Of a stretch of DNA of 64,000 bases, positions 1-64,000 are shown piece after piece. Source of the DNA: Amphiura filiformis (lineage: Eukaryota > Echinodermata > Ophiuroidea > Amphilepidida > Amphiuridae); the NCBI RefSeq assembly GCF_039555335.1, contig NC_092647.1:19380946-19444945 (forward strand). The letters run 5' to 3'. Every line of letters starts with the position of its first letter. The first letter of the stretch is position 1. The translations under genes were made by a program, and so were the position numbers. Below the pieces are notes generated by a model. It did not search any database and was not told the DNA's origin. It saw only the letters and a program-made list of their open reading frames with translations.

Positions 1-891
1 ATGAATGGAGGGAGGAGATCCATTGGCCTCCCGATATCAAAAAGGGGTTTCTCTGTTTGAATTTTCCTTAATGATGTTAAAAATAGCATAACTATAACAT
101 GACCAAATAGAAAAAAATATATATTGAAGTGTTTGATATCTCCAATTCTTTGAAATGCAGACATCGCACAGTAACTATTATGATTAATACAAAACTGTTA
201 TACGCATTTATAGCTCTGCTACACAATCGAGCTTCTGTTTTAACTCGAACAGGAAAAGCGGGAGGAAAAGTTTCGGAAAATTACACAACTGACCCAAATT
301 ATATAATCTAGAGCGTTATATTTAGCTATAGGGGGAAACACTTCGCTCAACAGTCACACTAGACTTATTTTTACTGGCCGACTTTGTGCTTTCATATTTT
401 GACCTAGAACTATAAAAAAATAAGTGGAAATCTGGACCAATATGATATTTACCACTTTATAATTAGCTATAATTGTGCATCGCTCAAGACCAATGCTGTA
501 ATAAACAATACATATTCATATTTGGCACAATACAATACAGTTTGATCAGGCGGCGAATGGCATGATAGAACCGACAACTTGTGAAACCGCCCGGCCGTAT
601 GGCATTTTCCATATACTCAGTTAGTTTTGTGGGGTTCATTATCGAACCCCAACGGTTTAGCATTATTTATTAACATAGGTTGACGATGAAAATTTACTGA
701 ATTTAGAGAATGCAATGCGACCACCACCTGAGTTTGATTTTCGTTATCTAAATCAATATATTATTGAACAAGAAATGTCTTTAAAAAGATGTTTTGCAAA
801 AGTTCATTCTACAAATCATATACTTTGAAAACTTGCTTGATTTAATGTTGTTAATGAGTTATGTACTTTTTACAAAAGTGTTGTTGTTTCA

Positions 892-992
892 GCCCTCTTT
901 ACAACATAACTCAAGAACCACAGGACCTACAAAAAAGTATATCTGTGGTATTTGAGTTCTTCGCTATGAAATGATCAATGCAATTTTTGCCA
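892..992 (+). repeat. 100-bp repeat, second copy at 6805-6905
   Basis: The sequence from AGCCCTCTTTACAACATAAC to CAATTTTTGCC is repeated almost identically at 6805-6905; the copies differ by a few bases around an A-run and a TA step. Each copy contains a short inverted repeat (CTCAAGAACCACAG against CTGTGGTATTTGAG). The second copy forms the right end of the element at 6519-6927, so this one may be a fragment of that family. Confidence 0.8.
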
Positions 993-1560
993 AAGCTCAC
1001 TACCATTCGCAAGATACTGTGAACTACTAGTATACCAAATCGCAACAGTTTAAAAAAATTGCTAACCTTAACAAGCAATAGTAGCAATATAATTTAGTTC
1101 GGTGCAATTACATTTCAGATAACAATAACATTAAATTAATGTGAATTAAAGTTCGACTGTATTTTTGAAGAAAAAAATCATTTAAATTATCTTAAAAATA
1201 TACATTTAGAGCATGTCTGAAGCACGTTGCGTTTGACCCCTGGGGTATCTAGGTATTTGACTCAGCGTTGTGCCCAGGGAAGCCCTCTGTTTCCGGCAAG
1301 TAAACTTTGCTATAGGTAAGTTTACCCTACAACTTTATGTACGTAAACACACCTCTAGGTCTTTAACTCATCTATAGTTTATCCCAAAAGAAAGTTCAGA
1401 CATGCATGGTAGTGCATCAATATCATGTTAGGAAAATGCATTGAAGAATATACTGAAACAAAACTGAGACAAACTTCAAGATTTACAAATTCCACAAATT
1501 TGCATCTTTACCACTCTATTTTGTCCTTTATATATTGCTTTCATGCTCTGAATGGTTTTG

Positions 1561-1625
1561 AACATTTATCAAAGGTGTCATCTAAGATATTAAAAACATC
1601 TTAGATGACACCTTTGACAAATGTT
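1561..1625. repeat. Short foldback (hairpin) sequence
   Basis: Arms at 1561-1588 and 1597-1625 are nearly perfect reverse complements around an 8-base spacer; the core CAAAGGTGTCATCTAAGAT matches exactly. It is probably a minimal MITE or a hairpin left by one. Confidence 0.8.
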
Positions 1626-2167
1626 ACTAAGTAGTAAGTAAACCAGACAGGGTCTAATTCTGCATAAAACCGGGCAACGTTATTTCTATAGATCTGCTGC
1701 GCATTCAAATTGCATTGTATTGCATCGTAATTTCATTTGTGTCTATGCTAATTATGTTTACACAACATGAATTCACGTGTTTTCAAGCAAATTCGCCGAT
1801 AATAGGTGATCAAACGCGATCGGAATGTTCATTCAGCTTACTTCATATGAGATGATCTTTTGAAAAATACGGCATAATTTGTCTTGGTGTTTGCGGAATG
1901 CCATGCAGTAAAATATTAATACGTTGCGGCAATTCATGATTGACAACTAACAATCGGCGTGTCCTTCGTATCCTCCACTCATCCACTGTCAATTTTGTAT
2001 CCACTCACTAATCCTCACAAAAGCATTGTGTTGATTACGTAATGTGTGGAGGCAAATTGCAATAAGTACAATGAAATAATGAGTAGGGCGGGCTCCGAGG
2101 CGGGTTTCTTCTTCATCTTACGTAACAGTATTGTTCTCCAAAAAAACCCGGAAGCTTGTCGTTTGGA

Positions 2168-2232
2168 GCTCTAGCTGAAATACAGCAAGATAATGTAAGA
2201 TAGTAAATGTAAACCTGTATTTTAGCTAGAGT
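2168..2232. repeat. Inverted repeat with CTCTAGCTRAAATACAG arms
   Basis: CTCTAGCTGAAATACAG at the left is mirrored by CTGTATTTTAGCTAGAG at the right. A related stretch in the opposite orientation occurs near 42590-42645, so this is a dispersed family. Confidence 0.65.
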
Positions 2233-2294
2233 ATCTCGAGCTAAAGTAAACCCCAGTTTTGACAATAAACTTAATAAGTATTTAAACCACAAGT

Positions 2295-2631
2295 GAAGAG
2301 CTTGGTTCCAAACCATGTTAAGTCCGATTTACCTGTGCGATATTGCAATGGGTTGTGATGCTATAGATATAGCAATTTCAGTTGTATGCACCATTACAAA
2401 GCAAACAGTGGATGGATGCACAGTAACAATACTGTGTGAGGCCTTTGGTTCCCAAATGAGAACAATAGTCTGCATACTGTTAAGCAGCATTGTTGTGGTA
2501 AATAATGGCTTGTTGATGGTACAACTCATTGTTGCTAATGTCAAACTTGTCAAAGTGATTGTGATTGTATCACACAAGTAAATGAGAAACACGTGGTTGT
2601 GGACTTAACATGGTTTGGAAACAAGCTCTTC
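2295..2631. mobile_element. MITE-like element, 31-bp terminal inverted repeats
   Basis: The left end GAAGAGCTTGGTTCCAAACC continues as ATGTTAAGTCC and is matched at 30 of 31 positions by the reverse complement of the right end. Weaker inverted similarity continues inward, so the unit is a foldback of about 337 bp. The open frames on both strands inside it are products of that palindromic sequence. The terminal motif TTCCAAACCATGTTAAGTC also occurs near 43155. Confidence 0.75.
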
Positions 2632-3133
2632 AAGTATAGAATACAATAATGCCTAGGCTATAGGTGCATTTTTTCTGAGACAAGTTGTAAATAAGTTGTA
2701 ACGCAGGAAGTTAACATAAACACAATAATATTGAGGAGCATTAGCCATTTCCGAAAGTCAATTTTGTGTACGATTGTTTGCTTTCACCTTGTATGCGCCT
2801 ACGGGTCTCCATTTATAGCCTGTGTTTTATAGGAAAACATTTAATAAAATGGTTAGAATTAGGTTAAATATTCATCAGTTAACTCTCGTTTGATTTTGAA
2901 TCAAGTAGAAACAGTTAGTCATCAGACTGCAGTGACAAATTTGAATACAATATGAACATGGATATGAATGTGGGTATTAGATTACTCTCTATCATTTCGC
3001 TCAAATGTTGCCGATTTTTGACGAAGTTAATTAAAACCAAAAAATTGTAGGCCAACATCTTTTTTTTTTCTTCTTCTTTTTTTTCAGTTTGAAAATTGAA
3101 GGTCATATGTGATCAGCTCCCACGAAATGGGCG

Positions 3134-3357
3134 TAAAGTCACAAGTTGGTAGTTTCGAAACGCCCTTTCTATTGCGTTGGTGTTCACACGCACCTGTTCT
3201 AGCCAGAAGTATGTCTAGCTGTATGCCCTTTGTGAATGGGGGTACAATGGGCCATTCTCGAAGGACATACTATATACTGGCTTGCACAGGTGCGCGGCAA
3301 ACAAAGAACGTCAACACATCAGCCAGGATGTCTCGAAACTACCAAATTGTGACTTTA
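3134..3357. mobile_element. MITE-like element, about 27-bp inverted ends
   Basis: TAAAGTCACAAGTTGGTAGT, followed by TTCGAAA, at 3134-3160 is mirrored at 3331-3357 with two or three mismatches. The interior also carries weak inverted similarity (CACAGGTGCG against CGCACCTGTT). No transposase sequence is present. Confidence 0.7.
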
Positions 3358-3421
3358 TACTCAATTCGTTGTAGAAGGTCGCATAATAGTCTGAAAATGG
3401 TTATAGGTGTGTATGTTATTT

Positions 3422-3596
3422 TAGGGTTTTAGGTGTAGGGTTATGATTAAGGTTAGGGTTAGTGCAGAGAAGATGAGAAAGACAATCTTCCCTTTAGGGA
3501 TAGGGTTAGAGTCGGTGTTAGGATTAGGTTTAGGGTTATAGGTTATAAGGCTTGAGAGGTTATAGGTTAGGGTTTGGGTTTAGGGTGAGGATTTAA
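3422..3596 (+). repeat. Degenerate telomere-like (TTAGGG) tract
   Basis: About 175 bp rich in GGTTAGGGTTAG, TTTAGGGTTATAGG and related variants on the plus strand. TTAGGG is the common metazoan telomere unit. The tract is short, mutated and flanked by ordinary interspersed repeats, so it is an interstitial or chance TTAGGG-like repeat rather than a chromosome end. Confidence 0.7.
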
Positions 3597-3757
3597 TAGG
3601 GTTCATATATAACGACCATAAGCCTTTTTGAAGAATAACGGACACAATTGCAGGACGATTTTCAGTTTTGGTAAAGGCTTTTCCAACTGAACATTGTGTC
3701 CACCATTCTTCAAAACTTGGCTTTCGGTTTTTCGGAAGTATGCCCCTTCGATCTATT

Positions 3758-3998
3758 CGCTGTCGAAGTGACATAATAATCGGATTAACTACCACAGCAA
3801 TAGATGAATACAATTTTTGAATAGATCGCCCTGCACTACAACAATCACGCGGTACCTATGCATTGAACCAAAGATGTCAAAGACATGCTGATCACTCGCA
3901 CCTGTAAGATTGCTTGTAGTGATGGGCGGTCTATTCAAAAATTGTAATTCATCTATTGCTATGGTAGTTAATCCGATTATTACGTCACTTCGACAGCA
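3758..3998. mobile_element. MITE family A, copy 1 (about 85-bp inverted ends)
   Basis: The left arm begins CGCTGTCGAAGTGACATAAT and runs to the GCCCTGCACTACAA motif; the right arm mirrors it with few mismatches and ends GTCACTTCGACAGC. A second copy lies at 19637-19948. Both share the internal block with CACTCGCACCTGTAAGAT, in opposite orientation. Confidence 0.85.
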
Positions 3999-4204
3999 AA
4001 TAACGAACTGACATCAACAAAGCATGTTACTACGGCCGCCGTAGTACGGCGTTTTACCTGGGGGGAATTGGCTCGTCTTTAGAAAGACACACATTGTAAT
4101 TCCTCTTTTCCCAAGAAAATGGTCAGATAGTAACATTTTGGTGTAAATTTTACTCAGAGCACTTGGACAGCCTTACAATAATTAGGGTCTGATTTAGGCC
4201 ACCC

Positions 4205-4445
4205 AAAACACCCATGGTAGGACTACTACCATGACAACTGGTTTTTAGTAGCCACTATGAACCACAGTTGCCTCATCTTAATGCCATAGTTCAATAACCT
4301 CAATCAAACAATCATAGTTCAAAATTTGACCTCAAATTGCAGAGTATGAGTTAGTACCCAAATTTCCAAAGATCATTCAATGAATGTACAAATGTATTGG
4401 AGTTGAAGAACTGTGCCCTGTTAGATGAGCATGTTGTGGATCCAT
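4205..4445 (-). repeat. Dispersed repeat family B, minus-oriented copy
   Basis: Read on the minus strand this contains GGATCCACAACATGCTCATC, CAGGGCACAGTTCTT, CATTCATTGAATGA and TTGAGGTTATTGAACTATG in the same order as the plus-oriented copies at 25985-26215, 27490-27705 and 28130-28330. A shorter relic lies near 14150-14235. The copies are about 210-240 bp and clearly homologous; the family type (SINE, MITE or other) is not clear. Confidence 0.75.
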
Positions 4446-4490
4446 GTTAAACTCAAGTGATACCTTTAGTCTCATCCTTCGAGATGTATT

Positions 4491-4967
4491 ATCTACACCA
4501 GGCACAAAAAGAAACTCGTCAGTTATAGTCATCTTTGCTGTTCAACAACCTGATAATTATAGATATTCTGAAATGTACATTTTGTTAAATGGACTTTGCT
4601 TTCTCATTTGACACCCTGTTTGTGAAAATCAAACAAAAATTGATCAAGATATGCACCTCCAAACCCTCAAACCCCAAAATCTAAAGTTGCAATTTCAACG
4701 ATTTTCAATGGTTGTATTGCACACAAGCACCACGAGCCAATCAAAAACCCACACAGTGTAAACAGGCACAATTGAATCGTTAAAATTGCAACTTTTGATT
4801 TGGGGTTTGAGGGTTTGGAGGCGCATGTCTTGGTCAATTCTTGCTCAATTGTCACAAACAGGGTGTCAAATGAGAAATGTATATTTCAGAATAATCCAAA
4901 ATTATCAGGTTGTTGAACAGCAAGGATGGCTATAACTGAAGAGTTTCTTTTTGTGCCTGGTGTATAT
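4491..4967. mobile_element. Large foldback element in aminopeptidase intron 1
   Basis: The arms of about 230 bp are reverse complements along nearly their whole length: CACCAGGCACAAAAAGAAACTC at the left against its complement at 4941-4964, then the GCTGTTCAACAACCTGATAA block, the CATTTGACACCCTGTTTGTG block and the CCAAACCCTCAAACCCCAAA block. No open transposase frame remains. Its right edge lies about 20 bp from the splice donor of the aminopeptidase exon. Confidence 0.85.
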
Positions 4968-4991
4968 AGTATAAGGCTATTTATATATTAC

Positions 4992-5680
4992 CTGTATCGT
5001 CCACCTTTCTCATTGGCGTAACTGCTCACAAATAAACCCTCCGTTGAACTTCTTGAAATGTCGCCATTAAATTTACCAAATCTTAGAACATATTGCTTTC
5101 CAATCGCCAAATTGCCTGCAACTTCAATGACATAATAATGATATTTTTCTTGTGTAAATTGCTGCATAATCTTCATTGTCTGTTGCGATTCCTTCTGTAC
5201 TATTGACACCAGATCTTTGTATAAAGTTAACTTATTTGCATGAAGTACAATGAACTTTGTATTTTGAAGACAGCTGATAGTGATATCAACACTTCCAGAA
5301 AATTTAGTTTGAGATGGATCAAGCGATAATTCCACGGAATATGACAAAGGTTCTAAGTGACTTGGAAGATTAACATTGTTCCAAGGAAGATTAGGATTAT
5401 CTGGTGATGTATTGCTTAGCGAAGCACCTGCAACAATGTCTTCTGTCATGTGGTGGTTTACACCGGCAGCTAATGCTATGACGAGTACAACCAATACAAT
5501 GACCCCAATGGCAATGCCGATTTGACGCCAGCTTAAAAACAATCCATTCCCTCGTCGACCTGAAAGTGTTGAATCTTCTGTAGCTGCTGCACTTTTATTA
5601 TCTCCAGTTTCTTTGAGTGCAATGTCGATGAAGTTTACGCCTTGATCTTTTTCTCGAAATGATGGGTTATTGTAATCCAT
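4992..5680 (-). CDS. M1-family aminopeptidase (aminopeptidase N-like), first exon
   Basis: This encodes the N-terminal 229 residues of a type II membrane zinc aminopeptidase, which trims N-terminal residues from peptides at the cell surface. Visible: a cytoplasmic tail starting MDYNNPSF; a hydrophobic anchor at about residues 54-73 (IGIAIGVIVLVVLVIALAAG); a short linker; then from about residue 103 the start of the M1 N-terminal beta domain (NLPSHLEPLSYSVELSLDP, later VDITISCLQNTKFIVLHANKL). The ATG at 5680 has an A at -3 and a G at +4. The exon ends at 4992 in CGATACAG followed by the donor GTAATA, leaving two bases of a codon. The catalytic GAMEN and HExxH motifs would be in later exons, not seen in this window. 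Which M1 member it is cannot be told from this exon. Confidence 0.85.
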
Positions 5681-6518
5681 TTTTCCAAAGTATATTTTGA
5701 ACACGTTGAATACTGTGATAGTCTGCGTAGGCTGATAATGACATTACAGATGACACAAACAAAGCTATTGCGACTTTCTAGCCAGGGTAGTGTGTCAGCG
5801 AACTTATCCGATGTCAATTTCGCGCAGGCAACTTTAATGCATGTGCAGAGTGAATAACCTTTTTTCCACACCACCAGTACAGAAGCCAATAAGATTTCCC
5901 TAAATTGTGTCAGCACTCATAATAGATTCGAAGTGCATACTATAATAATACTCGCATCCATATTCATATTCAATTACCAATTAATTTCTATATACTCTGT
6001 CTGGAAGGGAAGTGACCTCATAGCTGCAAAGGTTTCTTAATTCATCGGCGGTGTGTTTTCGTTCACTCATAGCTGTGTCACCCGGCACGAACCATTTGCA
6101 AGTTAAGGTCACATCCGCCCGTAGAATAAGTTTATGTTATTCAGTCACACTTACGCTGATATTGTAATGCACGCTTCGTTGGGACTTAGGCAGTGCCGCA
6201 AGTAACTATGGAACATTTAAGCCCACTATTATTGCATCAATAAAGTTTGAAAGCTTTTGAATTTGGTTAACTTAGTCATTTACTTGATATTCAAGATAAG
6301 AGTTGGCAATCAGGAAATGATCCAACACATTACCAGCTATTACGACAAGATATTCATGTGATTGAACTTTCAGGGATGTTCCACAGAATAATACTGCTAG
6401 AATGGGGAATGTTTTCATAACAACAAACAAACAAAACAACAACAAACAATAACATAGTCATTTTGTCGTGATGTTTAAACCACGCAATAAATCAGGGTTG
6501 ATTGGTGTAATCAGACCA

Positions 6519-6927
6519 TGGCGTAACTAGGGTTGGTGTAGCGCCCGGGGCAAGAAACAAAATTGGCGCCCCAACCCGAGAATATCTTAGAAGCCCCCCT
6601 CAATTCTTGAAACAATTGCGCGCGAAAGTTTGGACAAATAAGGCCTACCACTAATCAATTTTGGTTAGAAGTTGAATACTGTCTTAAAATGTTCTTTTCG
6701 CGCGAAAATTTTCCGACTTTCATTGCTTGGAGGGGCGCAGAATCGATGCTGAATTGGTCAATTTGGCGCCCCTACGGGTGGCGCCCGGGGCACGTTGGCG
6801 CCCCAGCCCTCTTTACAACATAACTCAAGAACCACAGGACCTACAAAAGTATATATCTGTGGTATTTGAGTTCTTCGCTATGAAATGATCAATGCAATTT
6901 TTGCCCCCCTCCCCCATAGTTACGCCA
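6519..6927. mobile_element. MITE-like element with GGCGTAACTA ends
   Basis: The termini GGCGTAACTAG (6520) and TAGTTACGCC (to 6926) are inverted. The interior has several GGCGCCCC and GGCGCCCGGGGC motifs, and the right part is the 100-bp repeat also found at 892-992. A related design with ends near GGCATAG and CTACGCC occurs at 13831-14115. No coding sequence is seen. Confidence 0.6.
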
Positions 6928-7572
6928 ATGCATGGTACGACCGTACACTTGTACATATGTCTTGAATTTATACAACCGCTGGAATTTAGTCCCTAACACA
7001 CCCACCGCCCTCCCCACCCCCGCTTCCACCGGCACATCGAGCCCCTCTTTTTAAGTGCAGACTCGGAATCTTGCACAGCATTTGTGTGTATGGTGTCTCG
7101 GGGGAGGCCTACATGTAGTGTATTGGGTCGGGCGGGTGGTGTGGGGGCGGGTGTATGAAGGTGGGATGGGTGGGGTATGTGATATGGGGTAACATCATTG
7201 TTTTGGGTGATTGTATTTTTCAGAATTAGATTTAAAGAAGTATTGGCAATTACATCACGTCTTCAAAATTATATTGAGTATACCAAAGAAGAAGATAAAA
7301 AGCTTCTGAGTCTGAGTAGCCTACAAAAATAAATTTTGTGTAATTTTAAAGCTCAGTGGCCAATGGAAGAAAGATGGTTTATCATAATCATTAGGGGATG
7401 TGGACATTAAAGGGATACTCTCCAAAAGGTTTTCCAATAAGATAGTTAATTTCTTTAAAAGCCAAACTTTGACCTGGCTTTGTGGGAACGGGACACATGT
7501 ATTAAAAGTGCATCGTTCAGCTTAAGGTTACACAAAGAAACCTATAAAAAAACGTATAAAAAAGACGTATTA
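6928..7572. other. Intergenic, nothing recognised
   Basis: C-rich then G-rich low-complexity stretches around 6990-7190 are followed by ordinary AT-rich sequence. No exon, RNA gene or clear repeat border was found. Confidence 0.5.
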
Positions 7573-7875
7573 AAAGGGCATTTCGTGATCCGCAGCATCA
7601 TCCCCCCACTTTTCTCAAAAAAAATTGAAAATTTTTATATCACTGGAAACCTCTGACTACATAATGTTTATGGCACAAAAAATTTCTTGCAGATTGATTC
7701 GTTTTGCAAAGATATCGTGAAAATTGAATTTCGTTCTGGTAATCATGCATAACTCGCAAACGCAAAATCGGAATCAACTGAAATTTTGGGAATAAGATAT
7801 CTACTGAAAATGGATGGATATCTACTGAAAAATGTCATAAAAAGAGAATGCTAGGATCACGAAATATTCCTTTAA
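7573..7875 (+). mobile_element. MITE family C, copy 1 (AAAGGGCATTTCGTGATC end)
   Basis: The left end AAAGGGCATTTCGTGATC and the right end GATCACGAAATATTCCTTT are imperfect inverted repeats. The reverse complement of the whole unit is found at 24244-24580, sharing the interior order CCCCACTTTTCT, CATAATGTTTATG, ATTTCGTTCTGG, CATGCATAACTCGCAAACGC. Confidence 0.85.
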
Positions 7876-8507
7876 GTTGTTCGCTAAAACAGAGTTTTCT
7901 CAGTAATCAAATATCGCAGCGAGTGAAATGTTGGTGTATTAGATGTAGTTTTAACATTATTTTTGTGTGTTTATACACATTTTTAGAATAAATTTGAAAA
8001 TCCTTCGTTTAAAACCTTTTTACGCACCATGTTCACAAGATCAAAAACGCGTTCCATGTCGGTTTTTTTCTTCAAATGTGCGCCCCGTATAAAACCACGC
8101 CGAGTGATTGTTCTCTTCTTTTTTGTATTGTACTACAAATCGATCAAAGAAATAATGTTGCCATTTAACAGAACCAAAAACAGTACCGATTACATTTTAA
8201 AAGTCCGTTTTGGAGGAACATTTTCGAGAATCTTGCATGAGAAAAAACTGTTTTGTTACATGTACATTATTGATATCTTGATTGTGGAACGTTAATTTTG
8301 ACATCTAAATACCTACATTATTTCTCAACTGTCTGTTGATTACTCTACCATTTGATTTTCATTCCAAATTAAAGCTACTTTTGCAAAAAACGAGTTTTTT
8401 CGTCATCGATGCGTCCGACTTTGCGGGGGCAATGCGCTTGTTTATCATAACAGCCTGTATGCACTATTGCATATTATAGTCAGTTTTGAGACCACCATAT
8501 TTCGTAA

Positions 8508-8615
8508 GCCCCTCCGTGGCGCAATCGATTAGCGCGCTAGACTCATATATTCTTCTCTACTAAGTAATAGTTTTGAGCTGGTCAACTAGTACGGGTTCGA
8601 GTCCCTGTGTGGTCC
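8508..8615 (+). other. tRNA-like sequence with Pol III A and B boxes (SINE head or tRNA pseudogene)
   Basis: TGGCGCAATCG at 8517-8527 fits the A-box consensus exactly and GGTTCGAGTCC at 8594-8604 is a perfect B box. A D-arm-like GCGC..GCGC and a CTCATA anticodon-loop-like stretch lie between them. The acceptor stem does not pair (5' CCCTCCG against 3' GTGTGGT), the outer T-stem pairs fail and the A-B distance is 77 bases, so a functional tRNA is unlikely. It resembles initiator/Met- or Ile(UAU)-type tRNA most. A pyrimidine-rich tail follows. Confidence 0.6.
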
Positions 8616-8949
8616 AATTCTATAATTTTCTATTTTTTCTTACTTTCCTCTTTTTTTTTCTGTCTTTTTTCTTGTTCGTTTCTTTCTTTCTGACTGCAGT
8701 GATTGATAGTTTTGCCGTGTTTTTTTATTTTATTATTATTAAATTCAGGATTTTGTTTTAAGTAACAACGTAAAAAACATAAAAGTGTAACATTTGGAAT
8801 GGAATTGGTGTATGGAACTCCAAGTCAGATTTTAGGGGAAAGAATCACCCCGAGTATCACAAAAACCCATGAATTTTTTGATTGGTATGTGCAATATTTA
8901 TATATAATACATTTGTCTTTGTAATTGTATATGAGCAAGTGATGAAGCA

Positions 8950-8964
8950 TAATAAATAAATAAG

Positions 8965-9063
<99 letters not shown>

Positions 9064-9085
9064 ATTAATTAATTAATTAATTAGA
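8950..9085 (+). repeat. (AAAT)n microsatellite with TTAA tail
   Basis: Nearly uninterrupted AAAT/TAAA units for about 115 bp are followed by a short (TTAA)n stretch. A second array of the same unit lies at 48215-48352. Confidence 0.95.
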
Positions 9086-10769
9086 ATATTTTCTCAATTT
9101 GAAGATGGATGATGATCCACCCAAAAATAAAAAATCATCGTATAGATCCCTGTACTAGTAATTTTTACACTTTCAAATTATGTTGACCATATAAGTTTAT
9201 TTAAAAAAATGTTACTCTTTGTAATTCATCCTTGTGCCACATGTAAAAGGATTGTTATTCTTCCACGAATGTGTCGCGGATGCATTCATCAACATCCAAC
9301 CCCTCTTTAACGATTGGTACAGTCCATACATAAAAAAACAGTGGGCTGCATCAACGCATCGTTCGTTTATCATTTTACATGTTCTGCGTGGTATAGTAGA
9401 AAGCTCTGACACCGTGGTATGTGAAAGGGCAAAGTATTATTGACAATATAAATTGACATGTTGTTTGGGTGCAGTCCATGAATATCTACTGAAATTTACA
9501 CATAGTAAGTATAATTATATTGTGCTTATTTATACTATTAAATTGTTATGTTTTGACGCTTCTCTCTTGCTCATGTGCTCGAGTCTAATTTATAAATTAT
9601 CTGCTATCTTCATTAGATAGCGTTGCTATATATATATATCCTATTGCTTCAATTAGCATGGTTAAGAGGCTGGTCGTAGCTGTATTTTCATCTATATGTA
9701 AATATCTGCTTGGTAAGCGTATTAGAGGTAGGGCCTACATGTAATGAGCATGGTTAATATAGACCATCTCGTCTTTTTGCAGAACTGTTTTGGTTTCTAA
9801 TATAAATATTCACATAGATAGCTATAGATGATGTGAATATAAAAACACTGCCATGCTTGTATAAATGCTTGTATAATATGGTGTGCCAAAAAAATTATAC
9901 ACCTATGTCGCGCTCTACAAAGACTACCAAGACTATCGATATGCACACAATATATAGGCTATAATACAGTATACACTCAATATATTCTGTACCTGTATTC
10001 ATTGCAGATACTGTATTAGCCTACAATACTAGTACTAGTATATAAAGTATACACCCACATAAAATACAGCTAATGGCTGTTCCGTGCTATTTATGTTCAT
10101 TCACCCGAGTACACTAGTGTCAAGGGTCGAGGCACAGTATTGTTTGCGTTGGTAAATTCATTGGCAATTGCCATTGATATCTCCCACATATATTTTGTTT
10201 CATAGTATGAAGATTGATTTAATTCAGTTTTTTTTTTATCTCAAAATAGTGTGTGCAAATAAGCAAGAATTATAAATAAAAAATAAATAAGTTATCTATA
10301 TATAAATTTATAAAATTTACATGTATAATAATTCAATTGATAGTAAGTACAATAATGATAATGTAAAAAAGGCGAAAGATGTACGAGTATATTAATCATT
10401 ATCATGAGAGTACCCTTAAAAATAATTTGTCAAAGTAAAATAGATTTCATGACAGTAGTGTTGGTATTGTCGCCGCTCATCATTACTGGTTCTACAAATT
10501 GTTATCAAGGAGTAGAGGGGGTATGACCCGATATGTAAATGAGTATAGGCCCCCCCAAAAGACAGAAACATGATTTCTCGATTAAAAATATAAAAAGCAT
10601 GTTTCAAGTTTTGATTTGTTTCTTAATTTGATAAAGCTTGTTTCTCGATTTGATAAACAGTAATAAACCTGCATGGTTTTCGATCGAGAAACCAGGCACC
10701 GTTCACTAAAAAAATGGTTTTCGATCGAGAAAACACGAAGGCAAACAACTTGCCAGTAAAAAAGAAGAT
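9086..10769. other. Intergenic, no gene recognised
   Basis: AT-rich sequence. The short open frames here show no known family and no convincing exon borders. Confidence 0.5.
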
Positions 10770-11510
10770 GATTGTGAGGAGAATAAAGATGAGGAGGAAG
10801 TTGAAGGAGAGGAGAAGGAAGAAGAAGAGGAGGAAGAAGAAGAGGATGAGAAGGATGAAGAAGAGTAGGAGGGGGAAGAAGAAGAGGAGGAGGGAAGGAG
10901 GAAGAAATGAGGAAGAAGAGGAGGAGGAGATAAAAGAAGGAAGAAGAAGAAGAAGAAGAGGAGGATGAGAAGGATGAAGAAGAGGAGGAGGGGGAAGAAG
11001 AAGAGGAGGAGGGAAGGAGGAAGAAAATGAGGAAGAAGAGGAGGAGGAGAAAAAAGAAGGAAGAGGAGGAGGAAGATGTGGTGGAGGAGAGGAGGAAGAA
11101 GAAGAGGAGGAAGAAGAAAAGGAAGAAGAGGCAGAAGAGGAGGAGGGAAAGAACAAGAGGAGGAGGAAGAAGAAGAGGAGGAAGAAGAGGAAGAGGAGAA
11201 GGAAGAAGAAAAAAGGAAGAGGAAAAAGAAGAAAAGGAGGAAGAAGAAAAGGAGGAAGAGGAGGGAAAGGACAAGAGGAGGAGGAAGAAGAGGAGGGGGA
11301 AGAAAAAGAGGAGGAGGAAGAAGAGGAGGGGAAGAAGAGGAGGAGGAAGAAGAAGAGAAGGAGCAGAGAAAGAGGGGGAAGTAAATGAGGAGGAAGAGGA
11401 GAAGGGAAAAGAGGACGAGTCGGAGGAAGAACAGTAATATGACGAGGAAGAGGAGAAAGAGAAGGCAAAAGAAGTGGAGGGGAGGAAGAGGAGAAGGAGG
11501 AGCCAACAAT
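10770..11510 (+). repeat. Polypurine (GAG/GAA/AGG) tract, about 740 bp
   Basis: The plus strand is almost purely A and G, built from irregular GAAGAAGAGGAGG units. It is open in several frames on both strands (Glu/Lys/Arg-rich on plus, Ser/Phe/Leu/Pro-rich on minus, up to 328 codons). Simultaneous openness in many frames and the absence of any domain mark these as low-complexity artefacts. Such tracts can adopt triplex (H-DNA) structures. It ends about 100 bp before a possible exon of the ARM-TIR gene. Confidence 0.9.
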
Positions 11511-11607
11511 AGCAGCTTGGGTATTCATAATAAACCAATGTATAGTGATTAGATTTATACGAAACCATTCGGTATTCACTGAATTATTGTGTTTGTTTCT
11601 ATTCCAG

Positions 11608-11648
11608 TGATTCTGTGAAGAGTGTTACGGAAGGAAGTTCAAACGCAA
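11608..11648 (+). other. Possible upstream exon of the ARM-TIR gene
   Basis: A 41-bp segment is flanked by a strong acceptor (TTTCTATTCCAG) and a consensus donor (GTAAGTAT). Spliced to the acceptor before 14553 it is open in the frame of the ATG at 14555, reading DSVKSVTEGSSNA before that Met. It lacks its own ATG, so it is either a 5' UTR exon or coding if a further upstream exon supplies the start. Supported by splice signals only. Confidence 0.4.
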
Positions 11649-11649
11649 G

Positions 11650-13298
11650 TAAGTATCATAATCAATTAACAACGGGCCTAAGATAAAATATTATGTTTCT
11701 ATCTGACTTATATATTTATCGTACACACTTCCGCTTTTTTTTCGATTTCTAAACCATACTAGGTCCCTAATGTTATTGTTTATCGATTCAAAAGATATGT
11801 TTTTCGCCAGCCCATCGGGCTGGTACCTATTTCTGGGATGGTGTTTGTATGCTCAAGAGATTAATTTTTATTGGTATTGGAATGACTTTTGTTTAAAACT
11901 TTTTGTGGTTGAATTTTTTTTAAATATTTTAATTCGATTTGTAAGGAAAAGTAAGTTTGTTTTGCCGTTTCAACGAACGAAAACGAGTGAGTATTACCAA
12001 AGTTATGTTTGAACTAATTATGACTTTAAAAGTTCTAGGTATAGGCCTAAATGTAACAATAATAATAATATATAGCATCATATGGTCAGCAGAAGAAAAT
12101 CTGACATCACCTATGATGTCATATCAGTGTCCTTGACCGGGGTCCTTACTCCTTGACCTCTGAACAGCGTGATATCATGTTGATAACAGATCTATCGAAT
12201 CAAACTCTTCCTCATCTCCCCGGATCATATCACAGATTCTCAACAATCTGTGATCATATGGACCATATTGATGTGAAAGTAGTTATCTATCATATCCTGT
12301 GTCGTTTTATGGATAAAAATAACTCAAAATGTTATTGATAAAATGGTTGCTATCATAAACATCAGTTTTGTCTTTTCAACGGAAAAATCCGATGCAAAAT
12401 AAAGTTTTTAGGGCCTAGCTATAATATGGGCATAATTTATGCATGTAGGCCTATAGTATTGAACAATGTACCCCATTTGACATGCACTTATAGATAAATA
12501 AATTGTCTTACTTTATTAATTTAATAACTTCTTTATTATAAATAAAATGACACATAACTATTTGATTCATAAAATTACATTCAACAAAATGATTGAAGAG
12601 AAAACACACAAGGCACTAGGCAGACTGTTATAGAATGGAGTATGTTAGATGCCATGTCCATATCTTCGCAGGAGTTTCCGACTAGCAATCAACATGATCA
12701 GCACATTCAGAAAAACACAGTTTAAGAGTGAAGATTGTAGTGAGTAACCAGTCCTTTATAAATGTGCTGGCCACTATCTATTATAATATAGTAGGCTTAA
12801 ACTATACATTGCGAATTAATTAAGTTATTTTAAAATAAAATGTACATGTAAGTTAACTCAAACCGGCAGTGTATATATCGAAAGCAGTGAAATCGGAAAT
12901 TACTAAGCAAAGATATTGAGTTCGTAAGTTCTGGTATTACAAAATTGGAAATTGAGATATCGTGGGTAAAAAGCTGAAAAGACAAAAAAAACAAAAACAA
13001 CAACAACAACAAAAAAAACAGACCAGAACAATTTGGAGTAATGAATTAAAAGAGTTGACATGAGATTAGGAATTAATGTTTTCTGCTGTTTCAGTGTGCA
13101 TGTTCTCATCGTTGATGGTTTGGTGGACTGTCATGTAGATGTAAGCGTGATCCTAAAAATGCCTTTCACATTGACCAAAACTAATTACAAGACCTCTTCT
13201 ACATTGGGGCTGGCTTTCCCTTTTAAAGGGAATTTTTATTCGATTGAGAAATGGTTTCTCTCTTTTATTGTGTGCATTTAATACCAGGAATATTCCCA
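11650..13298. other. Probable 5' intron of the ARM-TIR gene, first part
   Basis: No gene is seen. It contains a short perfect-looking hairpin at 12221-12258 (ATCACAGATT against AATCTGTGAT) and AT-rich sequence with CAA and AAT runs. Confidence 0.4.
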
Positions 13299-13635
13299 GC
13301 AAACACAAAACGTTTTCGACATCATTCGCAAAAGCTTAGAAAAGGTTGCCATAAAACGTTTAAATGTCGGGTTATATAAAGGGTATAAAACATTCAAAAC
13401 ATTTTTTGATAACTTACTGCAAACATTCTAACGTTATTTAAATGTTGACAAAATATTTGGCAAAACATTTTGAAAACATTGAAAAAAATATTTTTGTAGT
13501 ATGTTTGCATACAAAACGTTTTAAAACATTTTCATGACCTTTATGACCCGATATTTAATGTTATTAAAACGTTTTTACCAAAACCAAAAACCAAAAACAT
13601 AACCTGTTTAAAACGTTTTAAAAACATTAAATAGT
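13299..13635. repeat. Cluster of AAAACGTTTT/AAAACATT repeats
   Basis: Variants of AAAACGTTTT, AAAACATTTT and AACGTTTAAA occur every 15-30 bases over about 340 bp, starting at CAGCAAACACAAAACGTTTT. The same start motif recurs near 20238. The units are palindromic and irregularly spaced. Confidence 0.7.
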
Positions 13636-13830
13636 GAGGCTCCAAGGTGTTGGGGTAAAGAATAACTAAACAAAATCAACATTTGACGGAAATCGTTTAT
13701 TATGGCGTTAGTATTTCATTTTATCGCAAGAGATTATTTTATTACTGTATTATATTACAAGAGATTTATTTTTGAGTTGAGTACTAATTGTTTCGTTTTC
13801 AATTCTCTTGCTAAAACTGCACACAAGCAG

Positions 13831-14115
13831 CCAGTGGCATAGATTTCTTTTTGACATTGGGGGGAATGGGGTTGAAAAAACAAACAAACTTGAAGTATAG
13901 TGAATCCAGGCCCTTTTAGCGACAAAATAAGTTTATGGTACAAATGCGCGCAAAACGCGCAAACGTTAAACATTTGCACTTTTGTGGCTAAAATGGCCAA
14001 ATATGAGGTTAATTTGGTCAGAAACCCACACATAGGCGTTAACATTGGGGCGGGGGATGGTTGTATGGACTAGCGGCCCTGACAACCCCCCCCGGATCTA
14101 CTACGCCTATGCAGT
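13831..14115. mobile_element. MITE-like element with GGCATAG/CTACGCC ends
   Basis: The left end CCAGTGGCATAGATTTC and the right end GGATCTACTACGCCTATGCAGT are imperfect inverted repeats around a 250-bp interior. The layout resembles the element at 6519-6927. Confidence 0.5.
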
Positions 14116-14554
14116 CGGAGGGCTAGTTTGGCTAGTATAGCATACTGGTAGTTCATAAACCTCATTCAGCAATCATAGCTCTCAAAATCTAACCTTCAGT
14201 TATGGAGTAGGAGTTCTTTGATTGTGACCATCATCTTCTTGGCTGCTCAGCAGACCTGTGTTTTATCACAGGTTCTAGAATATCTGTGGTTTTATATATA
14301 TTGTATACATAGCCTACCTTTTCCCAGCTATGTGGAGCCGAGGTGGGGTTTGGCAGTCATGTGACTTCAATATGACCTGGGCACTCCCTTTTAAAGGGTT
14401 TTTTATTTTGTTGTTGTTTGTTTTTGTTTTGTTTTAGTAGAACGCTAAAAGCTAGATTCTGACTTGATATTAATTCCAAACCGCGCAGTTTAATGAACAA
14501 CATACTTATTCATTATACAGACTAATAGTTTTCTACTTTTTACTCTTTGCAGAA

Positions 14555-15601
14555 ATGTTCAAGAGCAAGAAATCCGCATCTGGGCTAACCAAGTCATCCA
14601 AGTACTTTGACCAATTAAGAAAAGGAAAGAAGAAATCGGAAAAAGTCACTTTTGAAGACGCCAAACCAAAACTTGATGAGGTCTTAGACTTCCTCAAAAT
14701 TGCGATGATTTCACATCGAAAGAGATTGGCGATGCGCTGAATGATCTTGTCACCATCCCCGAAGATATGTCGGTAAAGCTCACCCAGGAAGACCTGGCAA
14801 AGAATCGCGGCGATGTCGGGGAATATCTAACTCAAAACGGCTACGCAGAACTCTTTGTGAAAATCGTCACATCTCTGAAGAGTCACGTCAGAGTCTATGC
14901 TAAACTCAAAGTGTCACAAGCGCTTGAAAACTTTAGATTAGTTCTTCGAGGTTTTTGTAATTACACCGCTTGGTGCCCACAATTGCAGATTGATTTTGCG
15001 CTTCAAGATGGCGTCAAGACCCTGTTTCCGCTTCTTGAATATATCGATAAAAACCTACCACAATGTGATCCAAAATCAAAAGCCGTTGCCTTGATACAGC
15101 AGATTCTGTTGTTTCTCATACCGATCTTTCAGAATTGTATTAAATATTGCCCCAAAAACCGCAGTGCTTATCGCGAAGCAAATGCTTTCCAGATCCTCAG
15201 CAACATGAAGTCGTCGGACAAGAACATCCAGTTGTTAGCACTTCTGACGATGGCATATGTCGTCGACGACAAGCAAAGCCAAGGTCTTTCCAAGTCACAT
15301 GATTGTATCAAATTACTCACCGAGATGCTTGACGAATGCGTCAAATCGCCTGATCACTCCATTATTATTCATCCGCTGTGCTATTCAATCAGAGAAATTC
15401 TGGATGGTTTGAATCATCTTATCATCAATGATGATAATAAGGTGGAGCTGAAGAAACACGGGGGAATTCGAATTATCTCTCAGATTGTGGAAGATGATTC
15501 CTTTTCTCAGGAGGAGAAGCGTCTTGCTGTGGAAGCCATTGGAGCCCTTGCCTTTGTGAAGAGCATCAGAGAGACGAACGAAGTCAAGGATGCCGCAACA
15601 A
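14555..15601 (+). CDS. Exon 1 of the ARM-TIR gene: armadillo-like repeats
   Basis: One large exon encodes an alpha-helical region homologous to the ARM exon of the downstream paralogue: LRGFCNYTAWCPQLQIDFAL, NCIKYCPKNRSAYREANAFQ, ILDGLNHLIINDDNKVELKK and LAVEAIGALAFVKSI have close counterparts there. The frame starting at 14555 stops at 14740; the paralogue's homology continues from codon 14701 in the frame that also contains ATG 14767. So translation either shifts, starts at 14767 (losing about 70 residues), or the sequence has lost one A in the run before 14700. The donor GTAAGTGTG follows 15601. ARM repeats in SARM1 hold the TIR inactive and sense NAD/NMN; the same job here is inference. 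Confidence 0.75.
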
Positions 15602-18600
15602 GTAAGTGTGATGGCATTACCCCTCCTCGCAATTCGAACAGTCCCCCTCCCGCTAAAGGCGTACTTTTTGATCAAATTAGTCCATGTGTTACATGTTTTA
15701 TTGCTGTCGAACCCAAAGTGTTGTCGCACAAAATGCAAGGACATTGTCCCGAGGTTAACAGCATCCGGTATCCTTAATGGTTATGAAATTTAAAGGAAAC
15801 CCATTCGTTATTTCCAAAGATTATTCATTCACTGAAACCAAACAAGGATGTACAAGTGTTTTCATTTATATTTGATAGTGACTTTATGAAACCCAGGCCA
15901 ACTGACATATAATACATGTCCATTTATTTATTCTTCATTCATTATATTTTACAGTGTTAGAAAAACTAGCAAGCTCAGAGAATGACAAATTGCGTGAAGC
16001 AAGCAAGTACGCACTTTTTGAGATCAATGAAGAAACCATCAAACCAATCAAGGAAGGCATCACGGCATCTGCACCACCCGCTGCTGCAGGTGAATCACCG
16101 CCAACATATACGCAAGCAGTAGCTGAGGGCGCTAAAGGAACATGTCTGGTCACGTGATGATAAGTTACCAATGGGACTCTCAAGAGCGTGCTGTCTATAT
16201 CAGAGATAAGCTGAGAGAACATGGGTACAAGGTGTGGTTTGATCTAGATGACATGAGTAAGTCATATTTCCATATTGTAGTTTGCAACTTCAAAGAGCAG
16301 TATTTGGAACGGCTCTTTTCAGAGCCATCAGTGGCCAGGGACCCTCTAATGTACAGTAGACCTGCAGTTCATTTCAGAGCCACAGCTGACAATAAATGTT
16401 CAATCCACAAGCAAGAAGCGCTTATTTACTTTTCTCTATTGACAAGAGGCGGTCTCCAGTGATCGGTTCTTTTCAGAGCCACCAAAAACTTTTACATTAG
16501 TAGATAGGCGAGGTCTGTTTTTCACTGTTCACAAGGGCAGTCTTCAGTGAACGACCCTTTTCAGAGTCATCAGTAGGCAAGGAGCTCACTGCCTACATGT
16601 ATCATAATTAGTACCTTGTCCTGAAGAAGTCAGAGCTATAATCCCGACGAATGCCAGACAGTTCTAAACATGTGCGAAGGCGATCCCGCCAAAGTATTCG
16701 ATGTTGCATGGCGTGATTATTATATATACTCACTATTGGTTCCAAAATTCAAAATATCATTGCTACGAAAACACTCCAACGTGAAAAGAACGTCATATGG
16801 CATATCAATATAAAATGCTGGAAACTTTTTTTCCAGATATAGATGTAAATAATCATGATGTTGTACTCATTTTTCCCTCTCATTTCAGAGGGCGACATAG
16901 TAGATGCCATGGCTGATGCAGTACAGAACTCTGCCGTAGTTCTCATGTGTATGAGTGAAAGATACAAAGAAAGCAGCAATTGCAGATCAGGTAAAGTATG
17001 CCCTCTGGAAAGGACTTCTCTATGCAGTATATGGGGGGGGGGGGGCACCGAGCATAAGAGGGGCATAAGAGGGGAGATGGAGAGAAGTCGCTCGTGGAGG
17101 GGGCACCGGGTCTGATGGGGGTTGGTCACACTCACAAGCCGTTTTTCAATGACGATTCACCACTGTTTCTACCAATGTTTACCGACCAAGTAATTCAAAT
17201 CCTAAACTGAATTTTGGTTGTTTCTTTCTTTGTTTTTCCATGTATCGTTTAATAGTTTTTTTTTTTTACATGTTTTTCTTCGTGTATGTAATTTTGTTTG
17301 TGTGTTACATATGTATATTCTATTTTTGTTAATATACCTGTCGTTCTTCTCTATCCATGTCTCCGAATCGAAATAGCTTTTTGATGTTTATCTTAAATCT
17401 TCGGATAAATATTACAGTACTTAGTGAACTACACGTACATGTCATTGCATGATGAAGTGTCACGTCATTCCTAGACTCATAAAAGAGGGAAGTGTGACAC
17501 TGAACTGACTGAAGTGTGTGGGCTTCGTCGTCTCTATTCATGTCGTTTGGGTTCTCTCCAAATTCTAATAGATGTTTTATGTGTATCTTTGGTTGGTATT
17601 ACAGAAGCACAATACGCGCACAAGTTGAAGCGTCCTATCATTCCTCTGCTCATGGAAGAAGGACTTGTGATTTATGAAGTGTTTGGGCCCCGTCGTCTCT
17701 ATTCATGTCGTTCGGGTTCTCTCCTCCAAATTATAATAGATGTTGTATGCTTTATCTCTGGTTGGTATTACAGAAGCATAATATGCACACAACTTGAAGC
17801 ATCCTATCATCCCTCTGCTCATGGAAGAAGGACTTGTGATTTATGAAGTGTGTGGGCCCCGTCGTCTCTATTCCTGTCATTTGGGTTCTCTCCTCCAAAT
17901 TATAATAGATGTTGTATGCATTATCTTTGGTTACAAAAGCACAATATGCGCACAAGTTGAAGCGTCCTATCATCCCTCTGCTCATGGAAGAGGGACTTGT
18001 GACTTATGAAGTGTGTAGGCTCCGTCGTCTCTATTCGTGTCGTTTGGGTTCTCTCCAAATTCTAATAGATGTTTTATGCATTATCTTTGGTTGGTATTAC
18101 AGAAGCACAATATGCACACAAGTTGAAGCGTCCTATCATCCCTCTGCTCATGGAAGAAGGATACGATCCCGATGGTTGGCTGGGTTTCATACTCGGAACC
18201 AAACTCTACTACAAATTCTGTTGCGATACGGAAACAGATGTAGATGGATTGCTGAAAGGGATCAAAACACTGAAGATTGGTAATAATAATATAAACTTGA
18301 ACCTATATCTCTCTAAATGTATACCAAGTGGGAAAAAAGAGTGAGAGAGTGAAGCGGAGGACAGTCCCTTTTTGAGTGGACAAAATTCACTCTAAAAGGA
18401 TTGAAAAAAGTAGTCTGTTGTATACTCTCAAACGAGTGATTATTGCCTAAAGAAAATGTACTTTCAGAGAATATAGGATGTAGTCTAAATGTAAAAGAGT
18501 GAATTCCCACTCTTTCAATGAGTTGAACGAAGGACAACCCGTTTTTGAGTGGAAAACACTCTAAAATGAAAGAAAGTACATTTTTGTTAGGCAATATTCA

Positions 18601-19251
18601 CTCTTTTGAGAGTATACATACTACTTTTTTCAATCCTTTTAGAGTGAAATATTTACACCCAAAAAGGGGCTGTCCTCCATTTCACTCTCTCGCTCTTTTT
18701 TCCACTCTTTCCACTCGGTGTATATTTAGAGAGTATTATTTGTTCTGCAATAATATTGTTACTTAAAGTTACACAATTTGTTTAGATTCTTGTTACACAA
18801 GATATGTTAAAAACAGAACAAAAATATGTTCCAATTGGCAAGCAGTTACACAAGAATGGTTCTAATGAAACACTTATGTGGAAAACACAAAGAATGCACC
18901 ATACATATAAAAATTATTGTAATAATTAATTGTTGTATTTAATTTGGTGTGTTATGCACATTTTCTCAACTTTGTGTTATGCACATTTTCTCAACTGTTG
19001 ATATACAAACTATAATAGACTACAGTATTAATAAATGACTACCTGGCAACTAATATAAATACTAACGAATGCCATGTCCAAAGTATTGATAACATGTAGG
19101 CTAACTGTTAGTATACATGCTATACCAGATCATATAGTTAGCTTTGTAAAGTGATACATATTATTATACATGCATAATCTATGGTATTTCCTTGTTTCGG
19201 AAATTGAATCTACCTTTTTTCTTTTTTTTGATTTCGCTTTCAGGCAAATAG
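14555..19251 (+). CDS. ARM-repeat/TIR gene without SAM; two apparent frameshifts
   Basis: Paralogue of the gene at 26339-31349. Exons inferred by alignment to it: 14553-15601, 15955-16256, 16889-16990, 18103-18279, and a candidate last exon 19244-19251 that adds Gly-Lys-stop. All introns are phase 1. The ATG at 14555 lies two bases after a good acceptor (TACTCTTTGCAG), the same spacing as in the paralogue. The coding frame breaks twice, near 14696-14701 and near 16131-16142; each break is explained by loss of one A from an A-run. The TIR keeps the catalytic-type Glu. Predicted role: an ARM-regulated, TIR-based NAD-cleaving enzyme, by analogy with SARM1. It could be a recent pseudogene, or intact with consensus errors in the assembly. 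Confidence 0.75.
15955..16256 (+). CDS. Exon 2 of the ARM-TIR gene: linker and start of TIR
   Basis: It begins after TATTTTACAG. The first part encodes the last ARM-like helix (LREASKYALFEI), then a Pro/Ala-rich linker. The TIR domain begins with GHVMISYQWDSQERA and runs through the region before the BB loop (GYKVWFDLDDM). The two parts are in different frames: the ARM frame stops at 16157, while the TIR frame is open from 16142. One A missing from the run at 16131-16133 would explain it. The exon ends ATGA followed by GTAAGT, as in the paralogue. Confidence 0.75.
16311..16568 (+). promoter_or_regulatory. Cluster of histone-type 3' stem-loop sequences in intron 2
   Basis: GGCTCTTTTCAGAGCC at 16311-16326 is a perfect match to the replication-dependent histone mRNA 3' stem-loop (6-bp stem, TTTC loop), preceded by AAC. 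GGTTCTTTTCAGAGCC at 16465-16480 has one G-U pair and the typical ACCA after it. GACCCTTTTCAGAGTC at 16553-16568 has one mismatch. A weaker relic, TTCATTTCAGAGCC, lies near 16369-16382. No histone frame and no clear purine-rich downstream element (CAAGAAAGA) is present. They could be histone-gene debris, a repeat derived from it, or working processing signals. Confidence 0.65.
16889..16990 (+). CDS. Exon 3 of the ARM-TIR gene: TIR middle, signature up to the catalytic Glu
   Basis: A 102-bp exon between TCTCATTTCAG and GTAAAG encodes GDIVDAMADAVQNSAVVLMC, then MSERYKESSNCRS; the last base is the first G of the Glu codon. The pattern SxxYxxSxxCxxE is typical of enzymatic TIR domains. The paralogue's exon has the same length and the same borders. 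Confidence 0.85.
17510..18102 (+). repeat. Array of three partial, decayed copies of exon 4 with its acceptor
   Basis: Units of about 163-169 bp each contain the 3' end of the intron (from GAAGTGTGTGGG) plus the 5' part of exon 4 (AAGCACAATAYGCGCACAAG through CTCATGGAAGAAGGA). Exon-like starts lie at 17605, 17774 and 17937; the complete exon starts at 18103. Copy 1 keeps an AG acceptor and would encode the Glu and IIPLL strand before running into a different tail that stops at 17846. Copy 2 has CAA changed to TAA at the third codon. Copy 3 has its acceptor AG changed to AA. All copies leave the exon at the same point, GGA followed by CTTGTGATTTATG (or CTTGTGACTTATG). Confidence 0.85.
18103..18279 (+). 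CDS. Exon 4 of the ARM-TIR gene: TIR C-terminal half
   Basis: After TTGGTATTACAG the exon completes the Glu codon and encodes AQYAHKLKRPIIPLL, then GYDPDGWLGFILGTKLYYKF, the conserved C-terminal TIR helix region of these invertebrate proteins. It ends at G before the donor GTAATA, phase 1. Alignment with SARM1 places this Glu exactly 13 residues before the Pro of the IVP/IIP strand in both. Confidence 0.85.
18309..18733. mobile_element. MITE-like foldback, about 140-bp arms
   Basis: The left arm CTCTCTAAATGTATACC..GGGAAAAAAGAGTGAGAGAG is mirrored by the right arm ending TATATTTAGAGAG. The interior is rich in GAGTG/CACTC words. It lies 30 bp downstream of the exon 4 donor, within the last intron of the ARM-TIR gene. 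Confidence 0.85.
19244..19251 (+). CDS. Candidate last coding exon of the ARM-TIR gene (Gly-Lys-stop)
   Basis: A strong pyrimidine tract ends TTTTGATTTCGCTTTCAG; joined in phase 1 to exon 4 it gives G, K and the stop TAG at 19249-19251. This would end the protein right after the TIR, with no SAM domain. I found no SAM-like exon between here and the next gene. A later small terminal exon cannot be excluded. Confidence 0.4.
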
Positions 19252-19309
19252 ATGCTTGTGGATAAGATCGTCAGGCAGGGAGTGAACAACTATTATTATA
19301 CGTGCTTCG

Positions 19310-19543
19310 CATCCTGATCTATCTCAGAAGGCTGCCTTGTGTGATTTTTATCATCATTGTTGTATGTCATATTGGGACACACTATAAAAGTAACATATTA
19401 ATTTTGAGGTATTACCACAATATTACAATCTCATATCCATGCATATAAGAGAGAAGCATACTGAAATATAAAATAACAATGGGAACTTAAAACAATGATC
19501 ATAAAAATCGCACAAGGCAGCCTTTTGAGATAGATCAGTATGT
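19310..19543. mobile_element. MITE-like element with about 50-bp inverted ends
   Basis: CATCCTGATCTATCTCAGAAGGCTGCCTTGTG..TTTTTATCATCATTGTT at the left is mirrored at 19487-19543. If the terminal exon at 19244 is real, this lies in the 3' UTR. Confidence 0.8.
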
Positions 19544-19636
19544 GATTCAACAAACAAAATTACATGTTCAACTCTAAATCAAACCAGATCCAACGGTTTG
19601 TATACATATTTTTAGTTATTGTTTTGGTGTCTTATA

Positions 19637-19948
19637 CGCTGGCGAAGTGACGTCATAATCGGATTATTTACCATAGCAATAAAATGAAAACAATTTTTAA
19701 ATAGTTCGCCCTGCACTACAAGCAGATTGCATTAATCACCTGTGTATGTCAGCAAACATAGATTGAATACAATACCGCTCTTTTCAAAGATACTAATCTT
19801 ACAGGTGCGAGTGATCAGCCTTTCTTTGACATCTATGATTCAATGAATCGGTACCGCGTGAACGTTGTAGTGCAGGGCGATAGAGTCAAAATTATAATAA
19901 TCTATTGCTATGGTAGTTAATCCGATTAAATACGTCACTTCGCCAGCG
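19637..19948. mobile_element. MITE family A, copy 2 (TA target site)
   Basis: Ends CGCTGGCGAAGTGACGTCAT and ACGTCACTTCGCCAGCG are perfect over the first 17 or so bases, and the element is flanked by TA on both sides, as expected for Tc1/mariner-type mobilisation. The inverted arms are about 85 bp and homologous to the copy at 3758-3998. Confidence 0.85.
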
Positions 19949-20154
19949 TATTATGTACTATGTTTTATAAGTGGGAAATTGGTGCTTTTCTGGGGTAAAG
20001 AAATATTCATATAATTACAATGATTTATAGCTACATATATGATTTGGTGTTTCATAATGTTATAGGTAAACTCGGCACTCGCCTTTCCTGCTGCTATTGT
20101 GTAAACGTGAAACTCTTTCAAGAGTTAAACTTCATTTCTATACATATTTTCTAA

Positions 20155-20320
20155 TTTTCAGTCTTACGAAGCAAAGTTAGTTTTAATCGAATTTTGAATT
20201 CACATTTTATTTGCTAATAGGCCTACATGTATACCCATCAAACACAAAACGTTTTACAGTTTTTCAGTCTTACGAAGCAAAATTACTTTTAATCTAAATT
20301 TTAATTCACATTTTACAGGG
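20155..20320 (+). repeat. Direct duplication of a 55-bp segment
   Basis: TTTTCAGTCTTACGAAGCAAA..TTCACATTTTA at 20155-20212 recurs at 20271-20320 with a few substitutions. Confidence 0.8.
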
Positions 20321-20332
20321 AATAGCGCTCTT

Positions 20333-20617
20333 GGGCTCTTCCATTATTTTGAAATTCACACTACCCCTGTGGAAGATTTTGGAAATGTCTTCCATGAGGG
20401 GAGTATGAATTTCAAATAGAATTAGCACGTTAACCAACTCTTTCTTAAAATAACCCTCTTTCTGTGGAAGATTCGGGTTGAATCTTTCTCAGAGGGTGTA
20501 TTAAAGTCAGATGGAGTTGCCTAATGTGTTCATTATACTTGAAATTCATACTCCCCTGTGGAAGATATTTTCAAAATCTTCTACAGGGGTAGAATGGATT
20601 TTAAATGGACGAGCCCA
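20333..20617. mobile_element. MITE-like foldback with CCCCTGTGGAAGAT motifs
   Basis: The left arm GGGCTCTTCCATTATTTTGA..CCCCTGTGGAAGATTTT..GTATGAATTTCAA is mirrored by the right arm ending GGACGAGCCC, about 90 bp each. Confidence 0.85.
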
Positions 20618-21480
20618 TTATTCTTTCTAGGTGACAACTTATAAAAAATAAAGGTATAGACTCCAGAATTGTTGTGGTCACATTTGTTTTGTATGTTTTT
20701 ATATTGTATTCATGTATAAAGTACTATAGGGACATAGTATCAGCGTATGTAAAATGTTCTGATAGAATTTTTAATATTATATATGTATTATATAGGACTA
20801 TGTATTATCACGGTATATGTACTTAAATTTGATATGGTCGGTACTCTGTATTTAATGATTAGGCCAATGAAAAAAGAGGTATTTGTCTCAGGAGCAAATG
20901 GAAAAAAGGCAAAGCGGTTTTGTGTTTTTGGTTCTTTTTTTCTTCTTCGTTTTAGTTAACAAAATATCTATACGTTGCACGCTAGACCCCACTTATTTTT
21001 TTATTGTATTTTCGGACCATCTTTTTCCGACAGCTTCACGGCCGAATTTTCTTTTTTTGTGAATGTAAAACAAAAAAGGAAAAAACACCAATTAAACATG
21101 AAGAAAAACTAATGCGCTGAAATGCGAATTGTAATAGCTATAGGCCCTACGCTGTCTCCTGAAACAAACTTTTTTTCTTTGGCCTTAAGTTAATCTAAAA
21201 TTAAAACAAAATTATAGCTTACAACTAAGTCACAAGTTTTGTTATAAAACCATTTCAAAAGTTGCAAAACTTTAAAAGAATAAAGAAAATGACAAGTCCT
21301 TCAAGAACAATCATGTACTAATTTAACATTCGTTTTATTTACTTGTTTTAGGTTACTACACTTAAAAATTCTTTTAAAACAGATTGTTGTAGTATAAAGA
21401 TTGTATATTAAAAATTTCTTACCGAACCAAAAGTGTTTCATGTGCTATTTTTCTCGTACAGGTAATTCTTAATTCCCCCT
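20618..21480. other. Intergenic, nothing recognised
   Basis: AT-rich sequence. AATAAA at about 20646 could serve as a poly(A) signal for the ARM-TIR gene but is far from its proposed stop. Confidence 0.4.
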
Positions 21481-21587
21481 ACACTCTTAGGAAAAAAGGT
21501 GCAACTTATATTAGAACCCTTTTTTCCTGCATGGAGCACCCTTACAAAAAAAAAAGGGTTCTCCGAGGGTTCTTTTAGGGATTCAAT

Positions 21588-22188
21588 CATGTTTCACCGT
21601 TGTTCATCACCGATTATATCACTCATACATAAATTCTAGACAGTTCATTGGTTGATTACCGTTTGCCATTTTTACTATCACCTCCTCCGTGTGATAGTCT
21701 TTACCATCATAGCGCTCTGCCGTAGTGCGCCTGCGCCAAGCCGTGCGCTGACTCTTGGACTCGCCGATTTAGTTATGGGGTGAACCCCAAAATGTGAAGT
21801 ATATTACGGCAAAACATGGTGTTATGTTGATGAAAAATGTATTTCCTACCTTAAATAGTATTTTAGTAATATAATTTATGTACGAGTGATATAAAACAAA
21901 TATTAACTGTCTTAAATTCGTGTAATGGTCGAAATATAATCACTCGGTGAAAGATGTATCGTTCCATTCCACTCGCCGGACAATCCATCTTTCACCTCGT
22001 GATTATATTTCGACCATCACACTCATAGACAGTTAATATTTGTATATTAACAACTCGCGTCAGCGTCGTCTGAGTAGTTTACTTCGCGAGGGCAGCTTTA
22101 GCTGCCCGAGCGAAGTAAACCACGCAGACGCGCCGGGGACGCGAGTTGTTAATAGGTGATGAACAACGGTGAAACATGATTGAATCCC
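21588..22188. mobile_element. Nested MITE-like element with at least 34-bp perfect inverted ends
   Basis: AGGGATTCAATCATGTTTCA, continuing CCGTTGTTCATCACC, at the left is the exact reverse complement of the right end at 22155-22188. It carries two internal hairpins: 21896-22042 (CAAATATTAACTGTCT arms and the TCGAAATATAATCAC arm) and 22047-22152 (TTAACAACTCGCGTC arms with the GCAGCTTTAGCTGC tip). Confidence 0.85.
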
Positions 22189-22527
22189 TTTCAACAACGA
22201 AACAAGCTAAAGATGTCAAATTCACATGATTCTTTCATTCGGAATGCCCGTTTGTCATTACCACTCAACCTTACAAAAAGATATCGGTATTTCTCTGTTG
22301 ATATCAGCAATAAAACTAAAGAATAAAGCGGTAATATTTAGCTGCTACCGCTAACATAAGAGAGTTCATGTTTACGCATATGTTCCAGGCATGACGAATT
22401 TTACGCGCTCATGCGTAACGCGTACGCGTAACCTTGCGTTCGCGTATACGCTACTGAACTGTGGAGTCATCACGGATTAACAACGGTTGACTCCTGTACA
22501 AAGATATAGGAAGAGTTGTTGAATTAG

Positions 22528-22630
22528 GGGTTCATTCATATATTTTCATGACTAAACGATTGTTTATGCCCGAGGGCTTTAGCCCGAGGGCATAAACAAC
22601 GTTTAGTCATGAAAATATATGAATGAACCC
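22528..22630. repeat. Near-perfect 103-bp palindrome
   Basis: GGGTTCATTCATATATTTTC at the left pairs through ATGACTAAACG and TTTATGCCCGAGGGC to a CTTTA loop; the right arm is the complement, ending GAATGAACCC. Only one or two bases break the symmetry. Confidence 0.9.
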
Positions 22631-23159
22631 GTTCATACATACGCAACATTCTGCTTGCTGTTATTTCCCTCCAAAACTAAAAATACCATCATTTTAAACT
22701 AAAAACTACCAGTTCCTTATCATTTTTTAACAGTTTCTCCATCGCTAATTGTAAGAAAACGTTTTCTTGCTCAGTCCATCGTGCTTGGACGCGCGCGAAC
22801 ATCGCGTACATCACTCGCGCTTTGCGTAAATAGCTCGCGAACATAGACGCGTAATATCCTACTCGCGAGCGTCCATCAGTTCTCGCGCGGCTTGTTTATA
22901 ACCGGAACGCCGGGCATAAACGTTGTTTATGCCCGCCTATCGACCAATCACGCATGCTGTTATATAGCGAGTATGTATGAATATACGTTCAAGAACCCAA
23001 AAAGGTTACTTATAATCCAATTATTATGGTTCTAAAGAAGACCCTTTGAAGAACCTTTAATGGTGCCCCTTGGAGAACAGCCGAGGAACCCTTGTAGTAC
23101 CCTCTTTTCTAAGAGTGTAATATATTTGTGAATAACTCTTCCTCTATCTAATAAAAGTC

Positions 23160-23390
23160 ATTGAGATCAAGCAAAATGAGTCGGATGTCGGGAATATGGA
23201 TTTTGAGATATAGCCAATAACAGTATTAATCTTCCTTTTCATTCACCTTCATGGCCATATCTCTGGAACCGTAAGTCTAATTGTGGTGGGGTTTTCAGCA
23301 AAGAAAAGCTCTGTGAATGGCTTATATAATGAAATTGAAAAATGAATTTTGATTTTGATCGACATTAGACTCATTTTGCTTGATCGCATT
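23160..23390. mobile_element. MITE-like element with GATCAAGCAAAATGAGTC ends
   Basis: GATCAAGCAAAATGAGTC at 23165-23182 is mirrored perfectly at 23368-23385. The interior is about 185 bp and non-coding. Confidence 0.8.
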
Positions 23391-24243
23391 ATGTCAATTT
23401 TATGGGAAAATAATATTTTATTCAACTGCTTAAATCAGTACGAAAGTAAAATTTATAAAAAAAATAAAATGGTTGTTATCCATGCCTTCATAAAGTAACT
23501 GAAAAATAAGTTTTGCAATAAACATATCTTATAAAGCGCAAACACCTTGTGGACACACATTGCAGTGAACTTCATGATCTAAAATTATTGGTATCCATCG
23601 GTTTTGATGTTTATTGAAAACCCTACTTTTTCAAATGCAACATTGCATGAATCCTCAAGAAATTACTAGAATTTCAAGTTTTAATTTCATGACCTTTTAT
23701 GACATTAATCTACAAACTAGGTGAATCTCATGTTGTATAGTTTGATGTGTCAGTCATATAGTTACTGGAATCATTCATGGGCACCAATCATTTTGATACA
23801 GCTTGCATCCTTTTTGGTTCAAAAGTGTTGTCCCATAAATATCCACCATGTAACAGTGACTTGAAATCCTGTCACAGTACAGTAGTGCTTTCCCAGAACC
23901 CGTAAATGAGTAGGCCCTACTTTGTCGATTTGCACATTGTCACTGCGCACTTTGTCAACGATGACGTGTTCTCGGTAATATTCGCAAAGGCCTTCGGGAA
24001 ATTATTAAAATGATCATCATGCCAAAGTTCAAGGCATCGGAAGTTCTAGACTTTCATCGAACATCAATCCGGATGCTGTTTGGTCCGGGTCTTTGGTATA
24101 TGCCTATTATGATACTTGCGTGAAAGTTATCACGTACATGAATTGTTAAGCTGTTTCTTAATTGAATCGCCAAATTATTTCTTAACTGAATCGCCCAACT
24201 ATTTCTTAATTGAAACGGTAAGTTATTTTTCGAACTAATATTA
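23391..24243. other. Intergenic, nothing recognised
   Basis: AT-rich sequence between two MITEs. It holds a small direct repeat of TTTCTTAAYTGAATCGCC near 24148-24210 but no exon or RNA gene. Confidence 0.5.
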
Positions 24244-24580
24244 CTTAAATGAGTATTTCGTGATCATAGGATCCTTTTCTTATGGCATCTTCCAGCAGAT
24301 ATCCACGACAAAAGCTTATTCCCAAAATTACTCTGCGTTTGCGAGTTATGCATGATTATGTACTGCACTGCCCCATAGCCAATATGTTGTAATTTCGTTC
24401 TGGTGTACCAGAACACAATTCAAATTTCTCGATATTTTTACTAAACGAATTAATCTGCAATAATTTTTTGTACATAAACATTATGTAGCCAGAGGTTACC
24501 CGTGGTATAAAAATCTCAACTTGTTTTTAGAAAAGTGGGGTGGGGGGGGTGATACTGTAGATCACGAAATGCCCTTTAAG
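24244..24580 (-). mobile_element. MITE family C, copy 2
   Basis: Reverse complement of the unit at 7573-7875, ending ATCACGAAATGCCCTTTAAG. It matches in order and spacing of internal blocks with scattered substitutions and a 35-bp length difference. Confidence 0.85.
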
Positions 24581-24759
24581 AAAACAAATTGCTGAATAAA
24601 TGTTAGTGTAATCATGGCAATTATGCACTACTCAAAATATTTAAAGGATCAGAAAATGACAACTCTGATTTTGCATCCTTTCTTTTCTGGCTCTCGTGGT
24701 GCTGAGTCGTCTTCATTGTCATGGGAATTTAGTATTTCTTAGTGCAAGTGGGGACTTGA

Positions 24760-25128
24760 GGGTTCAAATCAAAAACTCGACCTGCGGTGGACCGCCGGTT
24801 CCGGGCGGTTCCGGTTGTCGGAGGTCATTGCTATATGAATATTCATTAAGAAAGCATGCGTTTCCAGAATGATAGCTACATTGACTGAGAACTCCCGGGA
24901 AGGAACATACTGTTTTCTATTGCACTACATTTCGTATCGTGATGATGATGGCATTTGTATAGAAACCAAGTTGAAATCACTACACTTGAAAATTGTATTA
25001 CTTGCGCGGGCAACTGGATGATATCAACCACGGTGTGGCGATTGACCTCATTTTGTATATTCCCGTAGACTTTTAGAACAGCCAGAAACCGTGCCCGGAA
25101 CCGGCGGTCGAGTTTTAATTTGATCCCT
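24760..25128. mobile_element. MITE-like element with GGGTTCAAATC/GATCCCT ends
   Basis: GGGTTCAAATCAAAAACTCGACC and GCCGGTTCCGGGC near the left are mirrored by GCCCGGAACCGGCGGTCGAG..TTTGATCCCT at the right. The GC-rich arms stand out from the AT-rich surroundings. Confidence 0.75.
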
Positions 25129-25300
25129 AAAGTAACCCCGGAATATCTGCGTTCGTAAAATATGTATGTTTCTGGAGTCACTCAGTGCGTTTGGTTCAGA
25201 ATATGACACTGTGATCTGTTGAACTGCTGTACATCATAGCTGTATTTAATTGTTGTAATTTGATTCATTCTACATCTATACAGTTTGTGTTGTGTTCCAG

Positions 25301-25368
25301 GTCTTCAGTCATTAACATACAATACAATAGAGTATTTACCAAGACCAAGAGGTTTAATACATATTCAG
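25301..25368 (+). other. Candidate 5' UTR exon of the ARM-TIR-SAM gene
   Basis: A 68-bp segment between GTTGTGTTCCAG and the donor GTAAGTTTTT has consensus borders. It has no ATG. The next strong acceptor downstream is at 26336, two bases before the proposed start ATG. Confidence 0.4.
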
Positions 25369-25984
25369 GTAAGTTTTTATTTGTTTTGTTCTTCCACCGG
25401 GTTCTTCCATTGTGTTACATAAAAACGGTTTAAGTTACATAAAAATTGGTGATGTCATAAATACATGCGAATAAATCTTGTTACTATGTTAGCTCTAGTT
25501 GTATACATGTACTAGTATATCCAAATGCTAGTCTCACTTATTTATGTGTTATCTTTGCTCTCATAAACGTTCGTCGTTGTCGAAACTTCACCACATGTAT
25601 TGATTTTCTTATATTTTTGCTAATATGAAAAGAAAGAAAATGTCTATCTTAATCTACATGTTATATATGTTTCCAGTTTGGAGTTCATGATATTTTACAT
25701 TATAAAAATCACAAAATACCGACCCCTTTCCCTAGATATGTAAGCGGTTCTGATCGATGATCAATCTTACCGGGTAAATAAGTAGAGTGACGGCCACGAG
25801 GAGAATCCATAACAAGCAATGGATGCGCCGTCAGATTGAAGGGATGTCTGGCTTCTGATGAAGGCAGAGTTACACCTGGCGAAAGCTGGACAATCTTTTC
25901 AATTCGACGGTGCATCCGTTGGGCCGTTTTGGTACTTTTACCGGGGTATATGGGCCGATCAGTTATGCTTAATAATGATACACC

Positions 25985-26215
25985 AGGATCCACAAAATGA
26001 TCATCTATCAGGGCACAGTTCTTTAACCCCGATACAATTCATTGAATGACCTTTGAAAATTTGAGTACAAAAACTCATACTCTGCAAATTGAGGTCAAAT
26101 TGTGCACTATAATTGTTTAATTGAGGTTATTGAACTATGCCATTGGGGTGAGGCCATTGTGGTCCATAGTGATTGTCCTACAATTACACCAAGTAGTTTG
26201 GTGGTAATAATGTGT
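25985..26215 (+). repeat. Dispersed repeat family B, copy 2
   Basis: It begins GGATCCACAAAATGATCATC and runs through CAGGGCACAGTTCTTTAACC, CATTGAATGACCTTTGAAAA and TTGAGGTTATTGAACTATGC to GTCCATAGTGATTG. Homologous to the copies at 4205-4445 (inverted), 27490-27705 and 28130-28330. Confidence 0.8.
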
Positions 26216-26336
26216 GCAATTTAGCATGCCGCGAGGAGGTTCAAACTATACCTACCCATCCTGCGTCAGACAATGGTTAAAAGTGTATCCGAATCTAAGC
26301 TATTGAGTGATCTTGAAACACTATTTATTTCCACAG

Positions 26337-27401
26337 GAATGGATAAGATTACCAACTTCTTAGGAAGATTCACAAATCCAACCAAAAGATCTTCAAAGCA
26401 ATTGTCATTCGAAGAGGCGAAACGAAAGATAGATGATATACTCGAAATTCTTAACAAAGACAGCATTGATTACCTACAAGATAACGTCGTCGAAGCATTA
26501 TTAGAAATAGGGTCAATACCGCAATTGCTGATTGGTGAACAAGAGAGCATACCGCGAGACAAGTTCACAGAATTTCAGGCAAAATTGCTTTTAGTTGCAG
26601 ATTATCTCGGAGAAAAGAAATATGCGGAGTTGGTTGTAACAATGACTAAGTCGTTACATTGTAGTTTATATTACGCGACAGACAAACGACCCTATGCGCT
26701 AAACTGTATCAATATACTATTGGATAGTTTCCGCAATTACACGGACCAATGTCTAATTCTGGCTAGAGATTTCGGAGAATCTGGAGGAGTAGATGCGTTA
26801 CTGAAACTTGTGACTTATCTCATCGATTCGATGAATGTCTTTGAAGACGCTGATCAAATTGTGGCAAGAATGGTTTATCAAAGATCAGTTGCTATTCTCC
26901 ATAACTGTATTCGCGTGTATCCGGATAATCGTATTTTCTACAGGAAAGCCGACGCTGTCAAGGTATTGTCTGATTTGAAGATCACTGATCAAACGCAGTC
27001 TTCAGAACACGCCAATGTATTTCTGGTGCTTATCATGTCTTATGTGGTCGATGAACATGAGAGCGAGTCGTTGGCTAAATCAGAGGATTGTGTCAGACTG
27101 TTGACGAAGTTATTGAATGAAGCGGTACAGTGCGAAGGTCATTATGCTATGACACGAGATCTTGGTGTCACCCGCACTACCGCCTTTTCGGCACTAGAAT
27201 TACTGGATGGCTTAAACCATCTGGCAATTAACGACGCTAATAAGGCTGAGATTGAAAGACAAGGCGGACTATCGTCAATCATTAGAATGCTACAAGCTGA
27301 CTTTTCTGAGGAGGAGAAAGCGATTGCGACCAAAACTTTGTGGAGTTTGGCTTTCTTGGACAGCGTCAAAAGAAGCGCCGAAGTCCAAGCTTCGGTTGAC
27401 A
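26337..27401 (+). CDS. Exon 1 of the ARM-TIR-SAM gene: armadillo-like repeats
   Basis: It encodes residues 1-354 and the first base of 355. Leucine-rich helical repeats are visible: SFRNYTDQCLILARDFGESG, LHNCIRVYPDNRIFYRKADA, LELLDGLNHLAINDANKAEI and ATKTLWSLAFLDSVKRSAEV, typical of ARM/HEAT-type solenoids. An upstream in-frame ATG at 26273 would add 22 residues, but the stretch between them contains a convincing acceptor and probably is intron. The donor is GTAAGATC. Confidence 0.8.
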
Positions 27402-30400
27402 GTAAGATCATATTTTCTTTTGTTTCTTAACAACAAAATGAAAGACAATGTTATGTCTTCCATAATAGCTCATAATAGAGAACATATACACTAGGATTCA
27501 CAATATGCTCATCTGTCAGAGCGCATTTCATTAACCCCAATACATTTGCACATTCATTGAATGACCTTTGAAAATTTGGGTACAAAAACTCATACTCTGT
27601 AACTTAATTGAGGTCAAATTTTGCACTATTGTTATTTTATTGAGGTTATTGAACTATGCTATTGGGATGAGGCTATTGTTGCCCAGAGTGATAATTGCCT
27701 GAAAATACAATCTAAAACATATACGTACAACTGACACATAAAACACATAATTATGCGCAGTTGAGACTTAAAACACATGATTATTATGTCCAGCAAACCA
27801 TATAAAACTACAGCACCAAGACGTATCTCAAAACTCAGTATAGCTTTTATCTTTCTGGAAGTGTCTTGCATGATGGAGTTGTACGTGATGTGTGATATAG
27901 AGAGATGATGACAAAACACTCCATGTAGTGCAAGGCATTCTCTTCACTGGAGAAGTGAGTGTTTAAAACCGGCTTCACAGGATTGGACCTTTGGCAAGAC
28001 CCGTGCTACTTTAATGTAAGATATTATGTAGGCTATTAGTAGGCGGGTGACGAATACAAAACGTATCGTAACCTGCAATAGACAAAAACACAAGAACTTT
28101 GGTTTTGCAAAGACTTGTAAATGCATTCACTAAGAGCCACAACATGTTCATCTATCAGGGCACAGTTCTTTAACCCCAATATATTTGTACATTCATTGAA
28201 TGACCTTTGTAAATTTGGGTACAAAATCTCTTACTCTACAATTTGAGGTCAAATTTTGCATTATGCTTGTTTAATTGAGGTTATTGAACTATGCCATTGG
28301 GATGAGGTCATTGTGGTCCATAGTGATTGCAAACTATCCAATAACTATATAATGTCGCATTACGTAGCATAGACTGTGAGGGAAACGGATCTGCAAATTA
28401 TTGGCTTTATTTTATTTCTTTGGTTATACTTACTGTCTATAGCCTTACAGTCTTTAACTGTCTCCAAAAACCAATCATTGAGAGAAGCGAGCACATACGC
28501 TCTGTGGGAAATACAGGACAACCAACGCAACTTGCACCAAGAATCGCCGCCATCTGGTGAAGAAAGCATTGACGCACATGTGCAGACCCAATCAGGTGGT
28601 CATGTGATGATTAGCTACCAATGGGATATACAGAAACGCGCAATTTGCATAAGAGATAGACTCATTCAAGAAGGGTACAATGTTTGGATGGATATTGACA
28701 ATATGAGTAAGTTGATTATAATAGGACTATTTAGTTAAAAGTAGTTTAAGAAAGGTGATGTGGCATTCAAAAGTCTCCACTTTTTTTCAAGCAGGGGAGT
28801 GATGCCACAGACAGAACATACTACCCAAAATGATGCACACCAGATTTTTTTTACCGTTACCTACTTCATATAATAATTAACTCTCTTCACGCGGGTGTCG
28901 AATGCAGACGACATGTTTCAAAATAAATTTTAAAATTCAAAAATTTCAGAAATGTAAATTTTCATGACCATATTTGGAATCGGCATGAAAAATCCATTAA
29001 AATGAGTACAAACAAGCCTAGTATTGGTTCAGTAGTTCTTAAGATAGCTCTTGATATTTTGAGAAAATATTTCAAAACGTTGAAGCGCATGGCTAGCACG
29101 CAGAGCATTAACCCCGTTACTCTTAGCCCTAATTTCTGATTTTCCGGGGTTTTTTTAGGAGGTGACATACTTGACGCAATGGCAGATGCAGTTGAAAGAG
29201 CCGATGTAATTTTGATTTGTATGACGGAGAAGTACAAAGACAGTTCTAGTTGCAGATCAGGTAGGTCGCCTAAATAAAGCCACATGTCACAGAAGAAGTT
29301 GCCCAAAGGTGTCAAAATTCTCCAAAAATGTCCGAAATTTTGCAACATTTTTAATGTTAAGTAAAGTTCCCCAAAAGTGCGTGAGGTTGCATGACTTATT
29401 TGTGCTGCACTGGAAAATTTTGGACAATTTGATGGAATCCGCGCTCACCTTACGCAGCTTGCGCGGGAGTTGAAGCAATTTTGAGTAATTTTGAAAACTT
29501 TTGAGCATCTTTTCAGCAACTTTGAGAAAATGTTAAGCAATTTTGTGAAATTTTGAATAACTTTACGCGATTTGAGGAACTTAAAAAGCAACTTTGTGCA
29601 ACTTACCGCAATTTCGAGGAAGTTTTAAGCAAGTTTATGAAACTTTGAATAACTTTATACTATTTTGACAATTCTGGACCACTTTGGGCAACTTCCCCTG
29701 TGACATAGGGCCTTAAATAAAGAACAAATTCTGTTTAAAATGGTGTTTTTTAAAGAGATTGCCACCGGGAATTGCTACATACATATCGTCACTGACCATA
29801 TACTGAAACTTGTGTATTATTTTATGATGATGTCGCCGGCAGCCATACTTTTGTCTGCCAATAGGGGAATGCAGAATTCAGCCCTTCCAGTAACTTATTG
29901 TAAACATCTCAAAAAAAGTAACTAACCCCCTTAAATAATGGCAATTATTCAAAAACGGGCAATTGTATTACAAATCTGTAAAATGCATTGGAAGCAGAAT
30001 TTATGTCTGCGCATTTTGACACCTCATTTGTAGCAATTGTCTAAATATTGATGCCGCAGCGTACATTTAAATCAATGTAACCCAAAATTTGTGTTTTTGT
30101 ATTGGTGTAAGTGCAACTTTCAAATCTGGATCTCACTACATTAAATTGACCGGTGTTTTATTGTTTTCTGGGCTATCGTATCAAATGAGGTGTCAAAATG
30201 CGCAGAAATTATTTTACAGATTTTTAATACAATAGCCCGTTTTTTAATAATGGCCATTATTTAAGGGTGGTTAGTTACTTTTTTGAGATGTTTATTATAT
30301 TAATTTTCATTAGAAGCTTCATATGCCACGAAGAAGAAGAAACCAGTCATTCCTTTATTGCTGGAAAAAGACTACGAACCAGACGGCTGGCTGGGAATAC

Positions 30401-31349
30401 TTCTAGGAACGAAGCTATATTACAGATTCTGTACTGAGGAAGACATGGTTTCAAATATGGTAGGGCTTATTAAAGAGATTGGTGACAATGGACGAAAGAA
30501 TGCGGATCCTCCGACTGATGAAATAGATGGTGAGATTACCCTAAATTATCGGCATAAGATATGTCAAAAGGGTTCTTTGACCCTTTCTAAGTTGTCCTAT
30601 AAGAGGAACTCTCAAAAGAGGTTGAAATTTTAAGAGCCCTTGGGAGCTCTAAAAGGGTAAAGAACAACAAAAGGATGCTCAGAGCCGCGCCTAAAAATCA
30701 TTTTTGCTGGTTCCGTTTAAGTATCCATCGGGGACTCTCTATAGATTACAAACTAATGCTGGTTTCATACTACCCTGCCGCTTGCCGCTGAGCGGCGTGG
30801 CGCACGCGTATTGCAGACAAACGGACACAATCAAGGCTTGTCATTGGTTGAAACGCCCTGCCGCTTGCCGCTTGCCGCAGCGGCAAGCGGCAGGAAAGTA
30901 TGCTGGAGGCTTAAGGACCCTTTTTGGTACTCTATTAACCACCCGGCCAAATGTATTAGGGTAGCGCCAGTTGTTCTAAAGTCATAATTATATGTTTTAT
31001 CTTCAATACACTTATAGGTCCTATAACGCCCGAAGCCGCACCAATCGTGACGGCGTCACCATCGTCCACCGGAGCCGGGATGAACCAAAACAGCTCTAAA
31101 GAGAGCGTTACCACGGCAATTGAGTGGTCAACTGAGCAAGTCCAGTCTTGGTTGCATGACATCGGCTTAACAGACCTGTGCTCGTCGCTGGATTTCTGTG
31201 ATGGTAACCATTTGAAGGAAATGTATGAACAGTATAGACAATCTCCAGACGTCTTTCGAAGTGAGATGAAGGCAGATTTGACATTGAGCTTTAGAGATCT
31301 CCTGAAATTTACGACTGCTCTAGGACGACTTTTAAGAACACCTGATTGA
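26339..31349 (+). CDS. ARM-TIR-SAM protein, predicted NAD-cleaving TIR enzyme (intact, 658 residues)
   Basis: Five exons: 26337-27401, 28443-28706, 29159-29260, 30314-30529 and 31018-31349, all with GT..AG borders and all introns in phase 1; the joined frame is open to TGA at 31347-31349. Domains: ARM-like helices at about residues 20-400, TIR at about 407-535, one SAM at about 584-652. Glu477 of the TIR aligns with the catalytic Glu of SARM1. SARM1 has the order ARM-SAM-SAM-TIR, so the SAM here is single and on the other side of the TIR. ATG 26339 is preferred over 26273 because it follows a good acceptor (TTATTTCCACAG) by two bases, as in the upstream paralogue. Likely cytoplasmic: there is no signal peptide or membrane segment. 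A poly(A) signal follows at 31386. Confidence 0.85.
27490..27705 (+). repeat. Dispersed repeat family B, copy 3, in intron 1
   Basis: Same order of blocks as the other copies (TTAACCCCAATACATTTGCA, CATTCATTGAATGACCTTTG, GAGGTTATTGAACTATGC), about 80-90% similar by eye. Same orientation as the gene. Confidence 0.8.
28130..28330 (+). repeat. Dispersed repeat family B, copy 4, in intron 1
   Basis: Starts near GAGCCACAACATGTTCATCT and ends GTCCATAGTGATTG. It lies only about 110 bp before exon 2 and about 430 bp after copy 3, in the same orientation. Confidence 0.8.
28443..28706 (+). CDS. Exon 2 of the ARM-TIR-SAM gene: linker and start of TIR
   Basis: The acceptor TTACTGTCTATAG is chosen over the nearby TTACAG because it keeps phase 1 and aligns exactly with the paralogue (LREASTYALWEI here, LREASKYALFEI there). 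A linker follows, then GGHVMISYQWDIQKRA, the first beta strand and helix of the TIR, and the strand YNVWMDIDNM. The exon ends ATGA before GTAAGTTG, at the BB-loop position. Confidence 0.85.
28780..29158. other. Intron 2 of the ARM-TIR-SAM gene
   Basis: No repeat border or regulatory site recognised. Unlike intron 2 of the paralogue, it has no histone-type stem-loops. Confidence 0.5.
29159..29260 (+). CDS. Exon 3 of the ARM-TIR-SAM gene: TIR middle up to the catalytic Glu
   Basis: A 102-bp exon after a T-run and AG encodes GDILDAMADAVERADVILIC, then MTEKYKDSSSCRS, with the G of the Glu codon as last base before GTAGGT. Length and borders equal those of the paralogue's exon 3. Confidence 0.85.
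29290..29720. repeat. Degenerate short-period repeat in intron 3
   Basis: Many variants of CAATTTTGAGTAATTTTGAA and GCAACTTTG follow each other with a loose 12-15 base rhythm, some in the complementary sense near 29290-29410. No exact unit could be defined. Confidence 0.5.
29901..30294. mobile_element. MITE-like foldback adjoining the exon 4 acceptor
   Basis: Arms of about 125 bp: AAACATCTCAAAAAAAGTAA..AATAATGGCAATTATT..ATTTTGACACCTCATTTG at the left, mirrored to the right end GAGATGTTT at about 30294. Only about 20 bases separate it from the first base of exon 4, so the element supplies most of the upstream splice context. Confidence 0.85.
30314..30529 (+). CDS. Exon 4 of the ARM-TIR-SAM gene: TIR C-terminal half and linker
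   Basis: After TTTTCATTAG it completes Glu477, then encodes ASYATKKKKPVIPLL and DYEPDGWLGILLGTKLYYRF, as in the paralogue. An acidic and Asn-rich linker follows (GDNGRKNADPPTDEID). Phase 1 at both ends; donor GTGAGA. Confidence 0.85.
30757..30910. mobile_element. MITE-like element with CTGCCGCTTGCCGC motifs in intron 4
   Basis: GCTGGTTTCATACTACCCTG..GCCGCTTGCCGCTG at the left is mirrored by CAGCGGCAAGCGGCAGG..AAAGTATGCTGGAGGC at the right; GC-rich arms around an AT-richer middle. Confidence 0.75.
31018..31349 (+). CDS. Exon 5 of the ARM-TIR-SAM gene: SAM domain
   Basis: After CACTTATAG it encodes a Pro/Ser/Thr-rich linker, then a SAM domain beginning EWSTEQVQSWLHDIGLTDLC and ending with the helix DLLKFTTALGRLL. 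The W..VxxWL..IGL pattern is typical of SAM helix 1-2, used in SARM1 and many signalling proteins for oligomerisation. Stop TGA at 31347-31349. Confidence 0.8.
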
Positions 31350-31385
31350 GCAGATTTTGTCCTCCTAAGTAGGATTAAACACTAA

Positions 31386-31391
31386 AATAAA
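31386..31391 (+). terminator. Poly(A) signal AATAAA of the ARM-TIR-SAM gene
   Basis: AATAAA lies 37 bases after the stop codon, with a second overlapping AATAA just after. No cleavage site can be seen directly. Confidence 0.6.
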
Positions 31392-31674
31392 TAATAACAT
31401 AGCAGATACTAGAGTAGAAGCAGGTGTCAAGAAAGAGCTTAAAGACTGGGGTGACCGACCACTTAATCCCATGAGAACGACCCGCCGATTGCCAAAATGA
31501 ATATTGTGTCCAGTTTTGAACCAATCAAGGAGGGTATTAATAAGATCATCTGCAAATGCAAGTTTGACCATAAATTGTTTAAAGCCTAGTCCTTGGCGAT
31601 TGAATTGAGCATTTCAAGTTATCAACCAATCAGAAATGCTGTTAGATGACCAGTAGTGTCCAGGGGGTTAAACA

Positions 31675-31830
31675 ACATCAAGAAACAAAAGTACATTTCA
31701 TAATTTAATCTTCAATATTCACTTATTTTAACACCAATATACATAATTAAGAGACAAAAGTACATTTTCTTACTTTAATGATAACATTCACGTATTATGA
31801 CACCACCAATATACAACATCAACAGAAAAA
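31675..31830 (+). repeat. Repeats of a 70-bp unit (ACATCAAGAGACAAAAGTACATTT)
   Basis: Units beginning near 31675, 31742 and 31815 share AAGARACAAAAGTACATTT, TTAATCTTCAATATTCACTT and ACACCAATATAC. Further units occur near 32925-33005 and 33437-33485, interrupted by the elements at 31833-32788 and 33027-33404. Confidence 0.7.
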
Positions 31831-31832
31831 AA

Positions 31833-32788
31833 GTTTCTTTATGGTTAGGAAATTTACCCACTATTCAAATCTAGTTTTGTACGTTTGCTAAATAATCGCA
31901 TGCGGGTGATTGTCCTGCGCATTTTGACACCTCAATCACTACTCTACGACAATCATGAGAAAAGATATGAATGTTTAAGTAACACGAGGTAGAAAAATGA
32001 AAATTGCAAAAAGGCCTATTCAAGTTTTCAGCTTAAAAGAACACAAAAAATACATTGTTTGTTTAATTGCTGCGCACATTTCAGGCATCATACTGCCACT
32101 TCCAACTTCTTTTTTTAAAATCTTTCAATACACTGTGTGTCCACCGTTGACTTCCCTTACAGCCACGCGGTGTCTCATGCTCCTAATGAGGCGTCGAATT
32201 TTACCTTGCTCAACCCCGTCCCACTCGTTGATAACGATGCGACGCATTCCACCAGAGTTGTATCTGCCTTTTATCTTCTTGTTGACTCGTCTCTTGTGTT
32301 GATCCCAAAGGTTCTCCAGGGCTTCTTGAGGACCACTCAAGCGTCTCAATTCCTTCTGCTTCCAGGAATGCAGCTGTAATCATGACCTGTTTTGAATCCC
32401 TTTTCCAAATCCATCTCTCAAAACATAAATGTCTTAGTACCCACTCACCTTTGTCTTTGATCATTCATCTGCACAATAAGCAAAGGATTATCCAACATGC
32501 ATCAATTAAAATGCTTTAAATTAGAATTGAAAAGGCGGGAATAATGAAACCGTCTTGGATCAGTCAATCAGCTCTAAAACCATTGAATAGGCTTCTTTGC
32601 AATTTTTAGTTTTCGACCTTGTGTTACTTAAACATTCGTATCTTTTCTCAGGAGGGATGTAGGGTACTGATTGAGGTGTCAAAATGCGCTGGACAATCTC
32701 CCGCATGCGATTATTTAGCAAACGTACAAAATTGGTCGCTAGAATTTTTAATAGCGGGTAAATTTCCTAACCATAAAGAATTTTTTTT
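31833..32788 (-). mobile_element. Decayed Tc1-like element with about 190-bp inverted arms
   Basis: The left arm (31833-32025) and right arm (32590-32788) are reverse complements over GGTTAGGAAATTTACCC, TTTTGTACGTTTGCTAAATA, CGCATTTTGACACCTCA and GAATGTTTAAGTAACAC. Between them on the minus strand lies a transposase remnant at 32112-32464. The element interrupts the array of 70-bp units. Confidence 0.75.
32112..32464 (-). pseudogene. Tc1/mariner-type transposase, C-terminal remnant
   Basis: Two overlapping frames carry AFLEAEGIETLEW, then a shift, then LENLWDQHKRRVNKKIKG and KIRRLIRSMRHRVAVREVNG, the typical end of Tc1-like DDE transposases (the catalytic SPDLNPIE region is broken, reading SRSPGEPLGS). 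The N-terminal DNA-binding part is absent. Not functional. Confidence 0.8.
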
Positions 32789-33026
32789 GCGTAGTTTACA
32801 TTTCTTAATTTATACAATATCTATTATATTCACTTATATATAACCAGGAGAATCGGATGATATTAAATTAATACATATCGTGAGTATAATATTTTATGAG
32901 TCTCAAACACTTGACAAATGTACATTATTTTCTTAATTTAATATTCAATATTCACTTATTATCACACCAGTAAACAAATTTAAAGAGACAAAAATACATT
33001 TCTTAATTGATCTACAATACACTAAA

Positions 33027-33404
33027 CAATTAAGGTACCAGTTATGTTCACCCCCTGTATATCCTAAACAAAGACAGGCATGTAATAATTAGAACCAGCA
33101 GCCAATAGCTGCATCTTTTAGCTCGAATTTAAAACCTCATTGATTGTTCGAAGAAATAAAACACGACGATCCAAATACCCAAGGAAGATGCTAATTTAAA
33201 AGTTGCAGTTTGCTCCATTGCATGCCCTACTGATGTGTACACAAACCGTTCGTTTCTTCATCAGATCACCGTTCCTTTCATTCTCAACCAATTTCAACAA
33301 ATAAGGTCTTAAATCAGAGCTAAAGAGTACAGGTATTGGCTGCATTTGACATACTTGTCTTTATTTAGGATATACAGGGGTTAGCACAACTGGTACCCTA
33401 ATTA
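33027..33404. mobile_element. MITE-like element with AATTAAGGTACC ends
   Basis: CAATTAAGGTACCAGTTATG..CACCCCCTGTATATCCTAAA at the left is mirrored by TTTAGGATATACAGGGGTTA..ACTGGTACCCTAATT at the right. Confidence 0.8.
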
Positions 33405-35470
33405 TTTGGCTTTTGGCTTACTGTTTTCACTTGCACAACATCAAGAGACGAAAGTACATTTCTTTAATCTACAATAATTCACTTAAAGGGCATATATATT
33501 GCTCGGACAACATCATATGCAACCTAATATTATGAGGACAATGAAAATGACTCCTTTTTAGAGTAAATAAGTCGTTTAAAATAAATATACCGCAAATACC
33601 AACTGTAGGGCCTAAGCGGTGAGTTCCTTCGAACGAGACAGATTTGACCTAGAAACTACAGGGACGTATACATGGCCAGCTTTGTGAGAATAGACTGTCA
33701 ATACTCTCAATGCACAGAACGTATACTGTTTTTGTTATGAGAAAAAACTCTGAATCAAGTATTACAAATTTAATGATTTACACATATGGATAAAATCAGG
33801 CCGCTTCTTTATTATATATTTAATAGTAAATTGTGATATTACAAATCATAATGTATATCAACTTGATGAGAAATACTTGGACTAAACAAAAATAAAAAAT
33901 AAACAAAAATTAGATCAATTTCACCGCACGACCAGAATTTAAGTATAACATATCAATATTGTATTTATTATGCAAATAACCCATTTCCATGGCCCGGGAA
34001 CTAACCTTTTGTTGTGTCTTCCCAATTTCTCGTGTACAAGGTCGCACATTACATACATCAACGAACATCAAAAAAGAGCTCTCCGAGAGCTTATGTGTAT
34101 GTACTGCTCGTGAAGTGTCATAAATGTCCGTCATTAGTCTGCTGCATTGGAAATCAATTTCGCTTCGAACGATGAACGGGCCTTACGAGCCAGCATTTTT
34201 TCAGGAGAAATACGAATAAAAAATTGCAACGAGTGTCAACTTGTAATGTATTATTTATTATTTATTATTATGTATTATAATTGTTCTCTTCGAATGGAGT
34301 TAAACTTGTTTATGCAATAGATATGCCCTTTAAACAACATCAAGATACGAGTCTACTAAATAAGAGTTAACAAGGTTTGCGCATAGCAACAACGGGACTG
34401 ATCGATTCTAAGTCCTAGATAATCCCAGGTAAAATATAAGATTTATTTTAAAACAATGAGAATAAAGGTATAGCCGCTGCCGTGCATCTATCAAGGTAGT
34501 TAAGCTGGTGCCTTGTGTCATTACCCCTCCGCTTTTAGATATCGCCGAACCACGCGATCAGAAAAACACGCGAACCTCCAAACAAACCGATCATAGCCAG
34601 CCGGTTCAGTGGCAAGAATTTTTCGCACCACGTACGTCAAAGTTCACTTTCAAATGGCAAACTGTTGTTAGGATATCAAAAACGACTTCTAAGAAAGTCT
34701 ACTAAATGACCCCAAAAGGTCAAGTCGTCTGGGAAAATTAAAATGGTGAAATTGCGATAAATTACACGCTAAATTATGAGTCTGGTCATAACGATGAGAA
34801 AAGAGAGAGTTTGACCTATCTGCCACGATCTCAGACAGCTGCGATCAGCCCCTGTGCGATGTATGGTTCTCGAGATGTATGGTTGGCCAGTTATAAACAA
34901 AAAGGGCAAATGCCACATTTTGGGGTTCCACAGGGATCAAAACCTAAAATTGATCACATTTTCATAAATTGGTATTAATTTGTTCATCTTGCGAAAGAAT
35001 TCAAAATTGGTTTGCAAGGATGTCTCGTTCCCTTAACAGAATGAGAGGGACAAACACCGTCGAATCTTAGGCCAAAAAAAAAAGTTGTTTGCTTGCCCTC
35101 GTCCGCCCGACCGTCTCGGTAATCCCTTTTTTTTTTTTTTTAAGTTTGTTTTTGCGATTTTCCCAAAATGGCATGTATTTTTCGTCTGAAAAACCGATGA
35201 TTTAAAAGAAACGTTGTAAAATACCATATCCTGCATGTTTACGTGTCCGGCTGTGCCTGACTGTCGGGTTCCGCAATTTCGTATACCACCTCAGCGTCTA
35301 AGCTCTAATACAATTTGCTATCCACCTGCACATTTCGGACGGCGCATCTAGGGATGAGTTTATTTACAGGCAAAATATAACCGTGCATATCGTGCAAGAA
35401 TGGATACAAGATAGCAGATGTTAAAATATGGTAAAAGTAGATAAATTTTGAAAACAGTTGTACCCGATAT
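33405..35470. other. Intergenic between the ARM-TIR-SAM gene and the GPCR
   Basis: No gene recognised. Short open frames at 34508-34705 and elsewhere show no family resemblance and no exon borders I trust. Confidence 0.5.
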
Positions 35471-35811
35471 TGGGCTATTCCAGAAAATAGATGCACACCC
35501 CCTATAGAGGAGTTCGGATTTCCGGACTTTTTGTCCAGCCGTGACTGTTGGAAATCCAGACTTTTAAAATGTCCAAAGGCAAAAAATCCAGCAGAAAAAT
35601 AGCTCAAAATCAGAAATCCTCAATTTGAGAGCTCATTTTAGACATTTCCGTTATTTTTACAGAATTTAATTGAATTTCCAAGCTTTTTCAAGTGACATTG
35701 GCAACTGGAATTCCAGTTGTTTTCAGATTGCAGACTTGGAAATCCGGACATTTCTTTAATTGAAAAGTTACTCCTCTATAGGGGTGTGCACTTATTTTCT
35801 GGAATAGCCCA
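35471..35811. mobile_element. MITE-like element with TGGGCTATTCCAGAAAATA ends
   Basis: TGGGCTATTCCAGAAAATAG..CCCTATAGAGGAGT at the left is mirrored by ACTCCTCTATAGGGG..TTATTTTCTGGAATAGCCCA at 35770-35811. The interior repeats GGAAATCC(A/G)GAC words, also in inverted pairs. Confidence 0.9.
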
Positions 35812-36069
35812 TTCATTCATTTCTTGATTATAAATATTTAGATTCATGATATTTGTTCGTATCGTTGTAACTATTTTTTTCAACATGTTTGTTGAGGCTA
35901 CTTTTAAGAGCACAAATCGTCTTGTTTATAAACGTTTCTATTACTGCATGCATTTAAATAAGTATTTGACATTTAATAATATGTATGCATATAGTGTATA
36001 TATCCGTTTTACACGTCCTACACGACATTTTCAAGCAGGGGTTATTATTAAATATTCATTTAAAAGCTT

Positions 36070-39000
36070 TCAGGTTTTCTTCTCTGTACGCTTGGAAATT
36101 ACGTCAGAAATTGTGTACAGATATGGGTTAATAGCAGAATTAATAGGCAACACAAAGGTCACACACCAAGCATATACAGAAGGAGGCAGAGTAATCACCC
36201 TCGTCTGTACCAGAATTCCAAGAAGAATGATCGGAAACCAACAGAAAAAATCTGTGGCAACTATGACTGTTACCTTCAATGTAAGTCGAATCTGTTCTTC
36301 CATACTACGAGAACGACCTGAACTTTCGGCAGATTTCCCAACAGCTCTCCATATCTCGATATAACAACCAAGTATAATCAAGTAACACACGCAATTCAAA
36401 CCCAAGAACACTGCTGTTGAGAAGAACAGACCATGAACAAGAGAATCAAATTCAGTATATGAATATTTGAACAGATTTCGAAATTCAGTACTAAAATCAT
36501 GATATTGAGATGTAATTCTCCTCGTAGTAACCTTATATGTTTTAGTCAATGCGAGTGGAAGGCCAATACACACGTGCGAGTTGTCATAAAATTTGAAATC
36601 CCTTCCAGCTAAGATAGATGGAATAATGCCTAATAAAAAGGAACCGATCCATATCATAATCACTAGTGTTATACACAAGTTACGTGTAATATTTCTGGTT
36701 GAATACGGAAATCTAATGCCAATAAACCGTTCTATGCTAATAAGTGTGACAAAGAACACAGAAGCTTCGCTGGCGATTATTGACAAAGCCCCGGCAATCC
36801 TGCAAGTAATACCTGATCTCCAGGCTTCAGATTGCATAGGAAATGAATCTCCAAAGTAGATATCAGCAGATGCAATCGTCAACATATATATACCCATGAG
36901 AAAATCAGATGCGGCAAGATTACTTAGCAACATAGAATTTACTTTATTTTTTGCGGTTTCTTTGTTTCTCCAAACAAAAACAAAGAAATTTCCACAAAGA
37001 GCATTCAAACCAATAAGCCAAATCACAATAACTAAGGCACGGTCAGAAAGCAATCTGTCACATGTAAGATATGGTGATCTCTTACCCTTTGTATTACAGG
37101 TGACATTAAATGAAACATAACACTCGCAAATCTCATGTTGGCTTACGAGCACTTTTGAATACCTTGCCAGGGAAGAAAGGCTATCGTCAGTTACTAATGT
37201 CAATGGATTATTGTTCAACCATAAAACCAAAACATCGATTAAAGAAACATTACTTGATATTTCTGTTATTCTGTTATAAGACAAATCAACTACATTTAGT
37301 ATAGGAAGTATGGTGAATGGCTCGAAAATGTCAATGTCTAGCTGTGTTAAAAGATTATTTTGGAGCATCAAAAGTTGTAAAGACGCTAAACCTTGAAACA
37401 CATTTTTATCCAATCTTTTCAATTGGTTCTGCATTGCATATAGGATACCTAAACCGGACAAACCTTCAAAGACACCGTTATTTAATTCAATTAATCCGTT
37501 CTTTGAAATATCTAGTCTATACAAAACGCTGAGACCAAGAAACATGCCCGGTTTTAACCTGACCAGCTCATTCATATGGGTCAGTACAAGGATTAACAAT
37601 CTAGTCCTTCTTTTCGTCTTTTTCAAGACTTTTGGTACCAAGTTTACATTATTTGTTCCAAATTGAAGCTGGTAACGTAAAGATAGTCTATCAAATATGT
37701 TACAAATCAGTGTATTATTTTCACTAGGGAGCTGGTTGATAAAAAGAGAGAAACTCGCCAAATTACCCAACATTGGATACATACTTTCTGGTACGTGCAA
37801 CTTTTTCATCATAGTGTTAAATATGTACAACTGCTTGAGCTTTTTTAAGCCTATAAATATTCCCAGATCCAATGACACAATCTGATTATTACTAAGTAGC
37901 AGATAATCCACATTTATCAAATCCTGAAACCATTTTGAATTCACATTACTTATCTGATTTGATTGCAGGTCTAAGACTCGCAAATTAGTCATATTCTGAA
38001 ATATTCCATCTGGTAAAGTTCTCAACATGGTGTTGCTTATCTGTAGAAAAAGTAGTGCGCCTATATTCAAATCCCGAAAGAAACTCTCGTGGATAGTAGT
38101 TATCTGATTGGAACCACCCAGTAATAAAAAGGCCAGTCCTGACATATTCTTAAGTTTCACCTCCTGTAAAGTACTCAACTTGATGTTAAATAGGCCTAAG
38201 GTCCTAAGAGCACTTATACCTTGAAACAATCCTGCATTCAAACTGGTTATCGGATTTGTATTGAGGTACAGACTCTTCAAATTTGCCAAATTCTGAAATA
38301 TCTTCTCTGGTAAATTGCGTATCAGATTATTGGTTAATTCCAAATCAATTAAATTGGTTAAATTCTGAAATACCCTCTCTGGTAAAATGCGTATTTGATT
38401 ATAACTAACATCCAAATGAGTTAAATTTGATAAACCCAGAAACATTGCCTCCGGTAGAGTACTGAACATATTATATGGCAGGTTCAACTTTTTGAGCATG
38501 TTGTTCCGCAGACCCAATTGTACGAAAAAATTGCCATCTAGCGATAATTCTTCCAAATTTGTCAAATCCCGATTTATCTTGGCCGGTAACGAACTCAACC
38601 AATTGTCTCTAAGCAACAATTTTGTTAAGTTACTCAACCCTTGAAATGATCCATCTACCAATTTGGTTATCAGATTGAAGCTAAGGTCCAACGTCTTCAA
38701 AAGTGCCAATTCCTTAAATACACCCTCCGGTAAAGCACTTAAGCTATTTTCGGAGCAAGTAAGGTATAAAATACTACGCAATCCTCGAAACGAACCTGCA
38801 TTCAGTTTGATAATATGATTATTATTAAGGTGTAACTCTTCTAAATTTGGCACATACTGATATGCCCCTGCTGGTAAAGTAGCGAATCTATTACCAGAAA
38901 GGAATAGGTGTGTTAGCTCATTCAAACCTCTAAACAATCCAGCCTTCAATTTTGTTATCTGTATAGCGTCAACGTACAATTTTTCCAAGATTGTCAATTC

Positions 39001-39990
39001 CTGGAATATTCCATCGGGTAAAGTACCCAATTTATTTCCAGAGAGCATGAGATATTTAAGTTTACCCAAACCATGGAACGATTGTGCATTCAATTTGCTT
39101 ATCCGATTGATTCTAGCGGTTCCATCTTTAAGAAGCTTCCAGCCTGCAAAACCCAGACTTAAATGTTCCAGTTGATTTAAATACTGAAATACTCCGTCTG
39201 GTAAAGAAACTAACACGTTGTCCTCCAGGAAGAGAGATTTCAACTTAATCAAATCTTGAAAACTTCTGTCACTTATTTCCACTAAATTATTGGATCGTAA
39301 GTCTAAATTGCCTACATTTATTGGATAGATGACCAAACCTCTCTGGTTCTGAGAAATATCGTCTTGGTTACATCGATACGTTACTTCCCTTCGGCCAAGA
39401 ATTGTACTACAACCAGTATGGAACCTAACCCTACATTCATAACCATCATGAAACTCACATATCGTTTTGTTCTTGTACCCAGTAACATTTTTACAGATAG
39501 AATTCTGACTTATTTCAAATTCTGGACATTGCTGCAATGAACCTTCATCTGCTGGTCTGCCAATGATTGACAGTGTGGTATTGCCTTGCAAAAATATCAG
39601 GATATTTCTTTGAATTATGATAACATTACAATTCTCAGATAAATCATTGAATAATACATACTTACTAGGGCAATGATCAAGCTGCCCTCTGCGTTCAATA
39701 TACAGATGTGACTGGTTATTCACCGGTCCACGTATTTGCAGTTGGGTGTGAGTATCGCGAGGTGTGGTTACGTTAAGGCTACACGAGCGATCAGTGCTTC
39801 CTCTGAAGAGTGTCGAACCATCACTGGCATTATTCACAAAGCATGGATTGGTATCATTGACAGATGCATCCCACAGAGGTTTTATCAGTAACTGAGCTGA
39901 TACTGCCATTTCCCATTGTTTCATTATGCATACGACTATGATGATGGTAAGTAACTTTGGAATGCAATTCCAAGGTCTTGAAACCGCCAT
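36070..39990 (-). CDS. Leucine-rich-repeat G-protein-coupled receptor (GRL101/relaxin-receptor type)
   Basis: One uninterrupted frame of 1306 residues. The ATG at 39990 lies two bases after an acceptor (T-run, AAATATAG on the minus strand), so a 5' UTR exon is expected upstream. A hydrophobic signal lies at about residues 11-24; a Cys-rich, glycosylation-site-rich N-terminal region follows to about 210; some two dozen LRRs of the LxxLxLxxNxIxxLPxGxF type fill about 221-930. A Cys hinge (CECYVSFNVTC) leads to the first of seven membrane helices at about 986. ERF replaces DRY after helix 3 (near 1086) and NPYLY lies in helix 7 (near 1288). The second extracellular loop is long and the C-terminal tail very short. 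The family binds peptide hormones or large ligands and couples to G proteins; the ligand here is unknown. No LDLa module was recognised, unlike GRL101 and RXFP1/2. Confidence 0.9.
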   Translation of the reverse strand: MAVSRPWNCIPKLLTIIIVVCIMKQWEMAVSAQLLIKPLWDASVNDTNPCFVNNASDGSTLFRGSTDRSCSLNVTTPRDTHTQLQIRGPVNNQSHLYIERRGQLDHCPSKYVLFNDLSENCNVIIIQRNILIFLQGNTTLSIIGRPADEGSLQQCPEFEISQNSICKNVTGYKNKTICEFHDGYECRVRFHTGCSTILGRREVTYRCNQDDISQNQRGLVIYPINVGNLDLRSNNLVEISDRSFQDLIKLKSLFLEDNVLVSLPDGVFQYLNQLEHLSLGFAGWKLLKDGTARINRISKLNAQSFHGLGKLKYLMLSGNKLGTLPDGIFQELTILEKLYVDAIQITKLKAGLFRGLNELTHLFLSGNRFATLPAGAYQYVPNLEELHLNNNHIIKLNAGSFRGLRSILYLTCSENSLSALPEGVFKELALLKTLDLSFNLITKLVDGSFQGLSNLTKLLLRDNWLSSLPAKINRDLTNLEELSLDGNFFVQLGLRNNMLKKLNLPYNMFSTLPEAMFLGLSNLTHLDVSYNQIRILPERVFQNLTNLIDLELTNNLIRNLPEKIFQNLANLKSLYLNTNPITSLNAGLFQGISALRTLGLFNIKLSTLQEVKLKNMSGLAFLLLGGSNQITTIHESFFRDLNIGALLFLQISNTMLRTLPDGIFQNMTNLRVLDLQSNQISNVNSKWFQDLINVDYLLLSNNQIVSLDLGIFIGLKKLKQLYIFNTMMKKLHVPESMYPMLGNLASFSLFINQLPSENNTLICNIFDRLSLRYQLQFGTNNVNLVPKVLKKTKRRTRLLILVLTHMNELVRLKPGMFLGLSVLYRLDISKNGLIELNNGVFEGLSGLGILYAMQNQLKRLDKNVFQGLASLQLLMLQNNLLTQLDIDIFEPFTILPILNVVDLSYNRITEISSNVSLIDVLVLWLNNNPLTLVTDDSLSSLARYSKVLVSQHEICECYVSFNVTCNTKGKRSPYLTCDRLLSDRALVIVIWLIGLNALCGNFFVFVWRNKETAKNKVNSMLLSNLAASDFLMGIYMLTIASADIYFGDSFPMQSEAWRSGITCRIAGALSIIASEASVFFVTLISIERFIGIRFPYSTRNITRNLCITLVIMIWIGSFLLGIIPSILAGRDFKFYDNSHVCIGLPLALTKTYKVTTRRITSQYHDFSTEFRNLFKYSYTEFDSLVHGLFFSTAVFLGLNCVCYLIILGCYIEIWRAVGKSAESSGRSRSMEEQIRLTLKVTVIVATDFFCWFPIILLGILVQTRVITLPPSVYAWCVTFVLPINSAINPYLYTISDVISKRTEKKT

Positions 39991-40019
39991 TGCTATATTT
40001 AAAAAAAAAAACACTTGGT

Positions 40020-40870
40020 TAGACGATGTTTAAAACTTAATATATTATGAAGTTTTATTTAAATTTATCGGCTGATAAATAAAACTAATTTGTTTGGATC
40101 CATGCTCCTAATTATGTTCTTGAATCATGATATGAAAATGTCAAAACAGACAATTTAGTAAGATTCAACGGCACTAAGTCCAATGTCAGTATCTCCCTAC
40201 CTTTGTATGAAGCTTCTCGTTAAGTGAGCAGGAGGTACTTCTTTCATGAAATCTCCATTCCAAATGTTCAATAAATTCTGCAAAAGTAGTTCAGTTGGAG
40301 ACAGGAGTCCGCAGATAAAGCTTAATTTTGAACGCAAGTCTCTTTGTTAATCACCAATCTTAACTAATCACAATCGTCTGCTAGATGTTCCCATCAAATT
40401 TGTAAGAAACGTTGTGTTTTCTCGAATTGTTTGAAGCATAATAAGCACAATAAACGCCAAATTTATGCAGTAGTGTATATAACTATTATTTGCAAATCTT
40501 AGTGCTACAAATCTCGTGCATGTAGAAATCTTGTGGTCGCATGTTGTTCCGCAGCCGAAGCCAGCGGGATAATAAAGATATTTTACTGTTATATTCCTTT
40601 CTACATGTGACTAAAATATTCGACTCAAATACATCTGTAACTTAGTGATTGGCTCAGCGTGGCTCACACCACATGCACGTGATAGAGCCGGTTACGTATT
40701 ATCTTAGCAGACACACCCAGAATAATACGGAAAGCCATATCGGATGATTGGTGTATGATGAAATTTTGTACACAAGTCTATGGCGAGTGTCATCATCATA
40801 CAAAATTAGTGTTGTATGATAAACTAGAGCGGTTACCGCAACATAGCTGAACCATGTGCCTTAAGCCATT
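40020..40870. other. Upstream region of the GPCR gene
   Basis: The promoter and 5' UTR exon of the minus-strand receptor should lie here or further right. I see no unambiguous TATA box or donor that fixes the exon. Confidence 0.4.
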
Positions 40871-41195
40871 GACTTAGGTCTTATGAGGGGTATTACCCCG
40901 GTGGGAACATTATTATTTGTTATATTCTTTACTTTGTTCTCTTTCATTTGACACCATGGGGGCATACCTTCTTGACATTTTGGGATATGAAAAGGACCCA
41001 ATTATGAACTGACCCAGGACTTATGAGGAGTGTCACCCCCCCGGTGGGGAAATAATTTTTAATACAATTATTCTTTACTTATTTCTGTCTCATTTGACAC
41101 CACTCAAGAGGTCATACCTTCTTGGAATTTGGAGAAATGAAAAGGACCCAGGTGTTATGACGATTGTCACCCCCGGGTGTTGAAATATTTTCATT
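40871..41195 (+). repeat. Tandem repeat, about 140-bp unit, 2.3 copies
   Basis: Units start near 40871, 41011 and 41149 (GACYYAGGTCTTATGAGGRG/GACCCAGGACTTATGAGGAG, then CACCCCCGGTGGG, CATTTGACACCA, CATACCTTCTTG, GAAAAGGACCCA). The third copy is truncated. Confidence 0.85.
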
Positions 41196-41968
41196 TTGTC
41201 ATCGTTGCCATCTCGTGGTGTATATACATGGTGAGCAAGTACGGTAATAAGAAGAAAATAACAAACTACACTGCCGCGCTGGAAGGTTTAATTAGTTTTT
41301 GAATATATCTAAATTTGGTATGTTCTGTGGTGTCTTTTTATTGAAATTGAAGGTAAGCAACCTCTCCTACAGCCAGATTTAGTCGCAACATTGATTTCTC
41401 CATAGCAACTGAAGCTATGAACAGTTTACCAAGCTAGCTATTTTGCTTCAACTAAAATCACGAGTCTCGTCTGCAACGATACAATACATATGTTCTGTGG
41501 TGTCTTTTAGTCTCAATATTGATTTGTCCATAGCAACTACGACTTGTATCACGAGTCTCGTCTGCAACGAAAAAATACATTACTACCTGAAATTGGAGGG
41601 TAAGCGTCATTGATGATGGTTTCCCGTTGTATTCTGGGATACCAACAAGGTATTTTGTGTTCCAGAGAACTGTTCCTTGGTATTTGTCGCATTTTGAGAG
41701 CGTTGTCGACACTCAAACTGCTCAAAATGGAATCTAAATATGACATTTTATCATGCGACCTATGAACCCTCAATGATAATTGAAAACAAGGAACAACTGC
41801 GAACACCAGGTTATTTTTCTCAGATAATTTCAGAACCATTTGGTTCCTCTCTGGTTCCTTCCTCATCAGTGGATAATTGTGTGGGAGATGTTGAGACAAT
41901 GTTTCTGGAAAATATTCTACTATAGAGTTGCCAGTTTGTTTCATGGATTTCAGCAAACTAATACTGGA
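41196..41968. other. Intergenic with a short duplicated segment
   Basis: GATTTSTCCATAGCAACT and CACGAGTCTCGTCTGCAACGA occur twice (41390-41483 and 41519-41571). The 167-codon minus frame that ends here has no ATG start and no family resemblance and is not called. Confidence 0.5.
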
Positions 41969-42547
41969 TATCCAACGAGCCAAGTCATGGTCAGGATTTG
42001 GTCGGCCATTGCTGGGTCCCCGCAGCACCAAACTGGTGTTGTGACTGCCCAATTGGGTGGATTAAAGCCGCTTAAAAATCGATGTTAGATTATTTTGTGT
42101 TGTAAACTGTCATCAATCTTTTGTCTACGGGTGATATAATGCAGTTTAAAATACCTTCCAAGGCCGCATCATTTCACATTTTAGGTGAGGTGAAGCCGAC
42201 GGGGACCCAGCTATGGCTGCCATTGAGGTGCATGAATGCGTGAAATTGGATTCGTCTATAGACGAATCCAACGAGCCAAGTGATGGTCAGAATTCAGTCG
42301 GCCATTACTGGGTCCCGTCTGCACCAAACTGGTGTTGTTACTGCCCAATTTGGTGAATTAAATCCGCTTAAAAATTGTGTTGTAAACTTTCATTCTTTTG
42401 TCTACGTGTAACACGGGTGATGGAATGCAGTTTAATATCCCCGCCAAGGCCACATGATTTGACTTGTTAGGTGGGATAGACCTAAGGGGGGCCGAGCTAT
42501 GGCTGCCATTGAGGTGTAGGAATGCGTGAAAATGGATTCGTCTATAG
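41969..42547 (+). repeat. Tandem duplication of a 297-bp unit
   Basis: Unit A (41969-42257) and unit B (42266-42547) share CCAACGAGCCAAGT, GGTCGGCCATT, CACCAAACTGGTGTTGT, TGCAGTTTAA and GGCTGCCATTGAGGTG in order. The junction is the palindrome GGATTCGTCTATAGACGAATCC. Confidence 0.9.
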
Positions 42548-43289
42548 CTAGTTCGTATCATCCCTGCGAGGTGTTGGTTTTGGGCTGCGTTAGCTCGGCT
42601 TTGAGATACTCTAGCTAAAGTACAGGTTTGCTATCTTACATACTGCAGTTACTGTCCGTTTTCCTATACACAATACACAGTGCTCTCACCATTGACGCGT
42701 GACCTGTACAAATGATGTATGTTGGGAGAATGGACACTTGCCTAGTTAACATCACTGTGTGAAAAATAACCAGCCAATATTTTATTTATTCTCCAAAACT
42801 TCTAGCAAATATATTTCTCTAACATGACCTAAAATTACAGCTAGGTTAGATGTTCAGAAATGGTCGTACTTTTGTAAAATATGAGTGAGGGCAAGGCATA
42901 GCTAGCCAACTCCCCGTGTTAATTGAATGGAGATTTGACCGAAAATATTGGTATCGGACCGCTCACTTCTGAAGGATGCCACAAAAAAAACGGTAAAAGC
43001 TACATTTAAATTATTCTAAATAGGTTCTAGAAAATAAAGTTTTGTAACATGTCCTAAATTTTTAGCTAATTTAGGTGTTTGGAGAGGGTCGTACTTTTGT
43101 GTTTTAGGAAGGACATGTAAACGACAGATAACACCAAAAATATGAAGAAATTATTTCCAAACCATGTTAAGTCAAAAATCATTATGTTGCTCATTTTCAA
43201 GAATGCTGGTTTACAAAAAGCACGACATTGTCTGATTGTATGACACTATCTTGCTGTGGGCTGCGTGTCTCTCTTAATGTGAATCGCTT
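42548..43289. other. Intergenic with relics of dispersed repeats
   Basis: Contains the relative of the inverted repeat from 2168-2232 (near 42590-42645), two divergent copies of a segment with AACATGWCCTAAA and GGTCGTACTTTTGT (near 42820-42880 and 43050-43105), and the end motif TTCCAAACCATGTTAAGTC near 43155. Confidence 0.55.
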
Positions 43290-44905
43290 CACGGAGTTCC
43301 CTTGCATCGTTCCAGCCAATATTGCATAGCGTTATCATCCCTATATCTTCGTGTCGAACATTGCCGTGATAGTACGACGAATCCACTCGTTTTTCAAAAG
43401 CTACGCATGGCGATTTTGTTCGAGATAGGCCGAGCGACTCAGGCTAAGCATACCATTAAACGATATGAGATACCACAGAGTTTCTATTCTACACGTTTTT
43501 ACGATTTGCGCATGCTCATATGATGTTACCATTACAAGAAAATTCGATTTGTTGTCAGGTAAAACCCAGGTTTTGTTTTCAATACACTAACCATGCATGC
43601 TAACTGGAAATTCAATACACTCAGCGGCGACTGCTGTTTTCATTAAACGCATATATTTTACTGCATTTTCACCGTAGCGATTTTTAAATCGTACATTAAA
43701 AATGTGATAAATTCACCTATTTGAGAAATATAATCATACAAAAGGAACACGCACACAGTGTCGACACTCTGTATTATAAAGAAAAGGAGTCCTACATGTA
43801 TGATTGGCTAGAAATCGATCGCTAGATCGCTCAGTGGTGAAGTACAAACTCAAAATGTAGGGATGTATTCAATTCTATTCAAATCAATATTCTATCATTG
43901 ACGCAGATTAAGAAAGTTGCATATTAGTGTCTCGATAATGTGCATTGTATTATAGACAGTTTCAAAAAACAGTTGAATATATCACATTTTTAATGTACGA
44001 TTTAAAAATCGTTATGTCAAGTTCAAGTTTATTTCACCATCATCATAGCATATAGGGAACAAAATATAGAGAAAAAGATGGTAGGACAATCACAAGAGCA
44101 AAGCTCGAAAGACGTGATTGCCCTCAGTGCAAAAACGAAAAGACGCCTACAAACAACAGACAAAGACGGGGGTGAAAAACGGCAGACTGACAGTACTAGT
44201 GCAGACAGACAAAGACGTTGGCAATGGCATGAGTTATGGAGAGGGATAGAAGTATGTATATGTTAACTTAAGTACAACTTACAATATTAAGATACAATTC
44301 TGAATACAATATATCTATGTATAAAATGCAGTAAAATATATCCACAGCAATCAGCAATCGCCGCTGATTAGTGTATTGAATTTGCAGTTAGTGTATTGAA
44401 AACAAAACCTGAGTTTTACCTGACAACAAATCGAATTTTCTTGTAATGGCAACATCATATGGGGTACTGAGCATGCGCAAATCGTAAAATTTGTAGAATA
44501 GAAACTCTGTGGTACCTCATTTCATTTCGTGTAAATGGTATGATTAGTCTGAGTCGCTCGGCCTATCTCGAACAAAATCGCCATGCGCAGCTGTTGAAAA
44601 CGAGATGATTCGCCGTACTATCACGGCAATTTTGACACGAAGATAGGGATGATGACGCTGTGACGCATAGCCCATTCAGCTCAGATCCACGTGCTGTATA
44701 GAATATTAAATCACAAGTCTATAATACAATGTACTATATCAAGACACTATGCAACTTTCTTTATCTGCGTCAATAATAGAATATTGATTTAAATAGAATT
44801 AAATACATCTCTACATTAACATTTTGAGTTTATACTTCATCACTGAGAGATCTAGCGATCGATTTCTAGCCAATCAGATATGACTCCTTTTCTTGCGTTC
44901 GGTGA
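43290..44905. repeat. Rearranged large inverted duplication
   Basis: Three blocks and their inverted partners: a (43300-43655) with 44330-44695; b (43668-43705) with 43982-44022; c (43783-43965) with 44720-44900. The order is a, b, c, b', a', c', so it is not a simple palindrome; c' lies outside a'. Marker words include TTTTTAAATCGTACATTAAA, GAAAATTCGATTTGTTGTCA and TAGAAATCGATCGCTAGATC. No transposase seen. Confidence 0.8.
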
Positions 44906-45620
44906 AATACCAATGGCCCGTCGCTCACCAACGGAGTATTAAGTTGCAGGGTAAAAATATTTATAATACAGGGGCAGGGATGCAAATTGTGTGGGAGCGG
45001 GGACCACCGCTCCTAGGAAATGACAGTCAAATTGAGGAAATAATGACTTGAGAAGAAAAAGAAAAAGAAGAAAAAAGAGGGATGGAGATAAAAAGAAAAG
45101 AGGGGTGGAAGAGGGAAAAAGGAAAGAGAGGAAAGAAAAAGAAGAGGAGGAGGAGTGTGGTAGAAGATGACGTAGAAGGAAACAGATCTCAGCAAAAGAT
45201 AACAAAGTAATAGGTGAGGGCTGTGAGGCAGTGAAGCTACTGAATGGATGAGAGGAAATCTCAGGACAATGGTTGTGCAAAATTTTGAGGAATTTACATG
45301 ATTGTTCAAGAAATAAGAGCCTTAAAAGAGGAACGTGTTGGGATAACTTGGTGTTATAATATGGAAATGAGTAAAATGCATATTTGAAGAAATTTACAAT
45401 TCATCACATGATGCGGTATACAAAAAAAAAAAAAGAAGTTGGGTGAAGGCAGTTGGAAACATCATGGCACAACTCTGAGGAAATTTATACAGAGGCGGCA
45501 ATAAAGATTTTAAGGGTGAAAAGTCATAAAGGAATTCAGTGTATTGATTCAATACTAATTCCAGTGAGGAGAATTTAAGTCCTGTAAAGGTCGTGGTGAA
45601 TTCTGCTGTAGACATGACTG
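44906..45620. other. Intergenic, purine-rich stretch
   Basis: A GA-rich run at 45045-45180 gives long Ser/Phe/Leu-rich minus frames by composition only. No gene recognised. Confidence 0.5.
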
Positions 45621-45659
45621 CATAATGTTATATTTTGATTGCAGTGACTGTTTTCCTTT

Positions 45660-46560
45660 GCTAGCACAGGTCAGTCATCTGATGGTTACTGGACCATGTA
45701 AACCTGTCAAAAACGCGATATACTACTGGCCCTATGCAATTCAGAGCTCTGAAGCGCAGGTGACATCAGGGATTCTACAAGGAAGTGTTTTGGGCCCTCT
45801 ACTCTTCGTCATTTACACCAACGACCTTCCAGATTGTGTGTCTGCTTCTAAAACAAGACTGTTCGCTGACGACAGCCAATCTACCGGAACATTACATCTC
45901 CAGAGGACTCGGTCGCTCTCCAACGTGACCTTGACGCCCTCCAGAAGTGGGAATCTGACTGGCTAATGAGTTTCAACGCCTCAAAGTGCCAAGTGCTACG
46001 TGTGACCAACAAACGTATGCCCACTCTTGCATCCTACTCCATCCATGGCCACACTGTGGAGATCGGGAACTCGGCTAAGTATATCGGCGTCCATCTTGAT
46101 TCCAAACTGAGCTTCAACACTCACATAGACACCATCACCAAAAAGGCGAACTCAACCAAGGCTTTCCTGTCTCGTAACATCAGCCACTGCAGCCAGAAAG
46201 TCAAGGAAGCAGCCTACACTACCTTCATAAGACCAACTGTGTGGAGTATGCAGCATCTGCATGGGACACACACACACACACACACCCACACCCCCACACA
46301 CCCCCACACACCCACCCCCACCCACCCCGCGTAACAACAAGAAACTTGAACAGGTGCAACGAAACTCAGCCCGCTTTGTCATGGGAGACAAGAGAGAATA
46401 AGCAGCGTAACCTCAATGCTCCGTCATCTCAATTGGACTTCTCTCCAGGATCGACGTCTCGTCAGTCGCCTTCTCATGATGTTCAAGATTCGTTTCGACC
46501 TGGTTGATATCCCATGGAGTCACTACCTCACCCATCCCTCTTCATCCACAACAGTGGTGA
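45660..46560 (+). pseudogene. Non-LTR retrotransposon reverse-transcriptase fragment
   Basis: The first frame carries the palm region: SGILQGSVLGPLLFVIYTND, LFADDSQST (the FADD catalytic motif). After a shift near 45930-45966 a second frame gives SFNASKCQVLRVTNKR, then IGVHLDSKLSFNTHIDTITK and the thumb-like region. A (CA)n tract interrupts it at 46266; beyond it, LNWTSLQDRRLVSRLLMMFK can be read in broken frames. 5'-truncated and non-functional; Jockey/CR1-like superfamily by motif. Confidence 0.8.
46266..46329 (+). repeat. (CA)n/(CCCA)n microsatellite
   Basis: CACACA units grade into CACCC units. It lies inside the reverse-transcriptase fragment, so it expanded after insertion. Confidence 0.95.
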
Positions 46561-47160
46561 CAACAAAACACAATACTACCATATGACTTTGTCAACAAGT
46601 CTATCAAACTTCAAAGTTTGAAAGGATGCTTGAAGCAATGGGCAAGGCCCTGCAAGAGGGGCATATTACCCCCCTGACAAAAAGATATAGAAAAGTGCTC
46701 CATTTGACAAAAGACGAAGGGGGGGGGGCAAAGCAAAAGAAAAGGGAATGGAGCCTGTGGGAAATGCATCCCATACTAGTGTAAAATATCAAATTTTTGC
46801 GCGCTATGTGCACACATTGTCCCAAAAGAGCCTTTTTGGAGAGTTCAATGACTTTACATGTATAGAGTCTCTCTAAAATAATGTACACGCTATGTTAGCA
46901 TTCTCATCTGTGCAGAATAAAGCAATTTTTTTCATGGCTGGTATGATTGAGGAAATGTTGAGCCTAAAACCCTTGCTCCTGATGAAGAAATCACAATTTG
47001 AAGAGGGTAGAGGGGTGCGATTTTGGGGCGCCTTAAAACGCTTTAAAACTTAAAGGCTTTGGATAACCGGGGGAGAGGGTATATACTTGGATTATTTTTC
47101 GACGTGGATGTGCGGCCCGAGCTTCCGAACCCATAACCATTTCTAAGGGTTATGATTTTA
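46561..47160. other. Intergenic, nothing recognised
   Basis: No exon or clear repeat border. A short G-run lies near 46720. Confidence 0.5.
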
Positions 47161-47164
47161 CCAA

Positions 47165-47350
47165 AATAGGTACCCATATCTAAGGATTGTCAGGAAAGTA
47201 AGGACCCATATCTAAGGATTTGAGCTTGAAAATAGTCATAGTAAAAGCAACATGTTTAACTATGTTTTCCACACATAGCACGGAAAATCTAAAAGGAAGA
47301 CCCATGTCTAAGGATTTTTTCTTCAGTAGACCCATGTCTAAGGAATTTTC
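47165..47350 (+). repeat. Minisatellite, CCCATRTCTAAGGATTT units
   Basis: At least four copies of (A/G)CCCAT(A/G)TCTAAGGA(A/T)TTT at about 47171, 47206, 47302 and 47330, irregularly spaced. Confidence 0.75.
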
Positions 47351-47374
47351 GTGGAAAACCTTGTACGTGAGTGC

Positions 47375-47975
47375 TCCCCAGGGGTGGCGGCGGAACGATT
47401 TTGAAAGTACCCCCCCACACTTTCAAAGGGCCTGTCAGGGTGATGTAAAAAATCGAAATTATGGCCGCGAAGAAGTGAGAAACTTTTGCAAAATGAAGGC
47501 CCAATTGAAGCCATTTCGTGGACCATTCTGGCACTATTATTGTGTTTAACTTACAATTTTAGTTTGAAAAATCCAAAACTTGGGTTAAATGAAGGTCTTA
47601 ATTGAAGCCATTCGTGGATAAGTTTTCTCTATCATTGTATAAATTATTGCTTTGAGTGTTGGGTGTCCAAAGCAGAAGCGAAAAGGGGAATTTGCTTATC
47701 CATATGCCTATACACACTGTGTATTAACACAGGGGAGTTGGAAAATTTTGCAAAATGAAGGTCCAATTGAAACCATTTCGTGCATCATTTTTACACTTTC
47801 TTTAAGCATGTTAAGGGTCTAGAATAGAGATTTGATTATTTATGTTCACCCAGACATGTTACACACAGCATATTATGGGTTAAAAGTGGGGGGGCAGGCC
47901 CCCTTTTCAAAAAAGCGGAGGGGCCAGTGGCCCCCCTGGCCCCCGGTTCCGCCGCCGCGCGCCGTTGGCCGGGGA
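47375..47975. mobile_element. Repeat element with GGCGGCGGAAC inverted ends
   Basis: CCCAGGGGTGGCGGCGGAAC near 47378 is inverted in GTTCCGCCGCCGCGCGCC near 47946. Inside, a segment AATGAAGGYCCAATTGAARC followed by CATTTCGTG occurs three times (near 47492, 47589, 47755). Structure suggests a decayed repetitive element; class not known. Confidence 0.5.
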
Positions 47976-48214
47976 GGATTATCAGTACCGGGTACGCGTC
48001 CGGATATGCTTATGATATCGGAAATTTCACTTGCAACCGGCTCAACAGTTAATTTATCAATCAATCAATCAATCAATAAAACAAGCAATGAATATAAATA
48101 ATTATATGATATTCAATTTCGATCAATAGACGTATCAAATCATTAAACAATGAATAAATGAACTGATCGACCAAGAGCCCTTTTTTCTAAAGTGTGTGAG
48201 TATAAAAAAAAAAT

Positions 48215-48274
48215 TAAAAAAATAAATAAATAAAATAAATAAATAAATAAATAAAATAACTTGAGTAAAATGTT

Positions 48275-48351
<77 letters not shown>

Positions 48352-48352
48352 A
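48215..48352 (+). repeat. (AAAT)n microsatellite
   Basis: AAAT units with one interruption (ACTTGAGTAAAATGTTGTT near 48260); same unit as at 8950-9085. A short (AATC)n run precedes it near 48058-48077. Confidence 0.95.
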
Positions 48353-50108
48353 TTTATGAATGCAATGTATTGCTAGTAGCTAGTTTCTTCGGTAGATAGC
48401 AGTATCTTTTACAAGCATGTAAAATTTTAATATTTTGGTCAATTTTTGGAAACAGGCCTAATGGACTAATGCATTTTAAGGCGTTTTCGACCTTTTTTCG
48501 AAATTCGTGAAACAAAGACTAATTTCAAGTTCTTATTTTTGAAAAACACATTTTCCAATCTATTTCATACCAATTAGCAAAAAATAACATAGGCCTAATA
48601 ATATTAAAATCATGAGCTAACTCTTACCTTATGATATACTCAAGATTTTGAGTGCTTAGACTTGTGCCAAGTCTTAACATTTTGTGACTACAGTTGTAAT
48701 GTTTTTGGACCATTTTCCCTCAAATTACAAAAATATTAAAATTTGACTTTTATTGTCAGTTAGGACTAACTAAAGGATTTGGATTTAGCTATGTTTCATT
48801 TGGCAAAACAGGATAATATTTTTTAATCCAAAAAAAAATAGTTTTGTATTTTTCTGGAATGGGGAGTAACTATTTTTGTATGTTTCTGACTTTCTAGCCG
48901 AGCCTGATAAAGTTTTGAGCTTTGGATAGTTTGCCATTGCCATGAATAATATAAAATATATATTCAAAAATGGCTACCATTGACCCAAACTTGAGAAAAT
49001 GATAATGGAATCGTTATTGCCTAGGCCTATATATATTATAGACCCTATCTAATGTATTTTTAGTAAAATGAGAATAACATGCTTAAGACATTCTGTTTCG
49101 GCCTAATAATGGTCACAAATGACCTAGAAGGCATGACTAAAAATCGAATCAAACTAAAAAAAAAAAAAAAAATGTCCCCAAATATTTTAGAGATATTTTG
49201 ATTTGGAAATATGATATGATGAATGTAGGCCTAACTAAACACATAGCCTTTCCAAATTTTTATTATTATCTAAATGTACCTTTCCTTTTTTTTTTAATTA
49301 AGAAAAGGGTTTCATAATTGGAAATATCAAAAGGGCAAATTTGAAAATGAATGTGGGAACTGAAACGCTTGTATGGTTGGAACCTCGTTTAACTTCAAAT
49401 CTTAGCATAAAAAATGTAAGTGTTTGATTAGGCTTAGAAAAAAAATTGTTTGGTTGGAGTAGGCCTAACATAAAAAAAATGCGTAGGCTACTATGATAAA
49501 GGCCTTGAAACTCCTTTTTGTTTCTTTTTCTTTTTTCTTTTTTTTATTGAAATTTTGTTTAAACTCTAGGGTCGGACCTATTTATCGGTCGGGTTACACC
49601 AATCAAACATTTTTTAGACCTAAATGCATGATCCAGCTGCATGATCCTGCATCCTGCCCAGGCCTGATCCAGTGATCCTGCCTCTACTGAATCTACTGAT
49701 GGTATAGCCCCATCACGTAGGCCCCTACCAATCAATTAAAATTAATTATTGAGAACGTCAATATAGAGGGCAGTATTTGGCAGGTGTGGACGAGATTTTC
49801 CCATCATCAACTTGGACTTCCGGATTGCATGCGAGAGTACACACAGTAATGCAGAGAATAACATTGCTAAAAAACCGGATTTTATTGCCTAATTGCCCAA
49901 GATATCTCAAATATTGACTTAAATATACGGCAATTGTATTCTTAGGATTTGTGTAGTGTCAGATTTGAGTGAATATATTGAGCAATTCATGCCATAAAGA
50001 TGACTTTCTCAGTGGCCTAGTGAATAATTTTACATGTAGTTTGACATGTACGAAAGTACATGTAAATGAATGAAGTGTACTGAAAATTGTATGTAACTAT
50101 CGCTCAAA
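48353..50108. other. Intergenic upstream of PIP5K1
   Basis: AT-rich, with frequent AGGCCTA words; no exon recognised. The promoter of PIP5K1 should lie near the right end, but I see no defining element. Confidence 0.5.
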
Positions 50109-50202
50109 ATGGCGGAGGCGGAGCTCGAGGCGGTTCCTAGTCTAAATTTACAAGGGTTAGGAGAACCAGATAGAGAACGCCAATATTCGGGATCGACTAA
50201 AA
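50109..50202 (+). CDS. PIP5K1: PIP5K1 exon 1
   Basis: Encodes MAEAELEAVPSLNLQGLGEP, then DRERQYSGSTK, and ends one base into the next codon at a consensus donor GTAAGTCT. This N-terminal part is not conserved in the family, so the assignment rests on its in-frame junction to the next exons. Confidence 0.65.
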
Positions 50203-53200
50203 GTAAGTCTCAAAATCGGATCCAATATTTCCATCAAATTTTGTCAAATCAAGTATTTATTAATACATGGACGGTAAACCCGCCATGTTATTGTACATGT
50301 TGAACTTACATGAAGTGCCACACCATTCCTCCCTCTTCTCACTTGGTCGCGAGATCCTTTTTAGGGGGGGAGGGTCATAATGTGGCTTGGGTGAGTGGGC
50401 TTTTAAGCCCTTAGTAACCCAAAAAGGTTTGGAGTTTGCTTTTGAAGTCGTTGATGGTTGGAGCTAACACTGTAGAATTAGGTAGCCTATTCCAGTCTGT
50501 TATAACTCGTTGGCTGTAGAAATATCGTCTTGTATCTACTCTCATGTGTTGTTTTTGAAGTTTCATTGGGTGGCCTCTTGTACCTTGGTATTCTGCTAGT
50601 TGGAACATGTCTGTCGGTTTTATGTTGTCAATTCCTGTGAATATTCTGTACGTTTGGATCAAGTCTGCTCTCCTCCTTCTATCTTCTAGTGTCATAAGAT
50701 TCAGTTCCTTTAGTCTTTCATGATATGGTTTGGATTTCAATTCTGGTATTATCTTTGTCGCTCTTCGCTGCACACCTTCAAGCAGCTTGATGTCTTTCTG
50801 TTGGTATGGTCGCCAGGCTTGTATACTGTAATCTAAATGTGGTCTGATGAGGGACTTGTAAAGCTGTAAAACAATTTTCTTGCTCCTGTACTTGAATGTT
50901 CTTTTTACCATCCCTAGTGTTCTGTTCGCCTTCTTTGTTGCTTCCGCTACCTGCTTCCCTACTTTAAGTGTATTTTCCGTCCAGACGCCCAAGTCTTTTT
51001 CTTCTGTTGTACTTGCTAACGCTTTATTCTTCATTTGGTACTGGTGTTGTGGATTGTTGTGTCCAATGTGCATGACTGAGCACTTGTCTACATTCAAGCT
51101 CATTTTCCACTTGTCAGACCAGTCCATGAGCTTGTCTAAGTCATCTTGCAGTTTCTGGATCTCTACATCTGAGCCAACCTTGCTTGTCATCTTTGTGTCG
51201 TCTGCAAATTTACTGATCTCTGAGATGATGTTTATTTCCAAGTCATTCATGAATATGAGGAAGCAGAGTGGGCCTAGGACGGATCCCTGTACAACTGAAC
51301 TTGACACATCACTTGTCTTGGATTTTGCTCCCTGAACTACTACCCTCTGTTTTCTATCAGCTAGCCACGCTTGTATCCATCTCAGTACTTGGCCTTCTAT
51401 GCCGTGAGCTTTTAGTTTTTGCAACAGTCTTTTGTGTGGTACTTTGTCGAAGGCTTTTTGCAGGTCTAAGTAGATGACGTCAACAGGGTGCTCTTCAGCA
51501 ATATGCTTTGTTACCGTTTCTAAGTGCATTAGTAGGTTTGTAGTACAAGATCTGCCTTTCATAAAGCCATGTTGAGTGTCTCTGATGAGGTTATGTTTGT
51601 CAAGATGGGTAGTTACTTGGTCTTTGATTAGTTTCTCCATTGTTTTGCAGACTACTGATGTGAGACTAATCGGTCTGTAATTTCCAGCTGATGATCTTGG
51701 CCCTTCTTGTACACAGGTGTTACATTTGCCATTCTCCATTCTTCTGGTACGTAACCTTCTTTGAGGGAGAGGTTGAAGATTATTGCTAACGGTTCTGCTA
51801 GCTCACTTGCAAGTTCTCGTAACAGCCTTGGGGAAGCGTTGTCTGGTCCTGCGGCTTTGCTGGGGTTTAGCCCAAGCAAATGTTTTTCAACTTGTTCTGG
51901 TTCAATTGTCATAGTTCTGAGTATTTCACTTTCTTCACCATTGAACATTCTTGGCGCTTCTGGTGGCTCGTCGCCTTCTTCTGTGAATACTGATGTGAAG
52001 AAATTGTTAAGTTCTTCGGCCGTTTCTTTGCCTGGTGGTATTACATCTCCGTCTTTATTCTTCAATGGTCCAACAGTGTCTTTCACTTTTCTTTTAGATC
52101 TGGTGTATGCATAAAATCCCTTGGGATTTTCTTTGATTGAGTCAGCGATACTTTTCTCATACTTGTACTTTGCTTCACGTATTTTCTTCTTCGCTGCCTT
52201 CTCACAATCTCGGTAATGCTCTTTGTCTGTTTCACTTTTGGTTGTCTTGAATTTCTGCCATGCTTTCTTCTTTTTCCTGACTGCTTTCATGGTTGCTCTT
52301 GTCATCCATTTTGGCTTTGTTTGTTGCTGGTTTGTCTTCATAGGTATGTGCTCTTCTGCTAAGGAATCAAGTTCGGTTTTCAAACAGGTCCATGCTTCTT
52401 GTGTGCATTTATTTCTGTACTCTTCTTCCCAGTTTCTGTTATGTAACTTCTTTCTCATTTCTTCATAGTTTCCTTTGCCGTAGTTTCTTGAGTGGGCAAC
52501 AGTTCCAGCCTTGATGCTACAAATCATGTCCCATGTAACAATCTGGTGGTCGCTGGTGCCTAACTTGTCATGCACTTGTAAGTCATCTATCATGTCTGGC
52601 TCCGAACTCAGCACCAGGTCTAGTATTGAGTCTTCCCTTGTTGGTTCCAACACGTGCTGGGTCCATAGGTTGTCTTGTACTAGTTCTAGGAAGTCATTTC
52701 CCTTGCTTGTCGTAGCTTGTAACAGATCCCAATCTATCTCTCTAAAGTTGAAATCTCCCATCAATACAATGTCATGTTTGGTTTCAGCAGCTTTCTTGAG
52801 ATCTCTGTATAATTGGTCAAGTTCTTCATCCGTTACTACTTGTGTCTTGTATACAGCTCCAATTAGTATTCCAGCTTTCTCTTTCTGGTTCTGTTCTGTG
52901 TTCACATTGGATATCTCACACCATACTGCTTCTTTAAATTCAAAGTCTTCTCTTCTGACAGCTTCTATGCTGTGTTTCAGGTACAATGCTGCACCTCCAC
53001 TTCTTTTTGTTTCTTTTTCTCTGTCTCCTCTAAATAGCTGGTACCCTGGTAGCTGCACTTCAGCATCAGCTATGTCTTTGTCTAACCATGTCTCTACAAC
53101 ACCAATTACATCTGGTTTGTCTTCTTGTAGTATTCTGCACTCAAATATGTCCCATTGTTTTATTATACTTCTTGCATTAACAAACCAGCACTTCAGTTTT

Positions 53201-56200
53201 TCTTGCTGTGGGTGCTCTTGTGGTTTGTCAGCCGACTGTTTACCATCGCCATGACCATGTCCATGTGATGTAGGCCTAGACAAAACTAACTGTCACATGA
53301 TCATTACAGTTATAATTTCATTTGTATGAACACAACATGACAAACGCACACAAACACTGTGATGAACGTACATAGTTCGCAACGCAAACTTGAAAAAACG
53401 AGCAAAACAGACATGTCATTTTATCGGTATGACTAATTTTCAAATTGACATGATTGATGCAATTCCATGATGTGTTACGATGAGCAGTAGTTTTTCTTTA
53501 CATTGATCATGACGTCATTAATCATGCATAATTGATTGTGCAAAGAAATAGGATAGTCGCTGAACACAACGCACATGAAGATGTGAATAGTTTCATGACA
53601 AGCAAGAACAACGTTTAAGAGGCATTATCTGTTATTTTGGAGAATTTTTTTTAAATGTTTGCCACGGTCAAAAAATGGATTTTCTTTAAACTTTCATATT
53701 TGATGGACCTTGACCTGAAACAAACACACATGAAATAAATTTGGGAAAAATATCCCGTTGCCATGGTAACAGCCAAATTTTCATTTTAGGCCTATTTTCA
53801 CAATTTTGCATTTTTCAGCAGTCAATTTGTCAAGTTTTGAAGCCAGTGTTACTAATATACACAATATATATATACTGTTTTCTTTATAAGGTATTAATAG
53901 GTCAAACCTTAGATGGCGCATTGAAAGTATAAAAATAATCACCGGATGTCAGGGTGGGTTATACCATTTATTTGAAATAGGGTGTTTTTCAATTTTTTCA
54001 AAGTATGAAAATATACCAACTTTGTATAGCTCACAAACCATATGGTAGTGTGCCGATTTCAACATCGACCACAGCATGTTGAGATGATACATTGGTCTTA
54101 TGAAAAAGTTACATTTGAGCTTGGGGAAAACACATCTGTATATACAGTGTTGCCAGACATTTTCCTATTTTTGGAAATTCAACACAAATCTCACCTTAAG
54201 TTAAATGATGTGAAAATGAAACATCATCCTTTCAAGGAACATTTATTAGAAAGAGAGTTTTTATTCATATCAAATTTGATCAGTTATATAAATGGTCAGT
54301 GTTGTTCTAAACCACATGGGTGTTTCCATAATTGGGGTTTTATTGTGATTTGTGGATATTTTTAACTTTTTAAAAGTTATAAAAATACCAAAATGCATTT
54401 CTATAATAAAGAAAGAAACATCGACCTCGTCATGTTGAGATGATACATTGGCCTTATGAAAAGTTATTTTCATCGGGGGTAAAACATCAGTTTATACAGT
54501 GTTGCCAGATATTTTCCTATTTTTTCAAAATTCAACACAAGTCTCGCCGTAAGTTAAAAGATATGAAAATGAAACTTCACCTTCATATGGAACATATCTT
54601 TTTAGAAAGAAAGTTAATTTCATATTCAATTTGATCATCTGGGATGGTCAGTGTTATTCTAAGCCATATGGGTGTTGCCATAGCTGGCGTTTAATATGAC
54701 AATATTTAGATATTTCCAGCTTTTTACAAGTCTTAAAAAATAGTACACACCTTTAAAATTATTGTGGAATGAACGCAATATTAAGGTTAAAAATTAACCT
54801 AAGAACACTTAGTATGTGAATTTTAAATTTGAGTTAAATCTAAATATTTCCTTCTATACAGTATTGCCAGATATTATCACATAATTCAAAATTCAACGTA
54901 TGTTGAGCTTTTTTCAGCTTTTTCAGCTATTTTTCAGTCTTAAAATGCCAAAATACAATGGCATGCATTCCTAAAATAAAGATGTGAAAATGAAACATCG
55001 ACCTCATCATGTTGAGATGATACATCGGTCTTATGAAAAATTTACATTTGAGCTTGGGGAAAAACATCTGTTTATACAGTGTTGCCAGATATTTTCCTAT
55101 TTTTTCAAAATTCAGCACTAGTTTCACCTTAGATTGAAAATGAAAGTTTATTAGAAAGAAATTTACTTTCATATTAAATTTGATCAGTTGTATAAATGGT
55201 CAGTGTTGTTCCAAACCACATGGGTGTTGCCATAATTAGGGTTTATTAGTGAGATGTCGATATTTTTATAAGTCATAAGGGTTCAAATAGCGACGTTTTC
55301 ACATATTTTTTGTGGACCTGAGAGCACATCAGACATATATTGAAATTTGCGATATAATACAAATTTTATGGCAAATGATTAAAAATTGATATTTTTAAAA
55401 TTTAACAGATCTCAAAAGTAAATTGTATAAATCTAGTGATATGTACTTAAAGTCTATGTAGCTGGAATGAAAAGCCGTCCATATGAAAATTTGACCTTTT
55501 CAGATTGAAGATATAGATTTTTTGGGGAAAAATCTATATCTTCACTATGAAAGGTCAAATTTTTCAATTAACATTAATTAATTGATTAGTGGTGGCTTTT
55601 CATCCCAGCTACATACACTTTAAGTACACATCATTAGATTTATTAAATTAACTGTAATATGTCAAAAAATAAAAAATTCAATATGCATAATTTACCTAAA
55701 ATTTTTATTGTATCGCTAATTTTAAAAAAATCAAAATTATTTTATATCAGAAGGACATTCCTCGTATTCAAAATGCAATTTGGTATGTCTGATGTGCTCT
55801 CAGGTCCGACAAAAATACTGTGCAAAAGTGGGTGACCAACCCCTTAAAATACAACACAGAAAACATCAAACATGTATACTTTAAAATATACATAAAAGCC
55901 ATAATGTTTTTACCAATATACACATACTAGCTAGGCTAAAATAAATTAAAATAACATAAGATTGTTACATTGCAAAAAGATGCATATAAGAGTAAGCTAA
56001 TGTTTAAATTACGCCTACCCCATATTATTAAAGCACACATCCCAACTATACTTGCAAAAAAGATATGGGGAAGAAATGGGCAAAAAACTATATAGATCCA
56101 GCAAATGTCTCGAAAGATATGAGAATAGTCAAAGACAATAACGCACAGAACCTTTTCACAGCCAGACAAATTAATGTCCAGTTACCATTCCCGAGAGGAG

Positions 56201-59200
56201 CTCACAGGAGAGTCGAAAGTATGAAGAAGAAATGACCATTGAAATGTTGTATGATATTGTTGATAATTCTCTGTCATTCAAGCATCCCCTGCTCATTGAT
56301 GACATGAATTTGTATGAGCTTGTAAAAAGGAAGCAACTAAAATTAAGCTTTCAAGACTGAATGAGATTTATATGAACACTTTTGCAGATACTTGCAGGGT
56401 TAAAGCAAAATAAAAAATCACCAAATGTTGATAAAAGTTGTCTGAGGAAATATCCGTTTCAAGTAGAAAAAGAGGACTACTGGGCACAGTATACAGGGTG
56501 TCCCAGAATGATCTGTACCGGGAAAGATGGAATTTTTTAGGTATGAAGGGCATGTTGAATGGTCATATTGTTTTATATTTTAAGATCTACATATATTTAG
56601 CTTTCTCAGATTTTTTAGATTTTAAAAATGGGACGTTTCTAGTAGAAGTTATAGCAGATTAAATAAAAATGGTGAATTCTAAGTTTTGACAACGCAACCT
56701 ATTTTGAAAATCTGTAACATTACTAACCGTTCAGCACAAAGTTATTTGGAAAAAGTGGTGCAGGTATTTTAGTTGTGCCCTGTTCATATTTCCACTAAAT
56801 AGCCGATATTTATCTATTATTTATGACATTAAGAAGCAATCATTATTATGGAATTACGGATTTGTGGCCTAATCCCATTCTCTCTTTGGCGGTAGTTTTT
56901 TTTAAACTGTATTTAAAAATATAGTTATTGTGGTGTGAGGTCCATGTCATTTGAAATGCTTGCAGAGATCGAACTGGTTGTGGTACAGGAAAGACGGCTC
57001 CTCAATTTACTGTACAGCAGCGTGGGTATATTGCAATAACTTCCTGGCAAACCGGCAGCTATGTTGAGACTCAAAGAAGATTCATTAGACGATAGTGTAT
57101 AACGTAAAGAAGTTTGACGAGCACGGAACTGTCAGGAACCGGCAGAGTGAAGCTTCAGGTGCTCGTAAGCATGGTTAGACTCTAAGAAGTAGAGCGAACA
57201 TTGTATCTGTCCGGCAAGCTTTAAGGCGCAACCGGTAACAGTAGTTGTCGTCGAAATGCTGTGCCAAACATCCCACGTTCTTCATTTAATCGTTTAGTGC
57301 CATTTTTCAAAGGTATGAGAGTCGTTTTTCATCGATTTTACATTATTGCATGCCACGCCAAAACAAATAGAGGTAGCGTGCTGAAATTAACAGAATAAGT
57401 AGGAGACATGTCCAACATTATAATGCTGGTATCAAAAATAGATACACTGCCCGTCTTCTATTTTTAGTTATTTTTGCAAACACGGTACAAATCATTCTGG
57501 GACACCCTGTACCTATGACATCATTGACATGACCCGGAGGGGGTTCTCCCTGGTTAAAGGTATACGGGGATGTGCCACGGTTTTGGGGGTACCTTAGCAA
57601 TTTTGGTATGTCGATTGGTGGGTTTGCAGTGGAGACAATACACCAAATTGGGTGCATTAAGGCAAAAGTGCCCATAAAAGCGCCAAATTGTGTGCTTTTT
57701 GGGTGTTTTTTGGGAAAAATTGGAATACTATAGCTGTAACTTTAATAAGGTGTCATTTTAAAATTGAAAATGTATCCACATTTCACTATTAACTCCATTT
57801 ATAGTGGCATCATCCATGTGGTTTATTCATGGCAGCGATTTAAACAATATAAATCCTAAAGTGAGACATACGTTGAATTTTGAATATATGTGATAATAAC
57901 TGGCAATACTGTATAGAAGGAAATATGTGACTCCTCGCCACAACTGAGCCCGGATGTCGCCAATCATCATTTTTGAGATATTCAACCAAAATATTATGCT
58001 TGAAATTAGCTTTAAAATGATGTATATCATGTCTATAGTACTTGACATTTAAGTAGTGAAAATCAATAAAACAGTCAATAAATCCTTTCTTTCCTATTGT
58101 TTATTGTTAAGTTCGATGGAGCATATCTCAATAGTGGCACTGGCGACATCCGGGCTCAGTTGTGGCGAGGAGTCACATATTTTCCGAACTCAAATTTGAA
58201 ATTTAAATTCACATACTAAGTGTTCTTAGGGTAATTTTTAACCTTAATATTGCGTTCATTCCACAATAATTTTAAGGATGTGTACTATTTTTAAGACTAA
58301 CCTTGTAAAAAGCTGGAAATATCTAAATTGTCATATTAAACGCCAGCTATGGCAACACCCATATGGCTTAGAAATAACACTGACCATCCCAGATTATCAA
58401 ATTGAATATGAAATTAACTTTCTTTCTAAAAAGATATGTTCCGTATGAAGGTGAAGTTTCATTTTCATATCTTTTAACTTAAGGCGAGACTTGTGTTGAA
58501 TTTTGAAAAAATAGGAAAATATCTGGCAACACTGTATAAACTGATGTTTTCCCCCCCGATCAAAATAACTTTTTCATAAGGCCAATGTATCATCTCAACA
58601 TGACGAGGTCGATGTTTCTTTCTATATTATAGAAATGCAATTTGGTATTTTTATGACTTGTAAAAAGTTGAAAATATCCAAAAATCACAATTAAACCCCA
58701 ATTATGGCAACACCCATGTGGTTTAGAACAACACTGACCATTATAACTGATCAAATTTGATATGAATAAAAACTCTCTTTCTAATAAATGTTCCTTGAAA
58801 GGATGATGTTTCATTTTCACATCATTTAACTTAAGGTGAAATTTGTGTTGAATTTCGAAAAATAGGAAAATGTCTGGCAACACTGTATATACAGATGTGT
58901 TTTCCCCAAGCTCAAATGTAATTTTTTCATAAGACCAATGTATCATCTCAACATGCTGTGGTCGATGTTGAAATCGGAACACTACCATATGGTTTATGAG
59001 CTATACAAAGTTGGTATATTTTCATACTTTGAAAAAATTGAAAAACACCCTATTTCAAATAAATGGTATAACCCACCCTGACATCTGGTGATTATTTTTA
59101 TACTTTCATTATGCATCTAAGGTTTGACCTATTCATACCTTATAAAGAAAAAATCATATTTATATTGTGTATATTAGTAACACTGGCTTCAAAACTTGAC

Positions 59201-62047
59201 AATTTGACTGCTGAAAAATGCAAAAATTGTGAAAATAGGCCTAAAATTGAAATTTGCCTGTTACCATGGCAACGGGGATATTTTTCCTAAATTTATCCCA
59301 TGTGTGTTAGTTTGAGGTCAAGGTCCATCAAATATGAAAGTATAAAGAAAATCTATTTTTGACCGTGGCAATTATATTCTCAAAAATAACAGATAGTTCC
59401 TCTTAAACGCCATAAAATAAACGTACATTTTTATTAAAATGTTTATTATACAGTACAGTAGTATTTTTCACATATAATTTGTGATGTTCTCGTATAAATG
59501 TTTCAACTTAATGGAGAGAAAAACATCAGACTCGGACATGTGAAATAGGTGCAGAATTCAGCGTACTTGATTTACTTCGAACCAAATTGCGTGTGACTTT
59601 GTCAATGTATACAAATAGAAAAAAAAACAAAAAGTGGTGGGGGTCAAGAATTTTCAGAACAAAAGGGTGCCTCAGTAAAAAGCGTGGGGGTCAGGAATTT
59701 TCAGTATAAAGGGTGCCTCAATAAAAAGGGTGGGTGTAAAATAAAAAAGGGTGGGAGTCAAACCCCACTGCCGAGTATGGGCCCTGCATGTCTCTTGGAT
59801 CACCAAATTTTGAGAAAGTGCGGGCGATATACATTAATTTTACTTGGCCTAACATGCGTAACTGCATTGTATGAATGCAGAATGCTGTATCTACCAAAAA
59901 TGATAGCTTGCGATTTTTGCTCCGAATGCAACTATCGTTTGCAAATTTGAAGTTTCACTAAGAGGAATCCATATCACTTGGTTGGTATTTCCAATGGTTT
60001 GATAAGTATATATTTGCCCCACACACATTTGTCCTACAATCTCTTGCAACATGTACCAGTGCTTGCCTGCTTCATGAACAGATAAAATTATTACAATTAT
60101 AATTACTCGACTCTCGTTCTTAAGGGGGTACTACACCCTGACCAATTTTGTGCCTATTTTTGCATTTTTCTCAAAAATTATAGCACATTGGTGACAAATA
60201 AGATACATGTATGTAATATATTATAGTGGCAAGGACTACAACTACTGTACTGAAAATTCAGCAACTCAAAGCAAGTAGTTATTGATTTATTGAACAATTA
60301 TTGGTTTTCCCTCATTTTTGACTGTAACTCCACAACTGTTGTCTGTACTGAAATAAAATTTCCAGTGCAATAGTTGTAGTCCTTGCCCCTATAATATACA
60401 TCTTACTTGTCGCCAATGTGCTATAATTTTTGAGAAAAATGCAAAAAACGGCACACAATTGGGCAGGAGTGTAGTACGGTACCCCTAATTATTCTAGACA
60501 GTTCATTTGATAATTGTATTGAACAACCACAGCAGTTTGGGACTATTTATATCAAGTCAGTAGAGTATTTATTTAGGCATTTTCATATTCTCATTTCTTT
60601 CCTGTTTTTTCTTTCTTCTAGGTAAAAACAGCTCATTGAAATATGGAGGGAAGCCAAGAGCAGAGGTAAGGACTCTACATGTACATGTCAAAGTAAAATT
60701 TGGTGTAAATGCATAAAATTACACTTATTTCTAATCTAAGCTTTTTAGGGCATATGGCTTTTCTGCAGGGGGAGGGCAACATTTGTTTTACCTTTTTTTG
60801 GGACTATATGTATGATGCAATGGTAGCAGGTTTTTATTTTATTTATTTTGTTATTAAATTTCAAATCATACGCTATTTAAACAATCTCTAAGTTAATAAA
60901 AATCAATAAAACAAAAATTGCAGTATACATAATGCATGTATATACTTCAAACTTTTTGTACCAGGAATAACTTTAAAGATAGTGTGTAAAGTATTATTCA
61001 GATTTCCTTTGACAGCTTAACCTTCGCGTATGTACGTGCGCGACATCAAGCGTGTGCATTGGACCTTGTGCAAATAATACGCGCTGGACGACTAGCAGTA
61101 CGCTTAATTTGTATTTAACATGTGTGTTCACCCTGACAACCGGGAACACTAGATACTGTCAGACAATTTATTTTTCATTCAGGTTATGCGGTGCTATAAC
61201 TATTGTGATACGCTTTGTTTACTTCCAAAATCCTATTGCGTTACAGTCATGGGTAGCGCTAGGTTGCTTTTTGGGGTCCCGGACCCACCCAAATAGAGTT
61301 TGGACCCCCTGTTTTTAAATTTTCTGCAAGTTCAGGGGTCCCTGCAGACCCCCAGTTTTTCAATCTAGCGCTATTGCAGACATACTATTTATGCTGCATT
61401 TGTGCAACTCGGACTCACCAAACTCTGCGGAGGACACTGGAGTGTTTAGTTCTAGCGCTACCCCTGGTTACAGTCATGGTCTCATGCTTCACTGATTACT
61501 GTAAAAGTCAAAATTTTCGCGAGAAGATATTTTCACGATTGTGAAGATTTTGTCAATTGCGCGAGAATTGAATTTTGCAGTTTTGATATTGATACAATAG
61601 AAACCTAATGCAAAAGGTTATTTTCGTGAGTTTTTATTTTCGCGATTTTATGTCCACTACAGTATGACGCGATTTGAGATAGCTGATAGCTCTGTCCTTT
61701 TATCCATCGCCAGTTAGCAGTGGCCTGGATTAAGGATAGACTTCTCGATCAAATCCCAGGATGAGGATTTTGGGTTCTAGGACTCGAATCAGAGAAGGGA
61801 GTGAGGTGTTTGCAAATTTCATTTTTTAAAGATCAACAAGCAGGTCTTCTGTAACTTTTTGTTCTCATTCTCAATTATGTACTTACTTGAAGATAAATCT
61901 CATGTTTATATTATTGTGATTTTCTTTCAGACAACAAGTGGGACCCTGGAATCGGGGGGTTCGCTACCGAGATCGGCTACCACACCCAGACAGAAGAAGA
62001 TTGGCCACAGACGAGTGGACAAGCTGGGAGAAACAACTTACAAAAAG
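50109..62047 (+). CDS. PIP5K1: Phosphatidylinositol 4-phosphate 5-kinase type I, N-terminal three exons
   Basis: PIP5K1 makes PI(4,5)P2 from PI4P at the plasma membrane. Coding exons 50109-50202, 60622-60665 and 61931-62047 join in frame (phase 1, then phase 0) to 85 residues. The last exon encodes KKIGHRRVDKLGETTYKK, which closely matches the conserved KKIGHR..GETTYKK stretch just before the kinase core of type I PIP kinases. The start ATG sits in AAAATGGCGGAG and opens an acidic MAEAELEA segment, a common design for these genes. The next exon (expected to begin near SALKGAIQLGI) is not in the window. Intron 1 is 10.4 kb and filled with mobile elements; introns 2 and 3 hold MITEs. Confidence 0.8.
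50411..51739 (-). CDS. Reverse-transcriptase part of the CR1-like element
   Basis: An open frame of about 440 codons covers RT motifs 1-7 and the downstream domain (LYKSLIRPHLDYSIQAWRPY, RRADLIQTYRIFTG), ending at a stop just before GGGCTTAAAAGCCC. Length and motif order fit the C-terminal two thirds of a CR1/Jockey-group ORF2. Confidence 0.85.
   Translation of the reverse strand: MENGKCNTCVQEGPRSSAGNYRPISLTSVVCKTMEKLIKDQVTTHLDKHNLIRDTQHGFMKGRSCTTNLLMHLETVTKHIAEEHPVDVIYLDLQKAFDKVPHKRLLQKLKAHGIEGQVLRWIQAWLADRKQRVVVQGAKSKTSDVSSSVVQGSVLGPLCFLIFMNDLEINIISEISKFADDTKMTSKVGSDVEIQKLQDDLDKLMDWSDKWKMSLNVDKCSVMHIGHNNPQHQYQMKNKALASTTEEKDLGVWTENTLKVGKQVAEATKKANRTLGMVKRTFKYRSKKIVLQLYKSLIRPHLDYSIQAWRPYQQKDIKLLEGVQRRATKIIPELKSKPYHERLKELNLMTLEDRRRRADLIQTYRIFTGIDNIKPTDMFQLAEYQGTRGHPMKLQKQHMRVDTRRYFYSQRVITDWNRLPNSTVLAPTINDFKSKLQTFLGY
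51652..53283 (-). CDS. Endonuclease and RT-start part of the CR1-like element
   Basis: Endonuclease/exonuclease/phosphatase-fold region with the D(F/N) motif GDFNF and SDHQ near its end, then a basic linker (KKKKAWQKFKTTKSETDKEH) and RT motif 0 (SPRLLRELASELAEPLAIIF). The upstream start is not visible. Confidence 0.85.
   Translation of the reverse strand: MSRPTSHGHGHGDGKQSADKPQEHPQQEKLKCWFVNARSIIKQWDIFECRILQEDKPDVIGVVETWLDKDIADAEVQLPGYQLFRGDREKETKRSGGAALYLKHSIEAVRREDFEFKEAVWCEISNVNTEQNQKEKAGILIGAVYKTQVVTDEELDQLYRDLKKAAETKHDIVLMGDFNFREIDWDLLQATTSKGNDFLELVQDNLWTQHVLEPTREDSILDLVLSSEPDMIDDLQVHDKLGTSDHQIVTWDMICSIKAGTVAHSRNYGKGNYEEMRKKLHNRNWEEEYRNKCTQEAWTCLKTELDSLAEEHIPMKTNQQQTKPKWMTRATMKAVRKKKKAWQKFKTTKSETDKEHYRDCEKAAKKKIREAKYKYEKSIADSIKENPKGFYAYTRSKRKVKDTVGPLKNKDGDVIPPGKETAEELNNFFTSVFTEEGDEPPEAPRMFNGEESEILRTMTIEPEQVEKHLLGLNPSKAAGPDNASPRLLRELASELAEPLAIIFNLSLKEGYVPEEWRMANVTPVYKKGQDHQLEITDRLVSHQ
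53606..54860 (+). repeat. Left arm of a 5.8-kb inverted repeat
   Basis: Starts CGTTTAAGAGGCATTATCTG and is mirrored by the right arm ending at about 59412. It contains tandem, diverged copies of a segment with GTTGAGATGATACAT and CAGTGTTGCCAGA (near 54075, 54434 and, just beyond the arm, 55009). The similar open frames in the two arms are a consequence of this duplication. Confidence 0.85.
55272..55862. mobile_element. 590-bp palindromic MITE in the spacer of the inverted repeat
   Basis: Arms reach almost to the centre: the outer part has GACCTGAGAGCACATCAGAC, mirrored by GTCTGATGTGCTCTCAGGTC. The inner part has ATCTATATCTTC hairpins around TTTTTTGGGGAAAAA. The ends are near AAGGGTT and AACCCCTTAA. 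Confidence 0.9.
56492..57515 (+). mobile_element. Decayed mariner-like element
   Basis: Ends TACAGGGTGTCCCAGAATGAT and ATCATTCTGGGACACCCTGTA-type inverted repeats (the right copy has one change) of mariner style. Between 56985 and 57270 the plus strand shows a transposase N-terminus: FTVQQRGYIAITSWQTGSY, VETQRRFIR, then KKFDEHGTVRNRQS-like fragments broken by stops and shifts. No DDD/DDE core is left in the 1-kb unit. Confidence 0.75.
57863..59412 (-). repeat. Right arm of the 5.8-kb inverted repeat, with a nested insertion
   Basis: Reverse complement of the left arm from TACGTTGAATTTTGAAT to the terminal AACAGATAGTTCCTCTTAAA. It differs from the left arm by substitutions and by a 250-bp insertion at 57927-58176. 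Confidence 0.85.
57927..58176. mobile_element. MITE with 36-bp perfect inverted ends and ATAT target duplication
   Basis: GTGACTCCTCGCCACAACTG, continuing to GGATGTCGCCA, is matched 36 of 36 by the right end at 58141-58176. Flanks read AAATAT before and ATATTT after. The left arm of the surrounding inverted repeat keeps the uninterrupted AAATATTT, an empty site, which defines a 4-bp ATAT duplication. Confidence 0.95.
59413..60121 (+). repeat. PIP5K1 intron 1, including a 57-bp minisatellite (59632-59755)
   Basis: GTGGGGGTCARGAATTTTCAG and AAAGGGTGCCTCARTAAAAA alternate in two full copies and a third shortened one between 59632 and 59755. The rest shows nothing recognisable. Confidence 0.75.
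60123..60486. mobile_element. MITE-like element with GGGGTACTACACCCTG ends
   Basis: GGGGGTACTACACCCTGACC..AATTTTGTGCC and ..GGCAAGGACTACAACTA at the left are mirrored to the right end GTAGTACGGTACCCC. It ends 136 bases before PIP5K1 exon 2. Confidence 0.9.
60622..60665 (+). CDS. PIP5K1: PIP5K1 exon 2
   Basis: A 44-bp exon after TTTCTTTCTTCTAG encodes (S)KNSSLKYGGKPRAE and ends at a full codon before GTAAGG. Phase matches exon 1 and exon 3. Confidence 0.65.
61251..61467. mobile_element. MITE in PIP5K1 intron 2 with a 10-12-bp target duplication
   Basis: GGGTAGCGCTAG and CTAGCGCTACCCC are inverted ends. The element is bracketed by a direct repeat TTACAGTCATGG (61241-61252 and 61468-61479). 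Long duplications of about 9-10 bp suggest Mutator-type mobilisation. Confidence 0.8.
61931..62047 (+). CDS. PIP5K1: PIP5K1 exon 3
   Basis: A 117-bp exon after GTGATTTTCTTTCAG encodes a Ser/Thr/Gly-rich linker (TTSGTLESGGSLPRSATTPR), then QKKIGHRRVDKLGETTYKK, the family-diagnostic stretch. Donor GTAGGT, phase 0. Confidence 0.85.
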
Positions 62048-62241
62048 GTAGGTTGGATCACCAGAGGAATATATTAGCATAGGTTTTAGGTTTTAATCAA
62101 ATCAGAACAATTTTAAATTTTGCCCCGGTGTAAACTTTGACCCTGGATATCTTGGGGTGCCCACTGAGCACCTGATATTGGGCATCCAATATATACCATA
62201 CCTCAGACACCAACATTAAAGCAAAAATGTCAGTCATGCCT

Positions 62242-62611
62242 AAAGTCCGATCCTGACTCCACTTCGCAGCATGATGCGATGCTTTTCAAACATTGCAGCA
62301 TCGCACAGTGAAATGTACATTTTAATTTCATCGCACAATTTTGCAATGTTTTAAAAGCATGTGGGACCTGCATCTCCTTTTTCATGTAAGGTCATTCTAC
62401 TGACCTTGATTTTCCAGCAGCCAATCACAGGTGCGCACGGCTGCGATATCGCAGCACGGTGCGAAAAAGTTGAACATTTTCCAACTCCATCATGGACCGA
62501 AATTTCCACAGCGCGATGAGAATTTTCACCGCTGAGCTCGTAAAAACCTGGCTCAGATTACAGTTTTTATAGCATCGCATTGCGCTGCGAAGTGAAGTCA
62601 GGATCAGATTT
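62242..62611. mobile_element. MITE-like element in PIP5K1 intron 3
   Basis: CCGATCCTGACTCCACTTCG..CAGCATGATGCGATGC at the left is mirrored by GCATCGCATTGCGCTGCGAA..TGAAGTCAGGATCAG at the right. The interior repeats GCATCGCA/TGCGATGC words. Confidence 0.85.
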
Positions 62612-62679
62612 AACCCAAGTTCTACCTGACTTTATTCTTTACGTACACTTCCATGAAAAATGTAGATCTTCACTCGCAT

Positions 62680-62905
62680 TTTAGTGATGTTTCACCTTAC
62701 ACTAGTCGTTTCATTAGACCGCAGAAAAGGAAAAGACTCTTTAAACAAAGACGAGGGAGCCTGTTCACTTAGTAAAATCTTTGACCAACACTTCATGCCC
62801 TCTACGGCAGGCAGTTCCTGTTGCCTTTAACAGCCAGATGGGTTGCCAGTCTGAGGAAACCTCTTGTGTAGTGGTGAAACGTCACTAAAAATGTTGTTTC
62901 AAGTC
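62680..62905. repeat. Inverted-end repeat with TAGTGATGTTTCACC
   Basis: ATTTTAGTGATGTTTCACC at 62678-62696 is inverted as GGTGAAACGTCACTAAAAAT at 62873-62892. Non-coding; family not identified. Confidence 0.6.
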
Positions 62906-64000
62906 AGGCAAAATAACACAGAAGTGTCTATGACAGACCACATAAATCTCTTTAAAACTCAACTTTTAAAAACCTTTGAAGTTTTGTGTGATATTATGTA
63001 TATATAGCTTGATGCATTTATAAACAAGATTGATACCATTTTTTGTATTATTTGCTTTGAAACCAAAGTTAATGAATAAAAATGAACTTCTTCCATGGAA
63101 ACTTCAGTGTTTTTTGCCTGACAGTTTTGATCACAGACCAACAGAGGGCGTATCAAATGTAAACACATATGTCACCTCATCTATAGGTAATGCCACAGTC
63201 AGAAAATCTTGGGAGTGTAATTTGCATATTTCCGTTATTATGATAATGAGCTAATTTGCATATTTTGTGCTGAAATTAGCCCTCCGTCCATCTGGATACT
63301 GTGTGTCTCGTGAATGGATATGCGCCAGGCGGATCCACTTATGATATTCTATGATAGGTTAGTTAGGCCACCGTTTAAAACTCTAAATATGGAGGTCTAA
63401 TTTACATATTTGTTATTATGATAATGAGTTATTTATCTTTTTTTTTTCATTTTTTATTTTTAACAAACATTTTCTACTTGCATTTTTCAAAAAATATTTT
63501 CTTCCAAATGTTTTTTTTTTTCAAAAAACAACAAAAACACAGCACATATGTCAAAGTGGAAGCATTGTTGTTGTTGATGCAAAAGTGTCGAGAACTCCAA
63601 AATTCTTGTTGGTTTCGCATACTTTGGTCATTGAAGTATCTCATTGAAAAACTTGTGAAAATGAGTGAATGTTCTTTGTCATCCAGTAGTTGTGGAGTTT
63701 TAGAACGCAGCAAAGTTGCAAAAATTGAAGTACTTAGTAAGTTCCAGCATTTGATTTATTTCCAAAACTAATACTTGTTATTAGCAAAGATATACCCGGT
63801 AACACAAACAAAAAACAGACAAATTGGGATCCAGATTTTAGCATACCTCTGCCCATACAGGCCAAAGAACAAAACATTCTCAGGCATGAGAATTTTCAGG
63901 TTTTTTTATTTAATTTCAGCCTGTTTCGGTACTTTTTGCCCAATTTCACACACATTTTCAGGGTTTTTTTAGGAAAGTGTCGTCTCATGCCTGCATTCTG
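62906..64000. other. PIP5K1 intron 3, rest of the window
   Basis: No further PIP5K1 exon was recognised up to the right edge. AATTTGCATATTT words recur near 63220-63410 with ATTATGATAATGAG between them. T-runs lie near 63430-63530. Confidence 0.5.

Follow-up and report, generated by a model that had tools for sequence, protein, structure and literature searches.

The gene described here (gene A) lies on the plus strand of a 64-kb stretch of DNA, which was analysed at its full length and is called the window. As modelled, it very probably encodes a protein with an armadillo-type (ARM) region followed by a TIR domain and a C-terminal SAM domain. It looks like an invertebrate ARM-TIR family gene with an additional SAM exon and not like a rearranged SARM1, because a neighbouring copy (paralog B) has the same exon plan and no detectable SAM, so that within the window the SAM belongs to one copy of an ARM-TIR family. 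The complete reading, according to which gene A is the SAM-bearing member of a two-gene tandem and works as the NAD and clustering switch proposed below, is given a probability of about 0.5.

Gene model and the upstream copy

The following features of gene A were placed:

26339..31349, plus strand: whole gene, five exons, product of 658 aa, rebuilt from the sequence
26339..27401, plus strand: exon 1, start of the protein and the bulk of the ARM region (aa 1-354)
28443..28706, plus strand: exon 2, last ARM helices, linker and first part of the TIR
29159..29260, plus strand: exon 3, middle of the TIR, ending one residue before E477
30314..30529, plus strand: exon 4, end of the TIR
31018..31349, plus strand: exon 5, linker rich in Pro, Ser and Thr, C-terminal SAM (aa 549-658) and stop codon
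31386..31391, plus strand: candidate polyadenylation signal AATAAA, 37 nt past the stop

The preliminary description of this DNA had placed an intact gene between these ends with a glutamate at position 477, and the rebuilding agrees with it: the ATG is at 26339, the stop TGA at 31347-31349 and the glutamate is residue 477 of 658. The gene also appears intact, with a frame open through five exons and four of four introns of the GT-AG type and in phase 1. Exon 2 has an AG acceptor and the donor GTAAGT (phase 1) and is matched in paralog B, the match by which the last ARM helices were assigned to it; exon 3 is 102 nt long in both copies with 69% nucleotide identity, and the intron preceding exon 4 interrupts the E477 codon. 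Directly 5' of the ATG an acceptor-like stretch, tttatttccacag, is found, which makes the start at 26339 likely and, with it, an intron in the 5' UTR. If the alternative in-frame ATG upstream, at 26273, were used, the product would have 680 aa and the glutamate would become E499. Downstream of the stop there is additionally an ATTAAA at 31374. Exon 1 sits within a stop-to-stop frame of 401 aa, whereas 100 order-2 Markov copies of the window had longest frames that averaged 161 aa and reached at most 238 aa; the frame of gene A is thus more than chance.

Paralog B was revealed by a protein search of the window. It is a second ARM-TIR copy located about 8 kb upstream of gene A, with a matching exon plan, and extends from 14555 to about 18279 on the plus strand:

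14555..15601, plus strand: exon 1 (ARM), frameshift near 14699
15955..16256, plus strand: exon 2, frameshift between about 16130 and 16142
16889..16990, plus strand: exon 3 (TIR), 102 nt, as exon 3 of gene A
17584..18250, plus strand: four head-to-tail copies of the start of exon 4 (repeat family D1)
18103..18279, plus strand: exon 4 (end of the TIR), from translation
19244-19251, plus strand: possible last mini-exon, which would read GK-stop

Its frame stops soon after the TIR, perhaps by way of the mini-exon at 19244. The copies of the exon 4 start are 169 nt long at a spacing of 163-169 and carry the acceptor edge of the intron; only in the last of them (18103-18279) does translation run through to the TIR end, and one has an in-frame stop. 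They could be a decaying exon duplication or an assembly artefact, and paralog B itself may be a pseudogene, unless its indels are assembly errors. Identity between the two genes is 35% in the ARM region and 63% over 126 aa of the TIR. Their divergence was expressed as codon-position counts, dS being saturated or failed: differences at positions 1/2/3 amount to 25/17/62 of 110 codons in the TIR and 158/100/206 of 293 aligned codons in the ARM region. Such an excess at third positions argues for selection on the protein and, for the TIR, points to protein-level constraint since the duplication.

Among the other contents of this locus, one dispersed repeat (families D2, D5 and D6) occurs at 25978-26175, 27486-27694 and 28125-28329, the first copy preceding exon 1 of gene A and the other two lying in its first intron; repeats of this type could help to move exons. 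Two inverted repeat pairs of 88-89 nt (18331-18703 and 29896-30299; 84-89% complementary, 197-226 nt apart) have the look of small non-autonomous elements; one of these pairs lies in the third intron of gene A. The window as a whole looks eukaryotic in character, with spliced genes and LINE-type fragments; endonuclease/reverse transcriptase fragments of this type are seen at 50414-53292 (minus strand) and 45568-45963 (plus strand, under the Pfam cut-off). It has 50 stop-to-stop frames of at least 100 aa, and 10 of these outside gene A and paralog B were picked by eye and run against Pfam. The single 1319-aa open frame at 36073-40029 (minus strand, one exon) is an LRR-containing GPCR, with many leucine-rich repeats (LRR_8, E 2.7e-91) and a rhodopsin-type 7tm_1 domain (E 2.1e-25). 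In another open frame, at 4991-5743 (minus strand), a hydrophobic stretch resembling an anchor is followed by a peptidase M1 N-terminal domain (E 1.7e-14). The window yielded no tRNA, and nothing in it reached the gathering score of an Rfam family.

Domains of the product and the catalytic position of the TIR

The domain content and the order ARM-TIR-SAM given in the preliminary description are upheld, the TIR by Pfam and the other two domains by structure, and the profile searches it had proposed gave a divided answer. For the spliced protein, TIR_2 was matched at E 8.1e-20 with 72 bits (cut-off 28), SAM_1 gave 15 and 18 bits, under the Pfam cut-off of 23, and no ARM or HEAT model was found in the ARM region at its Pfam cut-off. 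The ARM fold is clear by comparison of the structure model, as a general armadillo-type match, and a phmmer search with the whole product hit Vac8 (E 0.0012). Not one PDB chain was matched by a profile built from the ARM exons of gene A and paralog B; the SARM1 ARM is not among the 50 structure matches listed for the ARM region, which is not evidence against it. The structure model of the SAM matches the SAM fold at modest Z, and its best rows are the SARM1 SAM1. There is no strongly hydrophobic stretch in the product (top 19-residue hydropathy mean 1.29, on a simple scale only).

By means of the TIR profile E477 was aligned, at weak E-values of 0.17-0.22, with the glutamate of the RPS4 and Cat1 TIRs that is their catalytic residue; its correspondence to the catalytic glutamate of SARM1 comes through this weak alignment and not through one with SARM1. 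Four residues before the glutamate RPS4 and Cat1 have Trp and gene A has Ser. Among PDB chains the profile matched a SEFIR-domain protein best (E 0.076), in an alignment that stops short of the glutamate. The available part of one source gives as signatures of the SARM1-group (group-24) TIRs the BB-loop E(R/K)LEAG, the EE-loop H(D/E)YQ and Trp-x-His-x-Glu (PMC7075850). All three, searched as strict text patterns, are missing from the 658 aa of gene A, and the box-1 residues ISY are common to its TIR and the SARM1 group. The signature SxxYxxSxxCxxE, earlier ascribed to gene A, has its exact form in paralog B; gene A itself has TxxYxxSxxCxxE (TEKYKDSSSCRSE). It can be said that the predicted pocket is not SARM1-like, though the glutamate is right for an enzyme. 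With Ser in place of Trp at -4, NAD cleavage is plausible but unproven, and the chances that this TIR consumes NAD are regarded as even.

Proposed function and competing explanations

The product of gene A most likely acts in the cytosol, in signalling or cell death, with its SAM clustering the TIRs. In the mechanism proposed here the ARM region would repress, the SAM would cluster and the TIR would cleave NAD, roles carried over from SARM1 and from what is generally known of such domains. At rest, the ARM region would keep the TIR apart, and a trigger binding to this region, or to a partner, would release it. SAMs commonly make end-to-end contacts, and by such contacts several chains could be gathered and their TIRs brought together; the assembly would then cleave NAD or produce an NAD-derived signal, which might lead to immune signalling or cell death. 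Of the parts of this scheme, a role in immunity or cell death is considered probable, and assembly driven by the SAM is somewhat favoured. The most far-reaching version, in which an NAD-cleaving ARM-TIR protein gained a SARM1-type SAM after its TIR and became a clustered NADase of another geometry, convergent with SARM1 and employed as a switch for immunity or cell death alongside a sister gene lacking the SAM, is rather unlikely. In the portions of the two papers available, SARM1 is given as the sole metazoan TIR with known NADase activity (PMC7075850, 2020), and several all-eukaryotic TIR clades, some of them common in animals, as uncharacterised (PMC13142454).

Gene A could instead encode a non-enzymatic adaptor, the TIR of which binds other TIR proteins such as receptors or MyD88-like adaptors, while the SAM and ARM bring partners and NAD stays uncleaved. 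The serine before the glutamate and the missing SARM1 signatures agree with this, adaptor or regulator roles have been hypothesised for ecTIR-DC proteins in the accessible part of PMC6321704, and the glutamate is, as far as the available text of PMC7075850 goes, frequent in TLR1/2/6/10 TIRs too, an example of its not tracking activity. Nevertheless, the glutamate is retained in both TIRs of the window, and among the nearest models and chains are TIR/SEFIR proteins of the defence type as well as enzymatic TIRs; an adaptor is a possible explanation but not the favoured one.

It is also conceivable that the ARM-TIR gene ends soon after exon 4, and that the SAM belongs to a rare isoform or to another gene. 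Paralog B has no detectable SAM (no match by tblastn of the window), and read-through from exon 4 of gene A reaches a stop after 34 further codons, by which a shorter isoform could arise. However, exon 5 has an acceptor, the right phase and an AATAAA past its stop, it holds the sole clear SAM in the window, 488 nt past the TIR exon, and inspection of the ORF list revealed no alternative coding exon for it; this explanation is improbable. No second SAM was found in the 2110 stop-to-stop frames of at least 20 aa in the window, the next best having E 0.42, and the earlier report of one C-terminal SAM is confirmed. Under the preferred reading of gene A as an ARM-TIR gene with its own SAM exon, the two genes are set apart by the predicted SAM; it was either gained in gene A or lost in paralog B, and two copies fit either course. 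The tandem pair offers a natural comparison for testing what a SAM contributes to an ARM-TIR protein, and also whether the clustering of TIRs by SAMs evolved repeatedly in animals.

The preliminary description saw in gene A the domain types of SARM1, differently ordered, and a true SARM1 relative with shuffled exons and SARM1 regulation kept would account for the three domain kinds and for a SAM model whose best rows are the SARM1 SAM1. These likenesses stand, but the tie to SARM1 that reordering implies is not seen in the TIR, given that three of its three tested signatures are missing, and such an origin is very improbable. That gene A is a decaying or misassembled copy without function, as the two frameshifts and repeated partial exons of adjoining paralog B might suggest, is hardly credible against a frame open across all five exons and a divergence biased to third positions.

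Comparison with known systems

Both armadillo-type repeats and a TIR, the constituents of the ARM-TIR family, are present in gene A (TIR by Pfam, ARM by structure model only), and, as expected of this family, no transmembrane segment is seen on the simple hydropathy scale. An oyster figure legend uses ARM-TIR as the name of a category (PMC4346834), and the available part of an Aplysia paper counts 11 such proteins by its table and 10 by its text (PMC9334734). The accessible part of PMC6321704 describes the ecTIR-DC proteins as occurring widely among invertebrates and as apparently missing from vertebrates. The ARM-TIR proteins of molluscs (Aplysia, oyster) and the wider ecTIR-DC class resemble gene A in the armadillo-type fold, the TIR and the presence of several genes, and paralog B fits their plan; gene A differs by its C-terminal SAM, the likeness being one of description and not of sequence. 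Unlike gene A, a clam ecTIR-DC family 6 protein has, in the part of its description available, ARM, Death and two TIRs. Amphioxus has a TIR-SAM hybrid, model Brafl1_131196, for which a cDNA was reported in 2008; like the product of gene A, it is predicted to combine a TIR with a SAM in a single protein, and it is likened to gene A by description, the available part of the source stating neither the presence of ARM nor the domain order (PMC2575513). With ARM-TIR proteins in oyster and Aplysia and TIR-SAM in amphioxus, the architecture cannot be called lineage-specific, which had been suggested as a possibility.

No ARM-TIR-SAM protein was recognised from titles, abstract openings or passages in the literature searched, supplements and most subscription journals being outside its reach. 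When prokaryote genomes were scanned twice with TIR alignments, 33 and 108 pattern matches resulted, and scans of viral contigs, two with TIR alignments and one with an ARM alignment, gave 22, 115 and 130; none was confirmed, and since each scan rested on two specific peptide patterns, the outcome means just that they turned up no close relative. Bacterial bSEFIR, Aga TIR and Thoeris ThsB show profile likeness to the TIR of gene A (best E 2.3e-09, bSEFIR), a comparison that covered the TIR and reflects the TIR/SEFIR fold in the broad sense.

SARM1 is a cell-death enzyme with two SAMs, which form an octamer, and its ARM has an allosteric NMN/NAD site. Its ARM and SAMs precede a C-terminal TIR in the available part of PMC7075850. 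Gene A has one SAM, located after the TIR, and its TIR is without the tested SARM1-group signatures, so the domain order of SARM1 is not reproduced; nevertheless the ARM, SAM and TIR kinds are common to gene A and SARM1/TIR-1, and the SAM model of gene A is nearest to the SARM1 SAM1.
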